Of a DNA stretch of 64,000 nucleotides, positions 1-64,000 are shown piece after piece. Origin of the DNA: Chamaelirium japonicum (taxonomy: Eukaryota > Streptophyta > Magnoliopsida > Liliales > Melanthiaceae); contig CANTAL010000097.1 of the NCBI GenBank assembly GCA_947650365.1, forward strand, positions 434,001-498,000, in the 5' to 3' direction. The notes under the pieces are model-generated. The model worked only from the letters and a program-made list of their open reading frames with translations. It was not told where the DNA came from and made no database searches. How positions within the stretch are numbered: position 1 is the stretch's first letter; each line of letters opens with the position of its first letter. Made by a program: the position numbers and the translations under genes.

Positions 1-3000
1 CGCACGATCCATTCTAATTCATTCGCACGAATGTATCCACTCTAATTCATTCGTACGATCCATCCTAATTCCTTCGTACGATCCATTCTAATTCGATCCA
101 TTCTAATTCATTCATATTTACAAATTCATACGTACGATCCATTATTACAATCCATTCTAATTCAGTCGTACGATTCATTCTAATTCCTTCGTACGATCCA
201 TTCTAATTCATTCATACGATCTATTCTAATTCATTCGTACGATCCATTCTAATTCATTCCTACGATCCATTCTAATTCATTCGTACAATCCATTCTAATT
301 TCTTCGTATGATCCATTCTAATTCCTTCGTTCGATCCATTCTAATTCCTTCGTACGATCCATTCTAATTCATTCGCACGATCCATTCTAATTCCTTCGTA
401 CGATCCTTTCTAATTCATTCGTACGATCCATTCTAATTCATTCGCACGACCCATTCTAATTCATTAATACGATCCAATCTAATTCATTCATATGATCCAT
501 TCTAATTCATTCATACAATCCATTCTAATTCTTTCACATGATCCATTCTAATTCATTCGTACGATCCATTCTAATTCATTCGTACGATCCTTTCTAATTC
601 ATTCGCACGAATGTATCCAGATCCATTCTAATTCATTCGCACGATCCATTCTAATTCATTCGCACGATCCATTCTAATTCATTCGTACAAGCCATTCTTA
701 CTCATTCGTACGATCCATTCTAATTCATTCATACAATCCATTCTAATTCTTTTGCACGAATGTATCCATTCTAATTCATTCGTACGATCCATTCAAATTC
801 ATTCGCACGATCCATTCTAATTCATTCGTACGATCCATTCTAATTCCTTCGTACGATCCATTCTAATTCATTTGTACGATCCATTCTAATTCATTAATAC
901 GATCCATTCTAATTCATTCGCACGATCCATTCTAATTCATTCGCACGATCCATTCTAATTCATTCATACGATCCAATCTAATTCATTCATACGATCCATT
1001 CTAATTTATTCGTATGATCCATTCTAATTCCTTCGTACGATCCATTCTAATTCATTCATACGATCCATTCTAATTCATTCGCACGATCCATTCTAATTCA
1101 TTCGCACGAACCATTCTAATTCATTCGCACGATCCATTCTAATTCATTCATACGATCCATTCTAATTCATTCGTACGATCCATTCTAATTCATTTGCACG
1201 AATATATCTATTCTAATTCATACGTACGATCCATTCTAATTCCTTCGTACGATCCATTCTAATTCCTTCGTACAATCAATTCTAATTCAGTCGCATGATC
1301 CATTCTAATTCATTCGCACGATCCATTCTAATTCATTCATACGATCCAATCTAATTCATTCATACGATCCATTCTAATTCATTCGTATAATCCATTCTAA
1401 TTCCTTCGTACGATCCATTCTAATTCATTCATACGATCCATTCTAATTCATTCATACGATCCAATCTAATTCATTCATACGATCCATTCTAATTCATTCG
1501 TACGATCCATTCTAATTCCTTCGTACAATTCATTCTATTTCATTCATACGATCCAATCTAATTCATTCATACGATCCATTCTAATTCATTCGTATGTATA
1601 CATTCTAATTCATTCATACGATCCATTCTAATTCATTTGTACGATCAATTCCAATTCATTCGCAGAATCTATTCTAATTCATTCGTACGATCCATTCTAA
1701 TTCATTCGCACGATCCATTCTAATTCATTCGTACGATCCATTCAAATTCATAAGCACGATCCATTCTAATTCATTCGTACGATCCATTCTAATTCATTCG
1801 CACGATCCATGAATTCATTCGCACGATCCATTCTAATTCATTCATACGATCCAATCTAATTCATTCGTACGATCCATTCTAATTCCTTCGTACGATCCAT
1901 TCTAATTCCTTCGTACGATCCATTCTAATTCCTTCGTACAATCCATTCTATTTCATTCGTACGATCCATTCTTATTTAATCGTATGATCCATTCTAATTC
2001 ATTCGCACGAATGGATACATTCGTGCGAATGAATTAGAATGGATCATACGATTGAATTAGAATGAATCGTACGAAGGAATTAGAATGGATCGTACGAAGG
2101 AATTAGAATGGATCGTACGAATGAATTAGAATGGATCGTACGAATGAATTAGATTGGATCGTATGAATGAATTAGAATTGATCGTGCGAATGAATTAGAA
2201 TGGATCGTACGAATGAATAAGAATGGATCGTATGAATGAATTAGAATGGATCGTGTATCCATTCTAATTCATTCGTACGATCCATTCTAATTCATAAGCA
2301 CGATCCATTCAAATTCATTCATACGATCCATTCTAAGTCATTCGTACGATCCATTCTAATTTATTCGCACGATCCATTCTAATTTATTCTTACGATCCTT
2401 TCTAATTCATTCGTACGAATGTATCCATTCTAATTCATTCGTATGATCCACTCTAATTCCTTCGTACGATCCATTCTAATTCCTTCGTATGATCCATTCT
2501 AATTCCTTTGTACGATCCATTCTAATTCCTTCGTATGCATTCTAATTCATTCGTACGAATGAAATAGAATGGATTGTACGAATGAATTAGAATGGATCGT
2601 ACGAATGAATTAGAGTTGATACATTCGTGCGAATGGATTAGAATCGATCGTACGAATGAGTAAGAATGGATCGTACGAATGAAATAGTATGGCGATCCAT
2701 TCTTACTCATTCGCACGATCCATTCTAATTCATTCATACGATCCATTCTAATTCATTCGTACGATCCATTCTAATTCATTCGCACAATCTATTCTAATTC
2801 ATTCACACGATCCATTCTATTTCATTCGTACGATCCATTCTTACTCATTCGTATGATCCATTCTAATTCATTCGCACGAATGTATCCATTCTAATTCATT
2901 CGTACGATCCATTCTAATTCCTTTGTACAATCCATTCTAATTCCTTCGTACGATCTATTCTAATTCATTCGTACGATCCATTCTAATTCATTCATACGAT

Positions 3001-3257
3001 CCAATTTAATTCATTCATATTCTAATTCATTCGTATGATCCATTCTAATTCTTTCGTACGATCCATTCTATTTCATTCGTACGATCCATTCTTACTCATT
3101 CGTATGATCCATTCTAATTCATTCCCACGAATGTTTCCATTCTAATTCATTCGTACGATCCATTCTAATTCATTCTTACGATCCATTCTAATTCATTCGC
3201 ACGAATGTATCCAATCTAATTCATTCGTACGATCCATTCTAATTCCTTCGTACGATC
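1..3257. repeat. Satellite, mainly forward, with two short reverse blocks
   Basis: Forward at 1-2017, reverse 2018-2253, forward 2254-2552, reverse 2553-2692, forward 2693-3257. The first switch lies in an imperfect palindrome (ATTCGCACGAAT, 6-bp spacer, ATTCGTGCGAAT, near 2004-2031). The switch at 2552/2553 lies in ATTCGTACGAAT. The reverse-to-forward switch near 2253 reads GGATCGTGTATCC. Nothing but satellite is visible here; the open frame at 2522-2746 on the minus strand is a repeat translation. Confidence 0.9.
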
Positions 3258-5168
3258 CAATGAATTAGAATAGATTGTGCGAATGAATTAGAATGGATCG
3301 TACGAATGAATTAGAATGGATACATTCGTGCGAATGAATTAGAATGGATACATTCGTGAGAAAGAATTAGAATAGATCGTATGAACGAATTAGAATGGAT
3401 CGTATGAATGAATTAGAATGGATCGTGTGAATGAATTAGCATGGATCGTGCTAATGAATTAGAATGGAACGTACGAATGAATTAGAATAGATTATGCAAT
3501 TGAATTAGAATGGATCGTGCGAATGAATTAGAATGGATCGTACGAATGAATTAAAATGGATACATTCGTGCGAATGAATTAGAATGGATCGTATGAATGA
3601 ATTAGAATTGATCGTATGAGTAAATTCGAATGGATCGTGCGTGAGTAAGAATGGATCGTACGAATGAAATAGAATGGATTGTACGAATGAATTAGAATTG
3701 ATACAGAATGAATTAGAATGGATCGTGCGTCGTACGAATGAATTAGAATGGATCGTATTAATAAATTAGAAAGGATCGTGCGAATGAATTAGAATGGATC
3801 GTACGAATGAAATAGAATGGATCGTATGAATGAATTAGAATGGATACATACGAATGAATTAGAATGGATCGTATGAATGAATTAGATTGGATCGTATGAA
3901 TGAATTAGAATGGATCGTGCGTCGTACTTATGAATTAGAATGGATCGTATGAATGAATTAGATTGGATCGTATGAATGAATTAGAATGGATCGTACGAAT
4001 GAATTAGAATGGATCGTGCTAATGAATTAGAATGGATAGTACGAATGAATTAGAATGGGTCGTGCGAATGAATTAGAATGGATCGTGCGAATGAATTAGA
4101 ATGGATCGTACGAATGAATTAGAATGGATCATACGAATGAATAAGAATGGATCGTGCGAATGAATAAGAATGGATCGTGCGAATGAATTAGAATAGATTG
4201 TGCGAATGAATTAGAATGGATCGTACGAATGAATTAGAATGGATCGTACGAATGAATTAGAATGGATCGTACGAATGAATTAGAATGGATCGAGCGAATG
4301 AATTAGAATGGATCGTACGAATGAATTAGCATGGATCGTACGAATGAATTAGAATGGATCATGCTAACGAATTAGAATGGATCGTACGAATGAATTAGAA
4401 TGGATCGTATGAATGAATTAGAATGGATCGTTCGAATGAATTAGAATGGATCATATGAATGAAATCGAATGGATCCTATGAATTAGAATGGATCGTACGA
4501 AGGAATTAGAATGGATCGTATGAATGAATTAGATTGGATCGTATTAATGAATTAGAACGGATCGTACGAATGAATTAGAACGGATCGTACGAATGAATTA
4601 GAATGAATCGTACGAATGAATTAGAATGGATCATACGAATGAAATAGAATGGATCGTACGGATGAATTAGAATGGATCGTACGAATGAATTAGAATGGAT
4701 ACATTCGTGCGAATGAATTAGAATGGATACATATGAATGAATTAGAATGGATCGTATGAAAGAATTAGAATGGATCGTACGAATGAATTAGAATGGATCG
4801 TACAAAGGAATTAGAATGGATCATACGAATGAAATATAATGGGTCGTACAAAGGAATTAGAATCGATCGTACGAATAAATTAGAATGGATACATTCGTGC
4901 GAAAGAATTAGAATAGATCGTATGAATGAATTAGAAAGGATCGTATGAATGAATTAGAATGGATCGTATGAAGGAATTAGATTGGATCGTATTAATGAAT
5001 TAGAATGGATCGTGCGAATGAATTAGAATGGATCGTATGAATGAATTAGAATGGATCGTACGAATGAGTAAGAATGGATCGTACGAATGTATTCGTGCAT
5101 GTGAATGAATTAGAATGGATCGTATGAATGAATTAGAATGGATTGTGCGAATGAATTAGAATGGATTG
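3258..5168 (-). repeat. Satellite block, reverse orientation
   Basis: A 1.9-kb uninterrupted reverse block. It begins where GATCCAA runs directly into TGAATTAG near 3258 and ends near 5168, where GATTGTAC runs into GATCCATTC. The 28-bp variant recurs as GATACATTCGTGCGAATG, for example near 3328, 3349, 3569 and 4709. No other sequence is present. Confidence 0.9.
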
Positions 5169-8100
5169 TACGATCCATTCTAATTCATTCATACAATCCA
5201 TTTTAGTTATTTTACACGAATGTATCCATTCTAATTCCTTCGTACGATCAATTCTAATTCCTTCGTACGATCCATTCTAATTCCTTCGTACGATCCATTC
5301 TATTTCATTCGTACAATCCATTCTTACTCAATCGTATGATCCATTCTAATTTATTCGTACGATCCATTCTAATTCATTCGCACGATCCATTCTAATTCAT
5401 TCATACGATCCAATCTAATTCATTCATACGATCCATTCTAATTCATTCGCACAATCTATTCTAATGAATTAGAGTGGATACATTCGTACGAATGAAATAG
5501 AATGGATTGTACGAATGAATTAGAATGGATGCGAATGAATTAGAATGGAATGGATCGTACTTATGAATTAGAATGGATCGTGTGAATAAATTAGAATGAA
5601 TCGTACGAATAAATTAGAATGGATCGTATGAATGAATTGGAATGGATTGTACAAATGAATTAGAATGGATCGTACGAATGAGTAAGATTGGGTCGTATGA
5701 ATGAAATAGAATGGATCGTATGAATTAGAATTGATCGTACGAAGGAATTAGAATGGATCGTATGAATGAATTAGACTGGATCGTGCGAATGAATTAGAAT
5801 GGATCGTACGAATGAATTAGAATAGATTGTGCGAATGAATTAGAATGGATCATACGAATGAATTAGAATGGATCGTAATAATGGATCGTACGAATGAAAT
5901 AGAATGGATCGTACGAATGAATTAGCATGGATCGTGCGAATGAATTATAATGGATCGTACGAATGAATTAGAATGGATCGTATGAATGAATTAGAATGGA
6001 TTATGTGAATGAATTAGAGAGGATCGTACGAATGAATTAGAATGGATACATTCATGCGAATGAATTAGAATGGATCGTATGAATGAATTAGATTGGATCG
6101 TATTAAGGAATTAGAATGGATCGTGCGAATGAATTAGAATGGATTGTACGAATGAATTAGAATGGATACATTCGTGCGAATGAATTAGAATGGGTCATAC
6201 GATTGAGTAAGAATGGATCGTACGAATGAAATATAATAGATCGTACGAATGAATTAGAATGGATCGTGCTAATGAATTAGAATGGATCGTACGAATTACG
6301 AATAAATTAGAATGATCCATTCTAATTCATTCGCACGATCAATTCTAATTCATTAGCACGATCCATTCTAATTCGTTCGCACGAATGTATCCATTTTAAT
6401 TCATTCGTGCGATCTATTCTAATTCATTCATACGATCCATTCTAATTCATTCATACGATCCATTCTAATTCATTTGCACGAATATATCGATTCTAATTCA
6501 TTCGTACGATCCATTCTAATTCATTCATACGATCCATTCTAATTCATTCATACAATCCATTCTAATTCTTTCACACGATCCATTCTAATTCATTCGTACG
6601 TTCCATTCTAATTAATTAGCACGATCCATGCTAATTCATTCGTACGATCCATTATAATTCATTCGCACGATCCATTCTAATTCATTCGCACAAAATGTAT
6701 CCATTCTAATTCATTCGTACGATCCATTCTAATTCATTCGCACGAATGTATCCATTCTAATTCATTCGTACGATCCATTCTAATTCATTCATACAATCCA
6801 TTCTAATTCTTTTGCACGAATGTATCCATTCTAATTCATTCGTACGATCCATTGTAATTTATTCATACGATCCATTCTAATTCATTCGCACGATCCATTC
6901 TAATTCATACGTACGATCCATTCTATTTCATTCGTACGATCCATTCTAATTCATTCGTACGATCCATTCTAATTCATTCGTACGATCCATTCTTATTCAT
7001 TCCCATGAATGTATCCATTCTAATTCATACGTACGATCCATTCTAATTCATTTAAACGGATATATCCATTCTAATTCATTCGTAGGATACATTCGTGCGA
7101 ATGAATTAGAATGGATCATACGAATGAGTAAGAATGGATCGTACGAATGAATTAGAATAGATCGTACGAATGAATTAGAATGGATCGTCCTAATGAATTA
7201 GAATTGATCGTACGAATGAATTAGAATAGAATATGCGAATGAATTAGAATGGATCGTACGAATGAATTAGAATGGATACATTCGTGCGAATGAATTTGAA
7301 TGGATCGTATGAATGAATAAGTATGGATTCTACGAATGAATTAGAATAGATTGTGCGAATGAATTAGAATGGATCGTATGAATGAATTAGATTGGATCGT
7401 ATGAATGAATTAGAATGGATTGTGCGAATGAATTAGAATGGATCGTGCGAATGAATTAGAATGGATTGTACGAATGAATTAGAATGGATCGTACGAATGA
7501 ATTAGAATGGATCGTACTTATTAATTTGAATGGATCGTACGAATGAATTAGAATGGCTCGTACGTATGAATTTGTACGTATGAATGAATTAGAATGGATC
7601 GTGCGAATGAATTAGAATGGATCGTACGAATGAATTTGAGTGGATACATTCGTGCGAATGAATTAGAATGGATCGTACGAATAAGTAAGAATGGATCGTA
7701 CGAATGAAATAGAATGGATTGTACGAATGAATTAGAATGGATCGTACGAAAGAATTAGAATGGATTGTATGAATGAATTAGAATGGATCATATGAATGAA
7801 TTAGAATGGATCGTGCAAATGAATTAGAATGGATCATACGATACGAATGAAATATAATGGGTCGTACAAAGGAATTAGAATGGATCGTACGAAGGAATTA
7901 GAATGGATCATACGAATGAATTAGAATGGATACATTCGTGCGAATGAATTAGAATGGATAGTTCGAATGAGTAAGAATGGATCGTACGAATGAAATAGAA
8001 TGGATTGTACGAATGAATTAGAATGGATCGTACGAAAGAATTAGAATGGATCGTATGAATGAATTAGAATGGATCGTATGAATGAATTAGAATGGATCGT

Positions 8101-8838
8101 GCGAGTGAATTAGAATGGATCGTACGATACGAATGAATTAGAATGGATCGTACGAAGGAATTAAATTGGATCGTACGAAGGAATTAGAATGGATCGTACG
8201 AATGAATTAGAATGGATACATTCGTGCGAATGAATTTGAATGGATCGTGCAAATGAATTAGAATGGATCGTACGAATGAATTAAAATTGTGCGAATGAAT
8301 TAGAATGGATCATACAAATGAATTAGAATGGATCGTACGAATGAATTAGAATGGATCGTATGAATGAATTAGAATGGATCGTGTGAAAGAATTAGAATGG
8401 ATTGTATGAATGAATTAGAATGGATCGTATGAATGAATTAGAGTGGATCGTGTTTTTTCGTGCTAATGAATTAGAATGGATCGTACGAATGAATTAGAAT
8501 TGATATATTCGTGCGAAAGAATTAGAATGGATCGTATGAATGAATTAGATTGGATCGTATGAATGAATTAGAATGGATCGTGCGAAGGAATTAGAATGGA
8601 TACATTCGTGCGAATGAAGTAGAATGGATCGTGCGAATGAATTAGAATGGATCGAATTAGAATAGATACATTCATTCGAATGAATTAGAATGGATCATAC
8701 GATTGAGTAAGAATGGATCGTACGAATGAAATAGAATAGATCGTAAGGAATGGATCATACGAAGGAATTAGAATGGATCGTACAAATAAATTAGAATGGA
8801 TCATACGAATGAAATATAATGGGTCGTACAAAGGAATT
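5169..8838. repeat. Satellite, alternating blocks with a 275-bp internal duplication
   Basis: Forward 5169-5464, reverse 5465-6312, forward 6313-7085, reverse 7086-8838. Within the last block, about 7640-7850 and 7920-8130 are similar in the same order (28-bp unit, AGTAAG unit, AAATAG unit, AAAGAATT unit, then an irregular CGATACGAATG). This indicates a tandem duplication of about 275 bp. A T6 run at 8453-8458 is a rare marker found again at 13622 and, inverted, at 55921 and 58121. Confidence 0.85.
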
Positions 8839-11567
8839 ACACGAATGTATCCATTTTAATTCATTCGTACGATCCATTCTAATTCATTCGCACGATCCAT
8901 TCTGATTTATTCATACAATCCATTGTAATTCTTTTGCACGAATGTATCCATTCTAATTCATTCGTACGATCCATTGTAATTCATTCGTACAATCCATTCT
9001 AATTCATTCGTATGATCCATTCTAATTCATTCGTACAATCCATTCTATTTCATTCGTACGATCCATTCTTACTCATTCGTATGATCCATTCTACTTCATT
9101 CGCACGAATGTATCTATTCTAATTCATTCGTATGATCCATTCTAATTCATTCGTACGATCCATTCTAATTCATTCGTATGGTCCATTCTAATTCATTCAC
9201 ACGATCCATTCGAATTCATTCGTACGATCCATTCTAATTCATTCACACGAATGTATCCATTCTAATTCATTCGTACAATCCATTCTAATTCATTCGTACG
9301 ATCCATTCTAATTCCTTCGTACGATCCATTCTAATTCCTTCGTACGTACGATCCATTCTAATTCCTTCGTACGATCTATTATATTTCATTCGTATGATCC
9401 ATTCTAATTCCTTCGTACGATCCATTCTTATTCATTCGTACAATCCATTCTAATTCATTCGTACGATCCATTCTAATTCATTCGCACAATCCATTCTAAT
9501 TCATTCATACGATCCATTCTAATTCATTCGTACACTCCATTCAAATTCATTCGCACGATCCATTCTAATTCAATCGTACGATCCATTCTAATTCATTCGC
9601 ACGAATGTATCAATTCGAATTCATTCGCACGATCCATTCTAATTCATTCGTACGATCCATTCTAATTCATTAGCACGAACCATTCTAATTCAATCGTACG
9701 ATCAATTCTAATTCATTAGCACATGGATCATACGAATGAAATATATTGGGTCATAGAAAGGAATTAGAATGGATCGTACGAATGAATTAGAATGGTTCGT
9801 GCGAATGAATTAGAATGGATGCGTATGAATGAAATAGAATGGATCGTATGAATTAGAATGGATCGTACGCGTACGAATGAATTAGAATGGATACATTCGT
9901 GCGAATGGATTGTAGAATTGATCGTATGAATGAATTAGATTGGATCGTATGAATAAATTAGAATGGATCGTACGAATGAATAGAATAGATCGTACGAAGG
10001 AATTAGAATGGATCGTACGAAGGAATTAGAATGGATATGTTCGTGCGAATGAATTAGAATGGATCGTACGAATGAGTAAGAATGGATCGTATGAATGAAA
10101 TAGAGTGGATTGTACGAATGAATTAGAATGGATCGTACGAATAAATTAGAAAGGATACATTCGTGCGAATGAATTAGAATGGATCGTACGAAGGAATTAG
10201 AATGGATCGTACGAAGGAATTAGAATGGATCGTACAAATGAATTAGAATGGATCGTACGAATGAATTAGAATGGATCGTACGAATGAAATAGAATGGATC
10301 GTATGAATGAATTAGAATGGATCGTGCTAATGAATTAGAATAGATTGTGCGAATGAATTAGAATGGATCGTACGAATGAATTAGATTGGATCGTATGAAT
10401 GAATTAGAATGGACCGTGCGAATGAATTAGAATGGATCGTACGAATGAATTAGAATGGATCGTATGATTGAATTAGAATGGATCGTACAAAGGATGGATA
10501 CATTCGTGCGAATGAATTAGAATGGATCGTACGAATGAATTAGAATGGATTGTATGAATGAATTAGAATGGATCGTGCAAATGAATTAGAATGGATCATA
10601 CGAATGAATTAGAATGGATCGTATGAATGAATGAGAATAGATCGTGCGAATGAATTAGAATGGATCGTACGAATGAGTAAGAATGGATCGTATGAATGAA
10701 TTAGATTGGATCGTATGAATGAATTAGAATGGATCGTATGAGTGAATTCGAATGGATCGTGCGTGCGAATGAATTAGAATGGATCGTACGAATGAGTAAG
10801 AATGGATTGTACAAATGAATTAGAATGGATCGTACGAATGAATTAGAATAGATTGTGCGCACGTACCATCCATTCTAATTCATTCGCACGAATGTATCCA
10901 TTCTAATTCATTCGTACGATCCATTCTAATTCATTCGTACAATCCACTCTATTTCATTCGTACGATCCATTCTTACTCATTCGTACGATCCATTCTAATT
11001 CATTCGTACGATCCATTCTAATTCATTCATACGATCCATTCTAATTCATTCGTACGAGCCATTCTAATTCATTAGCAATATCAATTCTAATTCATTCATA
11101 CGATCCAATCTAATTCATTCATACGATCCATTCTAATTCATTCGTATGTATCCATTCTAATTCATTCGTACGATCCATTCTAATTCATTCATACGATCCA
11201 TTCAAATTCATTCGTACGATCCATTCTAATTCCTTCATACGATCTATTCTAATTCCTTCGTACGTACGATCCATTCTAATTCATTCGCACGATCCATTCA
11301 AATTCATTCATACGATCCATTCTAATTCATTCGTATGATCCATTCTAATTCATTCGCACAATCTATTCTAATTAATTCGTACGACCCATTCTTTTTCATT
11401 CGTACGATCCATTCTAATTCATACGATCCATTCTATTTTATTCATACGATCCATTCTAATTCATTCGTACAATCCATTCTAATTCATTCGCACGAATGAA
11501 ACCATTCTAATTCATTTGTACGATCCATTCTAATTCCTTCGTACGATCCATTCTAATTCCTTCATAC
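8839..11567. repeat. Satellite, forward/reverse/forward
   Basis: Forward 8839-9722, reverse 9723-10860, forward 10861-11567. The last switch is the palindrome-like CCTTCATACGAAGG near 11560-11573. Several irregular units occur at switches, for example TGTGCGCACGTACC near 10857. No non-satellite sequence is seen. Confidence 0.85.
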
Positions 11568-14500
11568 GAAGGAATTAGAATGGATCGTACGAATGAATTA
11601 GAATGGATCGTACGAATGAATTAGAATGGATACATACGTGCGAATGAATTAGAATGGATCATACGAAGGAATTAGAATGGATCGTACGAATGAATTAGAA
11701 TGGATCGTACGAATGAATTAGAATGGATCGTACGAATGAATTAGAATGGATACATTCGTGCGAATGAATTAGAATGGATCATACGAAGGAATTAGAATGG
11801 ATCGTATGAATGAATTAGAATGGATCGTACGAATGAACTAGAATGGACACATTCATGCGAATGAATTAGAATTGATAGATCGAAGGAATTAGAATGGATC
11901 GTACGACTGAATTAGAATGGATCGTACGAATGAATTAGAATGGATCGTACAAATCAATTAGAATGGATAAATTCGTGCGAATGAATTAGAATGGATCATA
12001 CGAATGAATTAGAGTTGATACATTCATGCGAATTAATTAGAATGGATCGTACGAATGAGTAAGAATGGATCGTAGAATTAGAATGGATCGTATGAATGAA
12101 TTAGAATGGATACATACGAATGAATTAGAATGGATCGTATGAATTAATTACAATGGTCGTGCGAATGAATTAGAATGGATCGTACAAATGAATTAGAATG
12201 GATCGTACGAATGAATTAGAATGGATCGTATGAATGAATTAGAATGGATCGTACTAATGAATTAAAATGGATCGTATGAATGAATTAGAATAGATTATGC
12301 GAATGAATTAGAATGGATCTGGATCGTGTATCCATTCTAATTCATTCGTACGATCCATTCTAATTCATTCGCACGATCCATTCTAATTCATTCGTATGAT
12401 CTATTATATTTCAGTCGTACGATCCATTCTAATTCATTCATACGATCCAATCTAATTCATTCATACGATCCATTCTAATTCATTCGTACGATCCATTCTA
12501 TTTCATTCATACGATCCATTCTAATTCCTTTGTACGATGCATTCTAATTCCTTCGTACGATCCATTCTATTTCATTCGTATGATCCATTCTAATTCATAA
12601 GTACGATCCGTTCTAATTCATTCGTACGATCCATTCTAATTCATTCGCACGATCCATTCTAATTTATTCATACGATCCAATCTAATTCATTCATACGATC
12701 CATTCTAATTCATTCGCACGAATGTATCCATTCTAATTCATTCGCACGATCCATTCTAATTCATTCATACAATCCATTCTAATTCTTTTGCACAAATGTA
12801 TTCATTCTAATTCATTCGTACGATCCATTCTAATTCATTCGTACGATCCATTCTAATTCATTCCCACGATCCATTCTAATTCATTCATACGATCCAATCT
12901 AATTCAATCGTACGATCCATTCTAATTCATTCGCACGAATGTATCAACTCTAATTTATTCGTACGATCCATTCTAATTCATTCATACATGTACGAATGAA
13001 TTAGAATGGATACATTCATGGGAATGAATTAGAATGGATCGTATGAATGAATTAGATTGGATCGTATGAATGAATTAGAATGGATCGTGCGAATGAATTA
13101 AAATGAATCGTACGAATGAATTAGAATGGATCTTACGAATGAATTAGAATGGATACATTCGTGCAAAAGAATTAGAATGGATTGTATGAATGAATTAGAA
13201 TGGATCGTGCGAATGAATTAGAATGGATCGTACGAATGAATTAAAATGGATACATTCGTGCGAAAGAATTAGAATAGATCGTATGAATGAATTAGAATGG
13301 ATCGTATGAATGAATTAGAATGGATCATACGAATGAATTAGAATGGATCGTGCGAATGAATTAGAATGGATCGTACGAATGAATTAGAATGGATCGTACG
13401 AAGGAATTAGAATGGATCGTACGAATGAATTAGAAGAATACATTCGAATTCATTCGTACGATCCATTCTAATTCCTTCGTACGATCCATTCGAATTCATT
13501 CGCACAATCCATTCTAATTCATTCGCACGATCCATTCTAATTCATGCATAAGATCCATTCTAATTCATTCATACAATCCATTCTAATTCTTTCTAATTTA
13601 TTCGTACATGAGTGGATCGTCTTTTTTCGTGCAAATGAATTAGAATGGATCGTACGAATGAATTAGAATGGATACATTCGTGCGAAAGAATTAGAATGGA
13701 TCGTATGAATGAATTAGATTGGATCGTATAAATGAATTAGAATGGATCGTACGAATGAATTAGAATGGATCGTGCTAATGAATTGGAATGGACCGTACGA
13801 ATGAATTAGAATGGATCGTGCGAATGAATTAGAATAGATCGTGCGAATGAATTAATATGGATCGTACAAATGAATTAGAATGGATTGTACGAATGAATTA
13901 GAATGGATCGTACGAATGAATTAGAATAGATTGTGCGAATGAATTAGAATGGATCGTATGAGTGCGAATGAATTAGAATGGATCGTGCGAATGAATTAGA
14001 ATGGATCGTATTAATGAATTAGAATGGATCGTGCGAATGAATTAGAATGGATCGTACGAATGAGTAAGAATGGATCGTGCGAATGAATTAGAATGGATCA
14101 TACGAATGAATTAGAATGGATCAAATGAATGAATTAGAATGGATCGTGCGATTGAATTAGAATGGATCATATGAATGAATTAGAATAGATTGTGCGAATG
14201 AATTAGAATGGATCATACGAATGAATTAGAATGGATACATTCGTGCGAATGAATTAGAATAGATCGTATGAATGAATTAGAATGGATCGTACGAATGAAT
14301 TAGAATGGATCGTGCGAATGAATTAGAATGGATCTTGCGAATGAATTAGAATGGATCGTACGAATGAAATAGAATGGATTGTACGAATGAATTAGAATGG
14401 ATCGTACGAATGAATTAGAATGGATACATTCCTGCGAATGAATTAGAATGGATCATACAAATGAATTAGAATGGATTCATTTGTGCGAATGAATTAGAAT

Positions 14501-14939
14501 GGATCGTACGAATGAGTAAGAATGGATCGTACGAATGAAATAGAATGGATTGAATTAGAATGAATTGTACGAATGAATTAGAATGGATCGTATGAATGAA
14601 TTAGAACAAAGGCATTAGAATGGATCGTACGAAGGAATTAGAATGGATCGTACGAATGAATTAGAATGGATCGTACGAATGAATTAGAATGGATCTTACG
14701 AAGGAATTAGAATGGATCGTACGAAGGAATTAGAATGGATCGTACAAATGAATTAGACTGGATACATTCGTGCGAATGAATTAGAATGGATCGTACGAAT
14801 GAGTAAGAATGGATCGTACGAATGACATAGAATGGATCGTACGAATGAATTAGAATGGATCGTGCGAATGAATTAGAATGGATCGTACGAATGAATTAGA
14901 ATAGATTGTGTGAATGAATTAGAATGGATTGTACGAATG
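11568..14939. repeat. Segmental duplication I, copy 1 (~3.4 kb)
   Basis: Blocks are reverse 11568-12327, forward 12328-12988, reverse 12989-13445, forward 13446-13608, reverse 13609-14939. It shares a series of rare markers, in order, with 14940-17966: GATCGTAGAATTAG (12071), GATCTGGATCGTGTATCC (about 12317), the switch CATACATGTACG (about 12984), GTATGAGTGCGAATG (about 13957), GGATTGAATTAG (about 14548) and an isolated ACAAAGG unit (about 14607). The short forward island at 13446-13608, with the T6 marker after it at 13622-13627, is missing from copy 2. The marker offset therefore drops from about 3340 to about 2910 bp across it. Confidence 0.75.
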
Positions 14940-17900
14940 AATTAGAATGGATACATTCGTGCGAATGAATTAGAATGGATCATACGAAGGAATTAGAATG
15001 GATCGTACGAATGAATTAGAATGGATCGTACGAATGAATTAGAATAGATCGTACGAATGAATTAGAATGGATACATTCGTGCGAATTAATTAGAATGGAT
15101 CATACGAAGGAATTAGAAAGGATCGTACGAATGAATTAGAATGGATCGTACGAATGAATTAGAATGGATCGTACGAATGAATTAGAATGGATACATTCGT
15201 GCGAATGAATTAGAATGGATCATATGAAGGAATTAGAATGGATCGTACGAATGAATTAGAATGGATCGTACGAATGAATTAGAATGAATACATTCGTGCG
15301 AATGAATTAGAATGGATTATACGAATGAATTAGGGTTGATACATTCGTGCGAATGAATCAAAATGGATCGTACGAATGAGTAAGAATGGATCGTAGAATT
15401 AGAATGGATCGTATGAATGAATTAGAATGGATACATATGAATGAATTAGAATGGATCGTGCGAATAAATTAGAATGGATCGTGCGAATGAATTAGAATGG
15501 ATCGTGCGAATGAATTAGAATGGATCGTGCGAATGAATTAGAATGGATCGTACGAATGAATTAGAATGAATCGTATGAATGAATTAGAATGGATCATACT
15601 AATGAATTAGAATGGATCGTACGAATGAATTAGAATAGATTGTGCGAATGAATTAGAATGGATCTGGATCGTGTATCCATTCTAATTCATTCGTACGATC
15701 CATTTTAATTCATTCGCACGATCCATTCTAATTCATTAATATGATCTATTCTATTTCATTCGTACGATCCATTCTAATTCATTCATACGATCCAATCTAA
15801 TTCATTCATATGATCCATTCTAATTCATTAGTACAATCCATTCTATTTCATTCATACGATCCATTCTATTTCCTTCGTACGATCCATTCTAATTCCTTCG
15901 TACGATCCATTCTATTTCATTCGTATGATCCATTCTAATTCATAAGTACGATCCATTCTAATTCATTCATACGATCCATTCTAATTCATTCGTACGATCC
16001 ATTCTAATTCATTCGCACGATCCATTCTAATTCATTCATACGATCCAATCTAATTCATTCATACGATCCATTCTAATTCATTCGCACGAATGTATCCATT
16101 TTAATTCATTCGCACGATCCATTCTAATTCATTCAAACAATCCATTCTAATTCATTCGTACGATCCATTCTAATTTATTCGTACGATCCATTCGTATTCA
16201 TTCACACGTCCATTCTAATTCATTCATACGATCCAATCTAATTCATTCGTACGATCCATTCTAATTCATTCGCACAAATGCATCAACTCTAATTCATTCG
16301 TACGATCCATTCTAATTCATTCATACATGTACGAATGAATTAGAATGGATACATTCGTGCGAATGAATTAGAATGGATCGTATGAATGAATTAGATTGGA
16401 TCGTATAAATGAATTAGAATGGATCGTACGAATGAATTAGAATGGATCGTACGAATGAATTAGAATGGATACATTCGTGCAAAAGAATTAGAATGGATTG
16501 TATGAATGAATTAGAATTGATCGTGCGAATGAATTAGAATGGATCGTACGAATGAATTAAAATGGATACATTCGTGCGAAAGAATTAGAATAGATCGTAT
16601 TAATGAATTAGAATGGATCATATGAATGAATTAGAATGGATCTTACGAATGAATTAGAAAGAATCGTGCTAATGAATTCGAATGGATCGTACGAATGAAT
16701 TAGAATGGATCGTGCGAATGAATTAGAATGGATCGTGCGAATGAATTAGAATGGATCGTACGAATGAATAAGAATGGATCGTACGAATGAATTAGAATAG
16801 ATTGTGCGAATGAATTAGAATGGATCATACGAATGAATTAGAATGGATACATTCGTGCGAATAAATTAGAATGGATCGTATGAGTGCGAATGAATTAGAA
16901 TGGATCGTGCGAATGAATTAGAATGGATCGTATTAATGAATTAGAATGGACCGTGCGAATGAATTAGAATGGATCGTACGAATGAGTAAGAATGGATCGT
17001 GCGAATGAATTAGAATGGACCGTGCGAATGAATTAGAATGGATCGTATGAATGAATTAGAATGGATCGTCCGAATGAATTAGAATGGATCGTATGAATGA
17101 ATTAGAATAGATTGTGCGAATGAATTAGAATGGATCGTACGAATGAATTAGAATGGATACATTCGTGCGAATGAATTAGAATGGATCGTATGAATGAATT
17201 AGAATGGATCGTACGAATGAATTATAATGGATCGTGCGAATGAATTAGAATGGATCGTACGAATGAAATAGAATGGATTGTACGAATGAATTAGAAAGGA
17301 TCGTAAGAATGAATTAGAATGGATACATTCGTACAAATGAATTAGAATGGATCATATGAATGAATTAGAATGGATTCATTCGTGCGAATGAATTAGAATG
17401 AATCGTACGAATGAGTAAGAGTGGATCGTACGAATGAATTAGAATGGATTGAATTAGAATGAATTGTACGAATGAATTAGAATGGATCATATGAATTAAT
17501 TAGAACAAAGGAATTAGAATGGATCGTACGAAGGAATTAGAATGGATCGTACGAAGGAATTAGAATGGATCGTACGAATGAATTAGAATGGATCGTATAA
17601 ATGAATTAGAATGGATCGTACGAAGGAATTAGAATAGATCGTATGAAGGAATTAGAATGGATCGTACGAATGAATTAGAATGGATACATTCGTGCGAATG
17701 AATTAGAATGGATCATACGAATGAATAAGAATGGATCGTACGAATGAATTAGGATGGATCGTACGAATGAATTAGAATGGATCGTGCGAATGAATCAGAA
17801 TGGATCGTACGAATGAATTAGAATAGATTGTGCGAATGAATTAGAATGGATCGTATGAATGAATTAGAATCGATCGTACGAATGAATTAGAATGGATCGT

Positions 17901-17966
17901 ATGAATGAATCAGAATGGATCGTGCGAATGAATTAGAATGGATCGTACGAATGAAATAGAATGGAT
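14940..17966. repeat. Segmental duplication I, copy 2 (~3.0 kb)
   Basis: Blocks are reverse 14940-15672, forward 15673-16327, reverse 16328-17966. Markers matching copy 1 are GATCGTAGAATTAG (about 15389), GATCTGGATCGTGTATCC (about 15660), CATACATGTACG (about 16322), GTATGAGTGCGAATG (about 16879), GGATTGAATTAG (about 17449) and the ACAAAGG unit (about 17511). It directly follows copy 1, so the arrangement is tandem. The exact outer edges are uncertain because both edges are satellite. Confidence 0.75.
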
Positions 17967-19319
17967 TCACACGAATGTATCCATTCTAATTCATTCGTAC
18001 GATCCATTCTAATTCATTCGTACAATCCATTCTAATTCATTCGTACGATCCATTCGAATTCACTCATACGATCCATTCTAATTCATTCATACGATCCATT
18101 CTAATTCATTCGCACTAATGTATCCTTTCTAATTCATTCGTACGATCCATTCTAATTCATTCGTACGAATGTATCCACTCTAATTCATTCATACGATCCA
18201 TTCTCATTCATTCGCACGAATGTATCCATTCTAATTCATTCGTATGATCCATTCTAATTTATTCGCATAATCTATTCTAATTCATTCGTACAATCAATTC
18301 TAATTCATTAGCACGATCCATTCTAATTCATTCGTACGATCTATTCTATTTCATTCGTACGATCCTTTCTTACTCAATCGTATGATCCATTCTACTTCAT
18401 TCGCACAAACTATTCTTATTCATTCGTACGATCCATTCTATTTCATTCGTACGATCCATTCTAATTCATATGATCCATTCTATTTCATTCATACGATCCA
18501 TTCTAATTCATTCGCACGATCCATTCTAATTCATTCAAACGATCCATTCAAATTCATTCGTACGATCCATTCTAATTCCTTCGTACGATCCATTCTAATT
18601 CCTTCGTACGATCCATTCTAATTCCTTCGTACGATCCATTCTAATTCATTCGCACGAATGTATCCATTCTAATTCATTCGTACGATCCATTCTAATTCAT
18701 TCGCACGATCCATTCTAATTCATTAATACGATCCAATCTAATTCATTCATACGATCCATTCTAATTCATTCGCACGAATGTATCCATTCTAATTCATTCG
18801 TACGATCCATTCTAATTCATTCGTACGATCCATTCTAATTCATTAGCACGATCCATTCTAATTCATTCGCACGATCCATTCTCCATTCTAATTCCTTCGT
18901 ACGATCCATTCTAATTCCTTCGTATCCATTCTAATTCACTCATACGATCCATTCTAATTCATTCGTACGATCCATTCTAATTAATTCGCACGAATGTATC
19001 CATTCTAATTCATTCGTACGATCCATTCTAAATCATTCGCACAATCTATTCTAATTCATTCGTACGATCCATTCTAATTCATTCGCACGAATGTATCCAT
19101 TCTAATTCATTCGTACAATCCATTCTATTTCATTCGTACGATCCATTTTTACTCATTCGTACGATCCATTCGTATCCATTCTAATTCATTCGTACGATCC
19201 ATTCTAATTCATTAATACGATCCAATCTAATTCATTCATACGATCCATTCTAATTCATTCGTACGATCTATTCTAATTCATTCGCATGATCCATTCTAAT
19301 TCATTCGCACGATCCATTC
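17967..19319 (+). repeat. Satellite block, forward orientation
   Basis: Forward block that continues into the next segment up to 20588. It starts after an irregular reverse-to-forward switch (GGATTCACACGAATGTATCC near 17964). It contains several 28-bp units and irregular short joins near 18893 and 18926, where a unit is truncated to CCATTC or TATCC. No gene is present; the long frame at 18382-18621 is a repeat translation. Confidence 0.88.
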
Positions 19320-22245
19320 TAATTCATTCGTACGATCCATTCTAATTCATTCGTACGATCCATTCTAATTCATTCGCACGATCCATTCTATTTCATTCGT
19401 ACGAATGTATCCATTCTAATTCATTCGTACGATCCATTCTAATTCATTCGCACGATCCATTCTAATTCATTCATACAATCCATTCTAATTCTTTTGCACG
19501 AATGTATCCATTCTAATTCATTCGTACGATCCATTCTAATTCATTCGTACAATCCATTCTAATTCATTCGCATGAATCATTCGAATTCATTCGCACGAAT
19601 GTATCCACTCTAATTCATTCATACTATCCATTCTAATTCCTTCGTACGATCCATTCTATTTCATTCGTATGATCCATTCTATTTCATTCGTATAATCCAT
19701 TCTAATTCATTCGTACGATCCATTCTAATTCATTCGTACGATCCGTTCTAATTCATTCGTTTGATCCATTCTAATTCATTCGTACGATCCATTCTATTTC
19801 ATTCATACGATCCATTCTTAATCATTCGCACGATCCATTCTAAGTCATTCGCACTATCTATTCTAATTCATTCGTACGATCCATTCTATTTCATTCGTAC
19901 GATCCATTCTTACTCATTCGTACGATCCATTCTAATTCATTCGCACGAATGTATCCGTTCTAATTCATTCGTACGATCCATTCTAATTCCTTCGTACGAT
20001 CCATTCTAATTCCTTCGTACGATCCATTCTAATTCCTTTGTACGACCCATTATATTTCATTCGTATGATCCATTCTAATTCCTTTATACGATCCATTCTA
20101 ATACATTCCCATGAATGTATCCATTCTAATTCATTCGCACGAATGTATCCATTCTAATTCATTCGTACGTTCCATTGTAATTCATTCGTACGATCCATTC
20201 TAATTCATTCGCACGATCCATTCTAATTCATTAATACGATCCAATCTAATTCATTCGTGCGATCCATTCTAATTCATTCGTACGAATGTATCCACTCTAA
20301 TTCATTCATACGATCCATTCTAATTCATTCGTACGATCCATTCTATTTTATTCGTATGATCCATTCTAATTCCTTCGTACGATCCATTTTTATTCATTCC
20401 CATGAATGTATCCATTCTAATTCATACGTACGATCCATTCTAATTCATTTATACGATCCAATCTAATTCATTCATACAATCCATTCTAATTCATTCGCAC
20501 AAATTTATCCATTCTAATTCATTCATACGAACCATTCGAATTCATTATCACGAATTTATCCATTTTAATTCATTCGTACGATCCATTCCGTGCGAATGAA
20601 TTACAATGGATCGTACAAATGAATTAGAATGGATCGTACGAAGGAATTAGAATGGATCGTACGAATGAATTAGAATGGATCGTACAAATGAATTAGAATG
20701 GATATATTCGTGCAAATGAATTAGAATGGATCGTACGAATGAATTAGAATAGATCGTACGAATGAATTAGAATGGATTGTATGAATGAATTAGATTGGAT
20801 CGTATAAATGAATTAGAATGGATCGTACGAATGAATTAGAATGGATACATTCGTGCGAATGAATTAGAATGGATCGTACGAATGAATTAGAATAGATTGT
20901 GCGAATGAATTAGAATAGATCGTACAAATGAATTAAAATTGATCGTACGAATGAATTAGAATAGATTGTGCGAATGAATTAGAATGGATCATACGAATGA
21001 ATTAGAATGGATCGTATGAATGAATTAGAATGGATCGTGTATCCATTCTAATTCATTCGTACGATCCATTCTAATTCATTCGCACAATCTATTCTAATTC
21101 ATTCGTACAATCCATTCTAATTCATTCGCAAGATCCATTCTAATTCATTCATACGATTCGTTCTAATTCATTCGTACGATCTATTCTAATTCATTCGTAC
21201 GATCCATTCTAATTCATTTGCACGAATATATCCATTCTAATTCCTTCGTACGATCCATTCTAATTCATTCGTACGATCCATTCTAATTCATTCGCACGGA
21301 ATGGATCGTACGAATGAATTAGAATGGATACATTCGTGCGAATGAATTCGAATGGATCGTACGAAGGAATTAGAATGGATACATTTGTGCGAATGAATTA
21401 GAATGGATCGTATGAATGAATTAGATTGGATCGTATGAATGAATTAGAATGGATCGTACGTATGAATTAGAATGGATACATTCATGGGAATGAATAAGAA
21501 TGGATCGTACGAAGGAATTAGAATAGATCATACGAATGAAATAGAATGGATCATACGAAGGAATTAGAATGGATCGTACGAAGGAATTAGAATGGATCCT
21601 ACGAAGGAATTAGAATGGGATCGTATGAATCAATTAGAATGGATCGTACGAATGAATTAGAATGGATATATTCGTGCAAATGAATTAGAATGGATCGTAT
21701 GAATGAATTAGAATGGATCGTACGAATGAATTAGAATGGATCGTACGAATGAATTAGAATAGATCATACGAATGAGTAAGAATGGATCGTATGAATGAAT
21801 TAGATTGGATCGTATGAATGAATTAGAATGGATCGTGTGAATGAATTAGAATGGATCGTACGAATGAATTAGAATAGATACATTCATGCAAAAGAATTAG
21901 AATGGATTGTATGAATGAATTAGAATGGATCGTATGAATGAATTAGAATGGATCGTACGAATGAATTAGAGTGGATACATTCGTATGAATGAATTAGAAT
22001 GGATCATACGAATGAATTAGAATGGATCGTGCGAATGAATTAGAATGGATCGTACGAATGAATTAGAATAGATTGTGCGAATGAATTAGAATGGATCGTA
22101 CAAATGAATTAGAATGGATCGTAATAATGGATCGTACGAATGAAATAGAATGGATCGTACGAATGAATTAGAATTCATTCGTACGAATTAAATAGAATGG
22201 ATCGTACGAAGGAATTAGAATGGATCGTACGAAGGAATTAGAATG

Positions 22246-22250
22246 GATCG
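22246..22250. repeat. Target-site duplication, left (GATCG)
   Basis: GATCG directly precedes the TG of the LTR and is repeated directly after its final CA at 23438-23442. Five-bp duplications are typical of LTR retrotransposon integration. GATCG is also the normal satellite sequence, so one of the two copies restores the array. Confidence 0.9.
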
Positions 22251-22445
22251 TGTTTGGGGATATTTTTCGCTGGTCCGTGCGGTCTCCCTGCAAGACAAAG
22301 GAAAACGTATGAACAGCTGGCTCCCTCAGGAGCGCAGACCCTCCGACGCTCAAGTCAGTCTCAGGTGATTAATGGAGAGCTATAGCAGACAAAAGTGGTA
22401 GGGATGAGGGTTTCGAACCTGTACTTTGGAGCCTGGGGGTGAGCA

Positions 22446-22453
22446 TTTATAGA
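22446..22453 (+). promoter_or_regulatory. TATA-like box in the LTR
   Basis: TTTATAGA lies about 195 bp into the LTR, in an otherwise GC-rich stretch and followed by GC-rich sequence. It could be the promoter TATA box at the U3 end if the LTR reads on the + strand. This is positional inference only. Confidence 0.4.
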
Positions 22454-22846
22454 TATTGGCGACCTACCGATGCCCAACACGTGGAGATTCTTTCCGGCGC
22501 CTTCTAGGCCCCCACGTTCCGGCCCACATGGGTCTCTGATAGTCCTTGGAATTTGGGCCCCTGACATTCTTCGTCGCGTAGCTCGCCTGGCGATGTAGTG
22601 GGGGACTGTTACTGTCTTGTCACTGCCAGGTGGCTTTTCTAGAAAGTTCAAGTCTGGGAGGTCTCGAACTGACTCGGGCGGGCTTCCGTGGACCATAATC
22701 GTCCACGTAGCTTCAGTAGGGTTTCGACACCTGGCAGCCTTCATCAAGAGTTGGGCTCTTAGGAGGGCGACCTCTTCGACAATGGGTTCGGGCGATCCGC
22801 CACTTTATCCCTTGGATTCCTAGGGTCTATGAGATCTATAGAACAG

Positions 22847-23156
22847 GGCGAACTGTGAGCGAGCTCCAGGGGGTGGGGGGGAGCTCCTTGCAAACTGGGG
22901 GCTAGCTCCTTGCGAGCTGGGGCGAACTGAGGGCGAGCTCCTTGTGTACTGGGGGCGAGCTCCTTGCGAACTGGGAGGCGGGGCGGGCTCCTCCTCGAGT
23001 AGGGAGGAGCGAGGGTGGGCTCCCAGGCGAGTTCCCCATCCTTTGGAATCCTGGGGTCTATGAGATCCATAGAAAGGGGGCGAATTGGGGGCGCACTCCG
23101 GGATCTGGGGGCGAGCTCCTTGCGAGCTGGGGGCAAGCTCTTCGCGAGCTGGCGTT
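22847..23156 (+). repeat. G-rich ~22-bp tandem repeats inside the LTR
   Basis: Degenerate repeats of the type GGGGGCGAGCTCCTTGCGA(A/G)CT occur in two clusters, about 22847-22980 and 23080-23156. Each contains a GAGCTC palindrome. A longer direct repeat brackets the first cluster: a stretch built on GGGTCTATGAGATC(T/C)ATAGA at about 22812-22849 and again at about 23043-23080, roughly 231 bp apart. Runs of four or more G on the + strand could form G-quadruplexes. Confidence 0.75.
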
Positions 23157-23437
23157 CTACCTGCACACTTGGATACAGACCCCCATATAGCCCAATGTGG
23201 ATCTCGCTCCCCGTTAAGATGATTCGGCGAGCTCACAGGGTGTTAGGAAACTAAATATTAGATCGCCGAAGTCGTGCTTGGCTTCCGCGTACAGGGGCCA
23301 CTTGCTATAACATACTTCGGGTGTAGCCTCGAGGTAGTGGAGCGGACTGAGGGTTCCAACTCTTGGACGGGCTCTTGTGCGAGCTTGACTCATGATGCAA
23401 GGTTGTCCAAGATATGGGGTTTCTGCTACCCCCAACA

Positions 23438-23442
23438 GATCG
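23438..23442. repeat. Target-site duplication, right (GATCG)
   Basis: Exact copy of the GATCG at 22246-22250. The satellite resumes in the same (reverse) orientation immediately after it. Confidence 0.9.
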
Positions 23443-24120
23443 TACGAATGAATTAGAATGGATACATTCGTGCAAAAGAATTAGAATGGATTGTATGAAT
23501 GAATTAGAATGGATCGAATGAATGAATTAGAATGGATCGTGCGAATGAATTAGATTGGACCATATGAATGAATTAGAATGGATCGTACAAATGAATTAGA
23601 ATAGATTGTGCGAATGAATTTGAATGGATCGTACGAATGAATTAGAATTGATCGTACGAATGAATTAGAATAGATTGTGCGAATGAATTAGAATGGATCG
23701 TATGAATGAATTAGAATGGATCGTATGAATGAATTAGAATGGATCGTACGAATGAATTAGAAAGGATCGTGCGAATGAATTAGAATGGATCGTGCGAATG
23801 AATTAGAATGGATCGTATGAATGAATTAGAATGGATCGTGCGAATGAATTAGAATGGATCATATGAATGAAATAGAATGGATCGTATGAATTAGAATGGA
23901 TCGTACAAAATAATTAGAATGGATTGTATGAATGAATTAGATTGGATCGTATTAATGAATTAGAATGGATCATACGAATCTATTAGAATAGATCGTACGA
24001 ATGAGTAAGAATGGATCGTATTATTGAATTAGAATTGATCGTGCGAATGAATTAGAATGGATCGTACGAATGAATTAGAATGGATCGTACGAATGAATTA
24101 GAAAGGATCGTGCGAAAGAA

Positions 24121-27100
24121 TTCATTTGTACGATCCATTCTAATTCATTCGTACGATCCATTCTAATTCATTCGCACGATCCATTCTAATTCATTCGCAT
24201 GAATGTATCCATTCTAATTCATTCGTACGATCCATTCTAATTCATTCGCACGATCCATTCTAATTCATTCATACAATCCATTCTAATTCTTTTGCACGAA
24301 TGTATCCATTCTAATTCATTCGTACGACCCATTCTAATTCATTCGTACAATCCATTCTAATTCATTCGCACGATCCATTCGAATTCATTCGCACGAATGT
24401 ATCCACTCTAATTCATTCATACGATCCATTCTAATTCCTTCGTACGATCCATTCTATTTCATTCGTATGATCCATTCTATTTCATTCGTATAATCCATTC
24501 TAATTCATTCGCACGATCCATTCTAATTCATTCATATGATCCATTCTAATTCATTCATACGATCCATTCTAATTCATTCGTAGGATCCATTCTAATTCAT
24601 TCGTACGATCCATTCTAATTCATTCATACGATCCATTCTTACTCATTCGTACGATCCATTCTAATTCATTCGCACGATCTATTCTAATTAATTCGTACGA
24701 TCCATTCTATTTCATTCGTACGATCCATTCTTACTCATTCGTACGATCCATTATAATTCATTCGCACGAATGTATCCGTTCTAATTCATTCGTATGATCC
24801 ATTCTAATTCCTTCGTGCGATCCATTCTAATTCCTTCGTACGATCCATTCTAATTCCTTTGTACGACACATTATATTTCATTCGTATGATCCATTCTAAT
24901 TCCTTTGTACGATCCATTCTAATTCATTCCCATGAATGTATCCATTCTAATTCATTCGCACGAATATATCCATTCTAATTCATTCGTACGATCCATTCTA
25001 ATTCATTCGTACGTTCCATTCTAATTCATTCGTACGATCCATTCTAATTCATTCTAACGATCCATTCTAATTCATTAATACGATCCAATCTAATTCATTC
25101 GTACGATCCATTCTAATTCATTCGTACGAATGTATCCACTCTAATTCATTCATACGATCCATTCTAATTCATTCGTACGATCCATTCTATTTCATTCGTA
25201 TGATCCATTTTAATTCCTTCGTACGATCCATTTTTATTCATTCCCATGAATGTATCCATTCTAATTTATTTATACGATCCAATCTAATTCATTCATACAA
25301 TCCATTCTAATTCATTCGCATGAATTTATCCATTCTAATTCATTCATACGATCCATTCGAATTCATTCGCACGAATGTATCCATTCTAATTCATTCGTAC
25401 GATCCATTCCGTACAAATGAATTAGAATGGATCGTACGAATGAATTAGAATGGATATATTCGTGCAAATGAATTAGAATGGATCGTACGAATGAATTAGA
25501 ATAGATCGTATGAATGAATTAGAATGGATTGTATGAATGAATTAGATTGGATCGTATAAATGAATTAGAATGGATCGTACGAATGAATTAGATTGGATAC
25601 ATTCATGCGAATGAATTAGAATGGATCGTACGAATGAATTAGAATAGATTGTGCGAATGAATTAGAATGGATCGTACAAATGAATTAGAATTGAACGTAC
25701 GAATGAATTAGAATAGATTGTGCGAATGAATTAGAATGGATCATACGAATGAATTAGAATGGATCGTATGAATGAATTAGAATGGATCGTGTATCCATTC
25801 TAATTTATTAGTACGATCCATTCTAATTCATTCGCACAATCTATTCTAATTCATTCGTACAATCCATTCTAATTCATTCGCACGATCCATTCTAATTCAT
25901 TCATACGATTCATTCTAATTCATTCGTACGATCTATTCTAATTCATTCGTACGATCCATTCTAATTCATTTGCACGAATATTTCCATTCTAATTCATTCG
26001 TACGATCCATTCTAATTCCTTCGTATGATCCATTCTAATTCATTCGTACGATCCATTCTAATTCATTCGCACGGAATGGATCGTACGAATGAATTAGAAT
26101 GGAGTCATTCGTGCAAATAAATTCGAATGGATCGTACAAATGAATTAGAATGGATAAATTTGTGCGAATGAATTAGAATGGATTGTATGAATCAATTAGA
26201 TTGGATCGTATAAATGAATTAGAATGGATCGTACGTATGAATTAGAATGGATACATTCATGGGAATGAATAAGAATGGACCGTACGAAGGAATTAGAATG
26301 GATCATACGAAGGAATTAGAATGTATCGTATGAAGGAATTAGAATGGATCGTACGAAGGAATTAGAATGGGATCGTATGAATGAATTAGAATGGATCGTA
26401 CGAATGAATTAGAATGGATATATTCGTGCAAATGAATTAGAATGGATCGTAAGAATGAATTAGAATGGATCGTACGAATGAATTAGAATGGATCGTACGA
26501 ATGAATTAGAATGGATCATACGAATGAGTAAGAATGGATCGTATGAATGAATTAGATTGGATCGTATGAATGAATTAGAATGGATCATGCAAATAAATTA
26601 GAATAGATCGTACGAATGAATTAGAATGGATACATTCGTGCATAAGAATTAGAATGGAATGTATGAATGAATTAGAATGGTTCGTATGAATGAATTAGAA
26701 TGGATCGTACGAATGAATTAGAGTGGATACATTCGTACGAATGAATTAGAATGGATCATACGAATGAATTAGAATGGATCGTATGAATGAATTAGAATGG
26801 ATCGTACGAATGAATTAAAATAGATTTTGCGAATGAATTAGAATGGATCGTACGAATGAATTAGAATGGATCGTAATAATGGATCGTACGAATGAAATAG
26901 AATGGATCGTACGAATGAATTAGAATTTATTCGTACGAATCAAATAGAATGGATCGTACGAAGGAATTAGAATAGATCGTACGAAGGAATTAGAATGGAT
27001 TGTACGAATGAATTAGAATGGATACATTCGTGCAAAAGAATTAGAATGGATTGTATGAATGAATTAGAATGGATCGAATGAATGAATTAGAATGGATCGT

Positions 27101-27680
27101 GCGAATGAATTAGATTGGATTGTATGAATGAATTAGAATGGATCGTACGAATGAATTAGAATAGATTATGCGAATGAATTTGAATGGATCGTACGAATGA
27201 ATTAGAATTGATCGTACGAATGAATTAGAATAGATTGTGCGAATGAATTAGAATGGATCGTACGAATGAATTAGAATGGTTAGTATGAATGAATTAGAAT
27301 GGATCGTACGAATGAATTAGAAAGGATCGTGTGAATGAATTAGAATGCATCGTGCGAATGAATTAGAATGGATCGTATAAATGAATTAGAATGGATCGTG
27401 CGAATGAATTAGATTGGATCGGATGAATGAAATAGAATGAATCGTATGAATTAGAATGGATCATACGAAGGAATTAGAATGGATCGTATGAATGAATTAG
27501 ATTGGATCGTATTAATGAATTAGAATGGATCATACGAATGAATTAGAATGGATCGTACGAATGAGTAAGAATGGATTGTATTAATGAATTAGAATTGATC
27601 GTGCGAATTAATTAGAATGGATCGTACGAATGAATTAGAATGGATCGTACGAATGAATTAGAAAGGATCGTGCGAAAGAA
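24121..27680. repeat. Segmental duplication II, copy B (~3.6 kb, LTR-free)
   Basis: Blocks are forward 24121-25409, reverse 25410-25790, forward 25791-26072, reverse 26073 onward (to 27819). Marker offsets from copy A are about 4755-4830 bp before the LTR site and about 3560 bp after it; the difference equals the LTR plus target duplication. The site corresponding to the insertion is near 26995-27002 and reads GGATTGTACG, with no insertion. Copy B abuts copy A, so this is a tandem duplication. Confidence 0.82.
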
Positions 27681-30600
27681 TTAGAATGGATTATATGAAT
27701 GAATTAGAATGGATCGTGCGAATGAATTAGAATGGATTGTACGAATGAATTAGAATGGATCGTACGAATGAATTAGAATGGATACATTCGTTCGAATGAA
27801 TTAGAATAGATTGTGCGACATACAATCCATTCTAATTCATTCGTATGATCTATTCTAATTCATTTGTATGATCCATTCTAATTCATTCATACAATCCATT
27901 CTAATTCTTTCGCACGATCCTTTCTAATTCATTTGTACGATCCAATCTAATTGATCGTACGAAGGAATTAGAATGGATCAGATACATTCGTGCGAATGAA
28001 TTAGAATGGATCGTACGAAGGAATTAGAATGGATCGTACGAAGGAATTTGAATGGATCGTACGAAGGAATTAGAATGGATACATTCTTGCGAATGAATTA
28101 GAATGGATCGTACGAATGAATTAGAATGGATCGTATGTATGAACTAGAATGGATCGTACGAATGAATTACAATGGATCATATGAATGAATTAGAATGGAT
28201 TGTGCGAATGAATTAGAATGGATCGTACGAATGAATTAGAATGGATCGTATGAATGAATTAGAATGGATCGTGCGAATGAATTAGAATGGATAGTATGAA
28301 TGAATTAGAATGGATCATACGAATGAATTAGAATGGATACATTCGTGCAAAAGAATTAGAATGGATCGTGCTAATAAATTAGAATTGATCGTACGAATGA
28401 ATTAGAATAGATTGTGTGAATGAATTAGAATGCGTACGAATGAAATAGAATGGATTGTACGAATGAATTAGAATGGATTTATTCGTGCGAATGAATTAGA
28501 ATAGATTGTGCGAATGAATTAGAATGGATCATACGAATGAATTAGAATGGATAAATTCGTGCGAATTAGTTAGAATGGATTGTATGAATGAGTAAGAATG
28601 GATCGTACAAATGAATTAGAATGGATTGAATTAGATTGAATCGTACGAATGAATTAGAATGGATCGTATGATTGAATTAGAGCAAAGGAATTAGAATGGA
28701 TCATACGAAGGAATTAGAATGGATCGTACGAAGGAATGTATCCATCCTTTGTACGATCCATTCTAATTCATTCATACGATCCATTCTAATTCATTCGTAC
28801 GATCCATTCTAATTCATTCGCACGATCCATTCTAATTCATTCATACGATCCAATCTAATTCATTTATACGATCCATTCTAATTCATTCGCACAATCTTTT
28901 CTAATTCATTAGCACGATCCATTCTAATTCATTCGTACGATCCATTCAATTTCATTCGTACGATCCATTCTAATTCATTCGTACGATCTATTCTAATTCA
29001 TTCGCACGAATGTATCCATTCTAATTCATTCGTACGATCCATTCTAATTCATTCGCACGATCCATTCTAATTCATTCATACGATCCATTCTAATTCATTC
29101 ATACGATCCATTCTAATTCATTCGTATGATCCATTCTAATTCCTTCATACGATCCATTCTAATTCATTCATACGATCCATTCTAATTCATTCATACGCTC
29201 TATTCTAATTCATTCGTATGATCCATTCTAATTCCTTCGTACGATCTATTCTAATTCATTCATACGATCCATTCTAATTCATTCGCACGATCCATTCTAA
29301 TTCATTCGCACGATCCATTCTAATTCATTCATACGATCCATTCTAATTCATTCGTATGATCCATTCTAATTCATTTGCACGAATGTATCCATTCTAATTC
29401 ATTCGTACGATCCATTCTAATTCATTCGTACAATCCATTCTATTTCATTCGTGCGATCCATTCTTACTCATTCGTATGATCCATTCTAATTCATTCGTGC
29501 AATCCATTCTATTTCATTCGTACGATCCATTCTTACTCATTCGTACAATCCATTCTAATTCATTCGCACGAATATATCCATTCTAATTCATTCGTATGAT
29601 CCATTCTAAGTCATTCATACGATCAATTCTAATTCATTTTCACGAATATATCCATTCTAATTCATTCATACGATCCATTCTAATTCATTCGCACGATCCA
29701 TTCTAATTCATTCATACGATCCGTTCTAATTCATTAATACGATCCATTCTAATTCATTCGTACGATCCATTCTAATTCATTCGTACAATCCTTTCTAATT
29801 CATATGATCCATTCTATTTCATTCATACGATCCATTCTAATTCATTCGCACGATCCATTCTAATTCATTCATACGATCCATTCTATTTCATTCGTACGAT
29901 CCATTCTAATTCATTCGTATGATCCTTTCTAATTCCTTCGTACGAATGAATTGGAATGGATTGTATGAATGAAATAGAATGGATCGTATGAATTAGAAAG
30001 GATTCTACGAATGAATTAGAATGGATCGTGCGTCGTACGAATGAATTAGAATGGATCGTATTAATGAATTCGTACGATCCATTCTAATTCATTCGTACAA
30101 TCCATTCTATTTCATTCGTACGATCCATTCTTACTCATTCGTACGATCCATTCTAATTCATTCGCACGAATGTATCCATTCTAATTCATTTGTACGATCC
30201 ATTCTAATTCATTTGCATAATCTATTCTAATTCATTCGTACGATCCATTCTAATTCCTTCGTACGATCCATTCTAATTCCTTCGTACGATCCATTCTAAT
30301 TCATTCGTACGATCCATTCTAATTCATTCGTACGATCCATTCTAATTCATTCGCACGATTCATTCTAATTCATTCATACGATCCATTCTAATTCATTCAC
30401 ACGAATGTATCCATCTATTTCATTCGTATGATCCATTCTAATTCATTCGTACGATCCATTCTAATTCATTCGTACGATCCATTCTAATTCATTCGCACGA
30501 TCCATTCTAATTCATTCATACGATCCAATCTAATTCATTCATACGATCCATTCTAATTCATTCGTATGATCCATTCTAATTCATTCATACGATCCATTCT

Positions 30601-31358
30601 AATTCATTCGTACGATCCATTCTAATTCATTCGTACGATCCATTCTAATTCATTCGCACAATCTATTCTAATTAATTCATACGATCCATTCTAATTCATT
30701 AGCACGATCCATTCTAATTCATTCATACAATCCATTCAAATTCATTCGTTCGATCCATTCTAATTCATTCGTACCATCCATTCTAATTCATTTGTATGAT
30801 CCATTCTATTTCATTCGCACGATCCATTCTAATTCTTTCGTATGATCTATTCTAATTCATTCGTACGATCCATTCTAATTCTTTCGTACGATCCATTCTA
30901 ATTCATTCATACGATCCAATCTAATTCATTCGTACGATCCATTCTAATTCATTCATACGATCCATTCTAATCCATTAATACGATCCATATCTAATTCATT
31001 CGCACGATCCATTCTAATTCAATCATACGATCCAATCTAATTAATTCATACGTACGATCCATTCGTATTCATTCCCATGAATGTATCTATTCTAATTCAT
31101 ACGTACGATCCATTCTAATTCATTCGCACAATCCATTCTAATTCATTCGTACGATCCATTCTAATTCATTCGTATGATCCATTCTAATTCATTCGCACAA
31201 ATGTATCCATTCTAATTCATTCGTACGATCCATTCTAATTCATTTATACAATCCATTCTAATTCTTTCGTACGATCCATTCTAATTCATTCGCACGATCC
31301 GCTCTAATTCATTCATACGATCCAATATAATTCATTCGTACGATCCATTCCTTCGTAC
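27681..31358. repeat. Satellite, mostly forward with short reverse blocks
   Basis: Reverse to 27819, forward 27820-27951, reverse 27952-28737, forward 28738-29942, reverse 29943-30068, forward 30069-31358. The 126-bp reverse island at 29943-30068 begins in the palindrome-like CCTTCGTACGAATG and ends at GAATTCGTACGATCC. No other sequence is visible. Confidence 0.85.
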
Positions 31359-34300
31359 GACGAATGAATTAGAATGGATCGTGCGAATGAATTAGAATGT
31401 ATCGTACGAATGAATTAGAATGGATCGTGCGAATGAATTAGAATGGATTGTACGAATGAATTAGAGTGGATACATTCGTACGAAGGAATTAGAATGGATC
31501 GCACGAAGGAATTAGAATGGATCGTATGAATGAATTAGATTGGATCGTATTAATGAATTAGAATGGATCGTACGAATGAATTAGAAAGGATCGTACGAAT
31601 GAATTAGAATGGATCGTATGAATGAATTAGAATGGATCGTATGAATTAGAATGGATCGTAAGAAGGAATTAGAATGGATCGTATGAATGAATTATATTGG
31701 ATCGTATTAATGAATTAGAATGGATCGTATGAATGAATTAGATTGAATCGTATGAATGAATTAGAATGGATCGTGCGAATGAATTAGAATGGAACGTACG
31801 AATGAAATAGAATGGATCGTATGAATGAATTTGAATGGATCGTGCGAATGAATTAGAATGGATCGTACGAATGAATTAGAATGGATCGTATGAATGAAAT
31901 AGAATGGATCGTACGTATGAATTAGAATGGATCGTGCGAATGAATTAGAATGGATACATTCATACGAAGGAATTAGAATGGATCGTATGAATGAATTAGA
32001 ATGGATCATACGAATGAATTAGAATGGATAGTATAAATGAATTAGAATGGATCGTACGAATGAATTAGAATGGATACATTCGTGCGAATGAATTAGAATG
32101 GATTGTACGAATGAATTAGAATGGATCGTACAAATGAATTAGAATAGATCGTACGTCTAATTCATTCGTACGATCCATTCTAATTCATTCATACAATCTA
32201 TTCTAATTCATTTGCACGAATGTATCCATTCTAATTCATTCGTACGATCCATTCTAATTCCTTCGTATGATCCATTCTAATTCCTTCGTACGATCCATTC
32301 TAATTCATTCCCATGAATGAATCCATTCTAATTGATACGTACGATCTATTCTATTTCATTCGTACGATCCATTCTTACTCATTCGTACTATCCAATCTAA
32401 TTCATTCATACGATCCATTCTACGATCCATTCTAATTCATTCATACGTTCCATTCTAATTCACTAGCACGATCCATGCTAATTCATTCATACGATCCATT
32501 CTAATTCATTCGTACAATCCATTCTATTTCATTCTTACGATCCATTCTTACTCATTCGTATGATCCATTCTAATTCATTCGCACGAATGTATCCATTCTA
32601 ATTCATTCGTACAATCCATTCTTACTCATTCGTAATGAATTATAATGGATACATTCGTGCAAAAGAATTAGAATGGATTGTATGAATGAATTAGAATGGA
32701 TCGTGCAAATGAATTAGAATGGATCGTGCGAATGAATTAGAATGGATCGTACGAATGAATTAGAATAGATAGTGCGAATGAATTTGAATGGATCGTAGGA
32801 ATGAATTATAATGGAAACATTCGTGCGAATGAATTAGAATTAGAATGAATTAGAATGGATCGTACGAATGAATTACAATGGATACATTCGTGCGAATGAA
32901 TTAGAGTGGTTACATTCGTGCGAATCCATTCTATTTCATTCGTACGATCCATTCTAATTCATTTGCACGATCCATTCGAATTCACTCATACGATCCATTC
33001 TAATTCATTCATACGATCCATTCTAATTCATTCGCACGAATGTATCCATTCTAATTCATTCGTGCGATCCATTCTAATTCATTCGTATGAATGTATCCAA
33101 TCTAATTCATTCATACGATCCATTCTAATTCATTCGCACGATCCATTCTAATTCATTCATACAATCCATTCTAATTCTTTTGCACGAATGTATCCATTCT
33201 AATTCATTCGTACGATCCATTCTCATTCATTCGTATAATCCATTCTAATTCATTCGCACGATCCATTCGAATTCACTCATACGATCCATTCTAATTCATT
33301 CATACAATCCATTCTAATTCTTTCGTACGGTCCATTCTAATTCATTCATACAATCCATTCTATTTCATTCGTACGATCCATTCTTACTCATTCGTACGAT
33401 CCATTCTAATTCATTCGCACGAATGTATCCACCCTAATTCATTTGTACGATCCATTCTAATTCATTCGTACGATCCATTCTAATTCATTCGTACAATCCA
33501 TTCTATTTCATTCGTACGATCCATTCTTACTCATTCGTATGATCCATTCTAATTCATTCGCACGAATGTATCCTACGAATGAATTAGAATGGTTCATACG
33601 AATGAAATAGAATGGATCGTAATCTAATTCATTCATACGATCCATTCTAATTCATTCGCACAATCTATTCTAATTCATTTGTACGATCCATTCTAGTTCA
33701 TTCGTACGATCCATTCTAATTCCTTCGTATGAAACATTCTAATTTCATTCGTATGATCCATTCTAATTCATTCGTACGATCCATTCTAATTCCTTTGTAC
33801 GATCCATTCTAATTCATACGATCCATTCTATTTCATTCATACGACCCTTTCTAATTCATTCGCACGATCTATTCTAATTAATTTGTATCCATTCTATTTC
33901 ATTCGTACGATCCATTCTAATTCATTCATACGATCCAATCTATTCTAATTCATTCGCATGAATGTATCCATTCTAATTCATTCGTACGATCCATTCTAAT
34001 TCATTTGTACGATCCATTCTAATTCATTCGCACGATCCATTCTAATTCATTCACACGATCCATTCTAATTCATTCATACGATCCAATCTAATTCATTCAT
34101 ACGATCCATTCTAATTCATTCGCACAATCTATTCTAATTCATTCGTACGATCCATTCTAATTCATTCGTACGATCTATTCTAATTCATTCGTACGATCCA
34201 TTCAAATTCATTCATACGATCCATTCATACGATCCATTCTAATTCCTTCATACGTATGAATTAGAATGGATCGTACAAATGAATTAGAATGGATCGTATG

Positions 34301-37007
34301 AATGAATTAAAATGGATCGTACAAAGGATGGATACATTCGTGCGAATGAATTAGAAAGGATCGTATGAATGAATTAGAATGGATCGTACGAATAAAATAG
34401 AATGGATCGTACGAATGAATTAGAATGTATCGTGTGAAAGAATTAGAATGGTAAATTAGAATGGATCGTATGAATGAATTAGATTGGATCGTATTAGTGA
34501 ATTAGAATGGATCGTGCGAATGACATAGAATAGATCGTACGAATGAATTAGAATGGATCGTACGAAGGAATTAGAATGGATCGTATGAATGAATTAGAAT
34601 GGATCGTATGAGTGAATTCGAATGGTTCGTACGAATGAGTAAGAATGGATCGTGCGAATGAATTAGAATGGATCATACGAATGAATTAGAATGGATCGTA
34701 TGAATGAATTAGAATGGATCGTACAAAGGATGGATACATTCGTACAAATGAATTAGAATAGATCGTACGAATGAATTAGAATGGATCGTATGAATGAATT
34801 AGATTGGATCGTATGAATGAATTAGAATGGATCGTGCGAATGAATTAGAATGGATCGTACGAATGAATTAGAATGGATCGTGTGAAAGAATTAGAATAGA
34901 TTGTATGAATGAATTAGAATGGATCGTATGAATGAATTAGATTGGATCGTATTAGTGAATTAGAATGGATCGTTCGAATGAAATAGAATGGATCGTACGA
35001 ATGAATTAGAATGGATCGTACGAAGGAATTAGAATGGATATATGAATGAATTAGAATGGATCGTATGAATGAATTAGAATGGATCGTATGAGTGAATTCG
35101 AATGGATCGTACGAATGAGTAAGAATGGATCGTATGAGTGAATTCGAATGGATCGTACGAATGAATTAGAATGGATCGTATGAATGAATTAGAATGGATC
35201 GTATGAATGAATTAGAATGGATCGTACAAAGGATGGATATATTCGTGCGAATGAATTAGAATGGATCGTATGAATGAATTAGATTGGATCGTATGAATGA
35301 ATTAGAATGGATCGTGCGAATGAATTAGAATGGATCGTACAAATAAATTAGAATGGATCGTACGAATGAAATAGAATGGATCATACGAATGAATTAGAAT
35401 GGATCGTGTGAAAGAATTAGAATGGATTGTATGAATGATTTAGAATGGATCGTGCGAATGGATTAGAATGGATCGTACGAATGAATTAGAATGGATACAT
35501 TTGTGCGAATGAATTAGAATGGATTGTACGAATGAATTAGAATGGATCGTACAAAGGAATTAGAATGGATCGTACGAAGGAATTAGAATGGATCGTACAA
35601 ATGAATTAGAATGGATCGTGCAAATGAATTAGAATGGATCGTATGAATGAATTAGATTGGATCGTATGAATGAATTAGAATGGATCGTACGAATGAAATA
35701 GAATGGATCATACATATGAATTAGAATGGATCGTGCGAATGAATTAGAATGGATCGTATGAATGAATTAGAATGGATCATACGAATGAAATAAAATCGAT
35801 CGTACGAATGAATTAGAATGGATCATATAAATGAATTAGAATAGATCGTACGAAGGAATTAGAATGGATCATATGTCTAATTCATTCGTACGATCCATTC
35901 TAATCCATTCTAATTCATTCGTACGATCCATTCTAATTCTAACGTACGAATGAATTAGAATGGATCATACGAATGAATTAGAATGGATCGTGCTAATGAA
36001 TTAGAATGGATCGTATGAATGAATTAGAATAGATTGTGCGAATGAATTAGAATTAGAATGGATCGTACGAAGGGATTAGAATGGATCGTACGTCATTCGT
36101 ACGATCCATTCTAATTCATTCGCACAATCCATTCTAATTCATTCATACGATCAATTCTAATTCATTCGTACGATCCATTCTAATTCATTCGCACGAATGA
36201 ATCCATTCTAATTCATTCGTATGATCCATTCTATTTCATTCGTACGATCCATTCTTATTTATTTGTACGATCCATTCTAATTCATTCGCACGATCCATTC
36301 TAATTCATTCATACGATCCAATCTAATTCATCCATACGATCCATTCTAATTCATTCGCACGAATATATCCATCCTTTGTACGATCCATTCTAATTCATTT
36401 ATACGATCCATTCTAATTCATTCGTACGATCCATTCTAATTCATTCGCACGATCCATTCTTACTCATTCGTACGATCCATTCGAATTCACTCATACGATC
36501 CATTCTAATTCATTCATACGATCTATTCTAATTCATTCATATGATCCATTCTATTTCCTTCGTACGATCCATTCTAATTCATTCGTACGATCCATTCTAA
36601 TTCATTCGCACAATCCATTCTAATTCACTAATAAGATCCAATCTAATTCATTCATACGATCCATTCTAATTCCTTCGTGCGATCCATTCTAATTCATTCG
36701 CACGATCCATTCTAATTCCTTCGAACGATCCATTCTTATTCATTCGTATGATCCATTCTAATTCATTCGCACGAATGTATCCATTCTAATTCATTCGTAC
36801 GATCCATTCTAATTCATTCGCACAATCCATTCTAATTCATACATACGATCCATTCTAATTCTTTCACACGATCCATTCTAATTCTTTCACACGATCCATT
36901 CTAATTCATTCGTACGATCCATTCTATTTCATTTGCACGATCCATTCTAATTCATTCATACGATCCATTCTAAGTCATTCGTACGATCCATTCTAATTCA
37001 TTCGCAT
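31359..37007. repeat. Satellite, densely strand-switching
   Basis: Reverse 31359-32154, forward 32155-32633, reverse 32634-32922, forward 32923-33572, reverse 33573-33620 (about two units only), forward 33621-34253, reverse 34254-35874, forward 35875-35942, reverse 35943-36091, forward 36092-37007. Inside the 34254-35874 block a rare ACAAAGGATGGATA join recurs at about 34321, 34727 and 35226, marking internal duplications of roughly 400-500 bp. Confidence 0.85.
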
Positions 37008-40000
37008 GAATGAATTAGAATGGATCGTGCGAATGAATTAGAATGGATCGTACGAATGAATTAGAATGGATCGTATGATTGAATTAGAATGGATCGTGCG
37101 AATGAATTAGAATGGATCGTACGAATGAATTACAATGGATAAATTCGTGCGAATGAATTAGAATGGATTGTATGAATGAATTAGATTGGATCGTATAAAT
37201 GAATTAGAATGGATCGTACGCATGAATTAGAATGAATACATTCATGGGATTGAATAAGAATGGATCTTACGAAGGAATTAGAATGGATCATGCGAATGAA
37301 TTAGAATGGATCGTACGAATGAATTAGAATGGATCGTATGAATGAATTAGAATGGTTCGTACGAATAAATTAGCATGGATCGTACGAATGAATTAGAGTG
37401 GATCGTGTGAAAGAATTAGAATGGATTGTATGAATGAATTAGAATAGATTGTGTGAATGAATTAGAATGGATCGTACAAATGAATTAGAATGGATCATGC
37501 GAATGAATTAGAATGTATACATTCGTGCGAATGAATTAGAATTGATCATATGAATGAGTAAGAATGGATCGTACGAATGAATTAGAATGGATCGTACAAA
37601 GGAATTAGAATGGATCATACGAATGAAATATAATGGGTCGTATAAAGGAATTAGAATGGATCGTATGATTGAAATAGAATGGATCGTATGAATTAGAATG
37701 GATCGTACGAATGAATTAGAATGGATCGTACGATTGAATTAGAATGGATCGTATGAAGGAATTAGAATTGATCGTACGAATGAATTAGAATGGATAAATT
37801 CGTGCGAATGAATTAGAATGGATTGTATGAATGAATTAGATTGGATCGTATAAATGAATTAGAATGGATCGTACGTATGAATTAGAATAGATACATTCAT
37901 GGGAATGAATAAGAATGGATCGTACGAAGGAATTAGAATAGATCATACGAATGAAATATAATGGGTCGTACAAAGGATTTAGAATTGATTGTATGAAGGA
38001 ATCAGAAGGGATCGTACGAAGGAATTAGAATGGATCGTACGAATGAATTAGAATGGATACATTTGTGCGAATGAATTAGAATGGATCGTACGAATGAGTA
38101 AGAATGGATCGTATGAAAGAATTAGATTGGATTGTATGAATGAATTAGAATTGATCGTGCGAATGAATTAGGATGGATCGTACGAATGAATTAGAATGGA
38201 TCGTACGAATGAATTAGAATGGATCGTATGAATGAAATAGAATGGTTCGTATGAATTAGAATGGATCGTACGAATGAAATAGAATAGATCGTACGGATGA
38301 ATTAGAATGGATACATTCGTGCTAATGAATTAGAATGGTTTGTACGAATGAATTAGAATGGATCATGCGAATGAATTAGAATGGATCGTACGAATGACTT
38401 AGAATGGATCGTATGAATGAATTAGAATGGATCGTATGAATGAATTAGAATGGATACATTCGTGTGAATGAATTAGAATGGATCGTACGAATGAATTAGA
38501 ATAGATCGTATAAATGAATTAGAATGGATCGTACGAATGAAATAGAATGAATTATACGAATGAATTAGAATGGATCGTACGAATGAATTAGAATGGATCG
38601 TGTGAAAGAATTAGAATGGATTGTATGAATGAATTAGAATAGATCGTATGAATGAATTAGAATGGATACATTCGTGCGAATGAATTAGAATGGATCGTGC
38701 GAATGAAATAGAATGGATCGTACGAATGAATTAGAATGGATCGTGCGAATGAATTAGAATGTATCGTATGAAAGAATTAGAGTGGATAGTATGAATGAAT
38801 TAGAATGGATCGTACGAATGAATTAGAATGGATCGTACGAATGAATTAGAATGGATCGTACGAATGAAATAGATTGGATCGTATGAATGAAATAGATTGG
38901 ATCGTATAAAGGAATTAGAATGGATCGTACGGATGAATTAGAATGGATACATTCATGGGAATGAATTAGAATGGATCGTACGAATGAATTAGAATGGATA
39001 CATTCGTGCGAATGAATTAGAATGGATTGTACGAATGAATTAGAATGGATCGTATGAATGAATTAGATTGGATACATTCGTGCGAATGAATTAGAATGGA
39101 TCGTACGAATGAATCAGAATGGATCGTACGAATGAGTAAGAATGGATCGTACGAATGAAATAGAATGGATCATACAAATGAATTAGAATGGATCGTGCAA
39201 ATGAATTAGAATGGATTGTATGAATGAATTAGAATGGATTAGAATGGATCATACGATTGAATTAGAATGGATCGTACGACGGAATTAGAATGGATCGTAC
39301 GAATGAATTAGAATGGATCGTACGAATGAATTAGAATGGATCGTGCGAATAAATTATAATGGATCGTATGAATGAATTAGAATGGATCGTACGAAGGAAT
39401 TTGAATGGATCATGAATGAATTAGAATGGATCGTACAAATGAATTAGAATGGATCGTACGAAGGAATTAGAATGGATTGTACAAAGGAATTAGAATGGAT
39501 CATACGAAGGAATTAGAATGGATCGTGCAAATGAATTAGAATGGATCGTACGAATGAATTAGAATGATCGTACGAATGAATTAGAATGGATCGTACGAAT
39601 GAATAAGAATGGATCGTACGAATGAATTAGAATGGATCGTGCAAATGAATTAGAATGGATTGTACGAATGAGTTAGAATAGATACATTCGTGCGAATAAA
39701 TTAGAATGGATCGTACGAATGAATTAGAATGGATTGTACGAATGAATTAGAATGGATCGTATGAATTAATTAGATTGGATCGTATGAATGAATTAGAATT
39801 GATTGTGCGAATGAGTAAGAATGGATCGTACGAAGGAATTAGATTGGATCGTATGATTGAATTAGAATGGATCGTGCGAATGAATTAGAATGGATCGTAC
39901 GAATGAATTAGAATGGATCGTATGAATGAATTAGAATGGATCGTACAAAGGAATTAGAATGGATCGTACGAATGAATTAGAATGGATCGTATGAATGAAT

Positions 40001-40697
40001 TAGAATGGATCGTACGAAGGAATTAGAATGGATCACACGAATGAATTAGAATGGATACATTCGTGCGAATGAATTAGAATGGATCATATGAATCAGTAAG
40101 AATGGATCGTACGAATGAAATAGAATGGATCGTACGAATGAATTAGAATAGATTGTGTGAATGAATTAGAATGGATCGTACGAATGAATTAGAATGGATC
40201 GTATGAATGAATTAGAATGGATCGTGCGAATGAATTAGAATGGATCGTATGAATGAATTAGAATGGATCGTGCGAATGAATTAGAATGGATCGTACGAAT
40301 GGATTAGAATGGATTGTACGAATGAATTAGAATGGATACATCCGTGCCAATGAATTAGAATGGATCGTATGAATGAATTAGATTGGATCGTATGAATGAA
40401 TTAGAATGGATCGTGCGAAGGAATTAGAATGGATCGTACGTGCGAATGAATTAGAATAGATTATACGAATGAATTAGAATGGATCGTACGAATGAATTAG
40501 AATGGATACATTCATGCAAAAGAATTAGAATGGATTTTATGAATGAATTAGAATGGATCGTGCGAATGAATTAGAATGGATCGTACGAATGAATTAGAAT
40601 GGATCGTATGAATGAGTAATAATGGATCGTGCGAATGAATTAGAATGGATCGTACGAATGAATTAGAATGGATAAATTCATGCGAATGAATTAGAAT
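37008..40697 (-). repeat. Satellite block, reverse, up to the CACTA insertion
   Basis: A 3.7-kb reverse block, the longest without a switch before the transposon. It continues as reverse after the element at 53163-53621, so the transposon split one block. Two places in it (about 37135-37265 and 37795-37910) match the joined flanks of the CACTA element: GGATAAATTC, a GTGCGAATG unit, GGATTGTATG, ATTGGATCGTATAAATG, then an ATTCATGGGA variant. These are paralogous empty sites. Confidence 0.88.
40695..40697. repeat. CACTA target-site duplication, left (AAT)
   Basis: AAT before CACTA at 40698 is matched by AAT at 53163-53165 after the terminal TAGTG. Three-bp duplications are characteristic of the CACTA superfamily. 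Joining the flanks gives GAATTAGAATGGATTATATG, an ordinary reverse satellite unit. Confidence 0.85.
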
Positions 40698-40709
40698 CAC
40701 TACAAGAAA
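40698..40709 (+). repeat. CACTA terminal inverted repeat, left
   Basis: CACTACAAGAAA. It pairs with 53151-53162 with a single mismatch at position 9. The following TTTACCGACGG corresponds to TTACCGACGG at the same distance from the right end. Confidence 0.9.
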
Positions 40710-41021
40710 TAGGGTCTTTACCGACGGATATTATTACCACCGTCGATAATAATACTCTTTTTACCGACGGTTAACATAATATCCGTCGGTATTATAACTT
40801 TAATTTTTTAAATTTTTTTTGCACATTTATTTCCGACAGTCAAATATTATTCGTCGGTAAAATGATTTATGCCGACAGTACATATATGTACCGTCGGTAC
40901 TATAGTTTATACCGACGGCTACATAAAGACCGTCGGTAAAACTAATTATACCGACGAACATTTTATGGCCGTCGGTACGATACCGACGGTAATTAAATAT
41001 CCGTCGGTAAAATTGTCCGAC

Positions 41022-41073
41022 GAAACTCAGGGTAAAAACCGAGCCTCTGGAAAAAAATGGAACCCTGAGTTTC
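41022..41073. repeat. Inverted repeat (hairpin) 1 in the 5' subterminal region
   Basis: GAAACTCAGGGT at 41022-41033 and its exact complement ACCCTGAGTTTC at 41062-41073 are separated by 28 bp. The arms extend outward with one mismatch into CCGACG / CATCGG. Confidence 0.85.
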
Positions 41074-41194
41074 ATCGGCGGTTTTTACCGACGGACTATA
41101 TATTGCCGTCGGCATAACTAATTATACCGACGGAAATAATATGTCCGTCGGTACAATACCGACGGTAATTAAATATCCGTCGGTAAAATTGTCC

Positions 41195-41254
41195 CGACGA
41201 AACTCAGGGTGAAAACCCGAGCCTCTAGAAAAAATGGAACCCTGAGTTTCGTCG
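41195..41254. repeat. Inverted repeat (hairpin) 2 in the 5' subterminal region
   Basis: CGACGAAACTCAGGGT at 41195-41210 pairs perfectly over 16 bp with ACCCTGAGTTTCGTCG at 41239-41254. It is the second copy of the hairpin at 41022-41073. The loop (GAAAACCCGAGCC...) is nearly the same in both. Confidence 0.88.
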
Positions 41255-41390
41255 CTGATTTGTACCGACGGACATTATGCTACGGTCGGTATAAAATAAT
41301 TATACCGACGGAACTTATAGTTCCGTCGGTATAAATTTATTTTTACCGACGGAGGTAAAACTGTCCGTCGGTAAAAAACCTGCCATAAAT

Positions 41391-41440
41391 TTCATTTAGC
41401 GATCCCCCCCTTCTGTTCTGTTTCGATCTAACCTCCCCGT

Positions 41441-41471
<31 letters not shown>

Positions 41472-41580
41472 AATCTCCCCCCCTCCCCGGCCTCCCTCCC
41501 CCCCTCCCCGGCCTCCCCCCCCTCCCCGTCCTCCCTCCCCTCCTCCCCGGAGCTCCCTCGGGTCGCGTCCCTCCGGCCCC

Positions 41581-41611
<31 letters not shown>

Positions 41612-41832
41612 AATCTCCCCCCCTCTCCGGCCTCCCTCCCCCCCTCCCCGGCCTCCCCCCCCTCCCCGGCCTCCCTCCCCTCCTCCCCGGAGCTCCCTCG
41701 CTTCGCGTCCCTTCGGCCGACCGATCGACCGGCGGCAAGCTCCGGCGGCAAGCTCCTCCTCCTCCTCGTGGGCTCCGGCCGGTGAGATCCTCCTCCTCCT
41801 CCTCCCCCCGGTGAGCTCCTCCTCCTCCCATG
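41391..41832 (+). promoter_or_regulatory. CT/C-rich leader (probable 5' UTR exon) of the CACTA gene
   Basis: A pyrimidine-rich stretch with (CT)n runs at about 41448-41472 and 41580-41611. Each run begins a copy of a ~130-bp direct duplication (about 41450-41579 and 41580-41708), sharing CAATCTCCCCCCC, CCGGCCTCCCTCC and CCGGAGCTCCCTCG. It ends CTCCTCCCATG at 41832, immediately followed by GTATGT, a good splice donor. I interpret it as a non-coding first exon ending in ATG; a GC-rich first exon is also a feature of En/Spm. Minus-strand open frames here are composition artefacts. Confidence 0.6.
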
Positions 41833-42395
41833 GTATGTAGATCTTAAATTATTTTTTTCCAGTATATTGCTTGCTGAACTTCCAGTATATTTTCTAAGGA
41901 GTTAGGCCTAAATACCATATTTTTATTATTGGGTATGTATAATTGTGATTAGTTTGTGGGATATGTCCAAACACCAAATAGTTGTGAGTCAAAACCATCC
42001 TTTTTTGGTACAAACATTCTATTCGGCTTTTTCTTTCAAATTTTATCATGGTTTTGGATCGGGCTAACCCAAGTCTGGCTGAAGCGGATGAGTCCTCCGT
42101 ATGATATATGTTAATGTTGAAAATTTTGGAAGGCTTAAATCGATTTTCATTTCACTTGTTGTCTTATGAAAGAAGCAATGCATTTGCTGTAGGGAAATTA
42201 AACAATTCGATGATCTAAGGGTGGTAGTTTCTACTGTTCCACAGTCTGAGTTCACAAACAGGCTCTCCACAAAAACACTTTTTGGGATCAAATTGTATCC
42301 AAACAGGCTCTTTATCTTTTTTTTGGAATTCCAGGCTTCCAAAATCCTGGAAACGGAGCGTATCCAAACATAAGTCCCACTAAAATTTTTCCGGA

Positions 42396-43346
42396 CCAAT
42401 TTACGATTCGATTCACCGATTTAGAGTCTAAGTGTTGGAAAATCATAAGTTAGCGTGTTTCGGATATGAAATAGCTAGGTTTGGATTCGATCGGATCGTC
42501 ATCGGATCGGCATCCGATAATTCGAACTTGGAATTATTCCGTATTTCAGACTTGCGAGCGGGTTCTAATTGGATATTTGACCAATTTACGCTCCGATTCA
42601 CCGATTTAGAGTCTAAGTGTTGGAAAATCATAACTTAGCGTGTTTCGGATATAAAATAGGTTTGGATTCGATCTGATCGTCATCAGATCCGCATCCGATA
42701 ATTCGAAGTTGGAATTATTCCGTATTTCGGACTTGCGAGCGGGTTCTAATTGGATATTTGACCAATTTACGATTCGATTCACCGATTTAGAATCTAAGTG
42801 TTGGAAAATCATAAGTTAGCATGTTTCGGATATGAAATAGCTAGGTTTGGATTCGATCCAATCGTCATCGGATCGGCATCCGATAATTCGAACTTGGAAT
42901 TATTCCGTATTTTGGACTTGCGAGCAAATTCTAATTGGATATTTGACCAATTTAAGCTCCGATTCACCGATTTAGAGTCTAAGTGTTGGAAAATCATAAC
43001 TTAGCGTGTTTCGGATATGAAATAGGTTTGGATTCGATCCGATCGTTATCGGATCGGCATCCGATAATTCGAAGTTGGAATTATTCCGTATATCGGACTT
43101 GCGAGCGGGTTCTAATTGGATATTTGACCAATTTACGCTCCGGTTCACCGATCTAGAGTCTAAGTGTTGGATAATCATAACTTAGCGTGTTTCGGATATG
43201 AAATTGGTTTGGATTCAATCCGATCGTCATCGGATCGGCATCCGATAATTCGAACTTGGAATTATATTCCGTATTTCGGACTTGCGAGCGGGTTCTAATT
43301 GGATATTTGACCAATTTACGATCCGATTAACCGATTTAGAGTCTAA
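42396..43346 (-). repeat. Upstream 181/185-bp tandem array (about 5 units, reverse)
   Basis: The landmark CACCGATTTAGA recurs at 42414, 42599, 42780, 42965 and 43146, with a degenerate sixth (TAACCGATTTAGA) near 43329. Spacings are 185, 181, 185, 181 and about 183 bp. The 185-bp units carry a 4-bp GCTA gain (GAAATAGCTAGG, about 42468 and 42836). The units are the reverse complement of those in the 45271-52190 array. Short open frames on both strands repeat with the unit and are not regarded as genes. Confidence 0.92.
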
Positions 43347-43506
43347 CTGTTTCATATTGTTTCATATTGTTTCATATTGCGAGCGGGTTCATATTGTTTC
43401 ATATTGTTTCATATGTAAATCATACTGTTTCATATATAAATCAAACTGTTTCATATTGTTTCATATATAAATCTTACTGTTTCATATATAAATTAAATTG
43501 TTTCAG
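43347..43506 (+). repeat. TGTTTCATAT simple repeats before the coding start
   Basis: About a dozen short repeats of TGTTTCATA(T), several followed by ATAAATC(A/T), lead to the acceptor TTTCAG at 43506. A fragment of the 181-bp unit (GCGAGCGGGTTC) is embedded near 43379, so the tract seems to have grown from the edge of the array. It is T-rich and could serve as the intron's polypyrimidine and branch region. Confidence 0.75.
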
Positions 43507-43708
43507 ATGGCATCACGGTCATATGTTCGTAGAGGCAGAGGCAGGGGTGGGGTAGCTCGGAGCGCTCCGGCTGCCACCCCAGGGTCCGAGGCTGAGCCGT
43601 CCGGATCTGGTAGTGCTGTTCCTCTCTCCACACCAGCTCCTGCTGTGGTCGCAGCCTCCGGAGCTTCGAGCAGTGCTCAGCACTCGGCTACAGCGTCTAC
43701 GCCCACAG
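43507..43708 (+). CDS. TnpA-like exon 1
   Basis: Starts ATGGCATCACGG and ends ACAG|GTAATG after 67 codons plus one base. It encodes the basic, low-complexity Ser/Ala/Pro/Gly-rich N-terminus. It is GC-rich compared with the flanking introns, which supports coding. Confidence 0.7.
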
Positions 43709-43780
43709 GTAATGTTTAGATCTAAAGTTTTATACATGTTGTAAATACTTCTTCAGTACTGATGTATATTTTATTTGCAG

Positions 43781-44016
43781 GGTCGACCAGGCACGTAGGC
43801 GACCGGGGCGTGACGACGGCCCGGCGCTTGTCGGCCTTACGCGAGCCGCTATCCCTACAGTGGAGCGGCGGGACCTTTTTGGGCGAGCACGCTTCTGACG
43901 CCGCCACGTGGGTCGGCATGATAGTACGGGAGGAGAGGAATGCCCCGATTGTGGGGTTAAGGGGGTGGAAGAACATTGATGCATCCTATAAGGAGAGGAT
44001 GTATCAGTAGTTTTTG
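43781..44016 (+). CDS. TnpA-like exon 2, contains TAG at 44008-44010
   Basis: Acceptor TTTGCAG at 43780, donor TTG|GTACGT at 44017. The reading frame gives ...SYKERMYQ, stop, FL and then joins exon 3 in phase. Using an earlier GT at 44001 would avoid the stop but would put exon 3 out of frame. The stop is therefore probably a true nonsense mutation, fitting CAG to TAG. Confidence 0.65.
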
Positions 44017-44109
44017 GTACGTTAGTTTCATTAAAGCATTTTAGAATAATATCGTACTTCTTGATAATTTGATTTGATAAAATGACTTGTTTCTAAATTG
44101 ATTTTACAG

Positions 44110-44334
44110 GAGAAATTTAAATGGGAGAACATGGAAACCGACACCCATCGGGAGGACTTGTGGAAGACGATGGGTGAGCGGTACAGGGATTACCGTCACG
44201 AGCTCTACAAGCTCTACGGTTACTTGGTCGGCCAGCCGGCTGAGGAGGTACAGGCTGCGGCCGGGACGAGAGACGCGCCACCGCTACACATTCTACAGTT
44301 TTTGGTCGCTCACTGGGCCACCCCTAGCTTTCAG
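44110..44334 (+). CDS. TnpA-like exon 3
   Basis: Acceptor TTTACAG at 44109, donor CAG|GTATAA at 44335; 75 whole codons. It holds the best family match: EKFKWEN, then EDLWKTMGERYRDYRHELYK, and ends W-A-T-P-S-F-Q. Confidence 0.75.
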
Positions 44335-44422
44335 GTATAATTATAATTTTGTTGATTCGTACTTGTTTTAATGTTATACTAAAAATTTGTATTGATGTTT
44401 CAAAATTTAATCGATTGCACAG

Positions 44423-44518
44423 AATAAATCTGCTATAGGCAAGCAGAATAGAAGTGCCTCGACGACACCTGCTCCAGTGAAGGGGAGGACCTCCATGCCC
44501 CAGCTTGCCCAGCAGCTG
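44423..44518 (+). CDS. TnpA-like exon 4
   Basis: Acceptor TTGCACAG at 44422, donor CTG|GTAAAT at 44519; 32 codons. It includes the SA(I)GKQNRS stretch, matching the S..NR motif of the family. Confidence 0.68.
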
Positions 44519-44599
44519 GTAAATGATACAAACATTGTTATTATTTAAAACTCTATACATGTTATATTAACTCATCTATTTATTTTATATGTCCAACAG

Positions 44600-44704
44600 A
44601 CACAGTCCTTGGGCCACGAGCCTAATAGGATTGACCTTTTTGAGGCCTCTAGGAGGCGGCGTATCGATGGGGCATTTCTGGACGACAGGGTTGCCTCGCA
44701 AGTG
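44600..44704 (+). CDS. TnpA-like exon 5
   Basis: Acceptor CCAACAG at 44599, donor GTG|GTAAGT at 44705; 35 codons. It encodes ...EPNRIDLFEASRRRR..G.FLDD, in line with the 'P...DLF...H....G.FVD' part of related proteins. Confidence 0.68.
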
Positions 44705-44786
44705 GTAAGTAATTAAATTACTGTTAATATATTCTTATACATATGCCATAAAATATCATTGAATATCATTGGTTGTTTTTATATAG

Positions 44787-45194
44787 GAGAGGATGCGACT
44801 TCTGGTGACCCCGTCGGGCGAGGCCGGCTCCTCCACCAGCTCAGTATCTATCGACTCAGCGATGGATACTGTGCTGAGACGTGCCACGCACGGCCGTGTC
44901 CTCTGTACGGGACTTGGAGTCACGCCCTCCTCCTACTTTGGACGAGAGGGTATGCGCTTGAGGGCACGGGACACCCAGACCGGTGCTATCACTCAGCTGC
45001 AGTCTGCGCTAGATGCAGAGCGAGAGCAGAGGCAGGCCCTCGAGCGGAGGATTGAGGCGGAGCGAGAGCAGAGGCAGGCCCTCGAGCAGAGGGTTGAGGC
45101 GGAGAAGAAGGCCCACGATGAGGAAAGAGAAGCTCGCAGGGAACTAGAGCGTCGGCTTAATCACTTCATAAGCCGGTCTAGCGGTGGCTCATGA
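44787..45194 (+). CDS. TnpA-like exon 6 (C-terminal, coiled coil)
   Basis: Acceptor TATATAG at 44786; 135 codons to TGA at 45192-45194. After a Ser-rich stretch comes GRVLCTGLGVTPSSYFG, then about 55 residues of heptad-like, charged sequence with two 13-residue repeats. A coiled coil of this kind suggests oligomerisation, as for TnpA. Confidence 0.75.
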   Translation, partial: ERMRLLVTPSGEAGSSTSSVSIDSAMDTVLRRATHGRVLCTGLGVTPSSYFGREGMRLRARDTQTGAITQLQSALDAEREQRQALERRIEAEREQRQALEQRVEAEKKAHDEEREARRELERRLNHFISRSSGGS

Positions 45195-45198
45195 TCAG

Positions 45199-48100
45199 GT
45201 ACTTACTAATCTTTATAATATTAGTAAAAAATATGAATCATACTAATTTGAGTTTAGATCATATTATCACACTTATGATTTTCCAACACTTAGATTCTAA
45301 ATCGGTGAATCGAAGCGTAAATTCTTCAAATATCCAATTAGAACCCGCTCGCAAGTCCGAAATACGGAATAATTCCAAGTTCGAATTATCGGATGCCGAT
45401 CCGATACGGATCGGATCGAATCCAAACCTATTTCATATCCGAAACACGCTAAGTTATGATTTTCCAACACTTAGATTCTAAATCGGTGAATCGGAGCGTA
45501 AACTCTTCAAATATCCAATTAGAACTCGCTTGCAAGTCCGAAATACGGAATAATTCCAAGTTCGAATTATCGGATGCCGATCCGATGACGATCGGATCGA
45601 ATCCAAACCTATTTCATATCCGAAACACGCTAAGTTATGATTTTCCAACACTTAGACTCTAAATCGGTGAAGCGGAGCGTAAATTGGTCAAATATCCAAT
45701 TAGAACCCTCTCGCAAGTCCGAAATACGGAATAATTCTAAGTTCGAATTATCGGATGCCGATCCGATGACGATCGGATCGAATCCAAACCTATTTCATAT
45801 CCGAAACACGCTAACTTATGATTTTCCAACACTTAGACTCTAAATCGGTGAATCGGAGCGTAAATTGGTCAAATATCCAATTAGAACTCGCTCGCAAGTC
45901 CGAAATATGGAATAAATCCAAGTTCGAATTATTGGAAGCCGATCCGATGACGATCCGATCGATCCAAACCTATTTCATATCCGAAACACGCTAACTTATG
46001 ATTTTCCAACACTTAGACTCTAAATCGGTGAATCGGAGCGTAAATTGGTCAAATATCCAATTAGAACCAGCTCGCAAGTCCGAAATACGAAATAATTCCA
46101 AGTTCGAATTATCGGATGCCGATCCGATGACGATCAGATCGAATCCAAACCTATTTCATATCCGAAACACGCTAACTTATGATTTTCCAACACTTAGACT
46201 CTAAATCGGTGAATCGGAGCGTAAATTGGTCAAATATCCAATTAGAACCCGCTCGCAAATCCGAAATACGGAATAATTCCAACTTCGAATTATCGGATGC
46301 CGATCCGATGACGATCGGATCGAATCCAAACCTATTTCATATCCGAAACACGCTAAGTTATGATTTTCCAACTCTTAGACTCTAAATCGCTGAATCAGAG
46401 CGTAAATTGGTCAAATATCCAATTAGAACCCGCTCGCAAGTCTGAAATACGGAATAATTCCAAGTTCAAATTATCGGATGCCGATCCGATGACGATCCGA
46501 TCGAATCTAAACCTAGCTATTTCATATTCGAAACACGCTAACTTATCATTTTCCAACACTTAGACTCTAAATCAGTGAATCGAATCATAAATTGGTCAAA
46601 TATCCAATTAGAACCCGCTCGCAAGTCCGAAATACGAAATAATTCCAACTTCGAATTATCGGATGCGGATCCGATGACGATCGGATCGAATCCAAACCTA
46701 TTTCATATCCGAAACACACTAAGTTATGATTTTCCAACACTTAGACTCTAAATCGGTGAATCGGAGCGTAAATTGGTCAAATATCCAATTAGAACCCGCT
46801 CGCAAGTCCAAAATAAGGAATAATTCCAAGTTCGAATTATCGAATGCCGATCCGATGACGATCCGATCGAATCCAAACCTATTTCATATCCGAAGCACGC
46901 TAACTTATAATTTTCCAACACTTAGACTCTAAATCGGTGAATCGGAGCGTAAATTGGTCAAATATCCAATTAGAACCCGCTCGCAAGTCCGAAATACGGA
47001 ATAATTCCAACTTCGAATTACCGGATGCCGATCCGATGATGATCGGATCGAATCCAAACCTATTTTATATCCGAAACACGCTAACTTATGATTTTCCAAC
47101 ACTTAGACTCTAAATCGGTGAATCGGAGCGTAAATTGGTCAAATATCAAATTAGAACCCGCTCGCAAGTCCAAAATATGGAATAATTCCAAGTTTGAATT
47201 ATCAGATGCCGATCCCATGATGATCCGATCGAATCCAAACCTATTTCATATCCGAAACACGCTAACTTATGATTTTCCAACACTTAGACTCTAAATCGGT
47301 GAATCGGAGCGTAAATTGGTCAAATATCCAATTAGAACCCGCTCGCAAGTCCGAAATACGGAATAATTCCAAGTTCGAATTATCGGATGCCGATCCGATG
47401 ATGATCGGATCGAATCCAAACCTATTTCATATCCGAAACACGCTAACTTATGATTTTCCAACACTTAGACTCTAAATCGGTGAATCGGAGCGTAAATTGG
47501 TCAAATATCCAATTAGAACCCGCTCGCAAGTCCGAAATACGGAATAATTCCAAGTTCGAATTATCTAATGCCGATCCGATGATGATCCGATCGAATCCAA
47601 ACCTATTTCATATCCGAAACACGCTAAGTTATGATTTTCCAACACTTAGACTCTAAATCGGTGAATCGGAGCGTAAATTGGTCAAATATCAAATTAGAAC
47701 CCGCTCGCAAGTCCGAAATACGAAATAATTCCAAGTTCAAATTATCGAATGCCGATCCGATGATGATCCGATCGAATCCAAACCTATTTCATATCCGAAA
47801 CACGCTAACTTATGATTTTCCAACACTTAGACTCTAAATCGGTGAATCGGAGCGTAAATTGGTCAAATATCAAATTAGAACCCGCTCGCAAGTCCGAAAT
47901 ACGGAATAATTGCAAGTTCGAATTATCGGATGCCGATCCGATGATGATCCGATCGAATCCAAACCTATTTCATATCCGAAACACGCTAACTTATGATTTT
48001 CCAACACTTAGACACTAAATCGGTGAATCGGAGCGTAAATTGGTCAAATATCCAATTAGAACCCGCTCGCAAGTCCGAAATACGGAATAATTCCAAGTTC

Positions 48101-51100
48101 GAATTATCGGATGCCGATCCGATGACGATCGGATCGAATCCAAACCTATTTCATATCTGAAACACGCTAAGTTATGATTATCCAACACTTAAACTCTAAA
48201 TCGGTGAATCGGAGCGTAAATTGGTCAAATATCCAATTAGAACCCGCTCGCAAGTCCGAAATACGAAATAATTCCAAGTTCGAATTATCGGATGCCGATC
48301 CGATGACGATCCGATCGAATCCAAACCTATTTCATATCCGAAACACGCTAACTTTTGATTTTCCAACACTTAGACTCTAAATTGGTGAATCGGAGCGTAA
48401 ATTGGTCAAATATCCAATTAGAACCCGCTCGCAAATCCGAAATACGGAATAATTCCAACTTCGAATTATTGGATGCCGATCCGATGACGATCGGATCGAA
48501 TCCAAACCTATTTCATATCCGAAACACGCTAAGTTATGATTTTCCAACACTTAGACTCTAAATCGGTGAATCGGAGCGTAAATTGGTCAAATATCCAATT
48601 AGAACCCGCTCGCAAGTCCGAAATACGGAATAATTCCAAGTTCGAATTATCGGATGCTGATCCGATGATGATCCGATCGAATCCAAACCTAGCTATTTCA
48701 TATCCGGAACACGCTAACTTATCATTTTCCAACACTTAGATTCTAAATCGGTGAATCGAATCGTAAATTGGTGAAATATCCAATTAGAACCCGCTCGCAA
48801 GTCCGAAATACGGAATAATTCCAACTTCGAATTATCGGATGCGGATCCGATGACGATCGGATCGAATCCAAACCTATTTCATATCCGAAACACGCTAAGT
48901 TATGATTTTCCAACACTTAGACTCTAAATCGGTGAATCGGAGCGTAAATTGGTCAAATATCCAATTAGAACCCGCTCACAAGTCCGAAATACGGAATAAT
49001 TCCAAGTTCGAATTATCGGATGCCGATCCGATGACGATCCGATCGAATCCAAACCTATTTCATATCCGAAGCACACTAACATATGATTTTCCAACACTTA
49101 GACTCTAAATCGGTGAATCGGAGCTTAAATTGGTCAAATTTCCAATTAGAACTCGCTCGCAAGTCCGAAATACAGAATAATTCCAACTTCGAATTACCGG
49201 ATGCCAATCCGATGACGATCGGATCGAATCCAAACCTATTTTATATCCGAAACACGCTAACTTATGATTTTCCAACACTTAGACTCTAAATCGGTGAATC
49301 GGAGCGTAAATTGGTCAAATATCAAATTAGAACCCGCTCGCAAGTCCGAAATACGGAATAATTCCAAGTTCGAATTATCGGATGTCGATCCCATGATGAT
49401 CCGATCGAATCCAAACCTATTTCTTATCCGAAACACGCTAACTTATGATTTTCCAACACTTAGACTCTAAATCGGTGAATCGGAGCGTAAATTGGTCAAA
49501 TATCCAATTAGAACCCACTCGCAAGTCCGAAATACGGAATAATTCCAAGTTCAAATTATCGGATGCCGATCCGATGACGATCGGATCGAATGCAAACCTA
49601 TTTCATATCCGAAACACGCTAACTTATAATTTTCCAACACTTAGACTCTAAATCGGTGAATCGGAGCGTAAATTGGTCAAATATCAAATTAGAACCCGCT
49701 CGCAAGTCCGAAATACGGAATAATTCCAAGTTCAAATTATCGGATGCCGATCCGATTATGATCCGATCGAATCCAAACCTATTTCATATCCGAAACACGC
49801 TAACTTATGATTTTCCAACACTTAGACTCTAAATGGGTGAATCGGAGCGTAAATTGGTCAAATATCAAATTAGAACCCGCTCGCAAGTCCGAAATACGGA
49901 ATAATTCCAAGTTCGAATTATCGGATGCCGATCCGATGATGATCCGATCGAATCCAAACCTATTTCATATCCGAAACACGCTAACTTATGATTTTCCAAC
50001 ACTTAGACTCTAAATCGGTGAATCGGAACGTAAATTGGTCAAATATCCAATTAGAACCCGCTCGCAAGTCCGAAATACGGAATAATTCCAAGTTCGAATT
50101 ATCGGATGCCGATCCGATGACGATCGGATCGAATCCAAACCTATTTCATATCCGAAACACGCTAACTTATGATTTTCCAACACTTAGACTCTAAATCGGT
50201 GAATCGGAGCGTAAATTGGTCAAATATCCAATTAGAACCCGCTCGCAAGTCCGAAATACGGAATAATTCCAACTTCGAATTATCGGATGCCGATCCGAAG
50301 ACGATCGGATCGAATCCAAACCTGTTTCATATCCGAAACACGCTAACTTATGATTTTCCAACACTTAGACTCTAAATCGGTGAATCGGAGCGTAAATTGG
50401 TCAAATATCAAATTAGAACCCGCTCGCAAGTCCGAAATACGGAATAATTCCAAGTTCGAATTATCAGATGCCGATCCGATGATGATCCGATCGAATCCAA
50501 ATCTATTTTATATCCGAAACACGCTAACTTATGATTTTCCAACACTTAGACTCTAAATCGGTGAATCGGAGCGTAAATTGGTCAAATATCCTATTAGAAC
50601 CCGCTCGGAAGTCCGAAATACGGAATAATTCCATGTTCGAATTATCGGATGCCGATCCGATGATGATCCGATCGAATCCAAACCTATTTCATATCCGAAA
50701 CACGCTAACTTATGATTTTCCAACACTTAGACTCTAAATCGGTGAATCGGAACGTAAATTGGTCAAATATCCAATTAGAACCCGCTCGCAAGTCCGAAAT
50801 ACGGAATACTTCCAACTTCGAATTACCGGATGCCGATCCGATGACGATCGGATCAAATCCAAACCTATTTCATATCCGAAACACGCTAACTTATGATTTT
50901 CCAACACTTAGACTCTAAATCGGTGAATCGGAGCGTAAATTGGTCAAATATCCAATTAGAACCCGCTCACAAGTCCGAAATACGGAATAATTCCAAGTTC
51001 GAATTATCGGATGCCGATCCGATGACGACCGGATCGAATCCAAACCTATTTCATATCCGAAACACGCTAACTTATGATTTTCCAACACTTAGACTCTAAA

Positions 51101-52233
51101 TCGGTGAATCGGAGCGTAAATTGGTCAAATATCAAATTAGAACCCGCTCGCAAGTCCGAAATACGGAATAATTCCAAGTTCGAATTATCGGATGCCGATC
51201 CGATGATGATCCGATCGAATCCAAACCTTTTTCATATCCGAAACACGCTAACTTCTGATTTTCCAACACTTAGACTCTAAATCGGTGAATCGGAGCGTAA
51301 ATTGGTCAAATATCAAATTAGAACTCGCTCACAAGTCCGAAATACGGAATAATTCCAAGTTCGAATTATCGGATGCCGATCCTATGAGGATCCGATCGAA
51401 TCCAAACCTATTTCATATCCGAAACACGCTAACTTATGATTTTCCAACACTTAGACTCTAAATCGGTGAATCGGAACGTAAATTGGTCAAATATCCAATT
51501 AGAACCCGCTCGCAAGTCCGAAATACGGAATAATTCCAAGTTCGAATTATCGGATGCCGATCCGATGACGATCGGATCGAATCCAAACCTATTTCATATC
51601 CGAAACACGCTAACTTATGATTTTCCAACACTTAGACTCTAAATCGGTGAATCGGAGCGTAAATTGGTCAAATATCCAATTAGAACCCGCTCGCAAGTCC
51701 GAAATACGGAATAAATCCAACTTCGAATTATTGGATGCCGATCCGATGACGATCGGATCGAATCCAAACCTATTTCATATCCGAAACACGCTAACTTATG
51801 ATTTTCTAACACTTAGACTCTAAATCGGTGAATCGGAGCGTAAATTGGTCAAATATCCAATTAGAACCCGCTCGCAAGTCCGAAATACGGAATAATTCCA
51901 AGTTCGAATTATCGAATGCCGATCCGATGACGATCCGATCGAATCCAAACCTAGCTATTTCATATCCGAAACACGCTAAGTTATGATTTTTCAACACTTA
52001 GACTCTAAATCGGTGAATCGGAGCGTAAATTGGTCAAATATCCAATTAGAACCCGCTTGCAAGTCCGAAATATGGAATAATTCCAAGTTCGAATTATCGG
52101 ATGCCGATAATTCTACGATCGGATCGAATCCAAACCTATTTCAAAACCGAAACACGCTAACTTATCATTTTTTAACGCTTAGACTCAGTTATAGATATAA
52201 ACCATCTTTTTAACAAATACATGTTAATTGCAG
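45199..52233 (+). other. Probable 3' UTR intron (7 kb) containing the downstream array
   Basis: Four bases after the stop codon, CAG|GTACTT forms a donor (GT at 45199). The next convincing acceptor after the array is TTAATTGCAG at 52233, followed by a GC-rich exon-like stretch. If used, the whole 181-bp array is intronic and lies between the stop codon and the last exon. An alternative is that transcripts end within or before the array. Confidence 0.5.
45271..52190 (+). repeat. Downstream 181/185-bp tandem array (38 units plus a partial)
   Basis: The landmark ATGATTTTCCAACACTTAG begins a unit every 181 bp from 45275 (45275, 45456, 45637, ... 51983), with a truncated unit at about 52164. Three units are 185 bp through a GCTA gain (CCTAGCTATTTC, about 46510, 48690 and 51953). 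Other unit variants are ATCCAATT/ATCAAATT, GATGACGATCGG/GATGATGATCCG and GAATCGGA(A/G)CG. Order of variants shows higher-order copies (12-unit and 4-unit periods). Orientation is opposite to the upstream array. Thirty or so units keep a 68-codon open frame overlapping the next by 26 bp, in rotating frames; I take this as a by-product of repetition. Confidence 0.95.
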
Positions 52234-52450
52234 AAGCAGGGCGGCGTCAGGGGATCGATGAGAGCACCAGCGTTGGTGGTGGGCGGGCGTGGTTGAGATA
52301 GGGCGGCGTCAGGGGATAGATGAGAGCACTGGCGTTGGTGGCGGGCGGGGGTGGTTGAGATAGGACATGTATCATCTCTCAGTTCTGGATTGTGTAAATA
52401 TTATTTTGTAATATATGGTTATTTTTTGTTCTTGTCTATAATTGTCGGCC
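52234..52450 (+). other. Probable terminal non-coding exon with a 62-bp duplication
   Basis: A GC-rich stretch begins after the acceptor at 52233. Two nearly identical 62-bp units, each starting GGGCGGCGTCAGGGGAT, lie at 52239-52300 and 52301-52362. The sequence then becomes AT-rich (GTAAATATTATTTTGTAATAT), where polyadenylation could occur; no exact AATAAA is seen nearby. No credible open frame is present. Confidence 0.45.
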
Positions 52451-52615
52451 AGGAACTGTGGTAATATTTGATAATTTGCTGTAATTTTTTATCAATTTAG
52501 GTAAAATTTTAAAATTTGCGGTAATATCTTATAAATTATGGTAATATATTGTAGTATTGAATCACAGGAATTAATTAACATTATTTAGGTAAATTTATTA
52601 AAAAAAAAACATACT
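52451..52615. other. AT-rich spacer before the 3' subterminal region
   Basis: Contains loose repeats of GGTAATAT and an A9 run at about 52602-52610. No gene or RNA is recognised. Confidence 0.5.
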
Positions 52616-53150
52616 TATTACCGACGGAAATTAATTATTCCATCGGTAATAATATTTTTATTTTTTTTAAATTATTAATAATGTGCCGACGGCATATAAT
52701 ATCCGTCGGTAATATATATATTATTACCGACGGGTAATATATATATGCATCGGTAATAGATATAGTATTACCGACGGTTATATAAATTTTGTCGGTAATA
52801 TATATATTATTACCGACGGGTAATATATATGTGTCGGTAATATATATAGTATTACCGACAGGATAGATTATACCCGTCGGTAAAATGGTTATATATTACC
52901 GACGTATTATTATGTTTCGTCGGTAATACTATATTATATTAGTTTTTAATTGATTAAATATTACCGACGGCTTTAATATTACCGTCGGTATTAATTATTA
53001 TTACCGACGGTAATAATTAGTCCGTCGTATTGTTTTCCCCGACGCCTTCTTTCCCGACAGCCAGCGACGGAAATATCTTCCGTCGCTATAGAACATTACC
53101 GACGGAATTTTAATATTACCGACGGATATTGTCCGTCGGTAATAACTATT
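52616..53150 (-). promoter_or_regulatory. 3' subterminal repeat region of the CACTA element
   Basis: TTACCGACGG and CCGTCGGTAA motifs alternate with ATATATAT spacers, many as facing pairs. Several copies are degraded (CATCGGT, TGTCGGT, CCGACAGG). Spacing and motif match the 5' subterminal region, supporting one intact element. Confidence 0.85.
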
Positions 53151-53162
53151 TTTTTTGTAGTG
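53151..53162 (-). repeat. CACTA terminal inverted repeat, right
   Basis: Reads TTTTTTTGTAGTG at the end of the element; the complement CACTACAAAAAA matches the left end with one mismatch in 12. Confidence 0.9.
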
Positions 53163-53165
53163 AAT
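53163..53165. repeat. CACTA target-site duplication, right (AAT)
   Basis: Matches AAT at 40695-40697. The satellite continues in reverse orientation from here. Confidence 0.85.
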
Positions 53166-55379
53166 GGATTATATGAATGAATTAGATTGGATCGTATAAA
53201 TGAATTAGAATGAATCGTACGTATGAATTAGAATGGATACATTCATGGGATTGAATAAGAATGGATCGTATGAATGAATTAGAATGGATCGTACGAATGA
53301 ATTAGAATGGATACATTCGTGCTAAAGAATTAGAATGGATTGTATGAATGAATTAGAATAGATCGTATGAAGGAATTAGAATGGATCGTACGAAGGAATT
53401 AGAATGGATCGTACAAAGGAATTAGAATGGATCATACAAATGAAATAGAATGGATCGTACGAATGAATTAGAATGGATCGTGCGAATGAATTAGAATGGA
53501 TCGTACGAATGAATTAGATTAGATTCTGCGAACGAATTAGAATGGATCGTACGAATGAATTAGAATGGATCGTACGAATGAAGAAGCATCGTATGAATGA
53601 ATTAGAGTGGATACATTTGAATGATCCATTCTAATTCATTCGTACGATCCATTCTATTTCATTCGTACGATCCATTCTAATTCATTCGCACGAATGAATC
53701 CATTCTAATTCATTCGTACAATCCATTCTATTTCATTCATACGATCCATTCTTACTCATTCGTATGATCCATTCTAATTCATTCACACGAATGTATCTAT
53801 TCTAATTCATTCGTATGATCCATTCTAATTCATTCAAACAATCCTTTCTAATTCATTCATACAATCGATTCTAATTCATTCGCACGAATTTATCCATTCT
53901 AATTCATACGTACGATCCATTCTAATTCATTCGCACAATCTATTCTAATTCATTCGTACGTTTCGCACAATCTATTCTAATTCATTCATAAGATCCATTC
54001 TAATTCATTCTAATTCGTTCATACGATCCATTCTAATTCATTCATACGATCCATTCTAATTCATTTGCACGATCCATTCTAATTCATTCATACGATCCAA
54101 TCTAATTCATTCATACGATCCATTCTAATTCATTCGTATGTATCCATTCTAATTCATTCGTACGATCCATTCTAATTCATTCGTACGATCCATTCTAATT
54201 CATTCGCACGATCCATTCTAATTCATTCGCACAATCTATTCTAATTCATTCATACGAACCATTCTAATTCATTCGCACGACCCATTCTAATTCATTCATA
54301 CGATCCATTCTAATTCATTCGTATGATCCATTCTAATTCCTTCGTACGATCCATTCTTATTCATTTGCACAATCAATTCTAATTCTTTCACACGCACGAA
54401 TACATTCGTACGATCCATTCTAATTCATTCGTAGGAATTAGAATGGATCATACGAATGAAATAGAATAGATCGTAATCTAATTCATTCATACGATCCATT
54501 CAAATTCATTCGCACAATCTATTCTAATTCATTCGTACGATCCATTCTAATTCATTCGTACGATCCATTCTAATTCATAAGTATGATCCATTCCATTCTA
54601 ATTCATTCGCATCCATTCTAATTCCTTTATACGAATTATTCTAATTCATTCGCACGAATGTATCCATTCTAATTCATTCGCACGATCCATTCTAATTCAT
54701 TCGTACGATCCATTCTAATTCATTCATACGATCCATTCTAATTCTTTCTTACGAATGTATCCATTCTAATTAATTCGTACGTTCCATTCTAATTCATTCG
54801 CACGAATGTATCCATTCTAATTCATTCGTACGATCTATTCTAATTCATTCGCACAATCTATTCTAATTCATTCGCACGATCCATTCTAATTCATTAATAC
54901 GATCCATTCTAATTCATTAATACGATACATTCTAATTCATTCGTACGACGCACGATCCATTCTAATTCATTCATACGATCCAATCTAATTCATTCATACG
55001 ATCCATTCTAATTCATTCGAATGTATCCATTCTAATTCTTTCATTGGATCCATTCTAATTCATTCATACGATCCATTCTAATTCATTCGCACGATCCATT
55101 CTAATTCATTAATACGATCCATTCTAATTCATTCGTACGACGCACGATCCATTCTAATTCATTCATACGATCCAATCTAATTCATTCATACGATCCATTC
55201 TAATTGATTCGTATGTATCCATTATAATTCATTCATACGATCCATTCTAATTCATTCGCACGATCCATTCTAATTCATTCGCACGATCCATATTAATTTA
55301 TTCACACGATACATTCTAATTCATTCGTACGATCCATTCTAATTCATTCGCACGATCCATTCTAATTCATTCATACATG
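53163..55379. repeat. Satellite after the CACTA element
   Basis: Reverse 53163-53621 (continuation of the split block), forward 53622-54431, reverse 54432-54475 (about two units), forward 54476-55379. A ~192-bp tandem duplication is marked by the odd join CGTACGACGCACGATCC at about 54942 and 55134. Confidence 0.87.
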
Positions 55380-58300
55380 TACGAATGAATTAGAATGGAT
55401 ATATTCGTGCGAATGAAATAGAATAGATTGTACGAATGAATTAGAATGGATCGTACGAATAAATTAGAATGGATCGTGTGAAAGAATTAGAATGGATCGT
55501 TCGAATGAATTAGAATTCATACGTACAAATTCATACGTACGATCCATTCTAATTCATTCGCACGAATGTATCCATTCTAATTCATGCGTACGATCCATTC
55601 TAATTCCTTTGTACGATCCATTCTAGTTCCTTCGTACGATCCATTCCATACGACCTATTCTATGTCATTCGTACGATCCTTTCTTACTCAATCGTATGAT
55701 CCATTCTAATTCATTCGAACGAATGTATCCATTCTAATTCATTCGCACAATCCATTCTAATTCATTCGCACGAATGTATCCATTCTAATTCCTTTGCACG
55801 ATCCATTCTAATTCATTCATACGATCCAATCTAATTCATTCATTCGATCCATTCTAATTCTTTCACACGATTGTATCCATTCTAATTCATTCGAATGATC
55901 CATTCTAATTCATTAGCATGAAAAAACACGATCCACTCTAATTCATTCATACAATCCATTCTAATTCATTCATACAATCCATTCTAATTCTTTCACACGA
56001 TCCATTCTAATTCATTCATACGATCCATTCTAATTCACTCGTATGATCCATTCTAATTCATTCGTACAATCCATTCTATTTCATTCGTACGATCCATTCT
56101 TACTCATTCGTACGATCCATTCTAATTCATTCGCACGAATTTATCCATTCTTATTCATTCATACGATCCATTCTAATTCATTCGTACGATCCATTCTAAT
56201 TCCTTCGTACGATCCATTCTAATTCCTTCGTACGATCCATTCTAGAATCATTCGTATGATCCATTCTAATTCATTCATGCGATCCATTCTTATTCATTCC
56301 CGTGAATGTATCTATTCTAATTCATACGTACGATCCATTCTAATTCATTTATATGATCCAATCTAATTCATTCATACACACGATTCATTCTAGAGTGGAT
56401 ACATTCGTACGAATGAATTAGAATGGATCATACAAATGAATCGTATGAATGAATTAGAATGGATCGTGCGAATGAATTAGAGTTGATACATTCGTGCGAA
56501 TGAATTAGAATGGATCGTACGAATGAGTAAGAATGGATCGTTCGAATGAGTAAGAATGGATCGTACGAAGGAATTAGAATGGATCGTACGAATGAATTAG
56601 AATGGATCGTATGAATGAATTAGAATGGATCGTACGAATGAATTAGAATGGATCGTACGAATGAATTAGAATGGATAAATTCGTGCGAATGAATTAGAAT
56701 GGATCGTATGAATGAATTAGAATGGATCATGCGAATGAATTAGAATAGATTGTGTGAATGAATTAGAATGGTGCGAATGAATTAGAATGGATCGAGCGAA
56801 TGAATTAGAATGGATCGTACGAATGAATTAGAATGGATCGCGTACAATCCATTCTATTTCATTTATCCATTCTAATTCATTAGTACGATCCATTCTATTT
56901 CATTCGTACGATCCATTCTTACTCACTCGTATGATCCATTCTAATTCATTTGTACGATCCATTCTAATTCATTCGTACGATCCATTCTAATTCATTCGCA
57001 CGATCCATTCTAATTCATTCATACAATCCATTCTAATTCTTTCATACGATCCATTCTAATTCATTCATACGATCCAATCTAATTCATTCGTACAATCCAT
57101 TCTATTTCATTCATATGATCCATTCTAATTCCTTCGTACGATCCATTCTAATTCATTCAGACAATCCATTCTAATTCATTCGTACGATCTATTCTAATTC
57201 ATTCGTACGATCCATTCTAATTCATTCATACGATCCATTCTAATTCATTCGTATGATCCATTCTAATTCATTTGCACGATCCATTCTAATTCATTCATAC
57301 GATCCATTCTATTTCATTCGTACGATCCATTCTCGCACGATCAATTCTAATTCATTAATACGATCCATTCTTACTCATTCGTACGATCCATTCTAATTCA
57401 TTCGTACGATCCATTCTAATTCATTAATACGATCCAATCTAATTCATTCATACGATCCATTCTAATTCCTTCGTACGATCCATTCTAATTCTTTCACACG
57501 ATCCATTCTAATTCATTCGTATGATCCATTCTAATTCATTCGCACGATCCATTCTAATTCATTCATACGATCCATTCTATTGCATTCGTACGATCCATTC
57601 TAATTCATTCGCACAATCCATTCAAATTCATTAATACGATCCATTCTAATTCATTCGTACGACACACGATCCATTCTAATTCATTCATACGATCCAATCT
57701 AATTTATTCATACGATCCATTCTAATTCCTTCGTACGATCCATTCTAATTCATTCATACGATCCATTCTAATTCATTCGTACGATCCATTCTAATTCATT
57801 CATACGATCCATTCTAATTCATTCGTACGATCCATTCTAATTCATAAGTACGATCCATTCTAATTCATAAGTACGATCCTTTCTTACTCAATCGTATGAT
57901 CCATTCTAATTCATTCGAACGAATGTATCCATTCTAATTCATTCGCACAATCCATTCTAATTCATTCGCACGAATGTATCCATTCTAATTGCTTCGCACG
58001 ATCCATTCTAATTCATTCATACGATCCAATCTAATTCATTCATACGATCCATTCTAATTCTTTCGCACGTATGTATCCATTCTAATTCATTCGTACGATC
58101 CATTCTAATTCATTAGCACGAAAAAACACGATCCACTCTAATTCATTCATACGATCCATTCTAATTCATTCATACAATCCATTCTAATTCTTTGACACGA
58201 TCCATTCTAATTCATTCATACGATCCATTCTATTTCATTCGTATGATCCATTCTAACTCATTCGTACAATCCATTCTATTTCATTCGTACGATCCATTCT

Positions 58301-59206
58301 TACTCATTCGTACGATCCATTAAAATTCATTCGCACGAATGTATCATTCTTATTCATTCATACGATCCATTCTAATTCATTCGTACGATCCATTCTAATT
58401 CATTCGTACGATCCATTCTAATTCCTTCGTACGATCCATTCTAATTTCATTCGTAAGATCCATTCTAATTCTTCGTACGATCCATTCTTATTCATTCCCA
58501 TGAATGTATCCATTCTAATTCATATGTACGATCCATTCTAATTCATTTATACGATCCATTCTAATTCATTCGCACGATCAATTCTAATTCATTCATACAA
58601 TCCATTCTAATTCTTTCACACGATCCATTCTAATTCATTCATACGATCCAATCTAATTCATTCGTACAATCCATTCTATTTCATTCGTATGATCCATTCT
58701 AATTCCTTCGTACGATCCATTCTAATTCATTCATACGATCCATTCTAATTTATTCGTACGATCTATTCTAATTCATTCGTACGATCCATTCTAATTCATT
58801 CATACGATCCATTCTAATTCATTTGTATGATCCATTCTAATTCATTCACACGATCCATTCTAATTCATTCGTACGATCCATTCTATTCCATTCTCGCACG
58901 ATCAATTAGAATGTAACCATTCTAATTCATTCATACGATTCATTCTATTTCATTCATACGATCCATTCTAATTCATTCGCACGAATGTACAATCTATTCT
59001 AATTCATTCATACGATCCATTCTAATTCATTCGCACGAATGTATCCATTCTAATTCATTCGTACGATCCATTCTAATTCCTTCGTACAAATGTATCCACT
59101 CTAATTCATTCGTACGATCCATTCTAGTTCATTCACACGATCCATTCTAATTCATTCGCACGAATGTATCCATTCTAATTCATTCGTACGATCCATTCTA
59201 ATTCAT
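55380..59206. repeat. Satellite with a ~2.2-kb-offset segmental duplication
   Basis: Reverse 55380-55514, forward 55515-56390, reverse 56391-56840, forward 56841-59206 with a very short inverted patch near 58906-58916. About 55670-56340 and 57870-58545 share rare markers in order: CTCAATCGTATG, CATTCGAACGAATG and the A6 run (55921-55926 / 58121-58126). About 57000-57330 resembles 58565-58890. The reverse block 56391-56840 has no counterpart in the second copy. Confidence 0.8.
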
Positions 59207-61002
59207 GAATGAATTAGAATGGATCGTACGAATGAGTAAGAATGGATCGTACGAATGAAATAGAATAGATCGTACGAATGAATTAGAATGGATCGTGCTA
59301 ATGAATTAGAATTGATCGTACAAAGGAATTAGAATGGATCGTACGAATGAATTAGAATGGATTCATTCGTGCGAATGAATTAGAATGGATCGTGCGAATG
59401 AATTAGAATGGATCGTACGAATGAATTAGAATGGATAGTACGAATAAAATATAATGGGTCGTACAAAGGAATTAGAATGGATCGTACGAATGAATTAGAA
59501 TAGATCATACGAATGAATTAGAATAGATCGTACGAATGAATTAGAATGGATGGTACGAATGAATTAGAATAGATTGTGTGAATGAATTAGAATGGATCGT
59601 ACGAATGAATTAGAATGGATCGTATAAATGAATTAGAATGAATATATCCATTCTAATTCATTCGTACGATCCATTCTAATTCCTTCGTACGATCCATTCT
59701 AATTCCTTTGTACGACCCATTATATTTCATTCGTACGATCCATTCTAATTCATTCATACGATCCATTCTAATTCATTCGCACGATCCATTCGAATTCATT
59801 CGCACGAATGAATCCATTCAAATTCATTCGTACAATCCATTCTATTTCATTCGTACGATCCATTCTTACTCATTCGTACGATCCATTCTAATTCATTCGC
59901 ACGAATGTATCCATTCTAATTCATTCGTACGATCCATTCTAATTCATTCGCACGATCCATTCTAATTCCTTCGTACGATCCGTATGAATGAATTAGAATG
60001 GATCGTATGAGTGAATTAGAATGGAACGTACGAATGAATTAGAATAGCTTATGCGAATGAATTAGAATGGATCGTACGAATAAATTAGATTGGATAAATT
60101 CGTGCGAATGAATTAGAATGAATTGTATGAATGAATTAGATTGGATCGTATAAATGAATTATAATGGATCGTACGGATGAATTAGAATGGGATCCTTTCT
60201 AATTTATTCGCACGAATGTATCCATTCTAATTCATTCGTACGATCCATTCTAATTCATTCGCACGATCCATTCGAATTAACTCATACGATCCATTCTAAT
60301 TCATTCATATGATCAATTCTAATTCATTTGTACGATCCAATCTAATTCATTCGTACAATCCATTCTATTTCATTCGTACGATCCATTCTAATTCATTCGT
60401 ATGATCCATTCTAATTCATTTGTATCCATTCTATTTCATTCGCACGATCCATTCTAATTCATTCGTACGAAGGAATTAGAAAGGATCGTACGAATGAATT
60501 AGAATGGATTCATTCGTGCGAATGAATTAGAATGGATCGTGCGAATGAATTAAAATGGATCATACGAATGAAATATAATGAGTCGTACAAAGGAATTAGA
60601 ATGGATCGTACGAATGAATTAGAATAGATCATACGAATGAATTAAAATAGATCGTACGAATGAATTAGAATGGATCGTACGAATGAATTAGAATAGATTG
60701 TGCGAATGAATTAGAATGGATCGTAGGAATGAATTAGAATGGATCGTATGAGTGAATTAGAATGGATATATCCATTCTAATTCCTTCGTATGATCCATTC
60801 AAATTCATTCGTACGATCCATTCTAATTCCTTTGTACGACCTATTATATTTCATTCGTACGATCCATTCTAATTCATTCATACGATCCATTCTAATTCAT
60901 TCGCACGATCCATTCTAATTCATTCGCACGAATGAATCCATTCTAATTCATTCGTACAATCCATTCTATTTCATTCGTACGATCCATTCTTGCTCATTCG
61001 TA
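59207..61002. repeat. Satellite with a ~1.1-kb tandem duplication
   Basis: Reverse 59207-59643, forward 59644-59981, reverse 59982-60190, forward 60191-60467, reverse 60468-60767, forward 60768-61002. About 59340-59900 and 60480-61000 match in order, including the join ATATATCCATTC (about 59643 and 60767) and CGAC(C)TATTATATTTC-type units (about 59713 and 60838). The open frame at 59708-59965 is a repeat translation. Confidence 0.82.
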
Positions 61003-64000
61003 CGAATGAATTAGAATGGATCGTACGAATAAATTAGAATGGATACATTTGTGCCAATGAATTAGAATGGATGGTACGAATGAATTAGAATTGATCGTAC
61101 GAATGAATTAGAATGGTTCGTACGAATGAATTAGAATGGATCGTACGAATGAATTAGAATGGATTGTGCGAATGAATTAGAATGGATTTTACGAATGAAT
61201 TAGAATGGTTACATTCGTGTGAATGAATTAGAATGGATCGTACGAATGAGTTCGAATGGATCGTACGAATGAATTTTAATGGATCGTATGAATGAATTAG
61301 AATAGATCGTGCGAATGAATTAGAATGGATCATACGAATGAATTAGAATGGATACATTCGTACGAACAATTTAGAATGGATCGTACGAATGAATTAGAAT
61401 GGATCGTGCGAATGAATTAGATAGGATCGTGCGAATGAATTTGAATGGATCGTGCGAATGAATTAGAATGGATCGTACGATTGAATTAGAATGGATACAT
61501 TCGTGCGAATGAATTAGAATGGGTCGTACGAATGAATTAGAAGGGATCGTGCGAATGAATTTGAATGCATCGTGCGAATGAATTAGAATGGATCGTACGA
61601 TTGAATTAGAATAGATACATTCGTGCGAATGAATGAGAATAGATCATACGAATGTATTAGAATGGATCGTACGAATGAATTAGAATGGATCGTACGAATG
61701 AATTAGAATGGATTGTACGAATGAATTAGAATGGATACATTCGTGCGAATGAATTAGAATGGATCGTACGAATAAATTAGAATGAATCATACGAATGAAT
61801 TAGAATGGATCATACGAATGAATTAGAATGGATCGTGCCAATGAATTAGAATGTATCGTGCGAATGAATTAGAATGGATCGTATGAATGAATTAGAATCG
61901 ATACATTTGTGCGAATGAATTAGAATGAATCGCACGAATGAAATAGAATGGATCGTATGAATGAATTAAAATGGATCATGCAAATGAATTAGAATGGATC
62001 GTACAAATGAATTAGAATAGATACATTCATGCGAATTAATTAGAATAGATTGTAAGAATGAATTAGAATATATCGTACGAATGAATTAGAATAGATCGTG
62101 CAAATGAATTAGAATGCATCGCACGAATGAATTAGAATGATACATTCGTACGAATGAATTAGAATGGATTGTACGAATGAATTAGAATGGATACATTCAT
62201 GCGAATGAATTAGAATAGATTGTACGAATGAATTATAATGGATTGTACGACTGAATTAGAATGGATCGTACGAATGAATTAGAATAGATCGTACAAATGA
62301 ATTAGAATAGATCGTTCGAATGAATTAGAATAGATCGTACGAATGAATTAGAATGGATACATTCGTGCTAATGAATTAGAATGGATCATACGAATGAATT
62401 AGAATGCTTCATACGGATGAATTCAAAAGGATCTTACGAATGAATTAGAATGGATCGTGTGAATGAATTTGAATGGATCGTACGAAATAATTAGAATGGA
62501 TACATTTGTGCGAATGAATTAGAATGGATCGTACGAAATAATTAGAATGGATACATTTGTGCGAATGAATTAGAATGGATCGTACGAATGAATTAGAATG
62601 GATCATGCGAATGAATTAGAATGGATCGTATGAATGAATTAGAATGAATACATTTGTGCGAATGAATAAGAATGGATCGCTCGAATAAATTAGAATGGAT
62701 TGTACGAATGAATTAGAATGGATCGGACGAATGAATTATAATGGATCGTGCGAATGAATTAGAATGGATCGTACGAATGAATTAGAATGGATCGTACGAC
62801 TGATGTAGAATGGATCGTACGAATGAATTAGAATGGATCGTACGAATGAATTAGAATGGATCGTGCGAATGAATTTGAATGGATTGTACGAATGAATTAG
62901 AATAGATATATTTGTGCAAATGAATTAGAATGGATCGAACGAATGAATTAGAATGGATCGTACGAATAAATTAGAATGGATCGTACGAATGAATTAGAAT
63001 AGATCGTGCGAATGAATTAGAATGGATTATGAATTAGAATGGGTCATATGAATGAATTAGAATGGATCATACGAATGAATTAGAATGGATCGTACGAATG
63101 AATTAGAATGGATCGTGCTATGGAATTAGAATAGATCGTACAAATGAATTAGAATGGATACATTCGTGCGATTGAATTATAATGGATCATACGAATGAAT
63201 TAGAATGGATCCTATAAATGAATTACAATGTATCGTACGAATGAATTAGAATGGATCGTACGAATGAATTAGAATGGATACATTCGTGCGAATGAATTAG
63301 AATGGATCGTACGAAAGAATTAGAATGGATCGTACGAATATATTAGAATAGTTTATGCGAATGAATTAGAATAGATCGTATAAATGAATTAGAATGGATC
63401 ATACGAATGAATTAGAATGGATCGTACGAATAAAATAGAATGGATCGTACGAATGAGTAAGAATGGATCGTACGAATGAAATAAAATGGATCGTACGAAT
63501 GAATTAGAATGGATACATTCGTGCGAATGAATTAGAATGGATCTAATTCATTTATACGATCCATTCTAATTCATTCGATCATTCAAATGAGTAAGAATGG
63601 ATCGTATGAATGAAATAGAATGGATCGTACGAATGAGTAAGAATGGATCGTACGAATGAAATAGAATGGATCGTACGAATGAATTAGAATTGATACATTC
63701 GTGCGAATGAATTAGAATGGATCGTATGAATGAATTAGAATGGATCGTATGAATGAATTAGAATGGATCGTGCAAATGAATTAGAATGGATCGTACGAAT
63801 GAATTAGAATGGATACATTCGTGCGAATGAATTAGAAGCGATCGTACGAATGAGTAAGAATGGATCGTAGGAATGAAATAGAATGGATCGTACGAATAAT
63901 TTAGAATGGATTGTGCGAATGAATTAGATTGGATCGTACAAAGGAATTAGAATGGATACATTCGTGCGAATGAATTAGAATGGATCGTATGAATGAATTA
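61003..64000 (-). repeat. Satellite, reverse, running off the window
   Basis: Reverse 61003-63542, a two-unit forward island at 63543-63582, reverse 63583-64000. The 28-bp units are frequent here (GATACATT(C/T)GTGC). Around 62470-62560 a near-perfect tandem repeat of about 60 bp includes CGAAATAATTAG twice. The array continues beyond the window edge. Confidence 0.88.

Follow-up and report, generated by a model that had tools for sequence, protein, structure and literature searches.

A CACTA transposon family of Chamaelirium japonicum with opposed arrays of one 181-bp repeat around its TnpA gene, and close relatives that lack the reverse array

Introduction

In maize En/Spm, the transposon proteins TnpD and TnpA are encoded within one element. 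Among described systems, the Jozin CACTA element of Chenopodium quinoa, 16.5 kb long, carries 32.5 copies of a 171-bp monomer near its 3' end (PMC8978399), and Tpn1 of Ipomoea has tandem repeats of 122 and 104 bp in subterminal positions (PMC5105172). In foldback transposons, of which Tetris of Drosophila virilis is one, opposed tandem arrays surround a middle domain, and the repeats amplify (PMC4079207). At the maize Mu killer locus, a hairpin from an inverted transposon duplication is the proposed silencer of MuDR (PMC3440606). A CACTA element with an internal 3' satellite, foldback elements with opposed arrays, and transposon hairpins are therefore already known; their combination in the element described here appears new, in that the passages of open-licence literature that we found described no CACTA family that has opposed internal arrays on the two sides of TnpA and a corresponding subfamily lacking the reverse array.

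The element lies in the window, by which we mean the whole 64,000-nucleotide stretch of DNA that was analyzed, and it carries a reverse 181-bp array (R array) and a forward 181-bp array (F array) on the two sides of a TnpA-like gene. Like Jozin, with which we compare it by description only, it has an internal satellite of the same place and scale in its F array, whereas the Jozin description has one array near the 3' end, a monomer of 171 rather than 181 bp, and no mention of a reverse partner in the cited passages. Opposed internal arrays are likewise not mentioned in the cited passages on Tpn1, while the family described here has them; as En/Spm and Tpn1 are described, they resemble its full-length sister C8 in holding TnpD and TnpA in one element. 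The likeness to Tetris is that tandem repeats stand opposed on both sides of a middle domain. In the description of Tetris, however, the terminal inverted repeats include the arrays, whereas the arrays here are internal, one in the TnpD-TnpA spacer and one behind TnpA, within ordinary CACTA ends, and we rejected classification as a foldback transposon on these grounds. As in the account of Mu killer, there is an inverted duplication in a transposon derivative and a potential long hairpin RNA, to which one sister adds an inverted TnpA dimer. What is duplicated in Mu killer is a portion of the transposase gene along with a terminal inverted repeat region, in contrast to the purely noncoding repeat inherited here by hundreds of copies; an arrangement of the Mu killer type, with arms that match terminal or coding sequence of the target, was rejected, as the arms consist of the 181-bp repeat and hold no terminal motif.

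Inverted-repeat silencing and back-splicing in transposon genes have so far been studied at individual rearranged loci, Mu killer among them. In the family described here, the layout is common to hundreds of copies and missing from hundreds of close relatives in the same genome.

Results

The window holds a complete CACTA (En/Spm-type) element (Table 1) that begins with CACTACAAGAAA and ends with the inverse CACTACAAAAAA, the first 8 bases of both ends being identical, with the AAT target duplication at positions 40695-40697 and 53163-53165. The subterminal motif, counted in both orientations (ACCGACGG and CCGTCGGT), occurs in 30 exact copies, 19 at the 5' end and 11 at the 3' end, and in no exact copy between the two ends. 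Ends that start with CACTA, a 3-bp target duplication, subterminal repeats, and a TnpA-type protein, together with TnpD in sister C8, place the family in the CACTA superfamily. A search of positions 40600-53300 against Rfam gave no match at gathering score and so found no structured RNA.

Table 1. Features of the element in the window (positions are those of the window)
Feature	Position	Strand	Remarks
CACTA (En/Spm-type) element, complete, TnpD-less derivative	40698..53162	+	CACTACAAGAAA end and inverse end, AAT target duplication
5' terminal and subterminal region	40698..41390	+	ACCGACGG x10, CCGTCGGT x9
Predicted 5' untranslated exon, GC-rich	41391..41832	+	predicted donor GTATGT at 41833; splicing inferred from sequence
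R array	42394..43351	-	5.2 units of 181/185 bp, inside predicted first intron 41833-43506
Lead between R array and TnpA	43352..43506	+	TTTCATAT-rich minisatellite and fragment of a 181-bp unit
TnpA-like gene, six exons	43507..45194	+	43507-43708, 43781-44016, 44110-44334, 44423-44518, 44600-44704, 44787-45194; in-frame TAG at 44008
Predicted last intron, holds F array	45199..52233	+	donor CAG/GTACTTAC (slash marks the joint), four exon bases past stop codon; acceptor TTGCAG
F array	45271..52186	+	38 units of 181 bp (three are 185, one is 180)
Tail, predicted 3' untranslated exon	52234..52620	+	includes 62-bp duplication
3' subterminal and terminal region	52621..53162	+	ACCGACGG x7, CCGTCGGT x4

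A first-pass annotation of the window had described about 5 reverse units upstream and 38 forward units downstream of TnpA-like exons inside one CACTA element, and repeat searches confirmed this arrangement: Tandem Repeats Finder reported a period of 181 at both 42394-43351 (5.2 copies) and 45271-52186 (38.1 copies). An inverted-repeat search of positions 40000-54000 paired R with F in opposite orientation over up to 790 nt at 95 to 96% complementarity (for example, 42476-43265 with 48268-49057, 790 nt, 96% complementary). All of the 25 longest pairs, out of 510, connect the two arrays, and this pairing is far above chance expectation. The annotation had also described the copy as a CACTA element with a TnpA-like gene; exons, ends, and arrays stand as described, with the corrections that the copy is without TnpD, that its TnpA frame is broken, and that its R array is truncated relative to those of sister elements.

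The TnpA-like gene of the window has 424 codons in six exons with GT/AG joints, interrupted by the single in-frame TAG. The part after this codon matches the Pfam family PF03004 (Transposase_24; E = 3e-16), and the part before it matched no Pfam family. Exon joints are conserved in 29 to 32 of 32 copies, the donor word GGTACTTAC stands directly past the TnpA stop codon in 31 of 32, and the tail acceptor TTGCAG is present in 11 of 11. These conserved splice signals support a placement of both arrays in predicted introns that flank the TnpA exons. The frame is open in 18 of the 32 copies, two of them with in-frame length changes. Mean divergence is 1.7% in exons (1.9, 1.5, and 1.9% at the three codon positions), 1.8% in introns, and 1.9% over the whole aligned region of 32 copies, which fits recent, burst-like amplification better than prolonged purifying selection on the copies.

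A search of the source genome (1.52 Gb, 3,253 contigs) extended the layout well beyond the window. We sampled ten regions from about 31 sister loci among the matches listed, and in all ten an R array lies upstream and an F array downstream of the TnpA exons, although the R array of C2_85 is cut by the edge of its stretch; F lies between TnpA and the element 3' end in each of these ten array regions. A second sample, based on the 40 best matches to exon 6, gave 20 stretches covering 21 places, after 7 matches that were the window or the first sample and 12 others had been left out. Both arrays are on their proper sides in 19 of the 20 stretches, the exception being L048, where R is missing apart from a fragment of one unit that is left at the joint. 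In L037, two TnpA genes face each other across an F/R junction, and the array beyond the second TnpA is at least 2.3 kb long; we rejected a recent duplication for this dimer, given that the divergence between its two TnpA copies, 1.6%, is much like the 1.9% average of the family. A genome-wide search for sisters with paired arrays, called for in the first-pass annotation, thus found them at 29 of the 30 loci examined, selected as these were for likeness to the window, and in the 592 usual R joints described below. The earlier observation is right, and it is more general than one window could show.

For three sisters of the first sample we added the DNA upstream, and all three proved to be longer elements, two with the exact 5' end word. 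C8 measures 14.3 kb and is flanked on each side by GAG; C1_106 measures 16.4 kb and is flanked on each side by AAC. Overall, the exact 5' word CACTACAAGAAA is present in C8, C1_106, and C12_65 among the 10 sisters, and the 3' word CACTACAAAAAA in all 10. Upstream of its R array, C8 encodes a TnpD-type transposase (PF02992, Transposase_21, E = 6e-102, plus Transpos_assoc, DUF4218, and DUF4216), and the single frame tested in C1_106 matches DUF4216. The order in C8 is 5' end, TnpD, lead, R array, lead, TnpA, F array, tail, 3' end. Within the stretch compared, and at >90% identity, the window copy aligns with C8 from 42394 onward only; with C12_65 the alignment also includes 40698-42392. The window copy and C12_65 are therefore TnpD-less forms. 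Position 42394, the left end of the R array in the window, is a deletion joint, and the window copy has lost a further stretch that includes the left part of this array. Its four full R units, of 185, 181, 185, and 181 bp, match the last four R units of C8 in length. Array size varies widely in the family, F from 21 to 54 regular units in 11 elements and R from 580 to 3654 bp between nine joint pairs on contig C1.

We then counted joint patterns over the whole genome, allowing up to 1 mismatch for the F joint (the last TnpA stretch into F) and up to 2 for all other patterns; reversed-pattern controls gave 0. There are 1084 F joints and 957 starts of TnpA exon 1, along with 592 right R joints (R into lead) and 558 left R joints (left lead into R). 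A spacer marker of copies without a reverse array is found 498 times, so the paired layout is not universal. That 592 and 498 together come near 1084 should not be over-read, because mismatch tolerances differ between patterns. There seem to be two large subfamilies, both with an F array and one with an R array.

Individual copies on contig C1 agree with this division. Of 92 exact exon 1 starts listed there, 48 are accompanied by an exact right R joint, and another 8 by an exact left one. Four of the 44 starts without an exact right joint were read over 201 bp each: three have no R array there, and one has R with a different joint. In the three reverse-less copies the end of TnpD lies about 250 bp before exon 1, and one spacer is common to all three over the 201 bp of each. 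Below 117.6 Mb on C1, an F joint lies 1.5 to 2.6 kb downstream of 18 of the 20 exact reverse-less markers, and none of the 20 has an exact R joint within 6 kb. The 100 exact F joints in the same region comprise 42 with an exact right R joint, 10 with the left one only, 18 with the reverse-less marker, and 30 with no exact marker; 11 of the 53 exact R joints there are without an exact F joint downstream.

These counts also bear on whether the layout is under selection. The 29 of 30 loci had seemed strong evidence for it, but those loci were picked by likeness to the window, the family is young, and by the joint counts roughly 40 to 46% of copies belong to the other form or carry no R marker. 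Selection on the layout was rejected on this basis, and as the family is young and burst-like, little can be concluded about function from the fact that the layout is conserved.

The two arrays share one consensus: among 449 units from 11 elements, with R from 10, no column differs between R and F. Identity within elements is 0.945 to 0.963 between R and F units and 0.954 to 0.970 among F units, the latter slightly lifted by the inclusion of self-pairs. The element's own F array is the closest source of its R array in 2 of 10 elements, by a small margin in C12_65 and clearly in C1_69. Recent mutual correction in the window copy was rejected, its own F ranking 8 of 11 as the source of its R units.

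Inverted in-register copying is clear in one sister only, C1_69, where 19 R units match the element's own F units in inverted order at a constant index sum of 23, with 1.4% divergence compared to 4.3 to 5.0% at 16 other offsets. Length variants of 185, 170, 180, and 185 bp fall in register, and one of the 19 pairs is unequal (181 versus 180). No base differs between the two 170-bp members, which have one 11-bp gap in common and depart from the majority in the same four ways. In C1_69, forward unit 14 measures 170 bp, compared with 181 in C1_106, C10, and C2_85, and the other 170-bp units, in the R arrays of C10, C12_34, and C1_104 and the F array of C1_104, have different gap columns. Sequence has therefore passed between opposed arrays, most simply within the C1_69 lineage, making this element a clear case of exchange across an inversion within a single mobile element. 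The same forward units of C1_69 diverge by 1.6 to 2.5% from those of C1_106, C10, and C2_85, and its R units diverge from the forward units of these three in the same register by 2.0 to 2.7%; the copying may have come only shortly after the split from them. The route could have been conversion or a template switch in the course of repair, such as the repair that follows excision.

Discussion

We favor, at a probability of roughly 60%, a history in which a CACTA family that already carried a satellite acquired, on one occasion, a copy of this satellite in inverted orientation; double-stranded RNA would be a possible by-product. The ancestral TnpD-TnpA element would have carried a single F array downstream of TnpA, in the apparent last intron, and one lineage would later have acquired the inverted block in the short TnpD-TnpA spacer. 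This block was most likely copied from F, through inverted-repeat recombination or template switching during repair. The R-bearing lineage would then have spread by ordinary transposition to about 600 copies, while the arrays expanded and contracted by unequal exchange and occasionally copied into each other across the inversion, which could also underlie their common consensus. The order of events could have been the reverse, with R ancestral and the roughly 500 reverse-less copies a deletion subfamily that was later amplified. R can be lost, as is seen in L048, where the array has collapsed to a fragment of one unit, and repeats in the spacer favor deletion. The reverse-less spacer could itself be a deletion product, and one spacer common to three copies agrees equally with one deletion event and with a state that preceded R. 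Against this order, F occurs with both forms, and the right R joint is the same, substitutions allowed, in 29 of 32 rows, as expected from one founding event; we regard an ancestral R array as somewhat unlikely.

In the favored reading, a precursor RNA that spans both arrays would let them pair as intron-intron double-stranded RNA with the TnpA exons in the loop, and some small interfering RNA (siRNA) or altered splicing is a plausible by-product. The first-pass annotation had proposed such folding. It is structurally possible, since 92% of the full R units in the window copy, and 90 to 99% of those in nine sisters, lie within perfect 24-mer complements of F, the longest perfectly complementary stretch between R and F measures 104 to 284 nt in ten copies, and both arrays have their predicted places in introns; the spanning transcript itself is a prediction. 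Self-silencing and circular RNA of the TnpA exons, which the annotation had offered as consequences, are conjecture. An RNA interpretation is possible but is not needed for explaining the anatomy.

One reading that would make RNA central is that the paired arrays form a hairpin that feeds siRNA production and silences its own element as an automatic brake. The near-complete 24-mer coverage in all ten copies and the location of both arrays within predicted introns of one gene speak for it, and there is a precedent in Mu killer, a maize transposon locus described as silencing MuDR through an inverted duplication (PMC3440606). However, the potential double-stranded RNA consists of the 181-bp repeat only, with no exon, no coding sequence, and no terminal motif: neither ACCGACGG nor CCGTCGGT occurs in the arrays, either exactly or with one mismatch. 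Any siRNAs from the arrays would for this reason be directed at the arrays and not at the ends or exons, and self-silencing would need marks that spread outward from the arrays. R-bearing copies are also at least as numerous as reverse-less ones (592 versus 498), so R has been no visible stop to spread. We consider such a brake unlikely. It would be bolder, and we think distinctly improbable, to see the inverted piece of the intronic satellite as a built-in double-stranded RNA module that tunes TnpA and TnpD output, with arrays kept complementary by mutual copying and the two subfamilies as a natural plus/minus experiment on self-regulation.

Opposed arrays in predicted introns on both sides of coding exons, with most splice signals conserved, could also promote back-splicing, by which intron-intron pairing would yield circular RNA of the TnpA exons or shift the splice ratio of TnpA to TnpD, but a narrow literature search on CACTA elements and plant circular RNA gave no precedent, and the idea seems very doubtful. 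That the arrays serve as additional TnpA binding sites, as suggested by the internal tandem repeats of the foldback-like element Galileo, which are described as holding transposase sites (PMC4079207), is extremely improbable, given that the motif inferred from En/Spm to be the TnpA site is absent from the arrays even with one mismatch and present in 30 exact copies at the ends.

Because both forms exist in hundreds of copies in one genome, the effect of the inverted partner is directly testable. The two forms have the same TnpA gene start and the same F joint, the copies are young, and ordinary small-RNA, methylation, and RNA-seq data from the source plant would reveal what role the inverted partner plays.

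The surroundings of the window copy add a minor observation. The element is inserted within a 23-bp satellite. A single insertion that was later duplicated, considered for the window copy and C12_65, may be improbable, since their downstream flanks look different, at 80% over 168 aligned of 300 bases. The two copies have a common satellite target word, and the target duplication of C12_65 is likewise AAT.

Insertion site and satellite surroundings

The flanks of the window element consist almost entirely of a single 23-bp satellite, whose orientation reverses repeatedly along them; across the whole window, exact core matches number 708 forward and 597 reverse and group into 50 runs of at least 5 each. 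A GC-richer insert within the satellite is, judged by eye from its sequence, read as a putative solo LTR. Two TnpD-less elements, the window element and its sister C12_65, are inserted in this satellite at an identical word, with TAGAAT preceding and AATGGA following each of them (window 40695-40697; L013 34-36). Their downstream flanks appear unlike in a comparison made without a control. A target preference is possible, as drawn from two cases only.

Features of the window and of sister stretches
Feature	Location	Strand	Remarks
23-bp satellite, strand-alternating	window 1-40697 and 53163-64000	both	exact core matches
GC-richer insert in satellite	window 22251-23437		TG...CA ends, GATCG either side
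tRNA-Ser(AGA) gene, predicted	L013 1798-1878	minus	inside C12_65
TnpA gene inverted dimer	L037, C1:89256001-89264000		arrays between and around copies

Possible rearrangement among sister elements

The stretch of C12_65 that stands in place of most of TnpD contains the predicted tRNA gene, which is probably a piece of host DNA that the element captured. At the 5' ends of the sister elements (stretches L029/L017 and L031/L023), C8, which encodes TnpD, and C1_106 are strongly dissimilar, with 69% identity over their first 1.4 kb, and the window element matches C8 at 82% over 0.7 kb at the 5' end, whereas the TnpA half of the sisters is 97-98% alike. By sequence, it is as if 5' parts had been exchanged between elements. 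The layout of the TnpA dimer, with its arrays, is similar to that of Mu killer, the maize transposon locus whose inverted duplication silences MuDR; such a layout could yield double-stranded RNA of the TnpA coding exons themselves.
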